This document shows, piece after piece, positions 1 to 64,000 of a stretch of DNA of 64,000 bases. The position numbers and the translations under genes are program-made. The notes below the pieces were generated by a model. The model was not told the DNA's origin. It ran no database searches and worked only from the letters and a program-made list of their open reading frames with translations. The number at the start of each line of letters is the position of its first letter. The stretch's first letter is position 1. The DNA comes from Phymorhynchus buccinoides (lineage: Eukaryota; Mollusca; Gastropoda; Neogastropoda; Raphitomidae), in contig CM065706.1 in the NCBI GenBank assembly GCA_017654935.2, positions 4,854,117 through 4,918,116 of the forward strand, given 5' to 3'.

Positions 1-227
1 CCAAAGTCGCATTTTAGCACCACAGTGATTTAACACCTATGTCACTAAAAGGCATCAAATTGGGGTCTATTATCCAAAGACCCTATTGTCTTAGTTTTGG
101 GAAGTAAGGATAGACCTTATTTTATATATGTCACAGAAGAATCCCCAATACTGCAGATGGATTTTTTTCTCTACCCAGGTAAATTTAATGGACATTTTTG
201 GCTGAAATATGGCTGGCGGTGAAAGGG
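1..227 (+). mobile_element. TTAA-flanked MITE, family A, cut by window edge
   Basis: The right end TGGCGGTGAAAGGG is followed by TTAA at 228-231. Its last 43 bp are tandemly duplicated, with a second end at 270 and TTAA at 271-274. The family has inverted ends CCCTTTCACCGCCA and TTAA duplications, as expected for piggyBac-type elements. Related copies: 13401-13639, 17488-17700, 19299-19665, 34659-34900, 45415-45996. Confidence 0.8.
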
Positions 228-515
228 TTAATGGAAAGCTTTGGCTCAAAGATGGCTGGCAGTGAAAGGGTTAAGTCAGGCGAGACTTATTTTCACCATT
301 ACTGAGGTAACTAAATCCTCTTGTATCCCCCCCCCCCCCCCAAATAAAATCCATGGGATCTCTAACTTACAAAATGTTAGAGTGGGGGTGGGGGTGGGGA
401 GATGGGGTGGGGGTGGGTGGGGCTAATATTTAGCTAACATAACTAAAGTAATCCTAAAAGAACAATGGTAGACCAGAATGAAAGGTAGTTACACATCAGA
501 AAATCTCCAACCAAC

Positions 516-574
516 CTCTGTAAACTTCAGTCCAGTTTCCTCTTCAAACTCCTGATGCAGCTCTTTGTATTTGG
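516..574 (-). CDS. KDM1B: KDM1B exon e11 (59 nt, amine oxidase)
   Basis: With the base carried over from e10 this reads [20 protein letters not shown], matching the family segment after the DFHFNALLD helix. The acceptor is TTTTCTCAG and the donor is GAG|GTTGGT. Phase 0 on leaving. It is the last exon seen; the catalytic C-terminus should continue beyond base 1. Confidence 0.85.
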
Positions 575-2156
575 CTGAGAAAACACATACATTTTTTTGG
601 TCTGAATCACTTTTAGTGGAAGGACGTTAAATTGAGCAACAACAACACACACACACACACACAACGATATGGTTAAACATGCCTAATACTTCCAAGATTA
701 AAAACAGGTTACCGTAAAAACTGGACTATAAGCCGCACCTGTATATAAGCCGCATCCCTTAAATTGACAAAATATTAGGTATTTATTCACATATAAGCCG
801 CACCAGTTTATAAGCCACAGAGAAAATTGTATGTGCACAAAGCAACACAAATATAGAAATGATCCTATCAGAACATGAGTATTTAAAGTTCTCAGACAGG
901 TACTCAGACACTTTCAACATGAGATTTGAATCTATTGATTACTAAAACCAGTTTTGAGTCTAAAGAAGCTCAAAATAGGCTGAAGAATGTGGCCAGAAAC
1001 AGATTTAATCATACTGATAAATGTAGAATGGAGAAAAAAAATCCACAGATAAGCTGCATCAGTCTATAAGCCGCATGGGCCAAAGTTAAGGGGAAAAGTA
1101 GCGGCTTATACTGACACAAGGCATGTAACAGACTGTCGACATGAAAGTCCATGTGGCAACAAGACAATACCAAAATACTACAGACAAACCCCCATTCTAC
1201 GACCCTCTGTTAAGCGACCACCTCTCATTTGAGACCGGATTTGTTGGCACGGATGCATTTTACTATGTAAATGACCTCTCTTAAACGACTTCCTCTAAAA
1301 CGCGACTTACGACCGCCATTTTGTTGGTTTTTACGACCGTTGTTGTCATCTGCATAGACTTCGAGCAAAGGGAAACAACCATGGTCAAGGGCCTGAAAGC
1401 GGAGTCGCTTCCCTTGTTGTAGAAAAGATGGCGGAAAGCGTAGGAAAAGCACGAAAACCACTGACTTTGAACAAGAAAACCACTGACTTTGGACGAGAGT
1501 GGAGGTGATTAACAGAAGTCGGCGAAGTGAAACTGTAATACATCGATTGCACAATCCTATGGAGTTGGAAAGACCCAAATCCAGTTTTAATATGTCATTG
1601 TATGTGTGCATGAAGAAGAGAGTATGAACTGTGCTGAACTTTTTCTTTCTACGGCTGCCAGTGAAAACCTCCGTCATACAACCCCTCCAATTTACGACCG
1701 ATTTTTCCGGACATTTTGGAAGTCTTAAAATAGAGGTTTGTCTGTATATGCCATACTTTACTGCACTATATGATGCAAGCTTACACTTATCTATATCTCA
1801 GCACACACAAAAAACCCCAATACCAAACCAGTACCTAACAAACCGACGTCCTGCTTCAAGCCCACTCTGTGCTAACACAAAGCGTTTCACAGAACGATGA
1901 AATAAAAGTCTATTTGGTGACAACACTATGCAATACAGGATAATGTAATGCAAACACAATATGATACAACACAAGATTAGTAATAATAATAATAATTTCA
2001 CTGACATAGCGCAATAAAAATCATGCTAAAAGCAAGCTCTCAGCGCTTTACAAACATTGATGAAACCATATAAAAATATAAATAAAAAATTAACACATTG
2101 ACACACCATGTTTCATAACAATGATATAGAATAATAGGAACATTATTTAATAACAC

Positions 2157-2238
<82 letters not shown>

Positions 2239-4482
2239 CAGAGAGGAGGTGGAGGGGTCAGGGTTAGGGGGAGGGGTCAGGGTTAGAGTTAGACAGACAA
2301 AAAGGCGGAGACAAGTGGGCAGGGCAAACTTTGACAGGAGTAAGACGGAGAGGCAGAGAGAAAGAGAGAGAGAGGGGGCAGGAGGGAGCGGAAGGGAGAG
2401 AGAGAGAGACAGAGGGGAAGGGGGGGGAGAGGAAGAGAGAGAGAGGACAGGTAGACAGAGCGCAAGGAAACCAAGAGAAGATAATCACGTAATAGTACCT
2501 AACAAACTGACGTCCTGCTTCAAGCCCACTCTGCGCTGACACATGACGTCCAACAGAGCGTTGAAGTGAAAGTCCATGCGTGCCGCTGTCGCAGGGTCCA
2601 CCGAGTTGTCCCCCCTGATGCCGCCATTCGGCTGCAGCAGCTGGCAACGCTCCCGCACTTTGTGCACTGATGCCCCCATCTAGGGGAAAGAATAAAAAAT
2701 TAAAAAATTGAGAGAATCAAAACGGGTAAAGCGAAACTGAAGGGACTGAAATTTTCATTTACGCACAGAGTACGTACCGTACGAGTTCATGCGTTGGCTG
2801 GGTGAGTGTGTACCCCCCCCCCCCCCTCCCCTTTAAAATCGTAGAGATTGTAAAGAAGTCGCGTCATGATTGCGTCATTTAAAACATTGTAAAGGAACCA
2901 ATGAAAAGTCGAGAAATCATTCACTCCTGCCCGATGATTTCGGTTTGTGCAGACGACGAAGGAAGGAATTCCCGCAGCGATCGGTAAAACGTGCGGGCAG
3001 TTCTGCAAATATGCGGGCGTCGGCCCGCGCTTAAACCCGATTATTGCGTGAATGAACAGATTTTTGGGGGGACTGTACCAATCCCGCACCCTAGAATCAG
3101 CTTTGCATTAATAACAATCATCAATCAATCACCAATATTATTCAATACCCCCCCCCCCCGTGGGGATACAGGGGGGTCTTTTGTATAAATAGTTCCCGCA
3201 CCTTCTGGAAGTTCTTGTGGTGGTACTATAGCTAATGAGGTTTAACCGAGGCGTGGTTACTGCTACACATATCTGTATTATTAAAAATTCGGGACTTTAC
3301 TGGTTTAGCACTGCCTCCAGGCATTGCCTCCAGTATTGTTCCCACCATCTTTGTATTTACAAATGCCCCACATGACCGAAAGGCCGAAGAGGGCGTAAAA
3401 CCCTATTTTCACTGGAAGTTCTGTGCTTGTAATTTCCTCTAATCTGTCACTCTCTTTGACTCCGCCTTTTCCCTTTGCTTACTGTCATCTACTATCTTTC
3501 TGCGTTACCGCTCCATTCTCCTAGCCTTTTTTTCACGAAACACTTTCAAAAAGATTTCCTCCAGCCGAAGTCGGACTTGCTGGGCCTAACTATTTCTTAG
3601 TTAGGCAGCATAACGGCAGCATGACGCATCTGCGCTCATAATTGACAGGAAACTGTCTGAGCGATCGAAGAAGAAGAATCCAATACCAACCTGGTATGCC
3701 ATCAGGGCCAAAGGGTTGTTGACGGCGTCGGCCATCAGCTGAGCTCCGCGGGAGACGCACACCCCTCCCTCCTGCTCCCCCACTTCGTCCCACACCCTGC
3801 CTCCGACACGACGCTTGCTCTCCAGAATTTTCACCTGAAAACCCCCCCCACCAAAAGCAAAGGTTAACTCATTCTCATACCAACGATTTTGAATGATTAA
3901 AAAACACTCACAAATCACTCAACATACACACAAACAAAACAGACATACACAAAAAGAGAAACGAAGAAAAGAAGATTACAGTATTTTTTTAACTTTTTAG
4001 ACATATGGAAAGGGTAGATCAGACTTTTATATATATATATATTGACTTTATATAGAAAAACTCCCTACAGCAATTACATTTCTGCCTTTTTTTTCCCAAA
4101 CAATCTTCCCAATTTCCTCCTTTGAGCTCCTCCGAAATTAGAATGTGTTGGCTGCGTGCAGCAGGGAGACCAGTGAAAACTGAAAACTGGACACATACAT
4201 ACCTTACACATTATCAGATTATGGCCTGGGAACCAATCAATCAATCAATCAAAATATTTATTGTCTTTAAAACATAAAGAAATTCTTTGTCTGGCATGCA
4301 CATAAAACACATATACAAATAGAGACAATAAGACAATATACAGTAAATACATCATAAGAAATAAATTACAATACAATATAACACACACACACACACAACA
4401 CACACCACCCTCACACCACACATCCCTCCCCTTCCCCACAACATATTTTTCAAAAACTCCACCCTCAACCATGCCTTTCCCC

Positions 4483-4525
<43 letters not shown>

Positions 4526-5708
4526 TACATACATACACACACAACACAGAAGAAGAAGAAGAATTCAGTTCCCAACATGACCAAAAAGGCATAATGCACT
4601 AATAAATCACTTTCAATGCTGTTCGAAAGAAAAGATTGCACCCCCCCCCCCCCCCCCCCCCCCCAAAAAAAAGAAGAAAACTTCTGCCTCAGGAAAGAAA
4701 TCCTCTATCAGAATTCTTCATCCTCTGAAATTTGTATTTTCCTCTGACAGTTCTGATGCCTGCACACGATACACACATATTGCGCGTGCGTGCACACACA
4801 CACACATGCGCATGCACACACACACACATACAACTCAATCAGCATTTGAAATGCTCACCTTGAGTCCAAAGTCTTTCAGGCGTCGAGCAGCTGCAACACC
4901 ACTAGCGCCCGCCCCAACGACTAGAACATCACACTGCAACAGACATTTCAACCTGCTAGAGAACTGTATCGTCCTTGCTACACCGCTCAAATAGGGTGTG
5001 GGTAGGTGGAACAACAACTAAAGTCACCTACCGTATTTTCCCGACTATAAGGCGAAACTTTTTTTCCTAGACTGAGACCCCTGCGCCTTATGTGCCTCTG
5101 TGACTACAAAGTACCTAATCAAGTCAAGTCAAGTCAAGTCAAGTATACTTTATTATCTCAACAGAGAAATTACATTCAGGTGCAACATCAAATCATTTTA
5201 AAAACATATCACAAAACAATCGCAGAAAGCACGATAACATTAAGACACATGGGATTAAATTAGGAACATATTTAAAGCAATCAACAACACAATCAACAGA
5301 AGCATAATAACATACGCCTAATATTAAGATAGTAACATTAAGATACATGGGATCAGATTATGAGCATTCAAACCAAGACTACAATTATCAACCAAGACCA
5401 CCATTTCACAGAGTATCGCTGCACATCATGAATAAATTACCGTATACATCTCTTTAAAATGGGATTACATTAGAAGCATTCAAGTTAAGATCACTGTATC
5501 ACAAATATTACAAATCGTGAATAATTAATTATACATGTATCTCTTTAAGAAAGCATGGCAAATCAGTATATTCACATATTATAGGCCTACATTTTATAAG
5601 TATTGCATGAAAACACACACACACACACACACATACACACACACACACACACACTCCTACCCCATCCCTCATCACCCGCTTACACACGCACACCGGCTCA
5701 CACACAAA

Positions 5709-5764
<56 letters not shown>

Positions 5765-8700
5765 TATATATATATATACACACATGCACAACCACTGGAA
5801 AAATGGATGGACTGAACAAAGATTCAGGAATTCAAAAGGTGGATGGACTGCGGAACAAATGATTTTTGTGCTCTCGTTTTGAGCTTGAGGGTTCTGAATC
5901 TGCGCCCTGAAGGCAACAGCTGATAGTACTGAGCTAGGACATGACTATCATCATTCACAATCTAATACAGACAAACCCCTATTTTACGACCCTCTGTTAA
6001 GCGACCACCTCTCATTTGAGACCGGATTTGTTGGCACAGATGCATTTTACTATGTAAACGACCTCTCTTAAACGACTTCCTCTAAAACGCAACTTACGAC
6101 CGCCATTTTGTTGGTTTTTACGACCGTTGCTGTCGTCTGCATAGATTTCGAGCAAAGGGAAACAACCATGATCAAGGGCCTGAAAGTGGAGTCGCTTCCC
6201 TTGTTGTAGAAAAGATGGCGGAGAGCGTAGGAAAAGCACGAAAACCACTGACTTTGAAAAAGAAAACCACTGACTTTGGACGAGAGTGGAGGTGATTAAA
6301 AGAAGTCGGCAAAGTAAAACTGTAATATCGATTACACAATCCTATGGAGTTGGAAAGACCCAAATCCAGTTTTAATATGTCATTGTATGTGTGCATGAAG
6401 AAGAGAGTATGAACTGTGCTGAACTTTTTCTTTCTACGGCTGCCAGTGAAAACCTCCGTCATACGACCCCTCCAATTTACGACCGATTTTTCCGGACATT
6501 TTGGAAGTCTTAAAATAGAGGTTTGTCTGTATTGTGGACATTTGGGAAGTCTTAAAATAGAGGTTTGTCTGTATTGTGAACATTTTGGAAGTCTTAAAAT
6601 AGAGGTTTGTCTGTATTGTGAACATTTTGGAAGTCTTAAAATAGAGGTTTGTCTGTATTGTGAACATTTTGGAAGTCTTAAAATAGAGGTTTGTCTGTAT
6701 TGTGGACATTTTGGAAGTCTTAAAATAGAGGTTTGTCTGTATTGTGAACATTTTGGAAGTCTTAAAATAGAGGTTTGTCTGTATTGTGGACATTTTGGAA
6801 GTCTTCAAAATAGAGGTTTGTCTGTATTGTGAACATTTTGGAAGTCTTAAAATAGAGGTTTGTCTGTATTGTGGACATTTTGGAAGTCTTCAAAATAGAG
6901 GTTTGTCTGTACCTAATAATACTGGCAATTGTTTAGTCCTTATCCCTAAGTAATCTCTGTAAGGAGAAAACAAGACAGTGTCTTTACCTGTGCGGGGGAG
7001 TGGAGGTGAAGGGAGGGAGGCGGGGAGACCAGACCGACGTTGATGTAGTTGGCGGCGGTGAGGAAGGCGAGCACTTCGTCCATCAGAAACATGCAGCATG
7101 CACGATTCAACCCCCGGCAGATCAGACGACGCTCGCAGTGCTCGCGACTCAGCCACTCCTGAAACAAAGAGGAAAGGTCAAGAATTAAAATTCTGACAAT
7201 CATATATCCTTCATACAGTTTTATTGTCTGTTCCCCCACCCCTCCCCCCCACTCCCCCTGTGGGGAAACCGGGGGGTCTTTAGTACAACTAGTTCCCCTA
7301 CCTTCTGGAAGTTCTGTGCTTGTAACTTCCTCTAATCTGTCACTCTCTTTCACTCTTGCCTTTTCCCTTTGCTTTCTATCATCTACTATCTTTCTGCCTT
7401 ACTGGTCCATTCTCCTGCCTTTTTTCTAGAAACACTTGCAATATTGCAACACTACAAGAATCTTGCTCATTTAATTTTTTTTTATTCTTTTGTGAATGAA
7501 TAACTGCATATTATTATCTCTAATATAATACGCTAAGGCCCAAAGTGTACAAGAACGTAAAAACTCGGATACCGCGTAAATGTCAGACTGTTGCTGGCCA
7601 TACAGTTCCAGAAGAACGCGTTGGGACGCGATTCCGCGATGTCTGGTTCAAAATTTTGCTTTTGAAAGTTGATTTTGAAGGCAAAATGCATGAAATTTCT
7701 TTGACATTTTGTGTCGTCTGCGTCGCCCGAGCTGTGTCGGAAACTGCCGAATCTACCTTGGAAAACATGAAGAATGCCGAACCTGTGTTTCATAACCCCC
7801 CTCTCTCTCTCTCTCTCTGTCTCAGTCTATCTGAGAATGAGTATCTGTCTCCCCTTCTCGCTCTCGCACAACGACAACAGTGCTAATAAAGTTTGTCACT
7901 AAGTCACGCAAAATTTGCTCAAATCAATACATTGCTTCCAGTATTGCATCTTTATTCTTTAGTATGTAGTAAGGGGAACTCTCTTACATTCACAGACAGC
8001 ATGTTCTATCAATGAAAGATTGAATAAATTATCTTTGCATTTCATAAATTTTATTTCTGGACCGTGCTATCTAGTAGTATTTTATTTCTGTGCTTACGAT
8101 ATTAAACGAGCACAGAATCTAACACAATTCAAAAACCTCCTCGATAAATACACCAACATCTCAAAACTGCAATATGAGCATGACTAAAAGGCAGATTTGC
8201 CCCAAACAAAATATAAAAACCTCTCAACTGTGTGCAAAAGTTCAAACAAAAATGAAAGGACAGTGAAGAGGCCCGCGAGGCCTAATGTCCTAACTACCCA
8301 GACCTGTTTACCCCCTACACAAGTCTTGAGAAGTCTGGATAGTTGAAATGAGTAGTTTGGGTGCAAAATGTGTAGTCCTATTCATTAACCCTCTCACGGC
8401 TGCATACGCCAGATCCGACCGATTTTGTCTTTACCATTGGCTCCCGTAGCCCCCGATTGCGCCCGCTGAACGCCCGGTCTAGTAGTTTCACTTTCACTTT
8501 TGCCCTACCCACAATGCAATATACTAAGTTAGTTCTTCCTGTTCCTGACTCTCAGTGGTCCGTTTTTGGTTCTTACAGCAAGGGAAAGGACCCACTAGTC
8601 TTTTTGAACGGATTTTTCGAAGTGACCCCAAATTGTTTTCTTCTTTCCACGTGACGTGCGCAGTATTGACTCGGCGCGATGCTCGGAGCGCCATTACGGA

Positions 8701-11700
8701 TTTTTTAATTCCAATTCATGGTTTGTTGTGTGACAGTGTGTTAGCTTTGGAATGAAAATATCATCATTGCTATTCAATATGCATCTTTCAGAAATTAAAT
8801 GTGAGTTAAGACTTTATTCTGGGTGATTTTTTTTAAATAAAAGATTTGGTGTGACGTTCGGAGTTACTTCCCATCACTTGGTATTCAATATAGATTATCG
8901 GTTCGATTGATCAGAGTGAGAGGGTTAAACCATCAAACAATGTTCACTGAAAATGAGTAAATAGAGCATTATTTTCAATTTGAAAGTAGTAGTAGAGGTC
9001 CAAATTGAGTAGAATACTACTCGAAAAGAGTAGAGTAAACAGGTCTGACTACCTGACCTGACCTGACCTTAGCATTCTGCGCCCACAAAGCCATGACCAG
9101 GTTTCGAATCGCCAGGTACATGTAAGGCTGATGCTCGGCCACGAGAGGAAAGGCGTTGATTTCGTCGGCCCCCATCATGTCTGGCATGACGCTGCAGGCC
9201 AGCCTGGCCCCCTCCGACAGCACGAAGGGGCTGAGGTACTCAGTGCATGGGAAAACTGAAACAACACACACATACAAAAATCAATCTTCAACTACAGTAG
9301 AAAGGGGGGTTGCGTACTCCTTAACCCTGCGAGACCCGCAAGACATTTGAACCTCCAAAAAACGTTCGTTGTCTGGTTCGCGTAACGCCCGATCGCGCCC
9401 GCTGAACAGCAGGTCTAGTAGTTTCACTTTCACTTTTGCCCTACCCAGAATGCAATGTACTAAGTTAGTGCTTCCTTTACCTGAGTCTCACTGATCCGTT
9501 TCCGGCTTTTACAGCAAGGGAAAGCACCCACTAGTCTTTTTGAACGGATTTTTCAAAGTGACACAATTTTTTTCTCTTCTTTCCACGTGACGTGCGCAGT
9601 ATTGACTCGGCGCGATGCTCGGAGTGCCATGATGGATTTGTTCCCCAATTCATGGTTTGTTGTGTGACAGTGTGTTAGCTTTCGAATGCAAATATCATCA
9701 TTGCTATTCAAAATGCATCTTTCAGAAATGAAATGCGAGTTAGACTTTATTCTGGGTGATTTTTTTTTAATGAAAAGATTTGGTGTACGTTCGGAGTTAA
9801 TTCCCTTCTCTCTGGGGACTGGGATCGATTCTCGGTTCGAATGGTTGGGAGTCATTGGGTTAAAATGACGTGATTCTCTACAATCTGTACTATTTTAAGG
9901 TGGGGTACGTGCGTACCTCACCAACGCGCAGACCCGTTTCTACTCTGTATCCCAGACAAACAAAGTCTCAATATAAAATGATTATAATAATGTTGTTGTT
10001 GTTGTCTTACCCTGGCTTAAAGACTCCAGGGATCATCCCAACAGCCGAAGAACTTGAACACTATGGTACAAGTGCACCAGCCAGGTATGAGAACATTACG
10101 TGTGTGACCGGTTTTTTGATTACCCCGCCACGTGGGCAGCCACACTCCAACTTCGGAGGAGATTATAATAATGATAAGTCTATTTAGCAACAAATGACAG
10201 TACTACAGTGGATCCACTGTGGTATTGAAGGCAATGAGCAGGCTGACAGAATGGCAAAGCTGGGTGCAAAAGACGAGCAACAGAACAACCCTGTCTGCCT
10301 CACAGAGATGAAGACCATCATCGAGTCTCTGCACAGGACGCCCCAGAAACAGGACAGCTACCACCTGCTACCCAGATCACAGCAGGTGGTCATCTTCTGC
10401 CCGAGGACAGGGCACAACAGACTGAACCAGCATCTGTTCAGGAAGATGCATGCTGTGCCGTCCCCCATGTGTCCCTGCGGAGAAGCAGAGCAGGACACGG
10501 CCCACATCCTGCAGGACTGTGGGAGCCGCCGGCCGCTGAGGGAGGAGATCTGGCCAACACCGGAGCCCCTCCAAGACAAGCTGCACGGGTCTGTGGACAC
10601 CCTGCAGAGGACCGCCAATTTCGTCTCAAGATCTGGACTCCAAAAGTGATCGGCGATCGACAAACAAAACAAAACAGCTGTTATGATGAACGCACCCGTG
10701 GGCTTGCTTTTCCTGACGTGCAGGATGGGGTCTGTGGGGCTATGGCCTACTCCATCGGGGTAGTAGCCCAGCAGCATCAGGGCCGCGGGGGAATCCTTCA
10801 GATACGGGGGCACCGTCGTCTGCTTCAACCAGATTGTCTCCTCTACGTAGGCCACACGCTGCAAGGGCAAAACAACAGAAAACATGTTTTTAACCCTTTT
10901 GAACCAACATCAGAGCAGCCGGAGAATCCTTTCGTTACTGTCGTCTGCTTCAACCAGATTGTCTCCTCTACGTAGGCCACACGCTGCAAGGGCAAAACAA
11001 CAGAAAACATGTTTTTAACCCTTTTGAACCAACATCAGAGCAGCAGGAGAATCCTTTCGATACCGTTGTCTGCTTCAACCAAATTGTTTCCTCTACGTAG
11101 GCCACACGCTGCAAGGGCAAAACAACGTAATTTTTTTTTTTAACCTTTTTGAACCAACATCAGAGCAGCAGGAGAATCCTTTCGATACTGTCGTCTGCTT
11201 TTATAGCCAGATTGTCTCTTCAACATAAGCCACCCTCTGCAAGAATCAAAAGCATGGACATTTTTAAAAAAAGTACTAAAAATATTTGTAGCACTCTCAG
11301 CAAAAATTGCAGTTAATTTCAAACATGCTACGTACAAAATTATGGCTTTGAGATACCACTGTCGCTTGCTTCAGCCAGAATGCTTCTTCAACATAGGCCA
11401 TACTCTGCAAGAGCAAAACAATGGAAAGCATCTTAAACCTTTGCACCAACATCAGGACAGCCAAGGAATCCTTCAGATATGGGGGGCACCGTTGTCTGCT
11501 TCAGCCAGATTGTTTCCTCTATGTAGGCCACTCTCTGCAGGAATTAACAACACAGAAAAAGACTGCGAAAAAGTAGAACATGTTTAAATCAACAACAGCC
11601 TGCATTGAGCATACGTGTACGATATGCATTTATGATTTGTACTTTGTAGGTAGGTTTGTTTCAGCCAGATTGTCTCTTCAACATAAGCCACTTGTTGCAA

Positions 11701-14700
11701 GAATGAAAAAATACAACAATAAAAAACCCACAAAATAAAAAAGTGCAGAAAATATCTGAAGCAACTCTCAGCAAAAATTGCTGTTCATTTCAAACATGCT
11801 ACATACAACATTATGGCGTTGAGATAAGAGGGCACCGTTGCTTGCTTCAGCCAGATTGTTTCTTCAACATACGCCAGTCTCTGCAAGAACGAAAAGCATA
11901 GAAAAAGACTAAAAAAAAATGGAGAATGCTTGAAGAAATTCTACTCTTTGCGAAAAGTGCTACAGCTCACTTTTAACAAGCCAAACAAAATTCATGGCTT
12001 TGAGTTAGGGCTGGGGATGGCGGTGGGGAATGGTACCGTCTTCTGTTACAGCCGCATAGTTTCTTCAACATTGGCCACTCTCTGCAAGAATGAGAAGCAG
12101 AGAAAGACTCTGAAAAATGGAAAATGTTTGAAACAACTCTACTTTCACCAAAACGGGTACAGCTCAGTTTGAACACGCCATGCGCCACACAAACTTATGA
12201 TTTGAGTTGGTGAGTGAGTGGGTGGGGTTGGGCGTAATAGCATTGCAGTCTGCTTTAGCCAAATTACCTCTTCAATGTAAGCCACTCTCTGAAAGAATGA
12301 AAACATAAAAAAAAAGCAGAAAAAGTTAAAAAAACCAGAACAAGTTTATGGTCTACTTAAAATATATTGATTCTTCTTTGAGCGCCCAACTTGAATAAAA
12401 ATGAAAAACATAACAGAGCAAAAAGCAGAAAACATTAGAAGGAATTTGCGTACTAGGTTTGCTTTCAGATCAACTGACATACATACAGACACATACACAA
12501 CCCATACCAACAGGCAACATCCACACATAATCTAATAAACAACAAAAATCGTAACCTTACCTCGTCTTCCGGGTTTGAGCAAGCATCCTTTTGATTCAAT
12601 TTCTGGAAAAAAGGGACAAGAAAATCAAAAGTACAGTTAAGTTAACGGAATTGAACAATGGGGGAGAACTCTCTTTTTAATTAACTCCACTCCACCAAAG
12701 TTGATTACGATGCCAATCAACTAGCAATGAGTGGATCAGAGCCAAAGGGAGGCAAACAAAGCATCATTCTCAATAAAGAATGTGCAAAGGTCGTTAAGTT
12801 AGTTATTCTATTATAGTCCCAACAGCTATGGTCATCTCAGGACTGTCACCGCGTATTCAACCACGCATAGCAAAACACAATTCAATGCGATGGCTTGGAG
12901 TCAAAACAGACTATCTTTAGATAGTCCATTGACATATTATTGAACTTATTACGAAAACTAATAACATGTATAAAAAAAGACTGCTGAAATATAAAAAGCA
13001 AAACCACCTTTTTATATTTCTGCAGTCATTCTTTGATACAAGTCATTAATTTTTGTAATAAATCCAATAATATGTCAATAGACTATCTAAAGATAGTCCG
13101 TTTTGACTCCAAGCCATCGACTGTTATTGAATCTTAACAACGTCTCAACAACCTGAAAACATAAAAATACAGTACAATTCGTAACATGACACCTCCATCA
13201 TTGCACCCTATAGTCGATAAATCTAGACAGTGCTGGAAACCTCGAGCCATTCCACTCTACTTATCCGATCCAGTGTACTGTTTGTGTGTGTGTGTGTGTG
13301 CGTGTGCGTGTGTGTGCGTGTGCGTGCGCGTGCGTGTGTGTGCGTGTGCGTGTGTGTGCGTGTGTTCACACCCTGCTTCAAACCACTACCATCATATCTT
13401 CCCTTTCAATGCCAGCCATTTTTCAGCCAAAACGTTCCATTAAACTTACCTGGGTAGAGAAAAGATTTCATCTGCAATATTGGGGATTCCTTTGTGACAT
13501 CCATAAAACAGGGCCTGTTCTTACCTACCAAAATTAAGAACATAAGGTCATTGGATAACAGACCCTCATTTGATGCCTTTTTAGTAACATGGGTGTTAAA
13601 TGATTGTGGTGCAAAGAGGCGACAGTGGCGATGAAAGGGTTAAATCTGTCTTTTTACTTTCACTGTCTCATTTATTCATGACTTCTACTCACACTACCTC
13701 ACCTCAATGGTCAACCTATGGCGATATTTTTCACGCCAGAGGGCAGTCAATGCACTAGGGGCTTATCACGCGATTTTCTTACTTGGGCGTAGTGAGAGAG
13801 AGAGAGTGATGGTAGGACCACTCACTGTCTCTCTCTCTTTCTTTATCCCCAACTAATAATAGAGAGAGGATTAGCCCCACACGAGCGTCATGCCCTCTGG
13901 TGTGAGAAAAATCGCACTAAGTCTCTCATTAACCCTCTCTTTTCATTCTGATATCTATTCAGTTTTTTGTTGTCATCTTGCTTTTAAACTCTGTCTCTCT
14001 CTCCCCACTAACCCCCAGTCTGATGAAAGCTCTACGAGCGGAAAGCTTGCTTCTTCCCTTTTTCTCCCACCTTGATCAGCATCACCCAACCCACAACGAG
14101 TTTCCCCATTCTACCATTTTCTTCCTATCGGATCCAGGTTAAAAATCAAAATATAATATTCTACCTTGATCAGCATCACCTGGTTAGTTTCCCCATTCTA
14201 CCATTTTCGTCCCTATCGGATCCAGGTTAAAAATCAAAATATAATATTCTAAAAAGACTACCATAATTTTCGGACTATAAGGCGATATTTTTTTCTCCAA
14301 TTTTGACCTATGCGCCTAATAAATGAGGGCGCCCTATAGTGAACAAAATCGTGCGAAGAGAGGCAACGATTGCCGTACTCAGTACAGTCTACTGTGAGTC
14401 ACAACATTGAAAGTGTTAACGAGTCGCCGATACGACAAATACTCACGTTAAAATGCTTCTAAATCCCTATTATCATCCGAGATACCGTCCAACAGATGCC
14501 ATAACCATTCATTGGATGTAAAAAAACCATCGCTGTAGAGCTTAAAATGCCATAATCCTACCAGTTTTCGCGAAGAAAGTCCAAACACAACAATCGGAAG
14601 TCGCAAAAACGGAAGTTTCGATTGTTTGAGAAGGGAGCCAACTCTCGTTTACGACAACAATAATGGCGGTCAGTAATCGTTTACAGGACGTGTACGGGCT

Positions 14701-17700
14701 TCAAACTTCGACTTTCTTTCGCGAGGTGTGTATCGCCTTATAAACGAGGGCGCCTTTTACTTTAATTTTTTTCAGATTTTTCTTGAAAATTGCCCTATTC
14801 GCCTTATACACAGCAGCGCCTAATGAGCCGAAAAATACGGTACAAATAACGCCTGTCTGTCGTTTCCGACGATGTCTGCCAGATAGCAGAGGGGGGCAGC
14901 TACTATTCAGGCTGGGCTGGGCTACAATTTGTTTATAGCGGAGATGCCTTGCCCAGGGTGAATCACCGCTCTCGGCCAAAAGGATTTGAGGAAAACTGGT
15001 GTTGAGGAAGGTCCCCAAAGGCCAACGATCCCTAGTGCAAATCCCCCCTACTTTTTGCCTTGGCATGAGGCTGTGTCAGACCAGTTGACATAAGCTAGAA
15101 CGCCAAGGCTACATCAAAATGTTGCTATGCTCTGCATGGTTGTGCGGGGATTGTCTTAAGCCATGACAAGCTCCCAGCATAACATCATCAGTCAAAAATC
15201 CCCCGAAGTCGGAGTGTGGCTGCCCACATGGCGGGGTAATCAAAAAACGGTCACACACACGTAATGTTCTCATCCCTAGCTGGTGCATTTGTACTGAATT
15301 GTTCAAGTGTGTTTTTTTTTTTTTTTCTGGCTGTTGGGATGATCCCTGGAGTCGCTAAGCCAGGGATCAACAACAACACCCTACTTTGAGAGTCATAGTC
15401 TTCCATGAAAGACTAAGCTGTACCATCAGAGGTTCCTCTAGCTTTTATTTTTTATCTGTCCCGGTGACAGATGAGGTCAAACAAATTCCGTCCTGGGACC
15501 TTTTTCCATCCGTTCCCATGGCCTCCCGGCAATATGGTCATAGCGGGTGAGGTATGTATGCGCCCCATTTTTTTCCACTTTTCACCAGTCAGCCGATATA
15601 TGTATTCCAATTTCGGAGAATGTTTCCACCGAACAATCCTCAATACAGTCGAACCTCCCTTATAAGACCTCCCATTATGAGACTCCCTCCCACTTAAAGA
15701 CCTACTTCTCTGAGACATTGTCCTTCTTTGAAAGTACAGTGGAACCTCCCTTATAAGACCTTCAAAAATCATCCAAAATGAGGTCTTATAAGGGAGGGGT
15801 TTTATAAGGGAGGTAATTTTAATACTTACAAAGGACAATGTCTCAGAAAAATAGGTCTTATATGGCAGGGAGTCTAATAATGGGAGGTCTTATAAGAGAG
15901 GTTCCACTGTATTAAAATTACCTCCCTTATAAGACCCTTCTAACCCTTCTAAAGACCTCATTTTGGAGAGATTTTTCAAGGTCTTATAAGGGAGGTTCCA
16001 CTGTAATAATAAAAAAATTAATTAACACTTGTAACCCCAATTAAAATGACGACTCTACTCCCTGTAACCACCAAATTAATGTTGGTAAACTGGGCCCAAA
16101 TTGGGGTACTTTGTTTAAAAAAATATAAAAAAATAACTTCGTGATGGATTGACTTCAAATGTTCAGGGTTTGTGTATAAATGAAGAATGTTTAACTTGCA
16201 ATGTTTTTTTTGTTATGTGATATTTTTGGTTTTTGGATATTGCAGTTTTAACTCCAAAATACATAACGAAGTGGGTGTACGGGGGCGGTTTTAGACGGCT
16301 TGGTAGGAGAAAGTAATGGATGTCATGGGCGGAATCAGGCTATAAGGGGCCTAAAAAGTTAAAAAAATAAAAATCACTCACCTTCATACCAGCTGCGCTC
16401 ATGCCGCACACATACTTGTCGATAAAACTCGGCCTCAGGGCGACGTCTTTGGAGAGCTGACGCCATTTTCGGCAGGTAGGAACGGAGCACTGCACCCAGT
16501 AGGGGACGAGCGTGTCGCACATGAACTTCTTCAGGCTTGTCTCGCTTTTTCCGTAAGTGGCCCATTCTCGCTTCCAGTCTTGGAAAAGTGCGTGGCCGTG
16601 CTTGTGACTGTTGATAATAAGGAATATATACATGTAATAACGATGGCACTGTTGCAACTGCAACTGCAAATAACACCACAAAAGAAACCAGCTGAATCAA
16701 ACTCTAAAACAAAAAACGTTACAAGAATGGTTCTAATATCATTTGAAAGAGAATTGTCTGAAGTTTTTAACTGGATCATTGTCTCTCTCTCTCTCTCTCC
16801 CACACCACACACACACACACACACAGACAGACCTTCTGTAGAAGAACTCAAAGCACTCGTTGCAGAAGTGTTCAGCGGGGGTGATGTGGTACCAACGTGA
16901 CGTCCATTTGCTTCCAGCACACCTGTGAACGGCACACACACACGCACAATGAGCGGTTCTGAGGTTAACAAGCTTGCGGCTAAACTAACACAACTAATAC
17001 TTTACTTTACGTCCATTTGCTTCCAGCGCACCTGTGAACGACACATGTACACGCACGAAAAACACAATGAGCGGTTCTGAGGTTAACAAGCTTGCGGCTA
17101 ATCTAACACAACTAATACTTTACTTTACGTCCATTTGCTTCCAGCGCACCTGTGAACGACACATGTACACGCACGAAAAACACAATGAGCGGTTCTGAGG
17201 TTAACAAGCTTGCGGCTAATCTAACAGTACACAACTAATACTTTACATCCATTTGCTTCCAGTGCACCTGTGAACGAAGCACGTACATGCACGAAAAACA
17301 CAATGAGCGGTTCTGAGGTTAACAAGCTTGCGGCTAATCTAACACAACTAATACTTTACTTTACGTCCATTTGCTTCCAGCGCACCTGTGAACGACACAT
17401 GTACACGCACGAAAAACACAATGAGCGGTTCTCAGGTTAACAAGCTTGCGGCTAAACTAACACAACTAATACTTTACTTTACTTTAACCCTTTCACCGCC
17501 AGCCATTTATTAGCCAAAATTTTCCATTAAACTTACATAACAAAGATTTTGGGAGATTCTATATTTGAAATAAGGCCTATCCTTGCCTCTCAAAAGTAAG
17601 AACCCAAGATCATTGGATAACACACCCTCATTTCAAGACTTTTAATGACATGGGTGTTCAATCACTGTGGTGCAAAAATGCGACATTGGCGGTGAAAGGG

Positions 17701-18186
17701 TTAATACTGGAGACACATACGTGTGTGCGCATAGGGAGAAAGGTGGCAGAGTGGTTAAGACGTTCGCCTGCCAAATGTAATGCGTGACTGCAGCGTGAGT
17801 GACTCGGCTTCGAATCCTGGCCTCCTCGCCCTTTCTTTCTAGTTTGACTGGAAAATCGAACTGAACGTCCAGTCCTTCGGATGGGGACTTAAAGCTAGTC
17901 TGACCCGTGCGCTTTATGGCACGTAAAAATCCCACAGCAGTTGAAAGTCGGTAAGAGCAAGGAGAAATCCCGCTGCCTGGTATGGCCAAATTGATAGCTA
18001 GGTTTTCCAAGTGTGCCCACACACCCTCCTCACCCTGTACCCCCCCCAACACACACACACACACAATATACTCACAGACACGCACAATATATATCTCTCC
18101 ATTTGTGTGTATAATTTCCATTTGTGTGTATATATATATTTTTATTATATATATATTATTTTCAATTTGTGTGTATATATATATAA

Positions 18187-18239
<53 letters not shown>

Positions 18240-18273
18240 GTGTGTGTGTGTGTGTGTGTGTAACAGAGCGAGC

Positions 18274-18324
<51 letters not shown>

Positions 18325-19247
18325 ACAAACACAGAGTTTCTACACTCATAAACACACACACACACAGAGTGGTTACACTCATAAACACACACACAGTTGC
18401 TACACACATCATAAACACACACATACAGATGTACACACACACACACACACACACATTACTGACTGACAAAGGAGAAGAGAACGAACGGAATTTTAAATTT
18501 TACGTCCTCTCGGCCGAAAGGGCGCATATGAGACATCGTTAGTTATGAATATGGGAAAAAGGAGAAGGAGAACACAAGGCTTTATCATTAATATAACCCT
18601 TACCGATCAGACACCCGGGCGAAGCAGATGGGCACACACACACACACACCTTACTGACTGACAAAGGAGAAGAAAGAGTTTAACGCGAGGCTTGATAACC
18701 CTTACCGATCGGACACCCGGGCGAAGCAGATGGGCACACACACACACCTTACTGACTGACAAAGGAGAAGAAAGAGTTTAACGCGAGGCTTGATAACCCT
18801 TACCGATCAGACACCCGTGCGAAGCAGATGGGCACACACACACACCTTACTGACTGACAAAGGAGAAGAAAGAGCTTAACGCGAGGCTTGATAACCCTTA
18901 CCGATCGGACACCCGGGCGACGCAGATGGGCACACACCTTACTGACTGACAAAGGAGAAGAAAGAGTTTAACGCGAGGCTTGATAACCCTTACCGATCAG
19001 ACACCCGGGCGAAGCAGATGGGCACACACACACACACACCTTACTGACTGACAAAGAAGAAGAAAGAGTTTAACGCGAGGCTTGATAACCCTTACCGATC
19101 AGACACCCGTGCGAAGCAGATGGGCACATAGCAGGGACATCCACCCCGCTCGCGAACCGTCGTTTGACGACCACCTTGCCGTCATCGTCGTCATCATCAT
19201 CGCCGTTATTTCTGTACCGTTTGTTCACCTTCACCCCCCGACATGAC
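516..19247 (-). CDS. KDM1B: KDM1B/LSD2-like FAD-dependent histone demethylase, 11 exons seen, 3' end off window
   Basis: Exons on the minus strand translate, in order, to an LSD2-type protein: part of the N-terminal zinc finger ([21 protein letters not shown]), a CW zinc finger (PYWVQC..C..KWRQL), a pre-SWIRM and SWIRM region ([12 protein letters not shown]), the Rossmann dinucleotide motif VVGAGASG, the GGRVWD FAD motif and [12 protein letters not shown] of the amine-oxidase fold. In animals this family demethylates H3K4me1/me2 in the nucleus using FAD and often works with NPAC/GLYR1. The N-terminal zinc finger plus CW domain separate it from LSD1. All junctions are GT-AG and phases agree from e2 to e11; e1 carries a one-base frame problem. 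The remaining catalytic exons must lie left of base 1, and any start-codon exon right of 19247 was not found. The introns carry tandem arrays of partial exon copies and several transposon remnants. Confidence 0.93.
710..1113 (+). mobile_element. TACCGTA...ACTATAAGCCGC element
   Basis: Starts TACCGTAAAAACTGGACTATAA and ends near GCGGCTTATACTG, with inverted GACTATAAGCCG motifs. A distant member of the group at 14259-14842 and 24988-25676. Confidence 0.6.
1181..1744 (+). mobile_element. TA-flanked MITE (pogo/Tigger-like ends), 564 bp
   Basis: Ends CAGACAAACCCCCATTCTA and TAGAGGTTTGTCTG are inverted repeats flanked by TA. A second copy is at 5968-6909. Superfamily inferred from TA target and CAG ends. 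It lies in the KDM1B e10-e11 intron. Confidence 0.8.
2155..2236 (+). repeat. (GA)n microsatellite
   Basis: About 40 GA units, continuing into GA/GGGA-rich text to 2450. KDM1B e10-e11 intron. Confidence 0.95.
2499..2679 (-). CDS. KDM1B: KDM1B exon e10 (amine oxidase)
   Basis: Encodes [15 protein letters not shown] and, further on, [17 protein letters not shown]. The acceptor is CCCCTAG and the donor is TTAG|GTACTA. The exon is 181 nt and leaves one base, which joins e11 to make an Ala codon. Confidence 0.93.
3195..3545 (+). repeat. CTTCTGGAAGTTCTGTGCTT dispersed repeat, rearranged copy
   Basis: Pieces of a family found also at 7228-7440, 22395-22605 (minus), 23605-23745, 49100-49400, 49480-49700 and 50045-50230 (minus). 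Parts: GGGGATAC..GGGGGTCTTTTG, the named 20-mer, CTCTTTGACTCTGCC, CATCTACTATCTTTCTG and, in long copies, GGAGCTCAAAGGAGA ... ATGGCCTGGGAA and GAAGAAG. In this copy other repeat pieces are inserted. Confidence 0.7.
3691..3834 (-). CDS. KDM1B: KDM1B exon e9 (FAD-binding GGRVWD motif)
   Basis: A 48-codon exon that begins with [16 protein letters not shown], the second FAD contact of flavin amine oxidases, and goes on to [20 protein letters not shown]. The acceptor is TTTTCAG and the donor is CAG|GTTGGT. Phase 0. Confidence 0.95.
4228..4330 (-). repeat. CR1-like tail with ATTG repeats, partner at 61490-61572
   Basis: AATCAATCAATCAATC and TTTATTGTCTTTAAAA, with the GCATGCACATAAAAC block. The same text is at 61490-61572 on the other strand, as a LINE 3' end. 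Confidence 0.6.
4859..4933 (-). CDS. KDM1B: KDM1B exon e8 (FAD Rossmann motif)
   Basis: A 25-codon exon carrying [20 protein letters not shown], the GxGxxG dinucleotide-binding loop of the amine-oxidase domain. The acceptor is CTGTTGCAG and the donor is AAG|GTGAGC. Phase 0 at both ends. Confidence 0.95.
5100..5200 (+). repeat. CAAGT-repeat retroelement tail
   Basis: Four TCAAG units then TATACTTTATTATCTC and GAGAAATTACATTCAGG, a common 3'-end sequence of invertebrate retroelements (general knowledge). The following 800 bp to 5968 show only A/T-rich text and the CA tract. Confidence 0.5.
5613..5760 (+). repeat. (CA)n microsatellite, interrupted
   Basis: Two CA blocks split by CTCCTACCCCATCCC; followed by TA repeats. 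KDM1B e7-e8 intron. Confidence 0.95.
5968..6909 (+). mobile_element. TA-flanked MITE, second copy, with expanded right end
   Basis: The same element as 1181-1744, but its last 42 bp, including the right inverted repeat, are tandemly amplified about ten times (6493-6909). TA at 5966-5967 and 6910-6911. In the KDM1B e7-e8 intron. Confidence 0.85.
6493..6909 (+). repeat. 42-bp minisatellite made from a transposon end
   Basis: About ten units of CATTTTGGAAGTCTTAAAAT AGAGGTTTGTCTGTATTGTG (R)A. Each contains the right inverted repeat of the element at 5968. Confidence 0.92.
6988..7158 (-). CDS. KDM1B: KDM1B exon e7 (SWIRM C-terminal part)
   Basis: Encodes [20 protein letters not shown] and on to [14 protein letters not shown]. 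It aligns with the LSD2 segment that follows the SWIRM core and ends in I-N-x-G. The acceptor is TGTTTCAG and the donor is CAG|GTAAAG. The exon is 171 nt and phase 0 at both ends. Confidence 0.92.
7228..7440 (+). repeat. CTTCTGGAAGTTCTGTGCTT dispersed repeat
   Basis: Copy with GGGGAAACCGGGGGGTCTTT and the CTTTGCTTTCTATCATCTAC block. KDM1B e6-e7 intron. Confidence 0.75.
8389..8924 (+). mobile_element. TTAA-flanked element, family B, 536 bp
   Basis: Ends CCCTCTCACGG and GTGAGAGGG with TTAA at 8385-8388 and 8925-8928. About 85 percent similar by eye to the copy at 9325-9859. No transposase reading frame. Confidence 0.82.
9068..9255 (-). CDS. KDM1B: KDM1B exon e6 (SWIRM region)
   Basis: Encodes [18 protein letters not shown] onward through [20 protein letters not shown], the conserved tyrosine-rich helix of LSD2. 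The acceptor is TTGTTTCAG. The donor side is unusual: AAG is followed by three tandem GTCAG pentamers and then GTAG. The first GT keeps the frame with e7. The exon lies between two copies of a TTAA-flanked element. Confidence 0.92.
9325..9859 (+). mobile_element. TTAA-flanked element, family B, 535 bp
   Basis: TTAA at 9321-9324 and 9860-9863. Its body matches 8389-8924 from CGCCCGCTGAAC onward. It lies 70 bp from the 5' end of KDM1B exon e6. Confidence 0.8.
10003..10170 (+). repeat. Short dispersed repeat (GTCTTACCCTGGCTTAAAGA)
   Basis: Matches 15180-15380 in reverse (CCCGAAGTCGGAGTGTGGCT ... GGATGATCCCTGG). Starts with GTT trinucleotides; probably a SINE. Confidence 0.7.
10194..10678 (+). 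pseudogene. Non-LTR retrotransposon 3' fragment (RNase H and terminal Cys motif)
   Basis: An open stretch reads [20 protein letters not shown], the RNase H signature of I/Jockey-type LINEs, then [17 protein letters not shown], the Cys-His motif near the end of such ORF2 proteins. It lacks the reverse transcriptase. The tail is GATCGACAAACAAAACAAAAC. It lies in the KDM1B e5-e6 intron on the opposite strand, ending about 20 bp from e5. Confidence 0.8.
10696..10858 (-). CDS. KDM1B: KDM1B exon e5 (pre-SWIRM segment)
   Basis: Encodes [15 protein letters not shown] then [19 protein letters not shown] and on to KSKPT. The acceptor is GCCCTTGCAG. The donor CACGG|GTGCGT was chosen because it leaves the single base that e6 needs. 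The exon is 163 nt. The first 45 nt plus the acceptor are copied nine more times in the intron between e4 and e5. Confidence 0.92.
10939..12288 (-). repeat. Tandem array of nine partial copies of KDM1B exon e5
   Basis: Nine copies of the e5 acceptor and first 45 nt lie in the e4-e5 intron: 10939-10983, 11064-11108, 11189-11236, 11359-11403, 11490-11534, about 11651-11695, 11836-11880, 12037-12081 and about 12244-12288. Eight keep a TGCAG or TTCAG acceptor; the one at 11695 has TGCAA. Seven are open in frame 0 (variants of [15 protein letters not shown]); those at 11236 and 12081 contain a stop. Most are followed at once by GTA or GTG. Copies nearest e5 are almost identical to it and distant ones diverge, mostly at third codon positions. 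Confidence 0.9.
12561..12602 (-). CDS. KDM1B: KDM1B exon e4 (42 nt linker)
   Basis: A small phase-0 exon encoding [14 protein letters not shown], between the CW domain and the pre-SWIRM segment. It matches the Cys-x-x-Pro-Glu-Asp linker of LSD2. The acceptor is a long pyrimidine run ending TTTTTTCCAG and the donor is GAG|GTAAGG. Confidence 0.85.
12796..13270 (+). repeat. Dispersed repeat (AGTCTGTTATAG family) hosting a fold-back insertion
   Basis: TAGTCCCAACAGCTATGGTC to CTCTACTTATCCGATCCAG. Other copies: 21939-22195 and 48454-48722, partial at 24748-24905. The copy here is interrupted by the 232-bp fold-back at 12888-13119. Confidence 0.75.
12888..13119. mobile_element. Fold-back element with about 110-bp inverted arms
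   Basis: CGATGGCTTGGAGTCAAAAC at one end, and GTTTTGACTCCAAGCCATCG in inverse at the other. The arms pair almost to the middle. A second copy at 35766-36088 carries an insertion in its left arm. Confidence 0.85.
13401..13639 (-). mobile_element. TTAA MITE, family A
   Basis: Reverse-orientation copy running from CCCTTTCAATGCCAGCC to GGCGATGAAAGGG with TTAA at 13640-13643. The left TTAA is lost. It lies in the KDM1B e3-e4 intron. Confidence 0.8.
13705..13929. mobile_element. 225-bp TIR element, copy 1
   Basis: Inverted GCGATATTTTTCACGCCAGA and TCTGGTGTGAGAAAAATCGC near the ends. Almost identical to 63632-63848. Confidence 0.8.
14259..14842 (+). mobile_element. TIR element, TACC..TTTTCGGACTATAAGGCG family
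   Basis: The left end ACCATAATTTTCGGACTATA and the right end GAGCCGAAAAATACGGTA are inverted. The interior is non-coding with repeated GGCGCC. Related pieces: 5030-5110, 20158-20697, 24988-25676. Confidence 0.72.
15180..15380 (-). repeat. Short dispersed repeat, inverted copy of 10003-10170
   Basis: Reverse complement of the same 170-190 bp sequence, with an extra poly(T) run. Confidence 0.7.
15646..16003 (+). mobile_element. Tigger-like MITE with a nested copy of its own family
   Basis: The outer element starts CAGTCGAACCTCCCTTATAA and ends GAGGTTCCACTG. An inner copy (15737-15909; CAGTGGAACCTCCCTTATAA to GAGGTTCCACTG) sits at a TA, with TA on both sides. Related copy: 22729-22868. Confidence 0.85.
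16382..16607 (-). CDS. KDM1B: KDM1B exon e3 (CW-type zinc finger)
   Basis: Encodes about 75 residues including [20 protein letters not shown] and, after a short gap, DKYVCGM: the Trp, Cys, Cys, Trp, Cys pattern of a CW zinc finger. The acceptor is ATCAACAG (split Ser codon with e2) and the donor is AAG|GTGAGT, ending in phase 0. Confidence 0.95.
16833..16922 (-). CDS. KDM1B: KDM1B exon e2 (N-terminal zinc finger)
   Basis: Encodes [19 protein letters not shown] followed by [10 protein letters not shown], the second half of the LSD2-specific zinc finger with its His and Cys ligands. The acceptor is TTCACAG and the donor is AAG|GTCTGT. The exon is 90 nt and enters and leaves in phase 2. Its first 21 nt and its acceptor are repeated four times in the upstream intron. 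Confidence 0.92.
17011..17385 (-). repeat. 118-bp tandem repeat carrying the acceptor and first 21 nt of KDM1B exon e2
   Basis: Four units spaced exactly 118 bp carry TTCACAG|GTGCGCTGG (CGTTCACAG in three units, CTTCGTTCACAG in the third) and the next bases of e2 up to TGGAC or TGGAT, then GTAAAG. The candidate 21-nt micro-exons are 17011-17031, 17129-17149, 17247-17267 and 17365-17385. The true exon is at 16922. The array is cut at 17484 by a TTAA-flanked element. Confidence 0.9.
17488..17700 (-). mobile_element. TTAA MITE, family A, intact ends
   Basis: 213 bp, with perfect inverted ends CCCTTTCACCGCCA and TGGCGGTGAAAGGG and TTAA on both sides (17484-17487, 17701-17704). It interrupts the 118-bp e2 repeat array. 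Confidence 0.88.
17740..17995 (+). mobile_element. tRNA-derived SINE
   Basis: The head GTGGCAGAGTGGTTAAGACG (A box) and GGCTTCGAATCCTGG (B box) form a Ser/Leu-type tRNA-like promoter. A central part with CGGATGGGGACTTAAAG and GCACGTAAAAATCCCACAGC follows, similar to conserved SINE cores of molluscs (from general knowledge). Sense strand plus, opposite to KDM1B. Confidence 0.8.
18170..18460 (+). repeat. (TA)n(TG)n and (CA)n blocks facing each other
   Basis: TATATA, a TG run, AACAGAGCGAGCTT, then a CA run, so the two halves are complementary and can form a long hairpin. KDM1B e1-e2 intron. Confidence 0.9.
18604..19035 (-). repeat. About 100-bp tandem repeat carrying the donor end of KDM1B exon e1
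   Basis: Five units downstream of e1 repeat its last 30-odd nt (CCCATCTGCTTCGCCCGGG onward) and its donor CG|GTAAGG, with exon-like ends at 18604, 18706, 18804, 18902 and 18994; the true exon ends at 19096. Each unit also holds a pyrimidine run CTTTCTTCTCCTTTGTCAG and a variable TG run, so each has both an acceptor-like and a donor-like site. A sixth copy lies inside a MITE at 19338. Confidence 0.9.
19096..19247 (-). CDS. KDM1B: KDM1B exon e1 (acidic stretch and start of N-terminal zinc finger)
   Basis: The acceptor is TTCACAG at 19250-19248 and the donor is CG|GTAAGG. One frame stays open through an acidic run (seven Asp) to VDVPAMC. The family signature [10 protein letters not shown], ending with the two bases needed by e2, is read in another frame. 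The exon therefore does not read through in one frame into e2: a single base is missing around 19117-19121 relative to expectation, or splicing here is not understood. Exon identity is well supported; its exact 5' boundary is less certain. Confidence 0.7.
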
Positions 19248-19298
19248 CTGTGAATAACGAAATAACAGCTTCGGTTTCTTTTCTCTGCATTAATTTAA

Positions 19299-19665
19299 CC
19301 CTTTCACCGCCAATATTATAATTAATATAACCCTTACCGATCAGACACCCATGCGAAGCAGATGGGCACACACACCTTACTGACTGACAAAGGAGAAGAA
19401 AGAGTTTAACGAGTTTAACGTCTCTTGTAGTAGTTTGTACCACAATGGTTTAACACCTATGTCACTAAAAAGCATAAAATCAGGGCCTGTTATCTGAAGA
19501 CCCTATTTTCGTAATTTTGGGAGGTAAGGATAGGTCCTAATGTTATACATATGTCACAGAGGAATTCGCAATTATTGCAGTGGGTTTTTTTCTCTAGGTA
19601 AGGATTGGCCAGGTTAAGTTTAATGGTATGTTTTTTTTGCTAAAAAATGGCTGGTGGTGAAAGGG
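19299..19665 (+). mobile_element. TTAA MITE, family A, carrying a displaced exon-e1 repeat unit
   Basis: Left end CCCTTTCACCGCCAA at 19299-19313. The body resumes at about 19438 (ACCACAATGGTTTAACACC) and ends GGTGAAAGGG + TTAA. The 124 bases between them are one unit of the e1 donor array (donor at 19338). Confidence 0.8.
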
Positions 19666-20157
19666 TTAAACCTCTTTTTCTAAACTTTTGTTCTTCTTCT
19701 AAATTTGAAAGGGGTTTTGAAAATCTTAAGTTAAAGAGAACTAAAGCTAGCTTTTGTCAATTTGTGTTCAGAAATCTGTGTTTATGGATACATGTGTCAA
19801 TCTCTCTCTCTCTCTTTGTGAGTCTCTCTCTCTCTCTCTCTCTCTCTCTTTTCTTTCTCTCTCTCTCTCTCTTCTCTCTCTTCTCTCTCTCATCACCGTC
19901 ACGTGATGTGATGTCCCGAGGCCCTGGTCATAGGACATTGACCTATTAAAATTGAAAATGTACTATTGTGTTCTCCCCTGTCAGGACAAATGTTATGTCT
20001 GATTAGATTTTTAACACTGGCACGCTTTGTCATATATATTGATTTCTGCAAGAGTCAGGACATTGTCCTATTGATTTCTCTTGTCTCAGGACAGTTTTGT
20101 CCTATCACATTTCCGACCCTCGGTACATCACTGTCTCAATGTCATTGTCACATGGAT

Positions 20158-20697
20158 TACCGTATTTGACGGACTACAAGGCGATACTTTTTTTCCTCAA
20201 CTGAGACCCCTGCGCCTAGTGTATGACTAAAATAAAAATCTGATGAAACAAAGTTGTGAATTCCATGCATATCATACCTTATTGAGATCGATTATCAGGC
20301 CAAAATCGTGAATGAAGCCATGAATGCATATGACACATTCAAAGTAAAAAAGGCGTGTGTGTGTGTGTGTTGTCCGTGTGTGTGTGTGTTAAAGCAGGAT
20401 ATGACGTTCACACACTCACAGCCTAGGTTTCGACAGTAAAAGCCATAACAATTATGGCGGAAAAGTATGCTCAAAGCGAGCAAAACTCACTGTAGAAATC
20501 TACTCTGTGTTTTTCAATTCTGACTAGGGAAAAATAACGACCTCCTTTGAGTCGATCTCAATGTGTTTCAATCTATTTTTTGCTTTTGTTCGATCATTCT
20601 GCACACGCCTTTTTTAAATACCTTGCGCCTTCTGTATGATTAAATTTGCATTTTTGAGTCAAATTCAAGGGGTGCACCCTATTATAAATACCGTATT
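20158..20697 (+). mobile_element. TIR element, TACCGTATTT..GACTACAAGGCG family
   Basis: Begins TACCGTATTTGACGGACTAC. A second left-type end (TACCGTATTTTCTGGACTAC) follows at 20689, so two members may be fused or nested here. Interior non-coding. Confidence 0.6.
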
Positions 20698-21318
20698 TTC
20701 TGGACTACAAAGTGCACCGTTGTCTAAGCCTCACCCCCCGAATTTTATTAAAATTCTGGAAAAAACAAAGATAAAGCCGCATTCAGTATCAAAGCCGCAA
20801 GAGGCTGAAAAAGAAAAATGAACCTGAGAAGACGAGCAGACGAACTCGTGATCGAAAGCCACGGCAACTTTGACGGCCCGTGTTGAACTCGCACACAAAC
20901 TACACCTAACAGTACAGATCTAATCTTCGCCATAATGGACCTACTTAATACTGGATTCTGCACAACGACACATCACAACACAAAACATGACAAAGTAACG
21001 CATTGGTAGTTCATTTTCAGTCACAGTTTGCACACACAAATCTTTTGCCGCGCATACAACTCGGTCCTTATTGATTTTTAACCCTACCATCTCCGCCTAT
21101 CCCACATGTTTCTTTCCTTTTCTCCACCCGTATATGTTCTTACACACACACACCCTCCCCCGCGCTCTCACTCCAACTATACTTTTCATCATCATCATCC
21201 GTCTGTAAGTCTTCTAGTACCGCTCCTTATAATCATCGCCAAGGGATCAGGGGGGAGAGAGAGCGAGAGAGAGGGAGAGAGAGAGAGATAAGATAGAGAG
21301 GAGGGACGGAGGAACGCG

Positions 21319-21818
21319 NNNNNNNNNNNNNNNNNNNNNNNNNNNNNNNNNNNNNNNNNNNNNNNNNNNNNNNNNNNNNNNNNNNNNNNNNNNNNNNNNN
21401 NNNNNNNNNNNNNNNNNNNNNNNNNNNNNNNNNNNNNNNNNNNNNNNNNNNNNNNNNNNNNNNNNNNNNNNNNNNNNNNNNNNNNNNNNNNNNNNNNNNN
21501 NNNNNNNNNNNNNNNNNNNNNNNNNNNNNNNNNNNNNNNNNNNNNNNNNNNNNNNNNNNNNNNNNNNNNNNNNNNNNNNNNNNNNNNNNNNNNNNNNNNN
21601 NNNNNNNNNNNNNNNNNNNNNNNNNNNNNNNNNNNNNNNNNNNNNNNNNNNNNNNNNNNNNNNNNNNNNNNNNNNNNNNNNNNNNNNNNNNNNNNNNNNN
21701 NNNNNNNNNNNNNNNNNNNNNNNNNNNNNNNNNNNNNNNNNNNNNNNNNNNNNNNNNNNNNNNNNNNNNNNNNNNNNNNNNNNNNNNNNNNNNNNNNNNN
21801 NNNNNNNNNNNNNNNNNN
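21319..21818. other. Assembly gap (500 N)
   Basis: Exactly 500 unknown bases. The left flank is a GA-rich tract; the right flank is a TTGATTTGATT run of the kind that ends CR1-like elements. True length unknown. Confidence 0.99.
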
Positions 21819-22394
21819 CAATAAACATATTGATTTGATTTGATTGATTTGATTGGATTTGGTTAGCACAAAAAAAAGGAACTTCCTTTTCTGGTAAGAT
21901 TCAAAAACAGGAAATCCTTGTATACCAGGAAAAGTAGTTTGTTTGTTAGTTTGTTAGTCTGTTATAGTCCCGTCAACAGCTATGGTTATCTCAGGACTGT
22001 CACCGCATAAAGATCTACCACGTATAGCAAAACACAAATCCATGAATCTTAACAACGTACAAAACCTGAAAACAAAAAATGTAGTACAATTCATAACATG
22101 ACACTTCCATCATTATACCCTATAGCACATAAGTCCACACAGTGCTGGAAACGTGGAGCCATGCTACTCTCATTTATCGGATCCAGGTTAAAAAAAACAG
22201 TAAAAAAGGATAACAAATACATACTAGTAAGCTAAGATACATACAAAAAGCTATATAAGCAAATATGCACTGCAGAATGGACAACAGGTGCCCACTCAAG
22301 TGCGCAAGTATCACGTGTGGATGCCAGTGTACAGTGTACAATAATTTAAAAAAAACCTGGCATATCATAAATTGTAAAAAGAAAAAACGTGGAA

Positions 22395-22605
22395 GGGTTT
22401 TATAGAAAAAATGCAGGTGAATGGACCAATAAGGCAGAAAAAAGTAGACGCCAGAAAGCAAAAAGAAGAGAAAAGGCAGAGTCAAAGAGAGTGATAGAGT
22501 AGGGGAAGTTACTAGCATAGAACTTCCAGAAGAAAGGGGAACTATTTCTGCTGATAAACCCCCCCCCCCCCCCCCCCCCGGTATCCCCACGGGAGGGCCA
22601 TAACC
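22395..22605 (-). repeat. CTTCTGGAAGTTCTGTGCTT dispersed repeat, minus copy
   Basis: Reverse copy with a 21-base C run next to GGTATCCCCACGGG. Confidence 0.75.
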
Positions 22606-22728
22606 ACATAAGCCAGCCTAAGCCGTTGCCCGCCTCCTACGACGAGGACGTGTGGTTGGACTTTAGGAGGCTGTTGGGCTACTCTCCGTAAGCCACCATG
22701 ATAGGTGGAAGCCTGCCGGGGGGAAATA

Positions 22729-22868
22729 CGGTGGAACCTCCCTTTTATTTAAGGCCTTGAAAATCATCCCAAATAAGGTCTTATGTGGGAGTTGTAAGAG
22801 GGAGGTAATTCTAACACAAAGAAGGGCAATGTCTCAGAGAAGTAGGTCTTATAAGGGAGGTTCCACTG
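22729..22868 (+). mobile_element. Tigger-like MITE, 140 bp
   Basis: CGGTGGAACCTCCC to GGGAGGTTCCACTG, with TA on both sides. Same family as 15737-15909. Confidence 0.8.
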
Positions 22869-23211
22869 TAGTACTCATAACATCTTTTAAAATGTAAGCA
22901 TTTTAAAGTTTGGGTTCTGCCCATTTTATGATGATATATATATATATACATAAGATTTTTTACTATTTCTGGTTTAACTTTGTGCTGGTTTGCTTTTATT
23001 GTGGATTTTCAATTTGATGCAAAGAGGACACCATTCTCTTGTAGAATGTCTTTTTTGCTCAGGTTGGCATCCACTGGACAGTCAATTTGCAGGCCAATCA
23101 TGCAAACTGATGAGATCTTCTCAAGATCGAAACAGCTGTCTTTGCATAAGGCACTGTCCCTCCCCCATTGGGAGAAAAAGTAAATCAGCACAATTTATAT
23201 AACTTCTTTTT

Positions 23212-23242
<31 letters not shown>

Positions 23243-23758
23243 GAGGGAACACGAACATTACTCAAAGTTAACGTTAACTGGTTTTGTTTTTGAGGTTCAC
23301 AAATAAAGACATTGGACACAGAAAAGTTTTATTAAAGCAAATATATATATATATATATATATATGGAAACAGGCTGTTACTTACACCATACAAAAAAAGA
23401 AAGAAAAAACAATAAAAAACAAAAACAAAAAAAACTCAGCTACCTGCTGAACTTTCGTCATTATTTTCTAAAACTTTTTTAAGGACACATAGTCTTTATC
23501 AAACTTTGGTCATGATACATATATGTCATTATCAATTTGTTCTATACACACGTGCCCAACAAACGGAGGAAAAAACCAAACAAACCAAAATTCAAGATTT
23601 CGTAAAAATAGTTCCCCCACCTTCTGGAAGTTCTGTGCTTGTAACTTCCTCTAATCTCTCACTCTCTTTGACTCTGCCTTATCCCTTTTTCCCCCCCTGT
23701 CATCTACTATATTTCTGACTTATTGGCCCATTCTCCTGCCTTTAAAAAAAAAATCTTC

Positions 23759-24322
23759 GACCTCCCAGCCAGTAGTCCGCAACACTAACCACTACACCAC
23801 GGCGGCTGGGAGGTCTTGGGTTCGAGTCCCATCAGAGGCGAGGGTTTTTTTCGGTCCTGGACCGACTCCTACCTAGAGTGACTGGCTATGGGCTCAATGG
23901 GAAGACTGAAACCACACAGTCGAGTTTCATTCGCTTAACGGATGCGATTCTGAGAGTGTTGCTCTAATTGCAAGACCAACACTGCAGGTAACTATAGTTC
24001 TCGGGCCTGGTTAACGCTGGGATATCATTATGAAAGGAAGCGTAGAATACAGCCCTGCCATGCAGTCTCAGACCGATACGGAACTCCATAGCATCATCAT
24101 CATCGTTATCATTGGCCTCATTTTCCATCAATCATAAACAATTAAAAAATGTCTCAAATTCTGTGGCTTTGCATGCCCTGCTCTCATGGTGACCTCAGTT
24201 TCGGTTTCCAATCCAGTCTATGCCTTGGTGCGTTCGGGTCAAAGTCATGGGGATCAGTGTGTTCTGGGGAGCTGTCGGTGGACGGTCGTGGTGGCGCCCT
24301 CGGAGGAGGACCTCACTCACAC
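23759..24322 (+). mobile_element. tRNA-SINE-like repeat with inverted A-box half
   Basis: From 23804 on it matches the minus strand of 47007-47561 (GGGAGGTCTTGGGTTCGAGTCC, core, tail). The 5' tRNA half (23759-23809) is reverse-complemented, between CCAGCC and GGCTGG. The inverted arms GACCTCCCAGCC / GGCTGGGAGGTC make a 57-bp hairpin. Confidence 0.85.
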
Positions 24323-24987
24323 TGGCTCCGCGACTAAGAGAATAGTGTCGTCAGTAGGGGGCTTAGTAGGTGGTGTCCTGAACAGGCTCCACTGAACTCC
24401 ACCGAAGTGACTCAGCAGAAGTGCAGTGTCTCCTCGGTTGGTTGCCTCCTGACGGCCTTACATAGATTCGCTCCCCTTGGACTGCTGGTCTCGGATTCTG
24501 CGACTTGAACAAACCGGGGTGTAGCTGCGAATTGGGATTCGGAACGAGCGGCGTGGGAGCAATGCCACTGTACGGTCCAGAAGATGGGACAGCAAAAAAA
24601 AAAAAAAAAAAATCTTCCGAATAACTTTTCTCCTTTCAGCTCCTCCAAAATTGGAATGTGTCAGTGAGACCAGTGAAAACTGAAAACCGGACACATACGT
24701 GCCATACCCATTATGGCCATGTGACCTGGGAACGCAGAAGAAGAAGTCCTGTCATTAGCTACGGTATTCTCAGAACTGTCAACATGCTAAGTTGCGACCA
24801 CGTATTACAAAACACACATCAAATTTATCTTACTAACCTGAAAACATTACCAAAAAACAACAACAGAACATTTTATATCTTGACACCTTCAACTTTTTCA
24901 GGCTAAACAGACTGGCAATTTCATGGGTTGAACACATTCATCTGTGCTTTCTGCACCTTTTTCTGTCTTACACATTGGCAGCTGCAT

Positions 24988-25676
24988 TACCATATTTTCC
25001 CGACTATAAGGCGTACCCGATTGACTCAAAATTCAGATTTTGTTACTCTATTTCCTAACTATATTATCAGTCACATTATAAGGCGCACCCCCCAAATTTG
25101 ACCAAAAATTCAGATTTTGTTACTCCTCTATTTCCTAACTATATTATCAGTCACATTATAAAGCGCACCCCCCAAATTTGACCCAAAATTCAGATTTTGT
25201 TACTCTATTTCCTTACTATATTATCAGTCACATAAGGCCACACACAAAAAAGTTGGTTTCCTGTTTCCCGACTGACCCTAGTTTTTTGCCGCCGACCCTA
25301 AACTTTTTTTGGACGAATGGAGAAAAAAAAGAAAAGAAAAAATAATGAAACTAAGCGAGCAAACAGAAACATTAAACATCATAAGTGCAAATGCATACAC
25401 TGTTTTGTTTTATTAAAATATATAAATATATTCTTTCACATGGACCGAACATAAGTGCTTAAAAAAAAAGACTAGTACCTATCTACCCTATTTTTTAAAC
25501 TGATGAAACCCCAGCCTTTTTTGGGGGGCCTTAAGTTATAAGGCGCACCCCCCAAATTTGACTCAAAATTCAGCTATTGGTACTCTATTTCCTTACTGTA
25601 TTAACAGGCACGTTATAAGGCGCAGGGATCTCAGTTTGGGGGAAAGGCATCACCTTATAGTCCGTAAAATACAGTA
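24988..25676 (+). mobile_element. TIR element, TACC..CCCGACTATAAGGCG family, 689 bp
   Basis: Left TACCATATTTTCCCGACTAT and right TATAGTCCGTAAAATACAGTA are inverted. Near the left end about three units of 75-80 bp (CAGATTTTGTTACTCTATTT ... ATAAGGCGCACC) are tandem. Confidence 0.72.
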
Positions 25677-25869
25677 GTTGGAAACACTTATAGTTGCTTT
25701 CAGTGCATTACTCAGTCTCACACTCCGGCTGCTGAATCAGTTGGAAGCAATTACAGTTATTTTCTTCCTTTTGGCTGTGCATGGCCACAATCAATACATT
25801 GATTATTTTGCCACAGAACTACCTTCTTCAGTCTTAAACACTGGCTGTTCCATCAGTTCGGCACACTCA

Positions 25870-26500
25870 TCCTCACTGTCACAGTTTGCATTTTCTTGAA
25901 ATCTGTCACAGTTTGCATTTTCTTGAAATCTGTCACAGTTTGCATTTTCTTGAAATCTGTCACAGTTTGCATTTTCTTCAAATCTGTCAGTTTGCATTTT
26001 CTTCAAATCTGTCACAGTTTGCATTTTCTTCAAATCTGTCACAGTTTGCATTTTCTTCAAATCTGTCACAGTTTGCATTTTCTTCAAATCTGTCAGTTTG
26101 CATTTTCTTCAAATCTGTCACAGTTTGCATTTTCTTGAAATCTGTCACAGTTTGCATTTTCTCGAAATCTGTCAGTTTGCATTTTCTTCAAATCTGTCAC
26201 AGTTTGCATTTTCTTCAAATCTGTCACAGTTTGCATTTTCTTCAAATCTGTCACAGTTTGCATTTTCTTCAAATCTGTCACAGTTTGCATTTTCTTCAAA
26301 TCTGTCACAGTTTGCATTTTCTTCAAATCTGTCACAGTTTGCATTTTCTTCAAATCTGTCACAGTTTGCATTTTCTTCAAATCTGTCAGTTTGCATTTTC
26401 TTCAAATCTGTCACAGTTTGCATTTTCTTCAAATCTGTCACACTGCATTTTCTTAAAATCTGTCAGTTTGCATTTTCTTCAAATCTGTTTCAGCTTGCAT
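25870..26500 (+). repeat. 27-bp minisatellite
   Basis: About 23 units of CACAGTTTGCATTTTCTTC AAATCTGT, a few shortened to 23-24 bp. Open in several frames on both strands because the unit is a multiple of three. No spacer structure, so not CRISPR-like. Confidence 0.92.
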
Positions 26501-26699
26501 TTTCTAAAAATCTTACACAACAAGCTGTTCCACTGGCTGTGCGCACCAATAGTCGCTGTTTGCGTCTTCCTCTTCTTCAAACCCCGGCTGGTGAACGGTA
26601 ACGCCCTAGATATTACCGCTGCAGTTGTCTGCCCCATGATTTCCGCTGGTCATGTTCGTCCCCACAGGTCTTCCTACCTCGAAGCAGGGAGACCTCACC

Positions 26700-27065
26700 A
26701 CTTCTGCATGGGTGCAACTCCACAAAATGAAAAAAAAATGAAAGGCACGGGTCCAGGGACCCAAGGCCCCGGCATGGTACAGGGGCAGAGCCCTGTCAGA
26801 CGATTCAGGGAGGGGGGGCAAGTTAAGAGAGAGATAACAAGACAGACAGACTGTTAAAATGATAGACAGAGACAGTTGGAGTCTGATAAGCCTTGTCAAA
26901 TTATTACATTGCCTTTGTAAACTTCCAAGATAGAACTACTAGACTAAGTTCAAAATGCCCCAAATCGCTTGTGGTAAACATTTTATTTTTATTTTTACGA
27001 ACTAAAAAAATACGAAGTTCAGTTTCTGGTAAAAATAAAAATACTGAAATCAGTGTAAAAATGAA
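26700..27065. repeat. Duplicated segment downstream of ZNF1
   Basis: Matches 36508-36895 over about 370 bp (AAAGGCACGGGTCCAGGGAC, AGACAGAGACAG, AGCCTTGTCAAATTATTACA, AAGTTCAGTTTCTGGTAAAA). The ZNF1 poly(A) signal falls inside it. Confidence 0.8.
26982..26987 (-). terminator. Candidate poly(A) signal of ZNF1
   Basis: AATAAA on the minus strand about 115 nt past the stop codon at 27104, in an A/T-rich tract with overlapping AATAAAAATAAAA. It lies in a 370-bp segment that is duplicated at 36508-36895. Confidence 0.45.
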
Positions 27066-27103
27066 AGAGTAGCAGTGCCCATGCTTCTGGATGAGCCCGG
27101 GGG

Positions 27104-30100
27104 TTACATCTCTTCTGCAGGATTCTGGTTCTGGAGCCTCTGCATGTCTTCGAGTCTGGTCAGTTTGACGTAACAGTCAATGCTGGACAACGGCAAGTCA
27201 TCAGGTAAGGACACCCAAGCACTGTGGTTGATTGCAGAGGAACCTTTCTGCCCTGTGTGCTGCTTTCTCTGGTGCCTCTTTAAACTGCCGGGTCTGGCGA
27301 ACGTCATGCGACAGATATTGCATGCCAAACTGGCTTTCTCTTTGGTATGGGGAATTTTCCATTTGGCACTGGAAATTTTCTCCTTGACATCAGTGGCCTT
27401 GGTGGCTTTTTCCAAAGAGTTTTGCAAGCAGCTATGTAAAAAGCTCCCTGTATTGCTTTTGCCAGAACAAACCTTGTCCGACAGCCATTTTGTCTGAGAC
27501 AAATCTTCCTTCTCTTTGGCAGGTTTTCCTACTGAAGTCTGCATGTCGCCATGTGAAGAGATCTCCCTTTTGCTAAAAGATACCTCCGAATGCATCGCTG
27601 CCTCACGCTTCTTTGCATTGAAGTTCAATTTGAAGAGGTTGATGAATTTTGCAGGGCAGATCTTGCTGGAGAAAGCTGCGTCTTTTTTGACAGGTTCGCC
27701 TACAGAGGTTTGCGAGGTTGCAGGCAAAGTGATCGCGGATCTGTTTTCCGTCTGTGTAGAGTTCTCCTGTTGGGGATGCTTCCTTTCCACATGCATCTGA
27801 AGGTCCTCAAGTTCGGAAAATTTGGCGAAGCATACCTCGCAAGAAAGGAGAAAATCATTACCTCGAGTTTCTATGACTGCCGAAGAGAGATCCGGAGAAC
27901 AGATCTCACTTTGATTTTCTATAACTGGAGAAGAGAAGTCCGGAGAAGAGAAGTCCGGAGAAGAGATCTCGCTTTGATTTTCTATAACTGGAGAAGAGAA
28001 GTCCGGAGAAGAGATCTCGCTTTGATTTTCTGTGACTGGAGAAGAGATTTCACTCTGATTCTTTGGTAGTGAAGAGACGATCGGAAAAGAGACCCTACCC
28101 GGAGAAGGGGTCTTATGGCGACTGTCATTTTCTATGACCGCAGAAGCGATCTCAATTTGATTTTCGACAAGTGAATCTGGAAAAGAGATCCTGCTAAGAT
28201 TTTCCATGCCTGGAGTGGAGATCTTACTTTGAGTTTCCATAACCGGAGAACGGATTGCGCTACGATTTGCCAAGTCTGGAGAAAGAGTTTGTCCATTAAG
28301 GGAAGTAATCTTCTTATCAGCATCCTTCGCCATGTCTGTTGAGCCTTTCTCACCTAGATGTTTCTTGCTCAGGTGCTTTCTCAAACTGCAAGTCGTGGAG
28401 ACCTTTAAATCACAGGTTGAGCCGGAAAATGTCGTTTTCTTTTTCACAGTCTTCTTCACCGACTTTGCGGGCAAAGTGGTAACAGAATTATTCAGTGCTT
28501 CGGGGAGAACTTGTTCCGCATGCTTCTTCTTAAAGTGTTTCCTCAAACGGTGAGGCTTCATGAATATTGCGGGGCAGTCCGGGCACGCAAAGGGCAGGTC
28601 ACTGCTGCTAGGTACACATGCCCCAGGAGTGTCTGATATGGCTGGGAAATCCTCTGCGGGATGTGTCAATGCATGATGCATCTTCAAATGATGTTGCTTC
28701 TTGAAATGTTTACAACAGAATATGCAGAAAAAGGGCTTGTCGCTACAACTAGGCAAAGATTTCCCAGGAGTGTTCTGCATGTCTGGGGAAACCTCTACGG
28801 GATGGTTCGATGTATAGTGTCTGTCCAACTGATCTTGCCCCATGAAACTTTTATGGCACATCGAGTTGGAAATGGACGAATCACCGCTGCTACTTGGCAC
28901 AGACGTCCCAGGAGTGTTCTGCATGTCTGGAGAAACCTCTACGGGATGGTTCGATGTGTGGTGTCTGTCCAACTGATCTCGCCCTGTGAAACGTTTGTGG
29001 CAGATCGAGTTGGAAACAGATGAATCACCACTACTGCTTGGCACAGATGTCCCAGCAGTGTTCTGTTTGTGTGGGGAAAACTCTACGGGATGTTTCGATG
29101 TACGGTGTCTCTCCAACTGATCTTGCCCGGTGAAATTTTTCAGGCAGATTGCGCAAGAAAACAGCATGTCATTGCTACAAGGCAAAGATGTCCCTGGAGA
29201 ATGTGCCACGTCTGGGAAAACCTTGTGGAGATTTTTCGATGTACGGTGTCCCTCCATTTGATCTTGCCCCGTGCAGGAAAGGAGTACGCCATTACTACCA
29301 GGCAAAACTGTACTAACAGCATTTGGCAGGTTTGGAAAAAGCCCTTGGGGATGTTCCCATGTTTGGTATGTCACTGGCAAGTCACTTCTGCTACTGCTAA
29401 GCAAAGGTGTCTCGGGAGTATTTGGTACGCCCAGAAAAAAACCTTGGGGATCTCTCAATGTATGATATGTCAATGGCAAGTCACATCCGCTAGGCAAAGA
29501 TGTCCCAGAAACGTTAGGATTGCCTGGGGTAATCTGTTGTGGGTGTCTCAATGCATGATGTCTCAACGGCAAGTCACTACTGCTGCTAGGCACAGATGTC
29601 CCAGGAGTGTGTGGTATGGCTGGGAAAACCTCTCGGGGATGTGTTAATGCATGATGCATCTTCAAATGATGTTGCTTCTTGAATTTTCTATCACAGAATA
29701 TGCATGAAAAGGGCTTGTCACTACTACTGGGCGAAGATTTCCCAGGAGTGTTCTGCATGTCTGGAGAAACCTCTATGGGATGTTTCAATTTGCAGTGTCT
29801 GTCTCGCCCTGTGAAACTTTTATGGCAGATCGAGCTGGAAACGGACGAATCACCGCTGCTACTTGGCAAAGATGTTCCTGGAGTGTTCAGTCCGCCTGGG
29901 CAAAGCTCCTGGGGATTTTTCAATGAATCATTTGAATAGCGTCCCTCGAACTGATCTTGCCCCGTGCGAGAAAAGAGCACGCCACAAGCACCACCAGGCA
30001 AAACTGTGTTAGCAGCATTCGGCATGTTTGGAAAAAACCCTTGGGGATGTTCCCATGTTTGATATGTCAATGGCAAGTCGATACTGCTAGGCAAAAATGT

Positions 30101-33100
30101 CGCAGGAACGCTGGGCACGCCTGGGAAAACCTGTTGCGGGGGTTTCAACGCATGACGATTCGATGACAAGTCGTCACTACTGCTGCAAGGCAAAAACGTC
30201 TCGGGAGTATTTGGCACGCCCAGTAAAATCCCTTGGGAATGTCTCAATGCTACTGGCAAGTCGCTACTGCTGGGGAAAGACGTCTCAGAAACGTTAGGAT
30301 TGCCTGGGGAAATCTGTTGCGGAGGTTTCCATGCATGATGACTCGATGGCAAGTCACCGCTACTGCTTGGCAACAATATCCCTGGAATACTTGGCATGCT
30401 TTGGAGGACCTCTTGAGGACGTTTCAATGCATGATGTCCCTCCAGTCGATCTTGTCGGGTGCAGGAAAAGAGCACGTCACCACTGCCGGGCAGAGACGTG
30501 TTAGGGGCATTCGGTATGTCTACGAAAAAGCCACGGGGATGATTCAATGTTTGATGACTCAACGGCAAGTCGTTACTGCTGGGCAAAAATTTCCCCGGAG
30601 TGTTTGGTACGCCCAGAAAAAACCCTTGAGGGTGTTTCAGTGCTTGATGACTCGCTGGCAAATCACTACAACTGCTAGGCGAAAATGTCACAGGAATATT
30701 TGGCACCCCTGGGAAAGGTTCTTGGGGATGACTCACTGTATGGTGTCCTTGGAACTGGACTTGCCTGACACAGGAAAAGACCAGGTTACTACTGGGCAGA
30801 GATGTGCTAGGGGCATTCAGTACGGCTGGAAAAACCTCTTGGCGATGATTCACTGCATATCTCAATGGCAAGTCACTGCTGCCAGGCAAAGATGTCCCAG
30901 AAGTGGCTGGCATGTCTAGAACAAACTCTTGAGGAGGTTGCATGGCATGCCAGCTCAATGGCAAGTCACTAATGCCAGGCAGCGATGTCTCAGGGGTGTT
31001 CAATACGCCTGGGAAAACCTCTTTCGGATGTTTCGCAGTATGATGATTCCTCAAATTTTCTTTCTTTATGAATTTCTTGTGGCAAATCTTGCAGGGAAAG
31101 CGTGTGTCAGAACTACTTGGCAAAGACGTATCATGAGCATTCGGTGTGTCCGGGAAAACCTGTTGCGGATGTATCCTTGCATGGTGCATCTTCAAATACT
31201 CTAGCCTGGTGAAAGTTTTCCTGCATATCGTGCAGGAGCAAGACGAATCAGCAGCACCAGGAAAAACCTCTTGTGGATGCTTCCGTGCATGGTGCATCTT
31301 CACACCCTCTAACTTGGCAAAAGTTTTCTTGCATATCATGCAGGGAAAAGGCGTGTCTACGGAAAACTTATGTGGATGCTTCTTTCTCTGGTGATGTCTC
31401 AAACTGCAGGGCCACAAATACTCCTTTCCACATATCTTGCAGTGTAATGCATGGTTTTTCTTATGCTTCTTAAGCTCGCTGAACAAGGGAAACGTTTCTC
31501 GACAAAGGGTGCAAGAGTAAGTCCTTGGCTCGCCTGCATTTTTTCCAGTCTTGTTGAAACTGTTGATGTTGAAGACACTGTTGTCTGTGACATGAGTCTG
31601 TGGGTCACCTGCGTTTTTCCCAACTTTGTTCTGCCTGCTGATGTCGAAGACACTGTTGTCTGTGACATGAGTCTGTGGGTCACCTGCGTTTTTCCCAACT
31701 TTGTTCTGTCTGTTGATGTCAAAGGCACTGTTGTCTGTGACATGAGTCTGTGGGTCACCTGCATTTTTCCCAACTTTATTCTGCCTGCTGATGTTGAAGA
31801 TACTGTAGTCCGGGACAGTCTCAGGTGCGGCAAGGTCATCTTGAACCACGGGGGTGTCCGTGTTTAGAGACAAGGTGTCGCCGGTGGAGTATAGTGGGTT
31901 CATGACGGCTATGTCAGAATCTATGATAGTGTTTCCTGGGCCCTTGTCAAAAGCAGTTCTGTGTGTTTCCAAGTCAGTACGAACCGTGCTGCTGTCAAAG
32001 TCAGTCACTGCTGGGTGACTGTTCTGAACGACAAAGCCGCCTCTCGTGTCAAATGCAGGCGAATCCAGCCTACAATCCATGTTGCTTACAGTCACGCCAT
32101 GTTGAGAAACGACGTCATTCACTGAACGTGGCACGTCAGGCCACCAGGTTATGACCCTCACCGGGTTATGACGCTTGCTGACAATTACCGGCGATTCACG
32201 GTAGCTCTGCGTGTCGATGCTTAACGCGTCATTGTCAACATCAATAACATCATTTCCACTGCTACGAAGCCTGCTTGTGGTAACTGCTTCATTTTCGACC
32301 TGCATCATGGGTCTTACATCGTTCACATTTGGGCTATTTTCAACACGCATTACAGGTCTGTCATTGTTTTGGAGCGCGTCACTTGCTTTTGTGAGCGTCA
32401 CTGGTCTAACATTGTTTTGGAGCGCATCACTCGCTTTTGTGAGCGTCACTGGTCTTACACTGTTTTGGAGCACATCATTCGCTTTTGTGAGCGTCACAGG
32501 TCTTTCATTGTTTTGGAGCGCGTCACTCGCTTTTGTGAGCATCATGGGTCTTACATTGTTTTGGAGCGTATCACTCGCTTTTGTGAGCGTCACAGGTCTA
32601 ACACTGTTTTGGAGCATGTCACTCGCTTTTGTGAGCGTCACAGGTCTGACACTGTTTTGGAGCACATCATTCGCTTTTGTGAGTGTCACATGTCTTTCAT
32701 TGTTTTGGAGCGCGTCACTTGCTTTTGTGAGCGTCACTGGTCTTACACTGTTTTGGAGTGTATCACTCGCTTTTGTAAGCATCACAGGTCTTACATTGTT
32801 TTGGGGTGTCTCGCTAGTGTTCGTGAGCATCCCTTGACGTTCATTGTTTTGAAGCGTGTCATCGGTATGCGCGTCATCTTCCACGATTACGGGCACATCG
32901 GCAGCAGGGCACTTCTTAGAGTCGTCCGCGCTACGTTCAGATACGATCGGGGACGATTCACAACCAGTATCGTAAATCGGGTCATCCTCGACAAGAATCA
33001 TGTGTATCTCTTCTCCGGCATCTTCATCCGCCTCGTCATTGACGACAATCACGGGGCGACGACTTTCATTGTCGCGATGATGCCTGTCGGTATCATCATC

Positions 33101-33181
33101 GTCTGAGGCGTTTTTAACGATGATAAAGTCATCGTTGATGTCGCCATCATCATTGTTGATGATAATCAAGGGGGTCTCCAT
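27104..33181 (-). CDS. Large C2H2 zinc-finger protein ZNF1 with SIM-like acidic N-terminus, 2025 aa
   Basis: One uninterrupted reading frame, beginning at an exact Kozak match (GCCACCATGG) and ending TAA or similar at 27104. Residues 1-110 and 310-335 hold repeated hydrophobic-plus-acidic motifs (PLIIINNDD, PVIVVNDE, HMILVEDD, PVIVEDD, VIDVDND). About residues 110-280 are eleven 16-residue repeats around RPVTLTKASD. Then come four 25-residue repeats (NKVGKNAGDPQTHVT) and, from about residue 552, a long zinc-finger region. Roughly eleven fingers keep all ligands (for example CTLCRETF..H..H, CKICHKKF..HH..H). At least twenty more modules have lost them, leaving HHALKHPQ plus a linker EVFPGVPNTPGTSLPSSS. 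The C-terminus is KLTRLEDMQRLQNQNPAEEM. Probably a nuclear DNA- or chromatin-binding protein; no orthologue is recognised. It is a paralogue of the gene at 53666-59080. Confidence 0.9.
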   Translation of the reverse strand: METPLIIINNDDGDINDDFIIVKNASDDDDTDRHHRDNESRRPVIVVNDEADEDAGEEIHMILVEDDPIYDTGCESSPIVSERSADDSKKCPAADVPVIVEDDAHTDDTLQNNERQGMLTNTSETPQNNVRPVMLTKASDTLQNSVRPVTLTKASDALQNNERHVTLTKANDVLQNSVRPVTLTKASDMLQNSVRPVTLTKASDTLQNNVRPMMLTKASDALQNNERPVTLTKANDVLQNSVRPVTLTKASDALQNNVRPVTLTKASDALQNNDRPVMRVENSPNVNDVRPMMQVENEAVTTSRLRSSGNDVIDVDNDALSIDTQSYRESPVIVSKRHNPVRVITWWPDVPRSVNDVVSQHGVTVSNMDCRLDSPAFDTRGGFVVQNSHPAVTDFDSSTVRTDLETHRTAFDKGPGNTIIDSDIAVMNPLYSTGDTLSLNTDTPVVQDDLAAPETVPDYSIFNISRQNKVGKNAGDPQTHVTDNSAFDINRQNKVGKNAGDPQTHVTDNSVFDISRQNKVGKNAGDPQTHVTDNSVFNINSFNKTGKNAGEPRTYSCTLCRETFPLFSELKKHKKNHALHCKICGKEYLWPCSLRHHQRKKHPHKFSVDTPFPCMICKKTFAKLEGVKMHHARKHPQEVFPGAADSSCSCTICRKTFTRLEYLKMHHARIHPQQVFPDTPNAHDTSLPSSSDTRFPCKICHKKFIKKENLRNHHTAKHPKEVFPGVLNTPETSLPGISDLPLSWHAMQPPQEFVLDMPATSGTSLPGSSDLPLRYAVNHRQEVFPAVLNAPSTSLPSSNLVFSCVRQVQFQGHHTVSHPQEPFPGVPNIPVTFSPSSCSDLPASHQALKHPQGFFLGVPNTPGKFLPSSNDLPLSHQTLNHPRGFFVDIPNAPNTSLPGSGDVLFSCTRQDRLEGHHALKRPQEVLQSMPSIPGILLPSSSGDLPSSHHAWKPPQQISPGNPNVSETSFPSSSDLPVALRHSQGILLGVPNTPETFLPCSSSDDLSSNRHALKPPQQVFPGVPSVPATFLPSSIDLPLTYQTWEHPQGFFPNMPNAANTVLPGGACGVLFSRTGQDQFEGRYSNDSLKNPQELCPGGLNTPGTSLPSSSGDSSVSSSICHKSFTGRDRHCKLKHPIEVSPDMQNTPGKSSPSSSDKPFSCIFCDRKFKKQHHLKMHHALTHPREVFPAIPHTPGTSVPSSSSDLPLRHHALRHPQQITPGNPNVSGTSLPSGCDLPLTYHTLRDPQGFFLGVPNTPETPLLSSSRSDLPVTYQTWEHPQGLFPNLPNAVSTVLPGSNGVLLSCTGQDQMEGHRTSKNLHKVFPDVAHSPGTSLPCSNDMLFSCAICLKNFTGQDQLERHRTSKHPVEFSPHKQNTAGTSVPSSSGDSSVSNSICHKRFTGRDQLDRHHTSNHPVEVSPDMQNTPGTSVPSSSGDSSISNSMCHKSFMGQDQLDRHYTSNHPVEVSPDMQNTPGKSLPSCSDKPFFCIFCCKHFKKQHHLKMHHALTHPAEDFPAISDTPGACVPSSSDLPFACPDCPAIFMKPHRLRKHFKKKHAEQVLPEALNNSVTTLPAKSVKKTVKKKTTFSGSTCDLKVSTTCSLRKHLSKKHLGEKGSTDMAKDADKKITSLNGQTLSPDLANRSAIRSPVMETQSKISTPGMENLSRISFPDSLVENQIEIASAVIENDSRHKTPSPGRVSFPIVSSLPKNQSEISSPVTENQSEISSPDFSSPVIENQSEISSPDFSSPDFSSPVIENQSEICSPDLSSAVIETRGNDFLLSCEVCFAKFSELEDLQMHVERKHPQQENSTQTENRSAITLPATSQTSVGEPVKKDAAFSSKICPAKFINLFKLNFNAKKREAAMHSEVSFSKREISSHGDMQTSVGKPAKEKEDLSQTKWLSDKVCSGKSNTGSFLHSCLQNSLEKATKATDVKEKISSAKWKIPHTKEKASLACNICRMTFARPGSLKRHQRKQHTGQKGSSAINHSAWVSLPDDLPLSSIDCYVKLTRLEDMQRLQNQNPAEEM
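31537..31830 (-). repeat. 75-bp tandem repeat inside ZNF1 (25-residue unit)
   Basis: Four in-frame units of VFDISRQNKVGKNAGDPQTH, nearly identical at DNA level, directly before the first zinc finger. No known domain is recognised. Confidence 0.9.
32329..32857 (-). repeat. 48-bp tandem repeat inside ZNF1 (16-residue unit)
   Basis: About eleven in-frame units encode variants of LQNNVRPVTLTKASDA. All are length-conserved in multiples of 48 bp, so the frame is kept. The core RPVTLTK resembles an eroded form of the neighbouring PVIVxDD motifs (last unit RPVMRVEN). Confidence 0.9.
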
Positions 33182-33247
33182 GGTGGCGTTGCCGTGGTAG
33201 GTTTCCTGGGACTGCTGGTGTCTTGCTCTACTGGTGGCCCTCAGCAG
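33182..33247 (-). other. 5' UTR start of the ZNF1 coding exon with splice acceptor
   Basis: Reading on the minus strand, CTATCTGTTTCAG ends at 33248 and is followed by 66 nt of leader running to the Kozak ATG. The upstream intron would contain a CT tract of about 330 nt. This suggests that the whole protein is encoded in one terminal exon with at least one non-coding exon upstream. Inferred from sequence only. Confidence 0.6.
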
Positions 33248-33304
33248 CTGAAACAGATAGACCAGAAACGTTTAGGTTAAAGGAAACTTCCTATGGAGAG
33301 CTGG

Positions 33305-33639
<335 letters not shown>

Positions 33640-33666
33640 TGAACGAACGAACAGTTTTTGGTAAAG

Positions 33667-33960
33667 GTCAAGATGTGCCACCACCCCTACATTTCTCGGT
33701 TAATTAAATGTTTCCGTTTTTGCCTTTCTTACCAAATATAAAGCTGTATTTTAGGAACCTTTTCAGCTAATTATCTTTTTGGAATAATAACCCTAACCCT
33801 AACTCTAGCCCTAACCCTAACCCCCCTCCTATAAGACGGGAAAACGCAATGAACCACGACTGTGACAAATGTGCGGTGTACTGCAGTACATAGGGGGGGT
33901 AGGGTTAGGTTTAGGTTTAGGTTTATTATTCCAAAAAGATAATAGAGCTATCTAGGCCCT
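33667..33960. mobile_element. Fold-back element with telomere-like repeats, copy 1
   Basis: ATTATCTTTTTGGAATAATA then (CCCTAA)n, and in inverse (TTAGGTTTAGG) then TATTATTCCAAAAAGATAAT. The left part matches 46404-46520. Confidence 0.78.
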
Positions 33961-34110
33961 AGACTGAAGAGGGACAACACTGAAATAAGTTGAACACCAC
34001 CAAAAAGGCTTAATACAGTGAGAAATCACTATAAAATGCTATTTAACACAAAGGATAACTCTCAATAAAAAGTCAAAACCTCTGACAAGAGAAGCAGTTA
34101 TGGAATTCTG

Positions 34111-34136
34111 ATCACTTCTCGGCCTTTTGGCTAAGA
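34111..34136 (+). pseudogene. U2 snRNA 5'-end fragment
   Basis: ATCACTTCTCGGCCTTTTGG followed by CTAAGA matches the first 26 nt of U2 snRNA with one change (A for G at position 4), then diverges completely. It is too short to be a gene; probably a retroposed fragment or the head of a SINE. Confidence 0.75.
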
Positions 34137-34658
34137 CAGTGATTCAGGAACATAAATTTTTGTTTATACCCTGGTTGGATTGTTCAGCCCGTGGTACATG
34201 GCGAAAGCCGAGACGCGACGTTAAACTGAACTTCCACAAGAGAAGCCAATCCTCTGTCAAAAATTCTGAATCCTCTGACAATTCTGATGCCTGCTTTCCC
34301 TTCCAAGTGTTCCCCTATGGCTCCCCCCCACCTGCGTGCGCATCTCGACCCTTTCAACGGAAGTGTCGCCATCTTAGTCCTTATTTGTGTGTAAACAAAG
34401 TGAAAATGTCATCTAAATGTGTAAAGAAAACATCCAGATGTTATAAATACAGTTTAGATAAGTTTCGAATTGGAACAGCCAAATACGCAGCATCGATCTG
34501 GCATTTTTCAAACAAAGTTACTGACTAAGATGGCGGTCTCCCATAATATGGCGCTCCTTGTGGCCGGATATGACAACAAGTCGGTACAAGCCATAATGTA
34601 CCCAGCCTGTCTTTATTACAGGTGGTGGTGGTCTCATCTTCCATCTACATTCTGTTAA

Positions 34659-34900
34659 CCCTTTCACTGCCAAAGTGCCATTTTTGCACCACAATGGTTT
34701 AACACCCATGTCACCAAAAGGCATCAAATCAGGGCTTGTTATCCGAAGACCCTATTTTCTTAATTTTGGGAGGTAAGGATTAGACCTAATGCTATATATG
34801 TTGTCACAGAGGAATTCGCAATATTGCAGATATTTGTTTTTCTGTACTCAGTTAAGCTTAATAGTACTTTTGGGCTGAAAAATGGCTGCTGGCGAAAGGG
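34659..34900 (+). mobile_element. TTAA MITE, family A
   Basis: 242 bp, with TTAA on both sides (34655-34658, 34901-34904) and imperfect inverted ends CCCTTTCACTGCCA / TGCTGGCGAAAGGG. Confidence 0.88.
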
Positions 34901-34919
34901 TTAAACAGTGGCACAAGCA

Positions 34920-35498
34920 AACAAACAAAAACAACCCCCAAACAAGTGCAATGACGAGTGGTAGCAAAGTCCCCTCGCAGCATCGCCGAGCTACTCGGAA
35001 ATCGGAATGTGTCGGCTGTGCACATACATAAAAACGCATAAAAACAGCACGTAACTACATAAAAACGCATCAAAACAGCACGTAACTGAACAGTTTTTTA
35101 TATATAGCCTTGGGGTTCAGACCCGTGATTTGAGCGTGTGCGATCATGCGCACACAGAAAAATTCATGACACCTGTGTTATAGACCATTCATCAAGAAAT
35201 GTTGTGAAAAAAACTGCATTAAAATACATGCAAAACTTCGTGAGATATTAGCGATTATGTGTTTCGGGGTTTGAACCCCGTAACTGGCGCGACCTTGACC
35301 TTAATGTAAAACTAAATACATCAGTGGATAGCTTGCATCTTGGCGAACTAGTATACCAAATTTGATGATAGACTGAATTGTTTTTGAGAAAAACGGACGA
35401 ATAGCCGGACGGAGGCACGCCAGATGGACGGACATACACCGGACGGACGGATCAGACAAAAACAATAGCTCCCCGAACCTTCGGCTCGGGGACTAAAA
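34920..35498 (+). repeat. About 560-bp dispersed repeat, copy 1
   Basis: Nearly the same as 40966-41500: GTCCCCTCGCAGCATCGCCG ... CCGAACCTTCGGCTCGGGGA. Ends in CGGACGGA repeats and a hairpin CCCCGAaccTTCGGCTCGGGG, typical of retroelement 3' tails. Confidence 0.8.
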
Positions 35499-35765
35499 AA
35501 CAAACAAACAAAACTCAGTGGTAATCCAACCCCGGGTGTTCCATAAAAAAACCTTCTTGCAAAGGTCAATCAGCACCGCTTACGCATCACTTATCACCGG
35601 AGGGGAAACAACCCAGGGACAGGTTCATGACCTTGCAGGTCTTTATGACCTTATCGTTTCAGTCACCTTTGACCGTGACCTCATTTGCGTACGACCTTGA
35701 GCATGTGCCAAGGTCAACGCGGGATGATATACCGAGTATAAACTACTTACATACCTTACCCATTT

Positions 35766-36088
35766 GATGGCTTGGAATCAAAAAACTTAGATACCGACCT
35801 GAACAAGCCAGCAGCTGCAAATTGGGATTCTGAATGAGCGGGGTGGGAGCAACCCCACTGTACGACCCAGAAGATGGGACAGCAAAAAACAACAACAACC
35901 CAAAAACAAAAACTTAGACAGTCCATTGACATATTATTGGATTTATTACAAAAACTAATAACTTGTATCAAACAATGACTGCAGAAATATAAAAAGGTTT
36001 TTTTGCTTTTTCATATTTCAGCAGTCTTTTTTTTATACAAGTTATTAGTTTTCGTAAGAAGTTCAATAAGTTTTGACTCCAAGCCATC
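35766..36088. mobile_element. Fold-back element, second copy
   Basis: Same arms as 12888-13119 (GATGGCTTGG ... CCAAGCCATC). The left arm is split by the small A-tailed insertion at 35793-35905. Confidence 0.8.
35793..35905 (+). mobile_element. Short A-tailed retroposon with target duplication
   Basis: About 110 bp ending in an AAC/A-rich tail, flanked by the 11-bp repeat AAAAACTTAGA on both sides. The same body with a poly(A) tail is at 24500-24612. It looks like a very short SINE; its origin is not recognised. Confidence 0.65.
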
Positions 36089-36254
36089 GCTGATGATTGT
36101 GGCCGTATGGCCTGGGGACTCAGAAGAAGAAGAAGGCCTCTACTACTAAGTTAGCTAATGTGAACCAAACTAAGTCACCAAGCTCTCTCTCTCTCTCTCT
36201 CTGCCCCCCGCCCCTCCCCCGTCTCTCTCTTATGCTTGATGATACTCTGTGTGT

Positions 36255-36286
36255 GGAGGGGTGGTGGTGGTGGTGGTGGTGGTGGT

Positions 36287-36335
<49 letters not shown>
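36255..36335 (+). repeat. (TGG)n(TG)n microsatellite
   Basis: Ten TGG units pass directly into about 22 TG units. Confidence 0.95.
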
Positions 36336-36336
<1 letters not shown>

Positions 36337-36507
36337 TAAAAGAAGGATATGGCAGACAATTATTTAGTTTAAGATTGTATTTTCTTCCCTCAATTGTTTT
36401 CTTTTGGTTGTTCTTTGTATAATTTATGTTTGGTTTCTTGTCTTCGTTTTCTATTTTTCTGCATGAGGACTGGATGAAAAGAAGCAATGTTGCTTAATCT
36501 GTTATCC

Positions 36508-36592
36508 CATGGGTGCTACTCCCCAAAATGAAAAAAACTGAAAGGCAGGGGTCCAGGGACCCATGGCCCCGGCAGCCCCGTTGGACGATTCA

Positions 36593-36642
<50 letters not shown>

Positions 36643-36895
36643 ACTTAAGAGAGAGATACAACGAGGCAGACAGACAGTTAAAATGAGAGACAGAGACAGT
36701 TTGAGTCTGAAAAGCCTTGCAAAATTATTACATTGCCTTTGTAAACTTCCAAGATAGAACAACTAGACTAAGTTCAAAACGTCCCAAATCGCTTGTGGTC
36801 AATTTTTTGTTTGTTTGATGAAAAAACTGAAGTTCAGTTTCTGGTAAAATTACAAATACTGAAAATGAAATCAGTGTAAAAATGAAAGAGTAGCA
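36508..36895. repeat. Second copy of the ZNF1 downstream segment
   Basis: Same order and orientation as 26700-27065, with a 46-base G run at about 36593-36640. No zinc-finger gene follows it here. Confidence 0.8.
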
Positions 36896-36944
36896 CCCAT
36901 GATTATCCTCAGTAAAGAAAAGTTATTCATTCATTCATTCTTAC

Positions 36945-37115
36945 CAAATTCTGAGGTCAAAGTACTGCACCCTCATGCTGTTGTCCTCTCTCCTGTCCAT
37001 GCCGTAGCCCGTCTCCTCGGATTGCGATCAGGGGTGATAATGCGCAATGCCACCCCTCTTCCCACCGATTTCACCAACGTGACATGACTACTTGTTCAGT
37101 CTCCCTGAAAAAACA
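36945..37115 (-). other. Candidate upstream (non-coding) exon of ZNF1
   Basis: On the minus strand a TTTTTTCAG site near 37106 is followed by about 160 nt ending in TTTG|GTAAGA at 36945. A short open stretch there (MDRREDNSMRVQYFDLRI) would meet a stop just after joining the 33247 acceptor, so it would act as an upstream ORF, not as coding sequence. Plausible only from splice sites and position; it could be chance. Confidence 0.25.
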
Positions 37116-38630
37116 AGCGCGAAATCGCAATAGTTTGTGGCACGCGGTCTATTTTTACCACTCCAATCATGAGTTACCTCCCCTGGCTTTTCAATAATTT
37201 TAATCTGTAAACCAGAATGTTATCTCTGCACCATTTCGTAACTTTTTATATCTTTTGGAAAACATTTAAAACTATGTATCCTACTTATACTCATCAAAAG
37301 AAGCATCGCATACTCGTCGTGTCTGTTGTAGTGTCTGTATTACATATGTTTATTATTTTGTACGCTTTTAAAATACATCATTTTAAAGAGCGGCCAGAAG
37401 TGTAGCCTCGATTTGAAGTGCGACAATTTTGTCAAAATGTGCGACAATTTGGACCGACAGACCGACAGACCGACAAAGTGAGTTATAGGTTTGTGGCTTA
37501 AGCCACAAACAAAAATCATTTACAGAAACTGTCAGTATGGATTGCACTTTGTGTTGTTTTTTTCCTTTTGCTATCCTTGCATAGCTGCCAACTTTGGAGA
37601 AACGAAATTCCTGACACTTGACACTTGAAAACTTTATCACAAAAGTGACAAAAAGTGCGAGGAGTCCAGGGGGCCTGTCGAAAGCCCCCCGGCCGGGTGA
37701 AATTCAGGGACACTGCCCCTAGTGGGGGGTCAACGCGGAAAGAAGGAAATTCTTCAAGGTGTATCACACACGTGTCATCTATGTGTGACATGTGATGTGA
37801 TGACTGTGACAGGGGTAGATAGGGAAGGTGTAAATATCTGTGTAAAAAAAGTACAAAATAGTGTGGTACATGGTGCTTGTTCTCTATATATTTGTGTGGT
37901 ATCCATACATAATCTTCAAAACAGACAATAAACTGTTGATGTGTTGGGGACAATTATGGTGACAATGGTGACACTTATCCGTGGAGTAATGACAAGCACA
38001 ATGCATGGGGATGTACAGGAGGCATCGCTTGGTGAGTGTGTGCATGAAATATAAAACTACTAAAAAAACCACTGTCCTGTATGTATTGCATGATGGTATG
38101 CCTTGTGCTAAACTGTCAACTTACCTGTTTTACACCTGTGTGTCATCTGTCATGTCACCATATAGTTTCAAGATGGTCACAAACAGCTTCTCACATCAAT
38201 TCCCTACACAACGGTATATGACATTCTTATGTTCGTGTAATGTGGGTTACTGCTGTTTCTAAAATAAGTACCCTATTATCACATTTTTAACCCTCTATAA
38301 ATCCAGGAATGAAGGGAATAGACAGATAAGAAACCTAGGAATAAGGGGAAGTAACAGTAAGTGTAAAACAAGGAATGAAAGAGTTAAATGCTCACGCCAT
38401 TCCTCCCCACCCATCACCCTTTTTCACATGCACATTAATTAACACATCTAAAAGCGTCCTAGTCATGCCAATCATGAAAAGGAATACAAATAATCAGAAA
38501 GGACACATTAAGAGGCCACGAGGCCTAGTTGTCCTCATTCTCTGACCTGACCTGGCGCATCTACATATTTGTCCTTCTCTTTGGGGCCCACATTCACTGA
38601 CTCGGTTGATCATTCTGCCCAGATTCTGGC
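37116..38630. other. Stretch without recognisable genes
   Basis: Mixed A/T-rich text. Only short ORFs, with no family motifs or coherent splice sites. One GACCGACAGACC run at 37455-37480. Nothing further seen. Confidence 0.6.
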
Positions 38631-38639
38631 AGTAGCACT

Positions 38640-38858
38640 CAGGGCTCCCAATCGTCCAGCAAAACAAGGGGTCCCAGGGACCCCTTCACTTACAGCATAG
38701 AGGGTCCTAGAGGCGGGATAGAGGGTCCCAGTGGCATTGCGATTGCTAAAAATAATTTTTCTAATGCATCCCTGGGACCTGAGACACATTCTTTTAGAGG
38801 GTCCTGTAGAATCTTTAATGCTTCACAGACCCCCAAATGGGGGTCCCTGGGAGCCCTG
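38640..38858 (-). mobile_element. MITE with CAGGGCTCCCA ends, 219 bp
   Basis: Inverted ends CAGGGCTCCCA / TGGGAGCCCTG. Opposite-orientation copy at 39348-39543 and a truncated one at 60280-60402. Superfamily not assigned. Confidence 0.75.
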
Positions 38859-39347
38859 CGCACTAGCAGGCACTGATGTTCCTTCGACTTATTCAAACCA
38901 GGAACAGAATCAGAAAAAAAAGTGTGTGGGCCATAGGCCTTTCCTTTCCTTCCTTTCTATAAAGCGACCACAGTCACTTCTGACTATTCTGTCGCTGTTA
39001 CTTTAGGGGGATCTGCGGAAATGCGCACTGAGGTACTATACTGAGAAGAAGAAAGTTGACAGTAGTAGAGGAAGAAGACAGAAAGCCTGGCCCAGCCAGT
39101 TAGGTTCCGCTGATCGGCCCCTAACGTGATGCCGCGCCAAGCGAGAGAATGACCCAGCCAGCCAGGTCCTGCTAATCGGGCCCCAGCGTGATGCCGCGCC
39201 ATTGGTGAAAAATAAAAAAATAATTAAAAAAAGAGAAAATAGGTGGGGTGGAGTGAGCTATTGTGATGTGGAGACCCTAGGACATGAAGATGCCCAATGT
39301 CCCCGCCTCAACAGCCTGCTCCGGGAGGTTGTTCCATGCCTTGATGG

Positions 39348-39543
39348 CAGGGCTCCCAGGGAGCTCTAAAATTCTACAGGACCCTCTAAAAGAATGTGCA
39401 GGGGGTCCCAGGGATGCACTAGAAACATTCTTTTTAGCATTCACTATGCCACTGGGATCCTCTACCCCGCCTCTAGGACCCTTTATACTGTAAGTGAAGG
39501 AGTCCCTGGGACCCCTTGTTTTGCGGGACGAATGGGAGCCCTG
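39348..39543 (+). mobile_element. MITE with CAGGGCTCCCA ends, 196 bp
   Basis: Flanked by the 5-bp direct repeat GATGG on both sides (39343-39347, 39544-39548). Confidence 0.75.
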
Positions 39544-40044
39544 GATGGTACGTGGCAGGAAACTGGCCTGTCTGTATTGCGTGCGGCAGTAGATCTGGGC
39601 CAGCTGCTTGGTGTGGGCTTTATTTTACAGCATTCAGGCAAGACTCATTCAGCTAGTGAAGCGCTCCCCCGGGGGCGAACCCCGACCGGCACAGTTCCTG
39701 CCCTTGCTTTGAATAAAAGTTTGATCTATTCTATGGTCCCTGATTTCAGGATCAGGATCGATAGTCGAAAGGGCCACTAAAGTATTACTAAGATAACAAA
39801 AATACACAGTAAGTGGCTACGGGTACGGCGTCAAGTTGCTGCAACACTCAGACCATGTTCAGGGATACCAACTCTTCCTAGTCGAATTTCAAGTCAACAA
39901 ATCTTAATGCATTTTCTTATTTTGTATATAGTATGACTCTAACATGTAACGATGTTCCTTACCCTATCCCTAACCCGATTCTAGTATAGCAACGCCATGT
40001 CGCAGTCAAAAGTGTAGCTCGTGCAAATCTGCCGCTCGCTACTA

Positions 40045-40185
40045 TGAGTCTGTATTTGCGACATTGAGCATGAAAACAAATTTCACTTTTTTGTAGGGGT
40101 AGGGTTAGGGTTAGGGTTAGGGTTAGGGTTAGGGTTAGGTAAATGGTTCAAGTAAAGAAAGAGTGAAATTTGTGGTTGTCGCAAA
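40045..40185. repeat. Interstitial (TTAGGG)n in the loop of an inverted repeat
   Basis: Six TTAGGG units at about 40097-40139. They lie between CTGTATTTGCGAC...AAATTTCACT and the inverse AGTGAAATTT...GTCGCAAATACAG. Confidence 0.82.
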
Positions 40186-40469
40186 TACAGCCGTACCAGT
40201 AACCACTGTGTTTGTGTATTTAAAAAAAATAGCTTCTCGTTTGCTTCACAAACAAATGAAACATCAACTCAATGTCAACTGCAACCATTCAGAACTTGAT
40301 TAATGCGTGCCAAGGATAATCATATTAATTTTGAGAAAACACGCTTTCTCTAACGGCCTTGACTGGATGTGTCACAAAAACATGTCTCCTAGTCCTACTG
40401 ACTCAAGAACCCGTAACAGTGATTTAAAAATACTAACCAAGTAGGCCTACATGAGTGAAGATCTGTTTA

Positions 40470-40612
40470 AATAACGTCCTCCGGTCTGGAACAGACACAT
40501 ATGGGACATTAGTAGATAATAAATATGGTGGGAACGATCCTGGAGGCAATGCCAGGAGGCAGTGCAACACCAGGAAAGTCCCGACTTTTTAACAATAACA
40601 GATGTGTAAACC
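40470..40612 (-). repeat. Dispersed repeat with GGACGTTATTT/ACGATCCTGG motifs
   Basis: TCCTCCGGTCTGGAACAGAC ... AACACCAGGAAAGTCCCGAC. Other copies: 3288-3360, 46008-46085 and 50752-50862. Non-coding. Confidence 0.65.
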
Positions 40613-40965
40613 GTTATGAGTACATGAAACACGGTCACCAAGTCTTAATTCTTAGGTACCTAGGTGGAGCCTTCGCCTAAGAAACAGAAAATAGACAAAG
40701 GGAAGACTGTCTATAAGAGGCTACGCCTTATTAGACGTTAAACCAACCAGAGAGAGAGAGAGAGAGAGAAAGGGAAGAGACAGGGATAAAAAGGTTTCAA
40801 GGCTTCAAGGTTTTTATTTTTTTTAAAGCCCCTTGGGGGTACATGTAAAAACAAAAAACAAAAATCTATAAACAATGAAAAAAGAAAAAGTAAAAAAAGA
40901 ACAAACAATAAAGCGACAAACAAACCTTTGACGACAACAACAACATACAAAAACAAAAACAAACA

Positions 40966-41500
40966 AGTGCAACGTCGAGCGGCTGCAAAGTCCCCTCGCA
41001 GCATCGCCGAGCTACTCCGAAATCGGAATGTGTTGGCTGTACACATACATAAAAACGCATCAAAACAGCACGTAACTGAATTAGTAGTTTTTTTTTATAT
41101 AGCCTTGGGGTTCGGACCCGTGATTTGAGCGCGCGCGATCATGCGCACACGAGCGCACAAAAAAATTCATGACAACTGTGTTATAGACCATTCATCAAGA
41201 AATGTGAAAAAAACTGCATTGAAATACATGCAAAACTTCGCGAGATATTAGCGATTATGTGTTTTGGGGTTTGAACCCCGTAACTGGCGCGACGTTGACC
41301 TTAATGTAAAACTAAATACATCAGTGGATAGCTTGCATCTTGGCAAACTAGTATACCAAATTTGATGATGATAGACTGAATAGTTTTTTTTAGAAAAACG
41401 GACGAATAGCCGGACGGACGGACGGACGGAGGCACGCCGGACGCCGGACGGACCAGACCAAAAACAATAGCTCCCCGAACCTTCGGCTCGGGGACTAACA
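40966..41500 (+). repeat. About 560-bp dispersed repeat, copy 2
   Basis: Second direct copy, 6 kb from the first. Same order of parts, with a longer GGAC run. Confidence 0.8.
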
Positions 41501-41849
41501 AACAAAAAAACAGAAAATATAGATCAATATCCAGTCATATTGAAGGGTTGCGGCAAGAACTCGGCTGTGATTATGTACATCAACCAATGAGAAAGAGCAT
41601 AGTTAGGTCACTGTCGACAGTGAGCAGTAGGGCCTACAGAGAATGATATAGAAACACCCGAAGGTGCTGATGGGACCCAGGGATGCACCAACCACGCCTG
41701 CCCTATCAACACGAGAGCAGCCCTCACGTACAGAGATGACATTCTACAGTCGACAGCAAAGGGAAAGATAGAGATGACTTCCTGCAGTGGACTATCAAAC
41801 GGAGACGAATACAGATGACTTATGCAGCCGTGTTTTTATGTAGTTAAAA

Positions 41850-42012
41850 ACCCCCAACCAGATCCACTCTAGGTTTTATTCTACGTTTACTCTCCTTTTT
41901 CCATTAGGCTACTTCTATCTCCTCAGCTTTCTAATTTCTTGTCTTCTTACTACCCCCCAAAGTGCAGCAGAATCTTCAGCCTGATGAAGTTGGCTGCCTG
42001 AGGCGAAGAAGA
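41850..42012 (+). repeat. Dispersed repeat, inverted partner at 47985-48135
   Basis: CCAGATCCACTCTAGGTTTT ... GTTGGCTGCCTGAGGCGAAG recurs in reverse as CTTCGCCTCAGGCAGCCAAC ... CTAGTGTGGATCTG. Non-coding. Confidence 0.75.
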
Positions 42013-42029
42013 AGACAAAAGGGAGATAA

Positions 42030-42190
42030 ATATAGAAATGCAGCCGTCAACAAAAGGGAGACAAATATAGATGACTTATGCAGCCGTCAACAAAAGGGAG
42101 ACAAATACAGATGACTTATGCAGCCATCAACAAAAGGGAGACAAATATAGATGACTTATGCAGCCGTCAACAAAAGGGAGACAAATAGAG
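42030..42190 (+). repeat. About 40-bp tandem repeat
   Basis: Four units of CAGCCGTCAACAAAAGGGAG ACAAATATAGATGACTTATG. Confidence 0.88.
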
Positions 42191-43241
42191 ATGACATAGA
42201 GATAGAGATTTCGCTGTCTACAGCGAGCAGGAAAGAAGGAGAAACATAGAGTTGGGTAATTTGAGGCAGAAAGTACTCCCTATAAGAATCAACCAAAGTA
42301 TGAGCCAGAACTAGCATCATGCAAAAGAACGACAAGAATCTGTGAGCTCATTCTGAAAATATGAGCCAAAACCATCATCAGGCAAAAGAACAATAACATA
42401 CTATGTACAAGAGCTCACCTCTGTGACTGTCACAGGTGCAACATATCCAACGAAACACAGGTTTCCCCTAGCCTCAAAGGATTAAACTTGTAAACTTTAA
42501 GCTTTCTATAGTCTTCTTACAATCAAAAACTCACAAAGTGCCACAACTCTCAACTAACAACACTAATACTTCAACTAGGCCTACCCCCAAAACCTCAAGT
42601 CTCTAGTTGTAAATCTTCTGCAGTTCCAGAAAGTGTGCTACTGCAGCACAGTAAGAATGGCACTTCGACAGCGCGGAAAGGGTGCCTTAGGCTAGGCCTA
42701 GCCTTCTGAGGATTCTCAGAAATAATAATAATAGTGTTTTACGCCCTCTTTGGCCTTTCGGCCATGTGGGGCAGATTCTCAGAAAGGCATAGGCCTAATG
42801 TTTTATAGGCCTACAACACATCTCACACATTAGCCTCTTTCTCTACTTAGAATCATCCAACTAAAGCCAGCAAAATAGTAAGAAACCAAGGAAAAGGGGT
42901 GATACCAAAAAGGTTCTGTCGGTGGGTGATACCTAGGGAGGAGTTTCATCCCCTGACAGCTTGTCAGAAAGTGACCAATCGCTGGTCTCTCAAGAAAGAT
43001 AGAGGGAAGAGGAGGGGAAGGAGGAGGGAGAAAGACTGAAAGAGAGAGACAGATGCAGAGAGACTGAAACAGAGACTGAGAGAAATCCGGGAACAGACAA
43101 AGTCTGTGAAATCCACGATCTTGACACTTTCCCACGGATAAGATATACCTCCCATGTAGAGAGTAACCAGAAAACACTGTCCAGCATGAATGATAACATT
43201 ACATCGCCCGAACAGTAAAGTGGGAAGGGTATGGGGCTAAA

Positions 43242-44856
<1,615 letters not shown>

Positions 44857-45158
44857 GAACCCCATAAAAAGCACTGTTCTTCTTCTGGGAGTTCATAGTC
44901 CCTACCACGCTTTCGCGTATCTGGGGACTAGCGATAAAAAAAAAAAAGCGGTTCTAACCTCCAGGAGCAAGAGAAGTAAAGACATAACGGAAGGGAGGGA
45001 GGGGGGGGGGGGGGGGGGGGTAGAGAGGAAAGTAGAATTCCTGACTCTAAGCAGCAAACCAAATTAGCAAAAATCAGAGAAAGAAAACGGGTGTGTCAAA
45101 CTTCAGAAACTTGAAATTTAGACTGAGTCTATCCTTACACTAGGCTCTCACGTTCTGT

Positions 45159-45159
<1 letters not shown>

Positions 45160-45252
<93 letters not shown>
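45160..45252 (+). repeat. (GA)n microsatellite
   Basis: About 46 GA units. A (TG)n tract lies at 45630-45716 and further GA tracts at 43319-43434 and 44044-44110. Confidence 0.95.
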
Positions 45253-45255
<3 letters not shown>

Positions 45256-45414
45256 AAAGAAGATAAAGAATAACAAGAAGAAGAAGATGGGAGAAAGAGA
45301 GAACAAGAGAACGAATGGAAGGATTATAGCAAAGCCGGTAGGAAAGAGTTAGGCAGACAGACGGACAGAGAGAGAAAGAAGAGCGTATGAATGAATGAAA
45401 ATCTGGGACATTAA

Positions 45415-45636
45415 CCCTTTCACCGCCAAAGTCGCATTTTAGCACCACAATGATTTAACTTCTATGTCACTAAAAGCATCAAATTGGGGTCTATTATCGA
45501 AAGACTCTATTGTCTTAGTTTTTGTGTGAGGGTGTTTGTGTATGTGTGTTGGTGTATGTGGTCAGTCCATGCGGCTCGGTTGCTGTGGCTTACCGAATGG
45601 GGTATGAACGAGTTGGCGTCGATAAATATGTGTGTT

Positions 45637-45717
<81 letters not shown>

Positions 45718-45996
45718 GAGAGAGAGATAGTTGCTTTGTATATGCGCTGTTGCTGGTTGGTGTCACTCTTGAATGCTGTTTTTGTTGTCTGTTGATGAAT
45801 CATTGATTGTAAAGCGCTTTGGGCTCATCTGAGGTAAAGCGCTATATAAATGTACAATTATTATTATATATAAGTAAGGATAGACCTTATTTTTATATGT
45901 CACAGAAAAATCCCTAATACTGCAGATGGGTTTTGATCTCTACCCAGGTAAATTTAATGGAAATGTTTGGCTGAAATATGGCTGGCGGTGAAAGGG
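45415..45996 (+). mobile_element. TTAA MITE, family A, with a nested retroelement insertion
   Basis: TTAA on both sides (45411-45414, 45997-46000). The body is interrupted at about 45522-45868 by a segment with a (TG)n tract and an end AAAGCGCTATATAAATGT plus ATT repeats, which looks like the 3' tail of a retroelement. Confidence 0.82.
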
Positions 45997-46403
45997 TTAA
46001 TAGATGTAAAGATGGTGGGAACGATCCTGGAGACAATGCCGGAAGGCAGTACAACACCAGGAAAGTCCCGAATTAGTAACAATACGATTTTTTAGAAGAG
46101 CGTAAAGTACACACTCATTTATAAGAGGGGGGAGAGATGCAGAAAACTCGGACACCGCCCACTCAGTTTTCAGTCACGGGGAAATTCCTGCACTAAACAC
46201 AGCTGCCAGCAATAAACTAACTTGATGGAGGAGGGAGAAGAAGAAGTAGGATGAGGGTAAAGTAGAGGGGGAGGGGGGTGGGGTGAGAACCCCCAATTCT
46301 CCAAGAATGAGAGACACAGAGATGGGGAGAGGGGAGAAAAAGAAGGGGGAGAAGTGAACAGAAAAAAAAGAGAGATACAGATAAGAAGAGTCGGTGTAGG
46401 TCA

Positions 46404-46650
46404 AGATGTGCCCCCCCCCCCCCCCTACATTTCTCGGGTAATTCCATTTGTCCGTTTTTGCCTTTCTTACCAAACATGAAGCTGTATTGTATGAACATTT
46501 TCAGCTAATTATCTTTGTTCAATCATTAATTGCAGTCATGATAAAGGTCATTATCTAATAGGACCCCCAACCCCCCCCCCCCCTATGTAGTGCAGTACAC
46601 CGTGGTATTTCAGTGTCACAGTCGTGGTTCATTGAGTTTTTCCGTCTTAT

Positions 46651-46695
<45 letters not shown>

Positions 46696-46812
46696 AGGGT
46701 TAGGGTTAGTATTAGCTGAAAAGGTTAATAAAATACAGCTCTATGTTTGGTAAGAAAGGCAAAAACGGAAAAATGGAATTAACCGAGAAATGCAAGGGTG
46801 GTGGCACATCTC
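46404..46812. mobile_element. Fold-back element with telomere-like repeats, copy 2
   Basis: The left arm (AGATGTGCC ... CCGTTTTTGCCTTTCTTACC ... TTTTCAGCTAA) recurs inverted at 46712-46812. The centre holds C and G runs and TAGGGTTAGGGTTAG at 46694-46708. Confidence 0.82.
46651..46694 (+). repeat. Poly(G) run in fold-back centre
   Basis: 44 G followed by TAGGGTTAGGGTTAG. Other long G/C runs: 4639-4664 (C), 22559-22579 (C), 23221-23243 (G), 36593-36640 (G), 45001-45020 (G), 49245-49267 (C). Confidence 0.95.
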
Positions 46813-47006
46813 TACCTTTACCGAGAGTCCCAGGAAATGAAACAGACAGACAGACAGAAAGCAACAAGAATCTGAGTCAAAGCGCTAATAAGAAGAGAGG
46901 GGTCGGGTCACTGATGTTGCTGAAAAGGGTCAAACTATTCTGGTTCCCACGAATGGTCAGGACTCAGCTGCTTACAGTAAACTGACTGACTTGGATCGTA
47001 GGGAGC

Positions 47007-47561
47007 GTGAGTGAGGTCCTCCTCCGAGGGCGCCACCACGACCGTCCACCGACAGCTCCCCAGAACACACTGATCCCCATGACTTTGACCCGAACGCACC
47101 AAGGCATAGAGTGGATTGGAAACCGAAACTGAGGTCACCATGAGAGCAGGGCATGCAAAGCTACTGAATTTGAGACATTTTTTAATTTTATGATTGATGG
47201 AAAATGAGGCCGATGATAACGATGATGATGAAGCTATGGAGTTCCGTATCGGTCTGAGACTGCATGGCAGGGCTGTATTCTACGCTTCCTTTCATAATGA
47301 TATCCCGGCGTTAACCAGGCCCGAGAACTACAGACACCTGCAGTGTTGGTCTTGCAATTAGAGCAACACTCTCAGAATCGCATCCGTATTAAGCGGATGA
47401 AACTCGACTGTGTGGATTCAGTCTTCCCATTGAGCCCATAGCCACTCACTCTGGGTAGGAGTCGGTCCAGGACCGAAAAAACCCTCGCCTCTGACGGGAT
47501 TCGAACCCAAGACCTCCCAGCCAGTAGTCCGCGACGCTAACCACTACACCACGGCGGCTGG
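47007..47561 (-). mobile_element. tRNA-SINE-like repeat, normal orientation
   Basis: On the minus strand, GCCGTGGTGTAGTGGTTAGC (A box) then GGGTTCGAATCCC (B box), and a 480-bp tail. Reference copy for 23759-24322. Confidence 0.82.
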
Positions 47562-47984
47562 TTAGTTCTCCACTGTATTTGTTATGTCATTTGTGAAATG
47601 TCTGAATCTTGGTATTTGCTTTCCCTTTTTTGTGTATGTGTGTGCATTGTGTGTGTGTGTGTGCGTGTGCGTGTGCGTGTGCGTGTGTGTGTGTGTGTAT
47701 AAATTGCATTGTACAAAAACACAAACATTCTTAACAAATCTTAAGGGTCACTTTCATTAGCGTTGCAAACCAAAAGACGTTTCAATTCAACCAAATCTGT
47801 ATACATTTCAAATATGTTTAATTCAATTATTTGTGTACCACCCGAACCTCAAGTTTTATCATATTCATTTTTCTAGTTTTGAAACACTCGCTCAACATGA
47901 AATACCACATTGAAGCCAAAAAATCAGAAAAGCACAGCAAGTCGAAACTTGAAACAACAACAAAAAGTCCAAAATAATCTTCTT

Positions 47985-48135
47985 CTTCTTCGCCTCAGGC
48001 AGCCAACTCAATCAGGCTGAAGATTCTGCTGCACTTTAGGGGGTAGTAAGAAGACAAGAAATTAGAAAGCTGAGGAGATATAAGTAGCCTAATGGAAAGG
48101 AAAGTAAACGTAAAATAAACCTAGTGTGGATCTGA
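47985..48135 (-). repeat. Dispersed repeat, inverted partner of 41850-42012
   Basis: See partner; about 150 bp with few differences. Confidence 0.75.
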
Positions 48136-49099
48136 TTTTAAAAAAGAAGAAAAAAAAGAGAAGTGGACCATAGCCTTTATTTCGTAGTATCTGGGCAAGA
48201 CCAATCCGGCTACCATAGCGGTCCCCGGGGGTGAACCCCAACCGGCACAGCTCCTGTCCTTCAGGTGTGTCCACTATTTGTTTGGCTAAAGGAAATAAAA
48301 AACGCAATGGCATTGCTTTCTAATCACAGAGACTGACATTCTGATTCAGACTGTTCCCAGCGGGAGAGCATGTTGCTGCAACGGAAGTGCAGCGCTACAT
48401 TTGTTTGCCTGCTATTTGAATATGTGTCACCCACTGAACTGAACTACATGTTAGTTAGTTAGTTAGTCTGTTATAGTTCCGTCAACAGCTATGGTTATCT
48501 CAGGACTGTCACCGCGTAAAGTTCGACCACGTATAACATACAAAACACACATCAATGATTCTTAACAACATAAAAAAACAAAAACGGAGAAAAAAAGAAA
48601 AAGTACAATTCACGACATGGCATCTCCATCATTGTACCCAATAGCTCATAATTTCACACAGTGCTGGAAGCGTTGAGCCACTCTACTCTATTTATCGGAC
48701 CCAGGTTATAAAAAAAACAGTAAAAAAAGATAACAAACACATCCTAGTAAAAAAAAATATATATAAAAGCCATATAGGCAAATATGCACTGCAGAATGGG
48801 CAACATGTGCTAAATCAAGTGTGTAAACCAGTAAACAATAAAAAACAACAACTGGCATGTCATAAATTGTAAATGAGGATGGAGAGAATGAAAAATGGGG
48901 ATGAGGGGCTACTCAGTTTAAAGCTCCCCCACCACGACAAGGTGGAAGCCCGCGTGGGAGAACTACATGTCACAAGGCTTTCTCTTACGGAATGGTAAAA
49001 TGGGCTTTTATGTGCGCGCAAGATCTTGTACACGTATGCTTTCGCACCTAGGACCTCGGTTTTAACTTCTCATCCCAAAGGCCTATGACTTACGAACCC

Positions 49100-49700
49100 C
49101 CTCTCCCCGAGGGTGTACCGGTCCACACCTTCTGGAAGTTCTGTGCTTGTAACCTCCTCTATTCTGCCACTCTCTTTGACTCTGCCTTTCATTCCTTTGC
49201 TTTCTATCATCTACTATCTTTCTGACTTATTGGCCCATTCTCCTGCCCCCCCCCCCCCCCCCCCCCCAACAAATCTTCCAAATAAAATGTTCTCCTTTGA
49301 GCTCCTCTGGAATCAGATTGTGTCAGCTGTATGCAGCGGGGAGACCAGTAAAAACTGAAAACGGACACACGTATACTTTACCCATTATGGCCTGGGAATG
49401 TAGAATAAGAAGCTTTCGCATATAGGACCTTGGTTTTCAGTCTCATCCAAAGGACTTTATGGCTCATCAGTGAACCTCCTCTCCCCGTGGGGATACAAAG
49501 GGGGGGGGGGGTCTTTTGCATAAATAGCCCCCCCCCCCCCCCCACCTTCTGGAAGTTCTGTGCTTGTAACTTCCTCTAATCTGTCGCTCTCTTTGACTCT
49601 GCCTTTTCCCTTTGCTTACTGTTATCTACTATCTTTCTGCCTTACCGGTCCATTCTCCTGCCTGTCTTAAGAAAAAATCTTACAAAGATTTTCTCCAGCC
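49100..49700 (+). repeat. Two tandem copies of the CTTCTGGAAGTTCTGTGCTT repeat
   Basis: 49100-49400 includes the 3' part (GAGCTCCTCTGGAATC ... ACCCATTATGGCCTGGGAAT), so it shows the family's full length of about 300 bp. 49480-49700 is the second copy. A reverse piece follows at 49900-50230. Confidence 0.75.
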
Positions 49701-50940
49701 AAAGACGGACGGTGACATGCTCAGTGGTCCTAACTATTTCTTTAGTTAGGCGCATAACGGCAGCATGATGCATCTGCACTCATTTTGACAGGAAACGGTG
49801 TGAGCGAGCGATGAAGAAGACCAATGAACCCCCTTCTTTAGCAAGGAAGGCCTGAGGAACTGCTGCTAACTTCTGCTAAAGCAACTTCTAAAAAAATCCA
49901 GACCAACTTCTTCTTCTTCGATCTGCGTTCGCAGGCCCAAAAAGGCCATAATGGGAAAAGTACGCATGTGTCAGTTTTCAGTGGTCTCCCCGCTGCGCAC
50001 AGCCGACACATTCCGATTTTGGAGGAGCTCAAAGGAGACAAGTCATTTGGAAGATTTGTTTTGAAAAAAAGCAGGAGAATGGGCCAAATAAGTCAGAAAG
50101 ACAGTAGATGACATTAAGCGATGGAAAAAGGCAGTCAAAGAGAGTGGCAGATTATAGGGGAAGTTACAAGCACAGAACTTCCAGAAGGCAGGGGAACTAT
50201 TTTCGTGAAAGCCCCCCGGTATCCCCACGGAGAGAATCAAACCCACAGTTTTCTCACATTGTCATGGGAGAAGAGTGATTTACTCTTACAACGCTACAGC
50301 CTCGGTCTGAATGCCATTGTTTTGGGATGATCTACACAACTTCAGAAATGGGTAAAAAACTAACAAAACCACAAATTGGAAAAAAACACCAACACCATCA
50401 CAACCAAAATGAAATGAAAAGGACAGCAGAAAACGTCATAAAGAAAAGACCCACCCATCCAAAAAAAAGGTTTCTTAACAATAAAAATAATTAAAAAAAG
50501 ACAAAAGTTTAAAATCTGATAATCACTTCTAATGACTATCACGACAATTGACAATACAGCCTGCCTGAACTAATCAATCAATCATCGTGTTTTCAACAGC
50601 AAAAAAAAAAAAATGTTTACAAATATATAAATTGCTTGAATTAATATAAAACCAACAAATAGATCATTACCCCACCCAAAAAAAAAGAAATAAAGAAAAA
50701 CTGCATTGCAACTGACCAAATAACTATCTCGATAATAAAATTAAAATAATTTGGGACTTTCCTGGTATTGCAGTACCTCCAGGATCGTCTCACCATCTTT
50801 ATAGTAATTAATGTCCCATATGTGCCTGTTCCAGGCCGGAGGACGTTAAACGAACTGTCATCAGCAACTGACCAAATAAAAACAATAAAAAGACAGTAAT
50901 TATTGTAAATTTACAATGCAATGCTGCTTTCAGTCAACAG

Positions 50941-50971
<31 letters not shown>

Positions 50972-51018
50972 ACTTATACAACTAGGAGCTATAAAGAAAA
51001 AATAGAACGCTTTATATA

Positions 51019-51296
51019 GGTGAAGACGGGGCAAAAAGCCCATGGGCGGGTAAGAAGCCCATGCCAATTATCTCATGAAATAAAGCAAATTTCAGTCAAA
51101 TTTGCCCATGAGACGAATGCTAAAACATTAACACTCGTTTCATGGGCAAAATGTGACTGAAATTTGCTTTATTTCATGAGATAATTGGCATGGGCTTCTT
51201 ACCTGTTTTAGCATTCGTCTCATGGGCAAATTTGACTGAAATTTGCTTTATTTCATGAGATAATTGGCATGGGCTTTTTACCCCGTCTTCCCCTAC
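51019..51296. mobile_element. Palindromic MITE
   Basis: Ends GGTGAAGACGGGGCAAAAAG and CTTTTTACCCCGTCTTCCCC are inverted. The inside repeats AATTTGCTTTATTTCATGAG and its complement several times. Confidence 0.75.
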
Positions 51297-51915
51297 TGAT
51301 GTGGAATGTCCACGCTTGGCCTGGCATCACAATTAATTATGTTGCAATGTGAAGGCAGAGCACACACACACACAAAACCAGACAATTACATCAATAGACG
51401 ATTTTCGGAAAAAAAATTAGGGGAGAGCATTTCGAGTCGTGAAAATTAGAGTTGTTTACCTCCATGAGTCCATTACTTAGTCAAATACCATAGCAACAAT
51501 GCAACAATGACGTCGAAGCTTGAAACCGCAGAATGCGAGTCAGAGACTTATAAACATGTTTAAAAAAAAAAATGTATCCACAAACTGAAAGAATTTTCAA
51601 AATGTGATGTAAAAATACAAATTATATCAAATCTAGAATGACGCACTGTGTTCTAAGTGATTTAAGTCTACTGAAACACATGAGGTGAGAGCTGGGGATC
51701 TACATGATGGAAGAGTAATTTCCCCCGTTTGACCATTAAATTAGGCAAGAAATTACTCCCCTGAATCATTTCTGAACAATTCCTATTGAGATGAATAACA
51801 GCCCAGGAACAACAAAACAAAAAAATACTGAGCAACACACCACAAATCCTCTTTGGTAGAAGGCCTTTCTGCCTCATGCACTTCGGTTTTCCAAGCATCT
51901 AATAAAGACCTTTAA

Positions 51916-52828
51916 CCTTTACCGGATCACGCTTTTGACTACACAGACACGATGGCGCGGGTCTTCCACGACCCATACTCAGTAACAAAAAAAAAGGGAC
52001 ATGCATTTTAAGTGTTTATCCTGGTCCAGATGATGCGGGTCCTCCAGGACCCATACTCGTCAAAGAATCACCATATGTTTATACTTCTCCAGATGGCGCG
52101 GGTCTCCCACGACCCCCACTCAATGCACTGCAGTGACCTATTTCTGCTCTTTAAAGTAGGGGTCGTGGGAGACCCACGCCATCTGGACAAGCATGTTAAC
52201 CTTTACCGGACTTCTGGGGTCGCCCACGACCCCTTGACACACAAAACATGTTATATCTCTAAAACTATTTAAGCAATCTTCATGAAATTTCATGACTTTG
52301 TCAAAAACGTAAATGGCTTTAAGTGTGTTAAATTTCATTAATGTGTATAAAATATAAATGACGTAATATGACGCGTAATTTTGATATACCTGTCCGGATG
52401 ACGGGGGTCTCCCACGACCCCTACTTTAAAGAGCACTGCAGTGCATTGAGTAGGGGTCGTGGGAGACCCCCGCCATCCGGACAGGGATAAACACATGGTG
52501 TCTCTTTGACTAGTAGGGGTTGTGGGAGACCCCCGCCATCCGGACAGGGATAAACACCTCGGAATTTGCTCTTTGCTGAGTAGGGGGTCGTGGAAGACCC
52601 CCGCCATCATGTCTGTGTAGTCAAAAGCATGATCTGGTAAAGGTTAAAATGACGCATCAAATTACGTCATTTGTATTTTATACACATTAATGAAATTTAA
52701 GACACGTAAAGCCATTAACGTTTTTGATAAAGTCATGAAATTTCATGACGATTGTTTAAATAGTTTTTGAGATATAACAGTTTTTGTGTGTCTCTGGGTC
52801 GTGGGCGACCTAGGAAGTCTGGTAAAGG
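51916..52828 (+). mobile_element. TTAA element family C, split by a second copy of itself
   Basis: The outer element starts CCTTTACCGGATCACG (TTAA at 51912) and ends AAGTCTGGTAAAGG at 52828. It is split by a full copy at 52200-52643 that sits between TTAA duplications. The interior holds repeated palindromes of the form GGGGTCGTGGGAGACCCC. Confidence 0.8.
52200..52643 (-). mobile_element. TTAA element family C, nested inner copy
   Basis: Starts CCTTTACCGGACTTCTGGGG and ends GATCTGGTAAAGG with TTAA on each side (52196-52199, 52644-52647), in opposite orientation to its host copy. Confidence 0.82.
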
Positions 52829-53157
52829 CCCCACCCCCTACTCCTTTACACACACACAGTGACACACATATATGCGCACACACTCACTATGGGTACATGT
52901 GGAGACCAAACCTCTGCCTCAAAGAGGACATAAAGTCCACATAGAAGTTGATCTCTATTGCGATATTATAAGTAAATTGGCTTGTATCTGCAAATAAACA
53001 TTCGAAAAAACCCGCCATTGGAAAGTACCAGATTGAAGGTTTGTGGAGGCCACCATTTTGTGCCAGGTTGTGACGTCACAGACTCAGTTTCTCTTAGACT
53101 TCTCACAGTCTATTAAGATGAAACCAGGAACAAGGGTGACTTCATTCAACAGCAACA

Positions 53158-53362
53158 CTGACCTGCTACACACTGAGCAGCTACACACTGAGCAGCTACA
53201 CACTGACCTGCTACACACTGACCTGCTGCACACTGACCTGCTACACACTGACCTGCTACACACTGACCTGCTGCACACTGACCTGCTGCACACTGACCTG
53301 CTACACACTGACCTGCTACACACTGACCTGCTACACACTGACCTGCTACACACTGAGCAGCT
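53158..53362 (+). repeat. 15-bp minisatellite
   Basis: About 14 units of CTGCTACACACTGAC, with GAGCAG variants at both ends of the array. About 300 bp past the ZNF2 stop codon. Confidence 0.92.
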
Positions 53363-53665
53363 AAAGAAAAGAAGGAGGGGTGAGAAGCTCTTAATTTACG
53401 GTCAGATTCCTACCATTTTCAATAATTTATGATAATCAGCTGTACATTTCTGCCCACCTGAGTCAGATCAAATGATTTCTTCTTCGAAGTTGTGAATTTC
53501 TGCTGTTAAAACATGGATTTTCTATAAGTATAACAAACTGCAACTAAATGCTGAAAAGACAGGAGCGCCTTAAAACACGGTAATCCTGAAGACATTTTTT
53601 ATCTGCTTTTTCAATCCTGATTTCAGGAGTCTTACTCCCAAACTACTTCTACCCTCTACAATAGT

Positions 53666-56600
53666 TCACTGTCTTTTGCTCTTCACTGACTTCGACCCGT
53701 TCCCCGAATGTCGTTTTTTCATATGCTGGGACAGCTGGCCACACTGTATAAATGCTGCGTCGCACACGGAACACTTATAAGGCCTGTGCCCCGTGTGAAT
53801 CCTCATGTGAACTCTCATAGTTCCCAACTGGGTGAACGTTTGGTGACATACCTCACACTCGTAGGGTTTTCTGTCCATGTGTGTGATCATATGCCTGGTC
53901 AAGTTTGCTTTTGAGCAAAATTTGGCATCGCAGGTCACGCAGATGTTTTGGGGCGGGAGATCGGAATGGACCAGCGCGTGCGCCTCCAGCAGTCCTTTGC
54001 TTCGGAAAGCTTTCGGGCACTGCTGATATTTCCAAGGACGCGGTTCCCAGGAAGCGGATTGGTCGTGTTTCGTCACGTGCGACTCCCCGGCGTGTCGTTT
54101 AGCCACGTGTTTCTTCAACAGGCAGTTCATCAAGAAAACTTCCCCGCAGACTGAACACTGAAATGGCTTCTCTCCGCCGTGCCGCAATCTCACGTGCTTG
54201 CTGTAACTCGAGGAGTGCGTGAAACTCCTTCCGCATGTGGCGCACAAGAACGGTTTCTCCCCGGTGTGCTTCCGCATATGCTCTTGAAGATGGTTGCGAC
54301 TTTGAAACGCTGCCGGGCATTGCGGGCAGGTGTGGATCCTCTTTTTGGCCCCTGGTTTGTGCCGCAGCATGTGCCTCTCCAAAACCTCGGCCCCGTTGAA
54401 CGCGGCTTTGCACTTGCTGCATGGGAAGGGTTTGACAGTGTGCGTTCTCATGTGCCTTTCCAGCTTGTTGTTGGTAACGAAGGTTTGATCACACTGGGCG
54501 CAGTAGAAAGGAAATGCTTCCGGATGTACCATTTTCTTATGTGCGTAAAAACGGCTTTGATTTTGGAAATCTTTGCTGCATTCTTTGCACCGATAGTTCT
54601 CCCCCGTGTGAATTTTCATGTGTCGCTTCAGACCATTCATAGCGCTGTAACTTGCTGAGCACTTGTTACAATTAAACCGCTCTGCTGGGCACGGACGGTT
54701 CTTTTCCCTTCTGTGAGTTCTCATGTGGCGTTGCAGACTGTCCAAGGAGATGGCAGTTTCCGTGCACCTGGGGAAAGAAAGCGGCTTCGGTGAGGAAGCG
54801 CAATGTTGCATGGTCCTGTGATAACCCAGACTGCTCTTGGAGACGAAGACCTCACCACACTCTGGGCACAAGAAGGACTTTCTGCCGCCTTCATTTTCTG
54901 GCTCTTCCTTCACTTTCAATGCTTCGGCAAAACCATCACCGTCTTTACTTAGGCGTTTCTTTGGTTTAATCCGTTCAGCAGAATCATCATCGCCATCTTC
55001 ACCAGAGCGTTTCTTTGTTTTCATTGGTTCACCACAACCTCCACCATCTTTTCCTGGGCGTTCGTTCGGCTTCGTTGGTGCAACGCAATCCTCGCCGTCT
55101 TGTTCTGGCTCTCTCTTCGCTTTTACTACTGGGTCCTCATAATCGTATTCGTCGGTGCTTTCTCCATCTTCAGACAAAGAGTCTTTGTCAGGTTCCCCAC
55201 CCTCATCACTGCTGTAATCTCCCCCTGCTTCCTGGTGGGCAGGTTCGCCCCCAAAGGTCAACATGTCCTCAGGCAGAGAGACCTCAGCACTGCTGGCTGG
55301 GCCCGGGGACACGTCTTCTGCAGGACTCTGGTTCTGGAGCATCTCTTCTGCAGGACTCTGGTTCTGGAGCATCTCTTCTGCAGGACTCTGGTTCTGGAGC
55401 ATCTCTTCCGCAGGACTCTGGTTCTGGAGCATCTCTTCTGCAGGACTCTGGTTCTGGAGCATCTCTTCCTCAGGACTCTGGTTCTGGAGCATCTCTTCTG
55501 AAGGACTCTGGTTCTGGAGCATCTCTTCCTCAGGACTCTGGTTCTGGAGCACCTCTTCTGCAGGACTCTGGTTCTGGGGCATCTCTTCCTCAGGACTCTG
55601 GTTCTGGAGCATCTCTTCTGCAGGACTCTGGTTCTGGAGCACCTCTTCTGCAGGACTCTGGTTCTGGGGCATCTCTTCCTCAGGACTCCGGTTCTGGAGC
55701 ATCTCTTCTGCAGGACTCTTCATCTCTTCATCAGGACTCTGTTTAGGGAGCATCTCTTCATCAGGACTCTGGAGCCTCGGTACATTCTCAAACCTGGTCA
55801 ACTTCATAAAAGATTCTGGCATCGACAAGGCGGCTTTCCTTTTTGGGGCAGTCTTCCCCGATGTTGTCTGCAAGTGCAACTTTCCAGTATCAACTGGCGT
55901 GTCTGGGAAAACCTCTTCCGGATGCTTCCTTTCGTGGTGTCTCTTCAGATAATCCAGTCCAATGAACTGTGCGTGGCAAATCGTACACGACAAACAAGGT
56001 GCATTACCAGGAACAGACTTTCTACTGGGTGGTTTTGGTTCGTTTGGGGAAAATTCTTTTCCTGGATGTTTCCATTCATGGTGCCTCTCCAAATACTGTT
56101 GCTGGGTGAATTTTGCACAGCAGATCGTGCATGAAAAATAAATCGTAGAATTAGTTTGTTTGTCTAGTGAAACCTGTTCCGAATCCTTGTTTTTCACCAG
56201 TTCTGAATCCTCATTTGCCTGTTCTGAATCCTTGTTTTTCACCTGTTCTGAATAATTTTTCACCCGTTCTGAATCCTTTTTCACCCGTTCAGAATCCTTT
56301 TTCACCCGTTCTGAATCCTTTTTCGCCCATTCAGAATCCTTTTTCACCCGTTCAGAATCCTTTTTCGCCCGTTCTGAATCCTTTTTGACCTGTCGCAAAT
56401 TGTTTTTCACCTGTTTTGAATCCCTTTTCACTCGTTTTGAATCCTTTTTCACCCGTTCAGAATCCTTTTTCACCCGTTTTGAATCCTTTTTCAACGGTCG
56501 CAAATTGTATTTCACCTCTTTCAGATGTAGGCTTTTGTGGTGCCTCCTCGCGCCGTGAAGCCAGTAGAATGTTGACGGCGCTTTTTTGCAGCGTTTTCTT

Positions 56601-59080
56601 CTATGGTCTTTCAGGAAGCAATGTGAAGGGAGCATCGCTTGATAATGGGCACAAGCACGTGGATTCTTTCTCAACTGCACTGGGTGTGTCTTCTTCACTT
56701 CTACTGGATGTTTGAACCTCTGGTGCATCCGTAAGCTGCCAACAGAGGCAAGGGTAATATGGCAAATCTCGCATGTTGATGACATTGCTTCTATACAGCC
56801 GATTTTCTTATGGTCTTTCAGGGAGCAAAGTGAAGGGAACGTCACTTTACAATGGGCACAAACATGTGGATTATTTTTCAACTGCTCAGAGTGTTTCTTC
56901 TTCAGTTCTTCTGGATGTTTGTCCCTCTGGTGCCTGCGCAAGTTGCAAACGTGAACGTAGGAAATTCCGCAAATCTCGCATGTTGATGACATTGCATCTT
57001 TACAGCCGATTTTCATATGTTCTTTCAGGGAGCAAAGTGAAGGGAACGTCACTTTACAATGGGCACAAGCACGTGGATTCTTTCTCAACTGCACAGAGTG
57101 TTTCTTCTTCATTTTTTCTGGATGTTTCTCCCTCTGGTGCCTCTGTAAGTGGCTAACGTAGATGTAGGAAATTCCGCAAATCTCGCATGTTGGTGACATC
57201 GCATCTTTACAGCCAATTGTATTATGGTATTTCAGGGAGCTTAGCGATGAAAACATTGCGTAACATAGGGTGCAAGCATAGATCTTTTGCTTACAGTGTT
57301 TTTTTGAAACGTATCCGTTAGGACTGCTGTAATATCCCCCTGCTTCCTGGTGGGCAGGTTCGCCCCCAACGGTCAACACGTCCTCAGGCAGAGAGACCTC
57401 AGCACTGCTGGGTGGGCCCGGGGACACGTCTTCTGCAGGACTCTGGTTCTGGAGCATCTCTTCTGCAGGACTCTGGTTCTGGAGCATCTCTTCTGCAGGA
57501 CTCTGGTTCTGGAGCATCTCTTCATCAGGACTCTGGTTCTGGAGCATCTCTTCTGAAGGACTCTTCATCTCTTCATCAGGACTCTGTTTAGGGAGCATCT
57601 CTTCATCAGGACTCTGGAGCCTTGGCACATTCTCAAACCTGGTCAACTTCATAAAAGATTCTGGCGTCGACACCCGTTTTGAATCCTTTTTCAACGGTCG
57701 CAAATTGTATTTCACCTCTTTCAGATGTAGGCTTTTGTGGTGCCTCCTTGCACCGTGAAGCCGGGAGAGAGTTGATGGCGCTTTTTTGCAGTGTTTTCTT
57801 CTATGGTCTTTCAGGAAGCAATGTGAAGGGAGCGCCACTTGATAATGGGCACAAGCACGTGGATTCTTTCTCAACTGCACCGAGTGTGTCTTCTTCACTT
57901 CTACTGGATGTTTGAACCTCTGGTGCTTCCGTAAGCTGCCAACGGAGGAGAGGGTAATATGGCAAATCTCGCATGTTGATGACATCGCTTCTATACAGCC
58001 GTTTTTCTTATGTTCCTTCAGGGCGTGACGTGAACGGAACGTCACTTTACAATGGGCACAAGCACGTGGATTCTTTTTCAACTGCTCAGAGTGTTTCTTC
58101 TTCAGTTCTTCTGGATGTTTGTCCCTCTGGTGCCTGCGCAAGTTGAAAACGTAGACGTAGGAAATTCCGCAAAACTCGCATGTTGATAACATCGCATCTT
58201 TACAGCCGAATTTCTTATGGTATTTCAGGGAGCTTAGCGATGAAAACATTGAGTTACATACGGTGCAAGTATGGATCTGTTGCTCACAGTGTTTTTCTGA
58301 AACGTATCCGTTAGGACTGATTGAACGATAGGCATCGATTGTATTGTATTTTGTGAGAAACACAGGTTTGTCGTAATCACCGTCGTAGTCAAAGTAAACG
58401 GTAGGCTCAGGCATTTGCCAGTTAGGATCAGTGTTGGTGCCAGCTGTGCTATGACAGTCAGTTTTAATCACTGTCAAGTCACTGTCGCGAAGAGTGCCAC
58501 TGCCACGGTCATAGTAAACTGAAGGTGTTTGAAAGCTAGGATCTGTATTAGTGCCGGTTGTGTCACAGCCTTTAGTGTCAATTACTGCCGAGTCATAGTC
58601 GCTGTCAACATTATATGCTGTGCCATTTTCATTACTACGATGCTCATCAGCATTAGCTGCGTCATCGTCAATAATCACAGGCGATTCTCCATCACTAGCA
58701 ACCGTCTCATCTTTGATCAGGATCACGGAAGTTTCTTTGTGTCCATGATGGCTGGAATCGACAAAATAATTTTCAACGATGATCGCGGGCGTTTGTTCGT
58801 CACGACGCACATTAGTATATATTGTGTCATCTTCGACAATCATGGGCGTTTCACTGGCACTACCTCGCACGTCGGTGTTACTACTAACCCTCTCGTCTTC
58901 GACAAGAATAACAGGATTTTCTTTGTTTCGATAAATGTTGCTCATTATGACGATGTCACTGTCAGCGACAATTGGAGGTGTTTCCAAGTTATCCTCCATG
59001 ATGATATCATCTCCGTCAGCTCCCACGAGAACTGGATGTGTCCCCATGATGCCGTTGCAGTGGTTTCCTGCAGCCGCCAT
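53666..59080 (-). CDS. Large C2HC/C2H2 zinc-finger protein ZNF2 with SIM-like N-terminus, about 1804 aa
   Basis: Single open frame. The Met at 59080 (ACAAAATGGCGGC) is preferred over one 24 codons upstream because of its Kozak context and because an acceptor-like site lies at 59119. Order of parts: acidic N-terminus with eight SIM-like motifs (NPVILVEDE, TPMIVEDD, TPAIIVEN, SPVIIDDD); alternating C2HC and C2H2 fingers; a short QSPAEEMLQN array; a second longer block of alternating fingers; about fifteen KKDSERV heptads; two C2H2 fingers of the ZNF1 type (HPEEVFPDTP); a long QSPAEEMLQN array; an acidic/basic linker; then a C-terminal block of 13 fingers with TGEKP-like linkers, 11 of them with all ligands; and a basic tail KSVKSKRQ. 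Probably a nuclear, sequence-specific DNA-binding protein. No named orthologue is recognised. Confidence 0.92.
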   Translation of the reverse strand: MAAAGNHCNGIMGTHPVLVGADGDDIIMEDNLETPPIVADSDIVIMSNIYRNKENPVILVEDERVSSNTDVRGSASETPMIVEDDTIYTNVRRDEQTPAIIVENYFVDSSHHGHKETSVILIKDETVASDGESPVIIDDDAANADEHRSNENGTAYNVDSDYDSAVIDTKGCDTTGTNTDPSFQTPSVYYDRGSGTLRDSDLTVIKTDCHSTAGTNTDPNWQMPEPTVYFDYDGDYDKPVFLTKYNTIDAYRSISPNGYVSEKHCEQQIHTCTVCNSMFSSLSSLKYHKKFGCKDAMLSTCEFCGISYVYVFNLRRHQRDKHPEELKKKHSEQLKKNPRACAHCKVTFRSRHALKEHKKNGCIEAMSSTCEICHITLSSVGSLRKHQRFKHPVEVKKTHSVQLRKNPRACAHYQVALPSHCFLKDHRRKHCKKAPSTLSRLHGARRHHKSLHLKEVKYNLRPLKKDSKRVSTPESFMKLTRFENVPRLQSPDEEMLPKQSPDEEMKSPSEEMLQNQSPDEEMLQNQSPAEEMLQNQSPAEEMLQNQSPAEDVSPGPPSSAEVSLPEDVLTVGGEPAHQEAGGYYSSPNGYVSKKHCKQKIYACTLCYAMFSSLSSLKYHNTIGCKDAMSPTCEICGISYIYVSHLQRHQREKHPEKMKKKHSVQLRKNPRACAHCKVTFPSLCSLKEHMKIGCKDAMSSTCEICGISYVHVCNLRRHQRDKHPEELKKKHSEQLKNNPHVCAHCKVTFPSLCSLKDHKKIGCIEAMSSTCEICHITLASVGSLRMHQRFKHPVEVKKTHPVQLRKNPRACAHYQAMLPSHCFLKDHRRKRCKKAPSTFYWLHGARRHHKSLHLKEVKYNLRPLKKDSKRVKKDSERVKKDSKRVKRDSKQVKNNLRQVKKDSERAKKDSERVKKDSEWAKKDSERVKKDSERVKKDSERVKNYSEQVKNKDSEQANEDSELVKNKDSEQVSLDKQTNSTIYFSCTICCAKFTQQQYLERHHEWKHPGKEFSPNEPKPPSRKSVPGNAPCLSCTICHAQFIGLDYLKRHHERKHPEEVFPDTPVDTGKLHLQTTSGKTAPKRKAALSMPESFMKLTRFENVPRLQSPDEEMLPKQSPDEEMKSPAEEMLQNRSPEEEMPQNQSPAEEVLQNQSPAEEMLQNQSPEEEMPQNQSPAEEVLQNQSPEEEMLQNQSPSEEMLQNQSPEEEMLQNQSPAEEMLQNQSPAEEMLQNQSPAEEMLQNQSPAEEMLQNQSPAEDVSPGPASSAEVSLPEDMLTFGGEPAHQEAGGDYSSDEGGEPDKDSLSEDGESTDEYDYEDPVVKAKREPEQDGEDCVAPTKPNERPGKDGGGCGEPMKTKKRSGEDGDDDSAERIKPKKRLSKDGDGFAEALKVKEEPENEGGRKSFLCPECGEVFVSKSSLGYHRTMQHCASSPKPLSFPRCTETAISLDSLQRHMRTHRREKNRPCPAERFNCNKCSASYSAMNGLKRHMKIHTGENYRCKECSKDFQNQSRFYAHKKMVHPEAFPFYCAQCDQTFVTNNKLERHMRTHTVKPFPCSKCKAAFNGAEVLERHMLRHKPGAKKRIHTCPQCPAAFQSRNHLQEHMRKHTGEKPFLCATCGRSFTHSSSYSKHVRLRHGGEKPFQCSVCGEVFLMNCLLKKHVAKRHAGESHVTKHDQSASWEPRPWKYQQCPKAFRSKGLLEAHALVHSDLPPQNICVTCDAKFCSKANLTRHMITHMDRKPYECEVCHQTFTQLGTMRVHMRIHTGHRPYKCSVCDAAFIQCGQLSQHMKKRHSGNGSKSVKSKRQ
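55314..55775 (-). repeat. 30-bp coding array in ZNF2 (QSPAEEMLQN), long copy
   Basis: About fifteen 30-bp units encode QSP(A/E/S)EEMLQN with only a few variable residues; some units have PQN for LQN. The array is acidic and glutamine-rich and probably disordered. It ends at SFMKLTRFENVPRLQSPDEE. Confidence 0.92.
56178..56510 (-). repeat. 21-bp coding array in ZNF2 (KKDSERV heptads)
   Basis: About fifteen heptads KKDSERV and variants (KRDSKQV, KNNLRQV, KDSEQAN). The seven-residue period with alternating K and E suggests a charged single alpha-helix or coiled coil that would act as a rigid spacer between finger blocks. The structure is inferred, not shown. Confidence 0.85.
57428..57620 (-). 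repeat. 30-bp coding array in ZNF2 (QSPAEEMLQN), short copy
   Basis: Four to six units of the same decapeptide as at 55314-55775, with near-identical flanks on both sides (GGEPAHQEAGG and KLTRFENVPRLQ). It is the second arm of a large internal duplication. Confidence 0.92.
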
Positions 59081-59118
59081 TTTGTCTGGTCCGGTCCGGT
59101 CCGCTGGTGCCGTTCGCT
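59081..59118 (-). other. 5' UTR of the ZNF2 coding exon with splice acceptor
   Basis: CATGTTGCAG ends at 59119 on the minus strand and is followed by a 38-nt leader before the chosen ATG. As in ZNF1, a large coding exon seems to follow a 5' UTR intron. The upstream exon was not found. Confidence 0.45.
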
Positions 59119-59194
59119 CTGCAACATGGAATGACAATTCAGTAACCCACACTCATGTATGCACACACACACACATATATATATACACACACAC

Positions 59195-59342
59195 ACGCAT
59201 ATATATACACTCAGTCTCTCTCTCTCTCTCTCTCACATACACACAGTCTCTCTCACACACACACACAAACATGCATATAGTATGATATACACACAGTCTC
59301 TCTCTCTCACACACATACACACACATGCATACATACAGTCTA

Positions 59343-59381
<39 letters not shown>

Positions 59382-59390
59382 TATGCATAC

Positions 59391-59480
<90 letters not shown>
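59195..59480 (+). repeat. (CT)n and (CA)n tracts upstream of ZNF2
   Basis: Alternating CACACA, TATATA and CTCTCT runs starting about 75 bp upstream of the ZNF2 acceptor. Confidence 0.95.
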
Positions 59481-59483
<3 letters not shown>

Positions 59484-59694
59484 AGAACTAGAGAAAACAA
59501 ACAATGTAAGAACTTGCTTTGGAAGTTTTAACAATAACAACAACGTTAAACATCTAAAACAAAACAAAACAAGTTACAACACAAACAACACGAAGCAGAA
59601 GTATAAAGGGAAGTAGTCCTGAACAAATTTACATTCCACTCCAAACACTCAAAGGAAAACAGGAATTATTAACAACATGTATTATTTCAATTAA

Positions 59695-60199
59695 CCTTTA
59701 CCGGATCATGCTTTTGACTACACAGACATGATGGCGGGGGTCTTCCACGACCCCCTACTCAGTAAAGAGCGAATTCCTAGGTGTTTATCCCTGTCCGGAT
59801 GGCGGGGGTCTCCCACGACCCCTACTTGTCAATGAGTCACCATGTGTTTATCCCTGTCCGGATGGCGGGGGTCTCTCACGACCCCTACTTGTCAATGAGT
59901 CACCATGTGTTTATCCCTGTCCGGATGGTGGGGGTCTCCCATGACCCCTACTCAATGCACTGCAGTGCTCTTTAAAGTAGGGGTCGTGGGAGACCCCTGC
60001 CATCCAGACAGGTATATCAAAATTACGCGTCATATTACGTCATTTATATTTTATACACATTAATGAAATTTAACACACTTAAAGCCATTTACGTTTTTGA
60101 CAGTCATGAAATCTCATGAAGATTGCTTAAATAGTTTTAGAGATATAACATGTTTTGTGTGTCAAGGGGTTGTGGGCGACCCCAGAAGTCCGGTAAAGG
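59695..60199 (+). mobile_element. TTAA element family C, full copy
   Basis: 505 bp, with ends CCTTTACCGGATCATG and AGAAGTCCGGTAAAGG and TTAA at 59691-59694 and 60200-60203. Contains about three tandem units of TCCGGATGGCGGGGGTCTCC with intervening text. No coding capacity. Confidence 0.85.
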
Positions 60200-60279
60200 T
60201 TAAATTAACAGTATTAAAGTCAAAATGTATGAAAGTTATTTCAAACACAATACTTAAAATCTATCAAGAATAGAAAAAA

Positions 60280-60402
60280 AATATTTTTAGCATTCGCAAT
60301 GCCACTTGGAATCTCTATCCCGCCTCTAGTCTAGAACCCTCTATACTGTAAGTGAAGGAGTCCCTGGGACCCCTTGCTTTGCGGGACGATTGGGAGCCCT
60401 GG
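60280..60402 (+). mobile_element. MITE with CAGGGCTCCCA ends, 5'-truncated
   Basis: Only the right half (TTTTTAGCATTCGCAATGCC ... GATTGGGAGCCCTGG) is present. Confidence 0.65.
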
Positions 60403-60404
60403 CC

Positions 60405-62575
60405 CGGGGTGCACCTTATAATCAGAGGTGGGGGAAAAAAACCGGTTGAACCGAAAAACCGGTGCTAATCTTTCGCGGTTCGAGTTGCTGTGAATCGTTT
60501 TTTTAACTGCAAACTGAAAGTAATATAAGTTTTTTTTAGAATAACGCATTCTTTTCGAAAAAACAACAACACTGATTCTCAGCGCAGATTGGGTATTTGC
60601 AAACCTCTCTCACACAGAGTAGCTGTTTCTAGTTAGTGGTGGTGTGTTGCTTTGACTTTGTTTTTGACTGAGTGTTGAGTTGAGTGTGTGTGTGTCATAA
60701 GTCACAAGTTTCTTTATTGTGTGTGTGTGTGTGCGTGTGCGTGTGCGTGTGCGTGCGTGTGAATATTCTGATGAGAGTCAGTACTGGTTAAAAAAAACCA
60801 GTTCGATAAAACCGGTTCGGAGGGGACACCGGTTTAAAACCGGTTCAGAATTTTGAACCGGTTCTCAACTCTACTTATAATCAGATGAGCCTAATTATAT
60901 TCCGAAAAATGTGGTAGCTTTTAGCAGCAGTTATTTGGGACTTGCCAACTATTTGAAAAAGAAACACCCGAAGCTGCTGATGGGACCCAGAGATCATGCA
61001 CTAGTCTCAGCTGCCATACCAACATAAGAGCAGGCCCGCCTACACCAGCTTTAGAAGCGTGTGCTATGTTATTATGTAGGTGTAGGCATGTAAGGCACAT
61101 GCCTGCTCTCACTTTGGTGACCATTTAAATATGAGAGAGAGAGAGAGAGCTTGGGTGAATGCGCGCTAATTTTAGTATACATATAATTATTGTTCTAGCA
61201 CTATTGTTGTCTTTATAGACTAAACTTTGTTTTTTATGTACTTCTATTATACATTTGCTTGTGATGCTATTCATATTATTCGTTTTATGCATATTGTCAT
61301 GTTATCATACTCAAACTGTTGGTCTTAGTTTTAGCTCTGTGTGTGGGTGCGGGGTGGGGTGGGGGTGCATGTGTGCGTGCGTGTGTGTGTGTGTGCACTT
61401 CCTAGTGTTTATTTTGGATAGTATATTTATATATAAGGAAAAATGTGCGTAAATTTTGATTTTGGATGAGTTTTTAAATGGTGTTTCTTATGTTTGTTTG
61501 TTTTATGTGCATGCCAGACAAAGATTTTCTTTATCTTTTTAAAGACAATAAATTTTGATTGATTGATTGATCAAAGGGAACATGACGCGTTAGATTTTAA
61601 TAATACCCATCAATTGACAAATTTACAGAATTTGGTCTACATAATAAAATCCCATTGTTTTGCCCACAATTTTTTAAAATCAAAATGTGTTCATTACTTT
61701 TGCAGGAAACACACTAAATGCTAGCAAAGTAATCAATCAATAAGAAAGACTTCAAAGAGAGAGGGAGTGACTGTGTGTGTATACAACACTTGTGTATGTG
61801 TGTGTTATATGTGTGTGAGCTCTCTATCTAACCAAGCTATGCCCTCTCTGTCACTGTCTGTCTTTTATTTTCCTTCTCTCTCTCCCTCACATACACGATA
61901 CATATATAGATATTATCATATCATGTACATGCACACACACACTCACACAGTGACACACACACACACACTCTCTCACATACTTAATTTTCCAACTTGTAGC
62001 TAGGGAGTTTTACAATTTAGTCTGTGGTGCATGGTTGGGTGTATGAGATAAAGAATGAATCAAATTTGAAATATTATACAGTTTCAAAGCGGACGTTCAG
62101 GTGTTTACCTAGTGTGATGTACACTCTCTCAGACATACAATGATACAGTGATACACACACACACACACACACACTCAGAGCCAGACACTGGGTGAGATGA
62201 TCTTTCTCTCTGTCACTGTGTGTGCTTGCGTGCCGCAAGTGTGTGTATGCGCGTGTGTGTGTGACTATACCGTATACATGACAATGGATGTGTGCTTGAT
62301 GCAGGAGATTAGTTCAGATCTTGGTTCTTTGGTGCGCTAACAAAATGGTTCAAGTGGAAAACATTGTAATTCAGAGATTGTCATTGACTACACTGACTAC
62401 ACTGTCTGTACTCTGTAGTCACTACAAAGCACAGACTTTTCTGAGACTACTATCATATCATATCATATCATGGCACTATAGCAGTATAGGCTTTTCAGCC
62501 TTTTGTCCTCTAGATTGATTCTTTTTGTTGTTAATGTTGTATCGGCATTACCGATCGACTACTTAGGCAGTCGTG
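60405..62575. other. Stretch without recognisable genes
   Basis: An AACCGGTTC-rich segment at 60424-60875, with GAACCGGTT motifs at both ends, seems inserted in other repeat text (CTTATAATCAGA on both sides). The rest is A/T-rich DNA with TG/CA runs and a LINE tail at 61490-61572. Confidence 0.55.
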
Positions 62576-62579
62576 CTTT

Positions 62580-63110
62580 TATTTGTCTATTAATTTATTT
62601 AAATTTACTGAATACACAATATTCTGAAAATATCGATCTAATGAGTTCTTGAATGCATTTAGTGACGATGCATTTACTGCTTCGTTTGGAAGGTTATTCC
62701 ATGTGTTAGTAATACGGTTGGGTTAGTGAAAAAGGTTTGTGCAAGATTAGTGCTAGTATTTGTTTTGAATAGTTTAAAAGTATGTCTGCAGGTTCTTTCA
62801 TCCTCACACAGAGTTAGTAATTGTTTTGTGGTAGTCTGTATAGTCATAAAACCCACGGAGAATTTTGTATACTTCTATAAGATCACCTCTATTTATAAAA
62901 CTAAGTCTTCTGTATTCTAGGCTTTGTATAATAAGTACGTCACTCTTTCCTGATAACTCATATTGCTTGTGCCCTGAATTTTCTTTGAGAACCTTTTCTG
63001 CACCCCTTCAACTAAATCAATATTTGTTCTTAGGTGTGGGCACCACACAGGATTTCCATACTCTAGAACAGGTCTTACTACAAACAATACTAGAGTTTAG
63101 AATAGAGGGA
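62580..63110 (-). pseudogene. CR1/L2-like LINE ORF2 C-terminal fragment
   Basis: In shifting frames the minus strand gives VRPVLEYGNPVWCPHLRTNI, GDLIEVYKILRGF, CRHTFKLFKTNTSTNLAQTF and NTWNNLPNEAVNAS, the usual end of CR1/L2-type reverse transcriptases. Several frameshifts and stops are present, so it is dead. Confidence 0.82.
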
Positions 63111-63562
63111 CCATAATATATTTAGACTTGTTAGTGATTTAATTGTTCTGACTAGTAATCCTGAAATACGATTTGCTTTTAGTACAGTATAATACTGTAC
63201 TAATTAATACTGAGTATTAATTATTTATGTCTGCATAGATGCACTGGATAGATCTGCACCCGGTGCGATGGCAGAAGAACCAATTTATACTAGTTATAGG
63301 GCCTAACTAACTAGTACACCTATGTGAGGCTCAAAGTCAAAAGACAGACCTTGGTCAAATAGTTGAAATACCCCAATCCTTTTCAACTGATGTAACTTCC
63401 AGCGTTCTTCTTTCTTTACCTTCCTTTATGGGAAGATGCATGGGATTTTGTGTACCTATAAGGTCAGGTCAGGTCAGGTAACTTTACATTTCTGATTTCT
63501 CACTGTTAAATTTCATTACAACATTAGCCATGTATCCGCCCATGCCACCAAGTTCAATGCGG

Positions 63563-63912
63563 CTATTCACATTTATTTATGCCCGTCTGCTGGCGTCAAG
63601 AACGATAATTTGTAACAGAAAAGAACAAAAGCAATGGTCAACCTATGGCGATATTTTTCACGCCAGAGGGCAGTCAATGCACTAGGGGCTTATCACGCGA
63701 TTTTCTTACTTGGGCGTAGTGAGAGAGAGAGTGATGGTAGGTCTCTCTCTCTTTCTTTATCCCCAACTAATAATAACTATAGAGAGGATTAGCCCCACAC
63801 GAGCGTCATGCCCTCTGGTGTGAGAAAAATCGCACTAAGTCTCTCATTGCTTTTTCAGTCAACAGATTATCGTTCTTGACCAGGTTGACGGGCATAAATT
63901 TATGTGAATATA
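63563..63912. mobile_element. Outer palindromic element at right edge
   Basis: TTCACATTTATTTATGCCCG ... AAGAACGATAAT recurs in inverse as ATTATCGTTCTTGACC ... CGGGCATAAATTTATGTGAA. Confidence 0.75.
63632..63848. mobile_element. 225-bp TIR element, copy 2, inside a larger palindrome
   Basis: Same as 13705-13929, with a shorter GA/CT centre. It sits in the loop of the inverted repeat at 63563-63912. Confidence 0.8.
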
Positions 63913-64000
63913 GCCGTCAATGCAACTACGCCTAACCTGCGAATCGTCGTGAAGAAAACTGTGTAGATCTACATTTCATGCAAAAGAATTACTTCTTTTA

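Follow-up and report, generated by a model that had tools for sequence, protein, structure and literature searches.

Copies of an exon head upstream of KDM1B exon e5 in a gastropod: a probable minisatellite across an exon edge

Introduction

In the gastropod Phymorhynchus buccinoides, the intron upstream of exon e5 of KDM1B holds nine copies of the e5 acceptor together with 45 nt of the exon, which raises the question of whether these copies are exons in use, signals that tune splicing, errors of assembly or by-products of duplication. The window, i.e., the whole stretch of DNA analyzed, comprises 64,000 nucleotides. Very probably, the array is a minisatellite that has grown across the edge of e5, of the kind described in amphioxus as mirages, its copies being intronic by-products of a local duplication that is common in this genome and e4 joining the last acceptor.

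The host gene was identified as KDM1B from the match of e5 to human LSD2 chains in the PDB (E ~1e-4), and from other exons that align to human KDM1B. The gene, e5 and every copy lie on the minus strand. The working exon e5 (10696..10858, starting at 10858) is 163 nt long, is entered in phase 0 and is the master of the array, and e4 (12561..12602) is 42 nt long and ends in the donor GAG/GTAAGG. The real donors of the gene (n=5) score 1.5-8.3; these and all other donor scores are approximate.

Composition and age of the array

The nine copies that the first-pass annotation had described in this intron are all present, each starting at its higher coordinate. Nearest to e5 are n2 (10939..10983), the youngest, and n1 (11064..11108), also young; the 3' flank of both is like that of c1. 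They are followed by c1 (11192..11236), c2 (11360..11404), c3 (11490..11534), c4 (11650..11694), c5 (11836..11880), c6 (12037..12081) and, farthest from e5, c7 (12244..12288). Unit length ranges from 98 to 207 bp, and the youngest part of the array was recovered by TRF as 125-bp tandem units (10815..11243, minus strand). Identity to e5 over 87 nt of its edge is 99% and 87% in the two youngest copies, and these values, together with the register that the copies keep, exclude chance resemblance; the lowest identity of any copy is 60%. Seven of the nine are open, as had been stated, with in-frame stops in c1 and c6. A by-eye recount likewise returned the codon changes reported relative to e5, namely ten differing codons with eight synonymous in c5, the same numbers in c4, and nine with six synonymous in c7. 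GTA or GTG follows the copy in seven of the nine (in c1, after 48 nt).

A second KDM1B locus on a separate contig (B, as opposed to A in the window) carries seven of the nine copies, with their order kept and their sequence near-identical. B lacks n1 and n2, and the two loci accordingly differ by 250 nt, i.e., two 125-bp units, adjoining e5. Judging from the contig ends, A and B are probably alleles, although they could be paralogues. A synonymous change, TTG, is common to n1, n2 and the e5 of A; at this codon the older copies, like the e5 of B, read CTG or CTA. The presence of n1 and n2 in one locus only, sharing TTG with the e5 of that locus, upholds the earlier proposal of serial duplication from the working exon. 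It is highly improbable that contig A is simply noisy and that its arrays are mis-assembled reads. Contig A lies between 500-N gaps, its left end is indel-rich relative to B and its exon Y has two extra bases, all of which would suit such an artefact; against this, the seven shared copies recur in order in B, and like arrays occur at unrelated loci on other scaffolds.

The older copies have fared unevenly. In A, c1 contains its in-frame stop and c4 has lost its AG acceptor; in B, c1 has one extra base and c4 lacks one. c2 differs between the loci by four amino acids. By contrast, the cores of c3, c5, c6 and c7 are the same in A and B.

A tandem duplication of the following kind would account for these features. 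A segment running from the last stretch of intron 4 into the head of e5 would have been duplicated in tandem, the copy adjoining the rest of the exon remaining functional while the upstream copies turned intronic and decayed. Growth may have proceeded through unequal exchange between adjacent cores, single units giving n1 and n2, and through one probable duplication of a three-unit block, in which c5-c4-e5 head would have given rise to c3 plus c2-c1, making c5 the putative parent of c2. This block duplication was deduced by eye and from a comparison of alignments, is not recovered by the ML tree and is not singled out by the alignment scores, partly because the compared stretches overlap. Most likely, the spliceosome skips the copies and splices e4 to the last acceptor.

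The 45-nt unit and the donor sites

The first-pass annotation had read each copy as a potential 45-nt cassette, entered and left in phase 0. Such a unit is not a natural one, because e5 runs from 10858 to 10696 (163 nt) and c3 carries ~87 nt of it, the 42 nt that follow its 45 nt being 81% identical to e5. As an exon length, 45 nt was rejected, the copied part of e5 being longer in c3, c5 and c2. Likewise, the outgoing phase 0 corresponds to no real donor of e5, and the GTA or GTG after codon 15 is the exon's own Val codon or the product of a deletion. Whereas a cassette or mutually exclusive array has a usable donor in each copy, the site after codon 15 either holds no donor or scores at most -2.0 in all ten stretches of A and all eight of B (both e5 included). 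c7 lacks a GT after its 45 nt and has instead a donor, GAG/GTAATT, after 21 nt in phase 0.

Homologous proteins point in the same direction. From 606 homologues found, 120 were listed, of which 110 align and 104 span the e4-e5 junction; none of these 104 contains an extra 15-aa block there, and inserts at the junction do not exceed 4 aa. A second weak match was seen in five homologues (E 0.37-5.4) and was taken as chance.

It is unlikely that some copies are working mini-exons that alter the linker joining the CW zinc finger to the SWIRM domain, either as 45-nt cassettes (15 aa) or, in the case of c7, as a 21-nt microexon (7 aa, RVAYIEE) before e5. In favor of such exons, eight of the nine acceptors are intact in A, the GAG/GTAATT donor of c7 scores 3.5 in both loci, within the range of the real donors, and the cores of c3, c5 and c7 are unchanged between A and B; however, c6, which carries a stop, is equally unchanged, and a donor as good as that of c7 is expected by chance somewhere in ten copies with P ~0.5. 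The cassette reading, which is also weakened by the poor or absent donors and by the absence of an extra block from the spanning homologues, is further opposed by the breakage of c1, c4 and c6, the alteration of c2, and the presence of like arrays at unrelated exons.

The intact acceptors (4.4-8.8, vs 6.5 for e5) could also serve as decoys, or the copies as poison exons, lowering productive KDM1B splicing with the copy number tuning the output. Copy number does vary between the loci, both here (9 in A vs 7 in B) and in a second array of the gene (4 vs 11). This possibility is nevertheless very unlikely, as amphioxus arrays are reported not to disturb splicing (PMC3087553, PMC3902484), and arrays are present also at exons of unrelated genes.

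Substitution patterns among the copies

Copies of a functional array should be open and constrained; here, two of the nine have stops and one has lost its acceptor, yet the copy branches are rich in synonymous change, which speaks against pure decay and in favor of mini-exons. The e5 lineage is constrained (omega ~0 by ML; N ~3.5 : S 10 by parsimony). On the copy branches, parsimony gives N ~20 : S ~25 against a neutral expectation of ~74% N (p = 3e-5 and 8e-5 in a run with two trees; 2e-6 to 2e-4 in a run with three), and between the copies and the e5 lineage the N:S ratio shows no significant difference (Fisher p 0.15-0.56 in one run and 0.20-0.21 in another). In line with this, a codon model yields a copy omega of 0.27 and rejects omega = 1 (p = 0.001 and 0.006 on two trees), also for recent and deep copy branches separately (p = 0.013-0.047). 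In all codon tests c1 was used minus its three extra bases; in the codon-model runs its codons 12-15, chimeric with e5, and the stop codon of c6 were masked. First codons were masked in c1 of B and in c4 (that of B in parsimony; the single c4 row in the codon model).

Pairs of copies with no working exon on the path between them tell a different story. By hand count these show N 8 : S 5 when the Q/R codon of c4/c1 is taken as two N, or S 6 when its third difference is counted, which fits neutrality (P 0.23 or 0.13) better than constraint (P 0.006 or 0.012). The check proposed with the first-pass annotation, whose reading would be refuted by equal synonymous and non-synonymous change away from e5, thus has a mixed outcome: these pairs fit neutrality, whereas over all copy branches the proportions are not neutral. 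Exchange among cores and saturation at silent sites are two processes that could raise S. With the first codons of c1 and c4 masked, the copies differ between A and B by N 5 and S 2, and the cores differ at 11/314 positions vs 18/782 outside them (p = 0.30), so that nothing indicates constraint on the cores after A and B split.

Exon edges of this genome may take part in tandem arrays so often that they form a standing pool of near-exons; some e5 copies may have been under coding constraint for part of their life, as an omega of 0.27 would allow, and c7, with its strong acceptor and its phase 0 GAG/GTAATT donor after 21 nt, might be a microexon that is already used or is now emerging. We regard this as improbable.

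Arrays at other exon edges

A tandem unit that spans an exon boundary, the defining feature of mirages, is found in three arrays of KDM1B. The second (16945..17482, minus strand) consists of 118-bp units containing the acceptor and 21 nt of the zinc-finger exon Z, which starts at 16922. The third (18604..19383, minus strand) consists of six cassettes of 44-54 nt with the acceptor and donor of exon Y (~19247-19096, minus strand, its start read by eye), one upstream and five downstream of Y. The Z array has four copies in A and 11 in B, and the Y array has six in each; the former would be a difference between haplotypes if, as their contig ends suggest, A and B are alleles.

The possibility that KDM1B is a special target was considered and rejected. 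Within bases 1-20000 of the window, three of the five tandem arrays of period at least 40 touch an exon edge, and random placement gives at least three of five in 26% of cases with array lengths chosen by the analyst or 11% with TRF lengths, exon limits being approximate. When 150-nt stretches were drawn at random around the locus, copies lay nearby in 43/120 trials.

Apparently, exon-edge arrays are common in this mollusc. Copies spanning an intron-exon boundary were found at 10/30 myosin and 6/15 kinesin exon loci (16/45 in all), these being the best-scoring 30 of 68 listed myosin matches and 15 of 127 listed kinesin matches, some of which contain stops; one myosin locus, L044, was kept in this count without a hit. 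Nearby copies occurred at 25/44 exon edges and 35/82 flank controls when pooled (p = 0.14), flanks containing N being excluded, and at 10/15 edges vs 8/30 flanks for kinesin alone (p = 0.02), where several loci are near-duplicates. For myosin, nearby copies at shorter range were seen at 15/29 loci once L044, with a match that begins elsewhere than at base 1501, was left out, and in 28/54 flank controls with the L044 flanks or 27/52 without them.

Comparison with known systems

If about a third of the exons in this mollusc carry such arrays, as 16/45 would suggest, boundary minisatellites recur in the genomes of some animals, where they supply copied splice sites as potential raw material for exons and introns and can mislead gene prediction. 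The two loci, which differ by two whole units, offer a concrete example of how such copying proceeds.

Dscam-type mutually exclusive exons are complete, with both splice sites and open frames. The e5 array resembles them in that exon-like copies stand in tandem in one intron, but here the copied part is the exon head alone, no homologous donor goes with it and several copies are broken. The amphioxus globin study also discusses a model in which introns are gained when AG/GT-bearing sequence is duplicated in tandem (PMC3087553). In that model, as potentially here, new introns or exons could develop from splice signals that were duplicated, whereas nothing at the KDM1B locus shows that either has formed.

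The closest counterparts are the mirages of amphioxus, described for the globins BflGb6 and BflGb9 (PMC3087553), for PGBD5 (PMC3902484) and, as cited second-hand in the latter, for Adh3. In our limited search, boundary minisatellites were met in amphioxus only and in no mollusc, from which we do not claim that none is in print. Like the KDM1B array, mirages arise by tandem duplication of an intron-exon boundary, on the acceptor or donor side, often with AG/GT kept. Their units measure 150-160 bp in the globins (PMC3087553) and 60 and 108 bp in PGBD5 (PMC3902484), and BflGb6 has six units in one haplotype and three in another, 81-100% alike (PMC3087553). The hosts differ, a cephalochordate vs a gastropod, as does the evidence, since splicing in amphioxus was checked by RT-PCR and the present arrays are known from sequence. 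Relative to what these sources describe, the gastropod genome extends the phenomenon to three arrays within one gene, to boundary copies at 16 of the 45 surveyed exon loci, and to copies as little as 60% identical, compared with 81-100% in BflGb6.

The KDM1B locus and its array of exon-edge copies

KDM1B lies on the minus strand of the window (4854117-4918116), in an assembly of 2.12 Gb. The peptide of its exon e5 matches human LSD2 chains (PDB), and with human KDM1B as query the exons that encode the CW finger, the SWIRM domain and the amine-oxidase region were located. The nine best matches among 120 listed proteins are gastropod, the most similar of those listed being from Pomacea (55% over 83% of the query), with Arion and Biomphalaria at 46%. 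These matches place the DNA in a gastropod, probably a caenogastropod. More than four extra residues at the e4-e5 junction were found in none of the 104 homologues, out of 120 listed, that align across it, many of which are predicted proteins.

Intron 4 (12560-10859, minus strand) contains nine copies of the e5 acceptor followed by 45 nt of e5, named from the exon outwards n2 (10983), n1 (11108) and c1 to c7 (11236, 11404, 11534, 11694, 11880, 12081 and 12288). The first-pass annotation had described such an array of mini-exon-like copies, and this observation is confirmed, as is the open frame of seven of the nine (stops occur in 11236 and 12081); the copy at 11694 has lost its AG acceptor. 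The 45-nt length is not a natural unit, since e5 is 163 nt long and c3 keeps ~87 nt of it. Codon 16 of e5 is GTG (Val), and this codon, with further e5-like sequence, is kept in c5 and in c2 of a second KDM1B locus, B. The GTA that follows n1, n2 and c1 appears by eye to stem from a deletion in that flank, having then spread along with it. Another exon edge with nearby copies is the 3' one, at about 2530, of the amine-oxidase exon that lies near 2530-2679; the best of them is 83% identical over 84 nt.

On a splice-site frequency table, donors after codon 15 score at most -2.0 or are absent, against 1.5 (Z), 2.8 (e5), 3.6 (Y), 6.4 (e4) and 8.3 (CW) for the real donors of KDM1B exons. Only c7 departs from this: a sequence change there has produced GAG|GTAATT (3.5) 21 nt past the acceptor; a donor as good as this somewhere in ten copies has a chance P of about 0.5.

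A second locus and the growth of the array

A genome search placed a further KDM1B e5 ~95 kb away, and found the CW exon in two places only, the window's locus (A) and B. The array of B holds seven of the nine copies of A in unchanged order. Contig A (4844072-4875434) has 500-N gaps on both sides; its homology with B stops 15 bases short of its right end, while on contig B it starts from that contig's very first base (4940935, within a 46-bp repeat), a pattern that resembles an unmerged overlap of two haplotypes. The two loci are treated as probable alleles, although they could instead be paralogues. Beside B, the left end of contig A looks like unpolished sequence. There (L012:2900-4200), comparison with B shows many indels, and exon 622-662 can barely be made out. 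Separately, the CW exon of B (L007:4537-4803) has an in-frame insert of ~19 codons resembling an open frame at window positions 16018-16212.

The two arrays align throughout, except for a 250-nt stretch of A adjoining e5 that consists of two 125-bp units, n2 and n1. Both share TTG with e5 of A, at a site occupied by CTG or CTA in e5 of B and in the older copies, and each has the 3' flank of c1. An unequal exchange of the c1 core (its copied e5-edge part) with e5, from which n1 and n2 would have arisen, predicts this pattern. In the tree, A pairs with B for all seven shared copies (support 66-100). The likeness of c2 to c5 through core and flank, of c1 to c4 and of c3 to e5 suggests one block duplication in the array, which is absent from the ML tree.

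Selection on the copies

Omega is about 0 in the e5 lineage. Copies of A and B are separated by five non-synonymous and two synonymous codon changes, and their divergence does not differ significantly between core (11/314) and non-core sequence (18/782; p = 0.30). For the c5/c2 and c4/c1 pairs, which separated without the master exon e5, a hand count gave N 8 : S 5 or 6 (neutral P 0.23 or 0.13; constrained P 0.006 or 0.012, with the constraint level taken from the parsimony analysis), so that neutrality fits these pairs better than constraint. Over all copy branches, by contrast, parsimony gave about N 20 : S 25, where close to 74% N would be the neutral proportion (p between 2e-6 and 2e-4 across five trees); this ratio is not significantly different from the one seen for e5 itself (Fisher p 0.15-0.56). 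Under a codon model, copy omega was 0.27, below 1 at p 0.001 on the block tree and 0.006 on the ladder tree, and deep and recent copy branches taken separately were both below 1 (p 0.013-0.047). This synonymous excess could come from saturated silent sites, from core segments exchanged between copies and the working exon, from a wrong tree or, less probably, from past use of some e5 copies.

Arrays at other exon edges

At exon Z, also in KDM1B, 118-bp units (16922-17482) repeat the acceptor and first 21 nt of this zinc-finger exon; A has four of them and B has 11. The exon Y array (18604-19383) comprises six complete cassettes of 44-54 nt, each with an acceptor scoring 9.8-10.5 and the real exon Y donor (3.6). 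Only two of the six in A and one of six in B have a length that is a multiple of three, and most would therefore disrupt the reading frame if included. Exon Y of A itself (about 19150) has, by eye, two extra bases relative to B, representing either a zinc-finger frameshift or a sequencing error. Elsewhere in the window, a minus-strand open frame of 2055 aa with internal tandem repeats (27104-33271) looks by eye like a C2H2 zinc-finger protein.

In other genes, 10 of 30 myosin and 6 of 15 kinesin exon loci have copies that extend into the matched exon from sequence that must be intron, as it lies beyond an in-frame stop. Nearby copies accompany 25/44 exon edges versus 35/82 matched flank stretches (p = 0.14), made up of 15/29 versus 27/52 for myosin and 10/15 versus 8/30 for kinesin (kinesin alone, p = 0.02). 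Exon edges are thus not clearly favoured over neighbouring sequence; local tandem duplication abounds in this genome and involves exon edges as well. Many kinesin exons also match the genome in pairs of near-equal score, on one or different scaffolds, which hints at retained haplotigs or large duplications.

Comparison with known boundary repeats

A partial literature search returned no mollusc example of the mirage, the boundary minisatellite across an intron-exon edge named in amphioxus, and absence is not claimed. Repeats over splice sites are described for PGBD5 in a source that also cites Adh and troponin C (PMC3902484). The e5 array has the structure by which the amphioxus mirage is defined, and is a mirage-type array.
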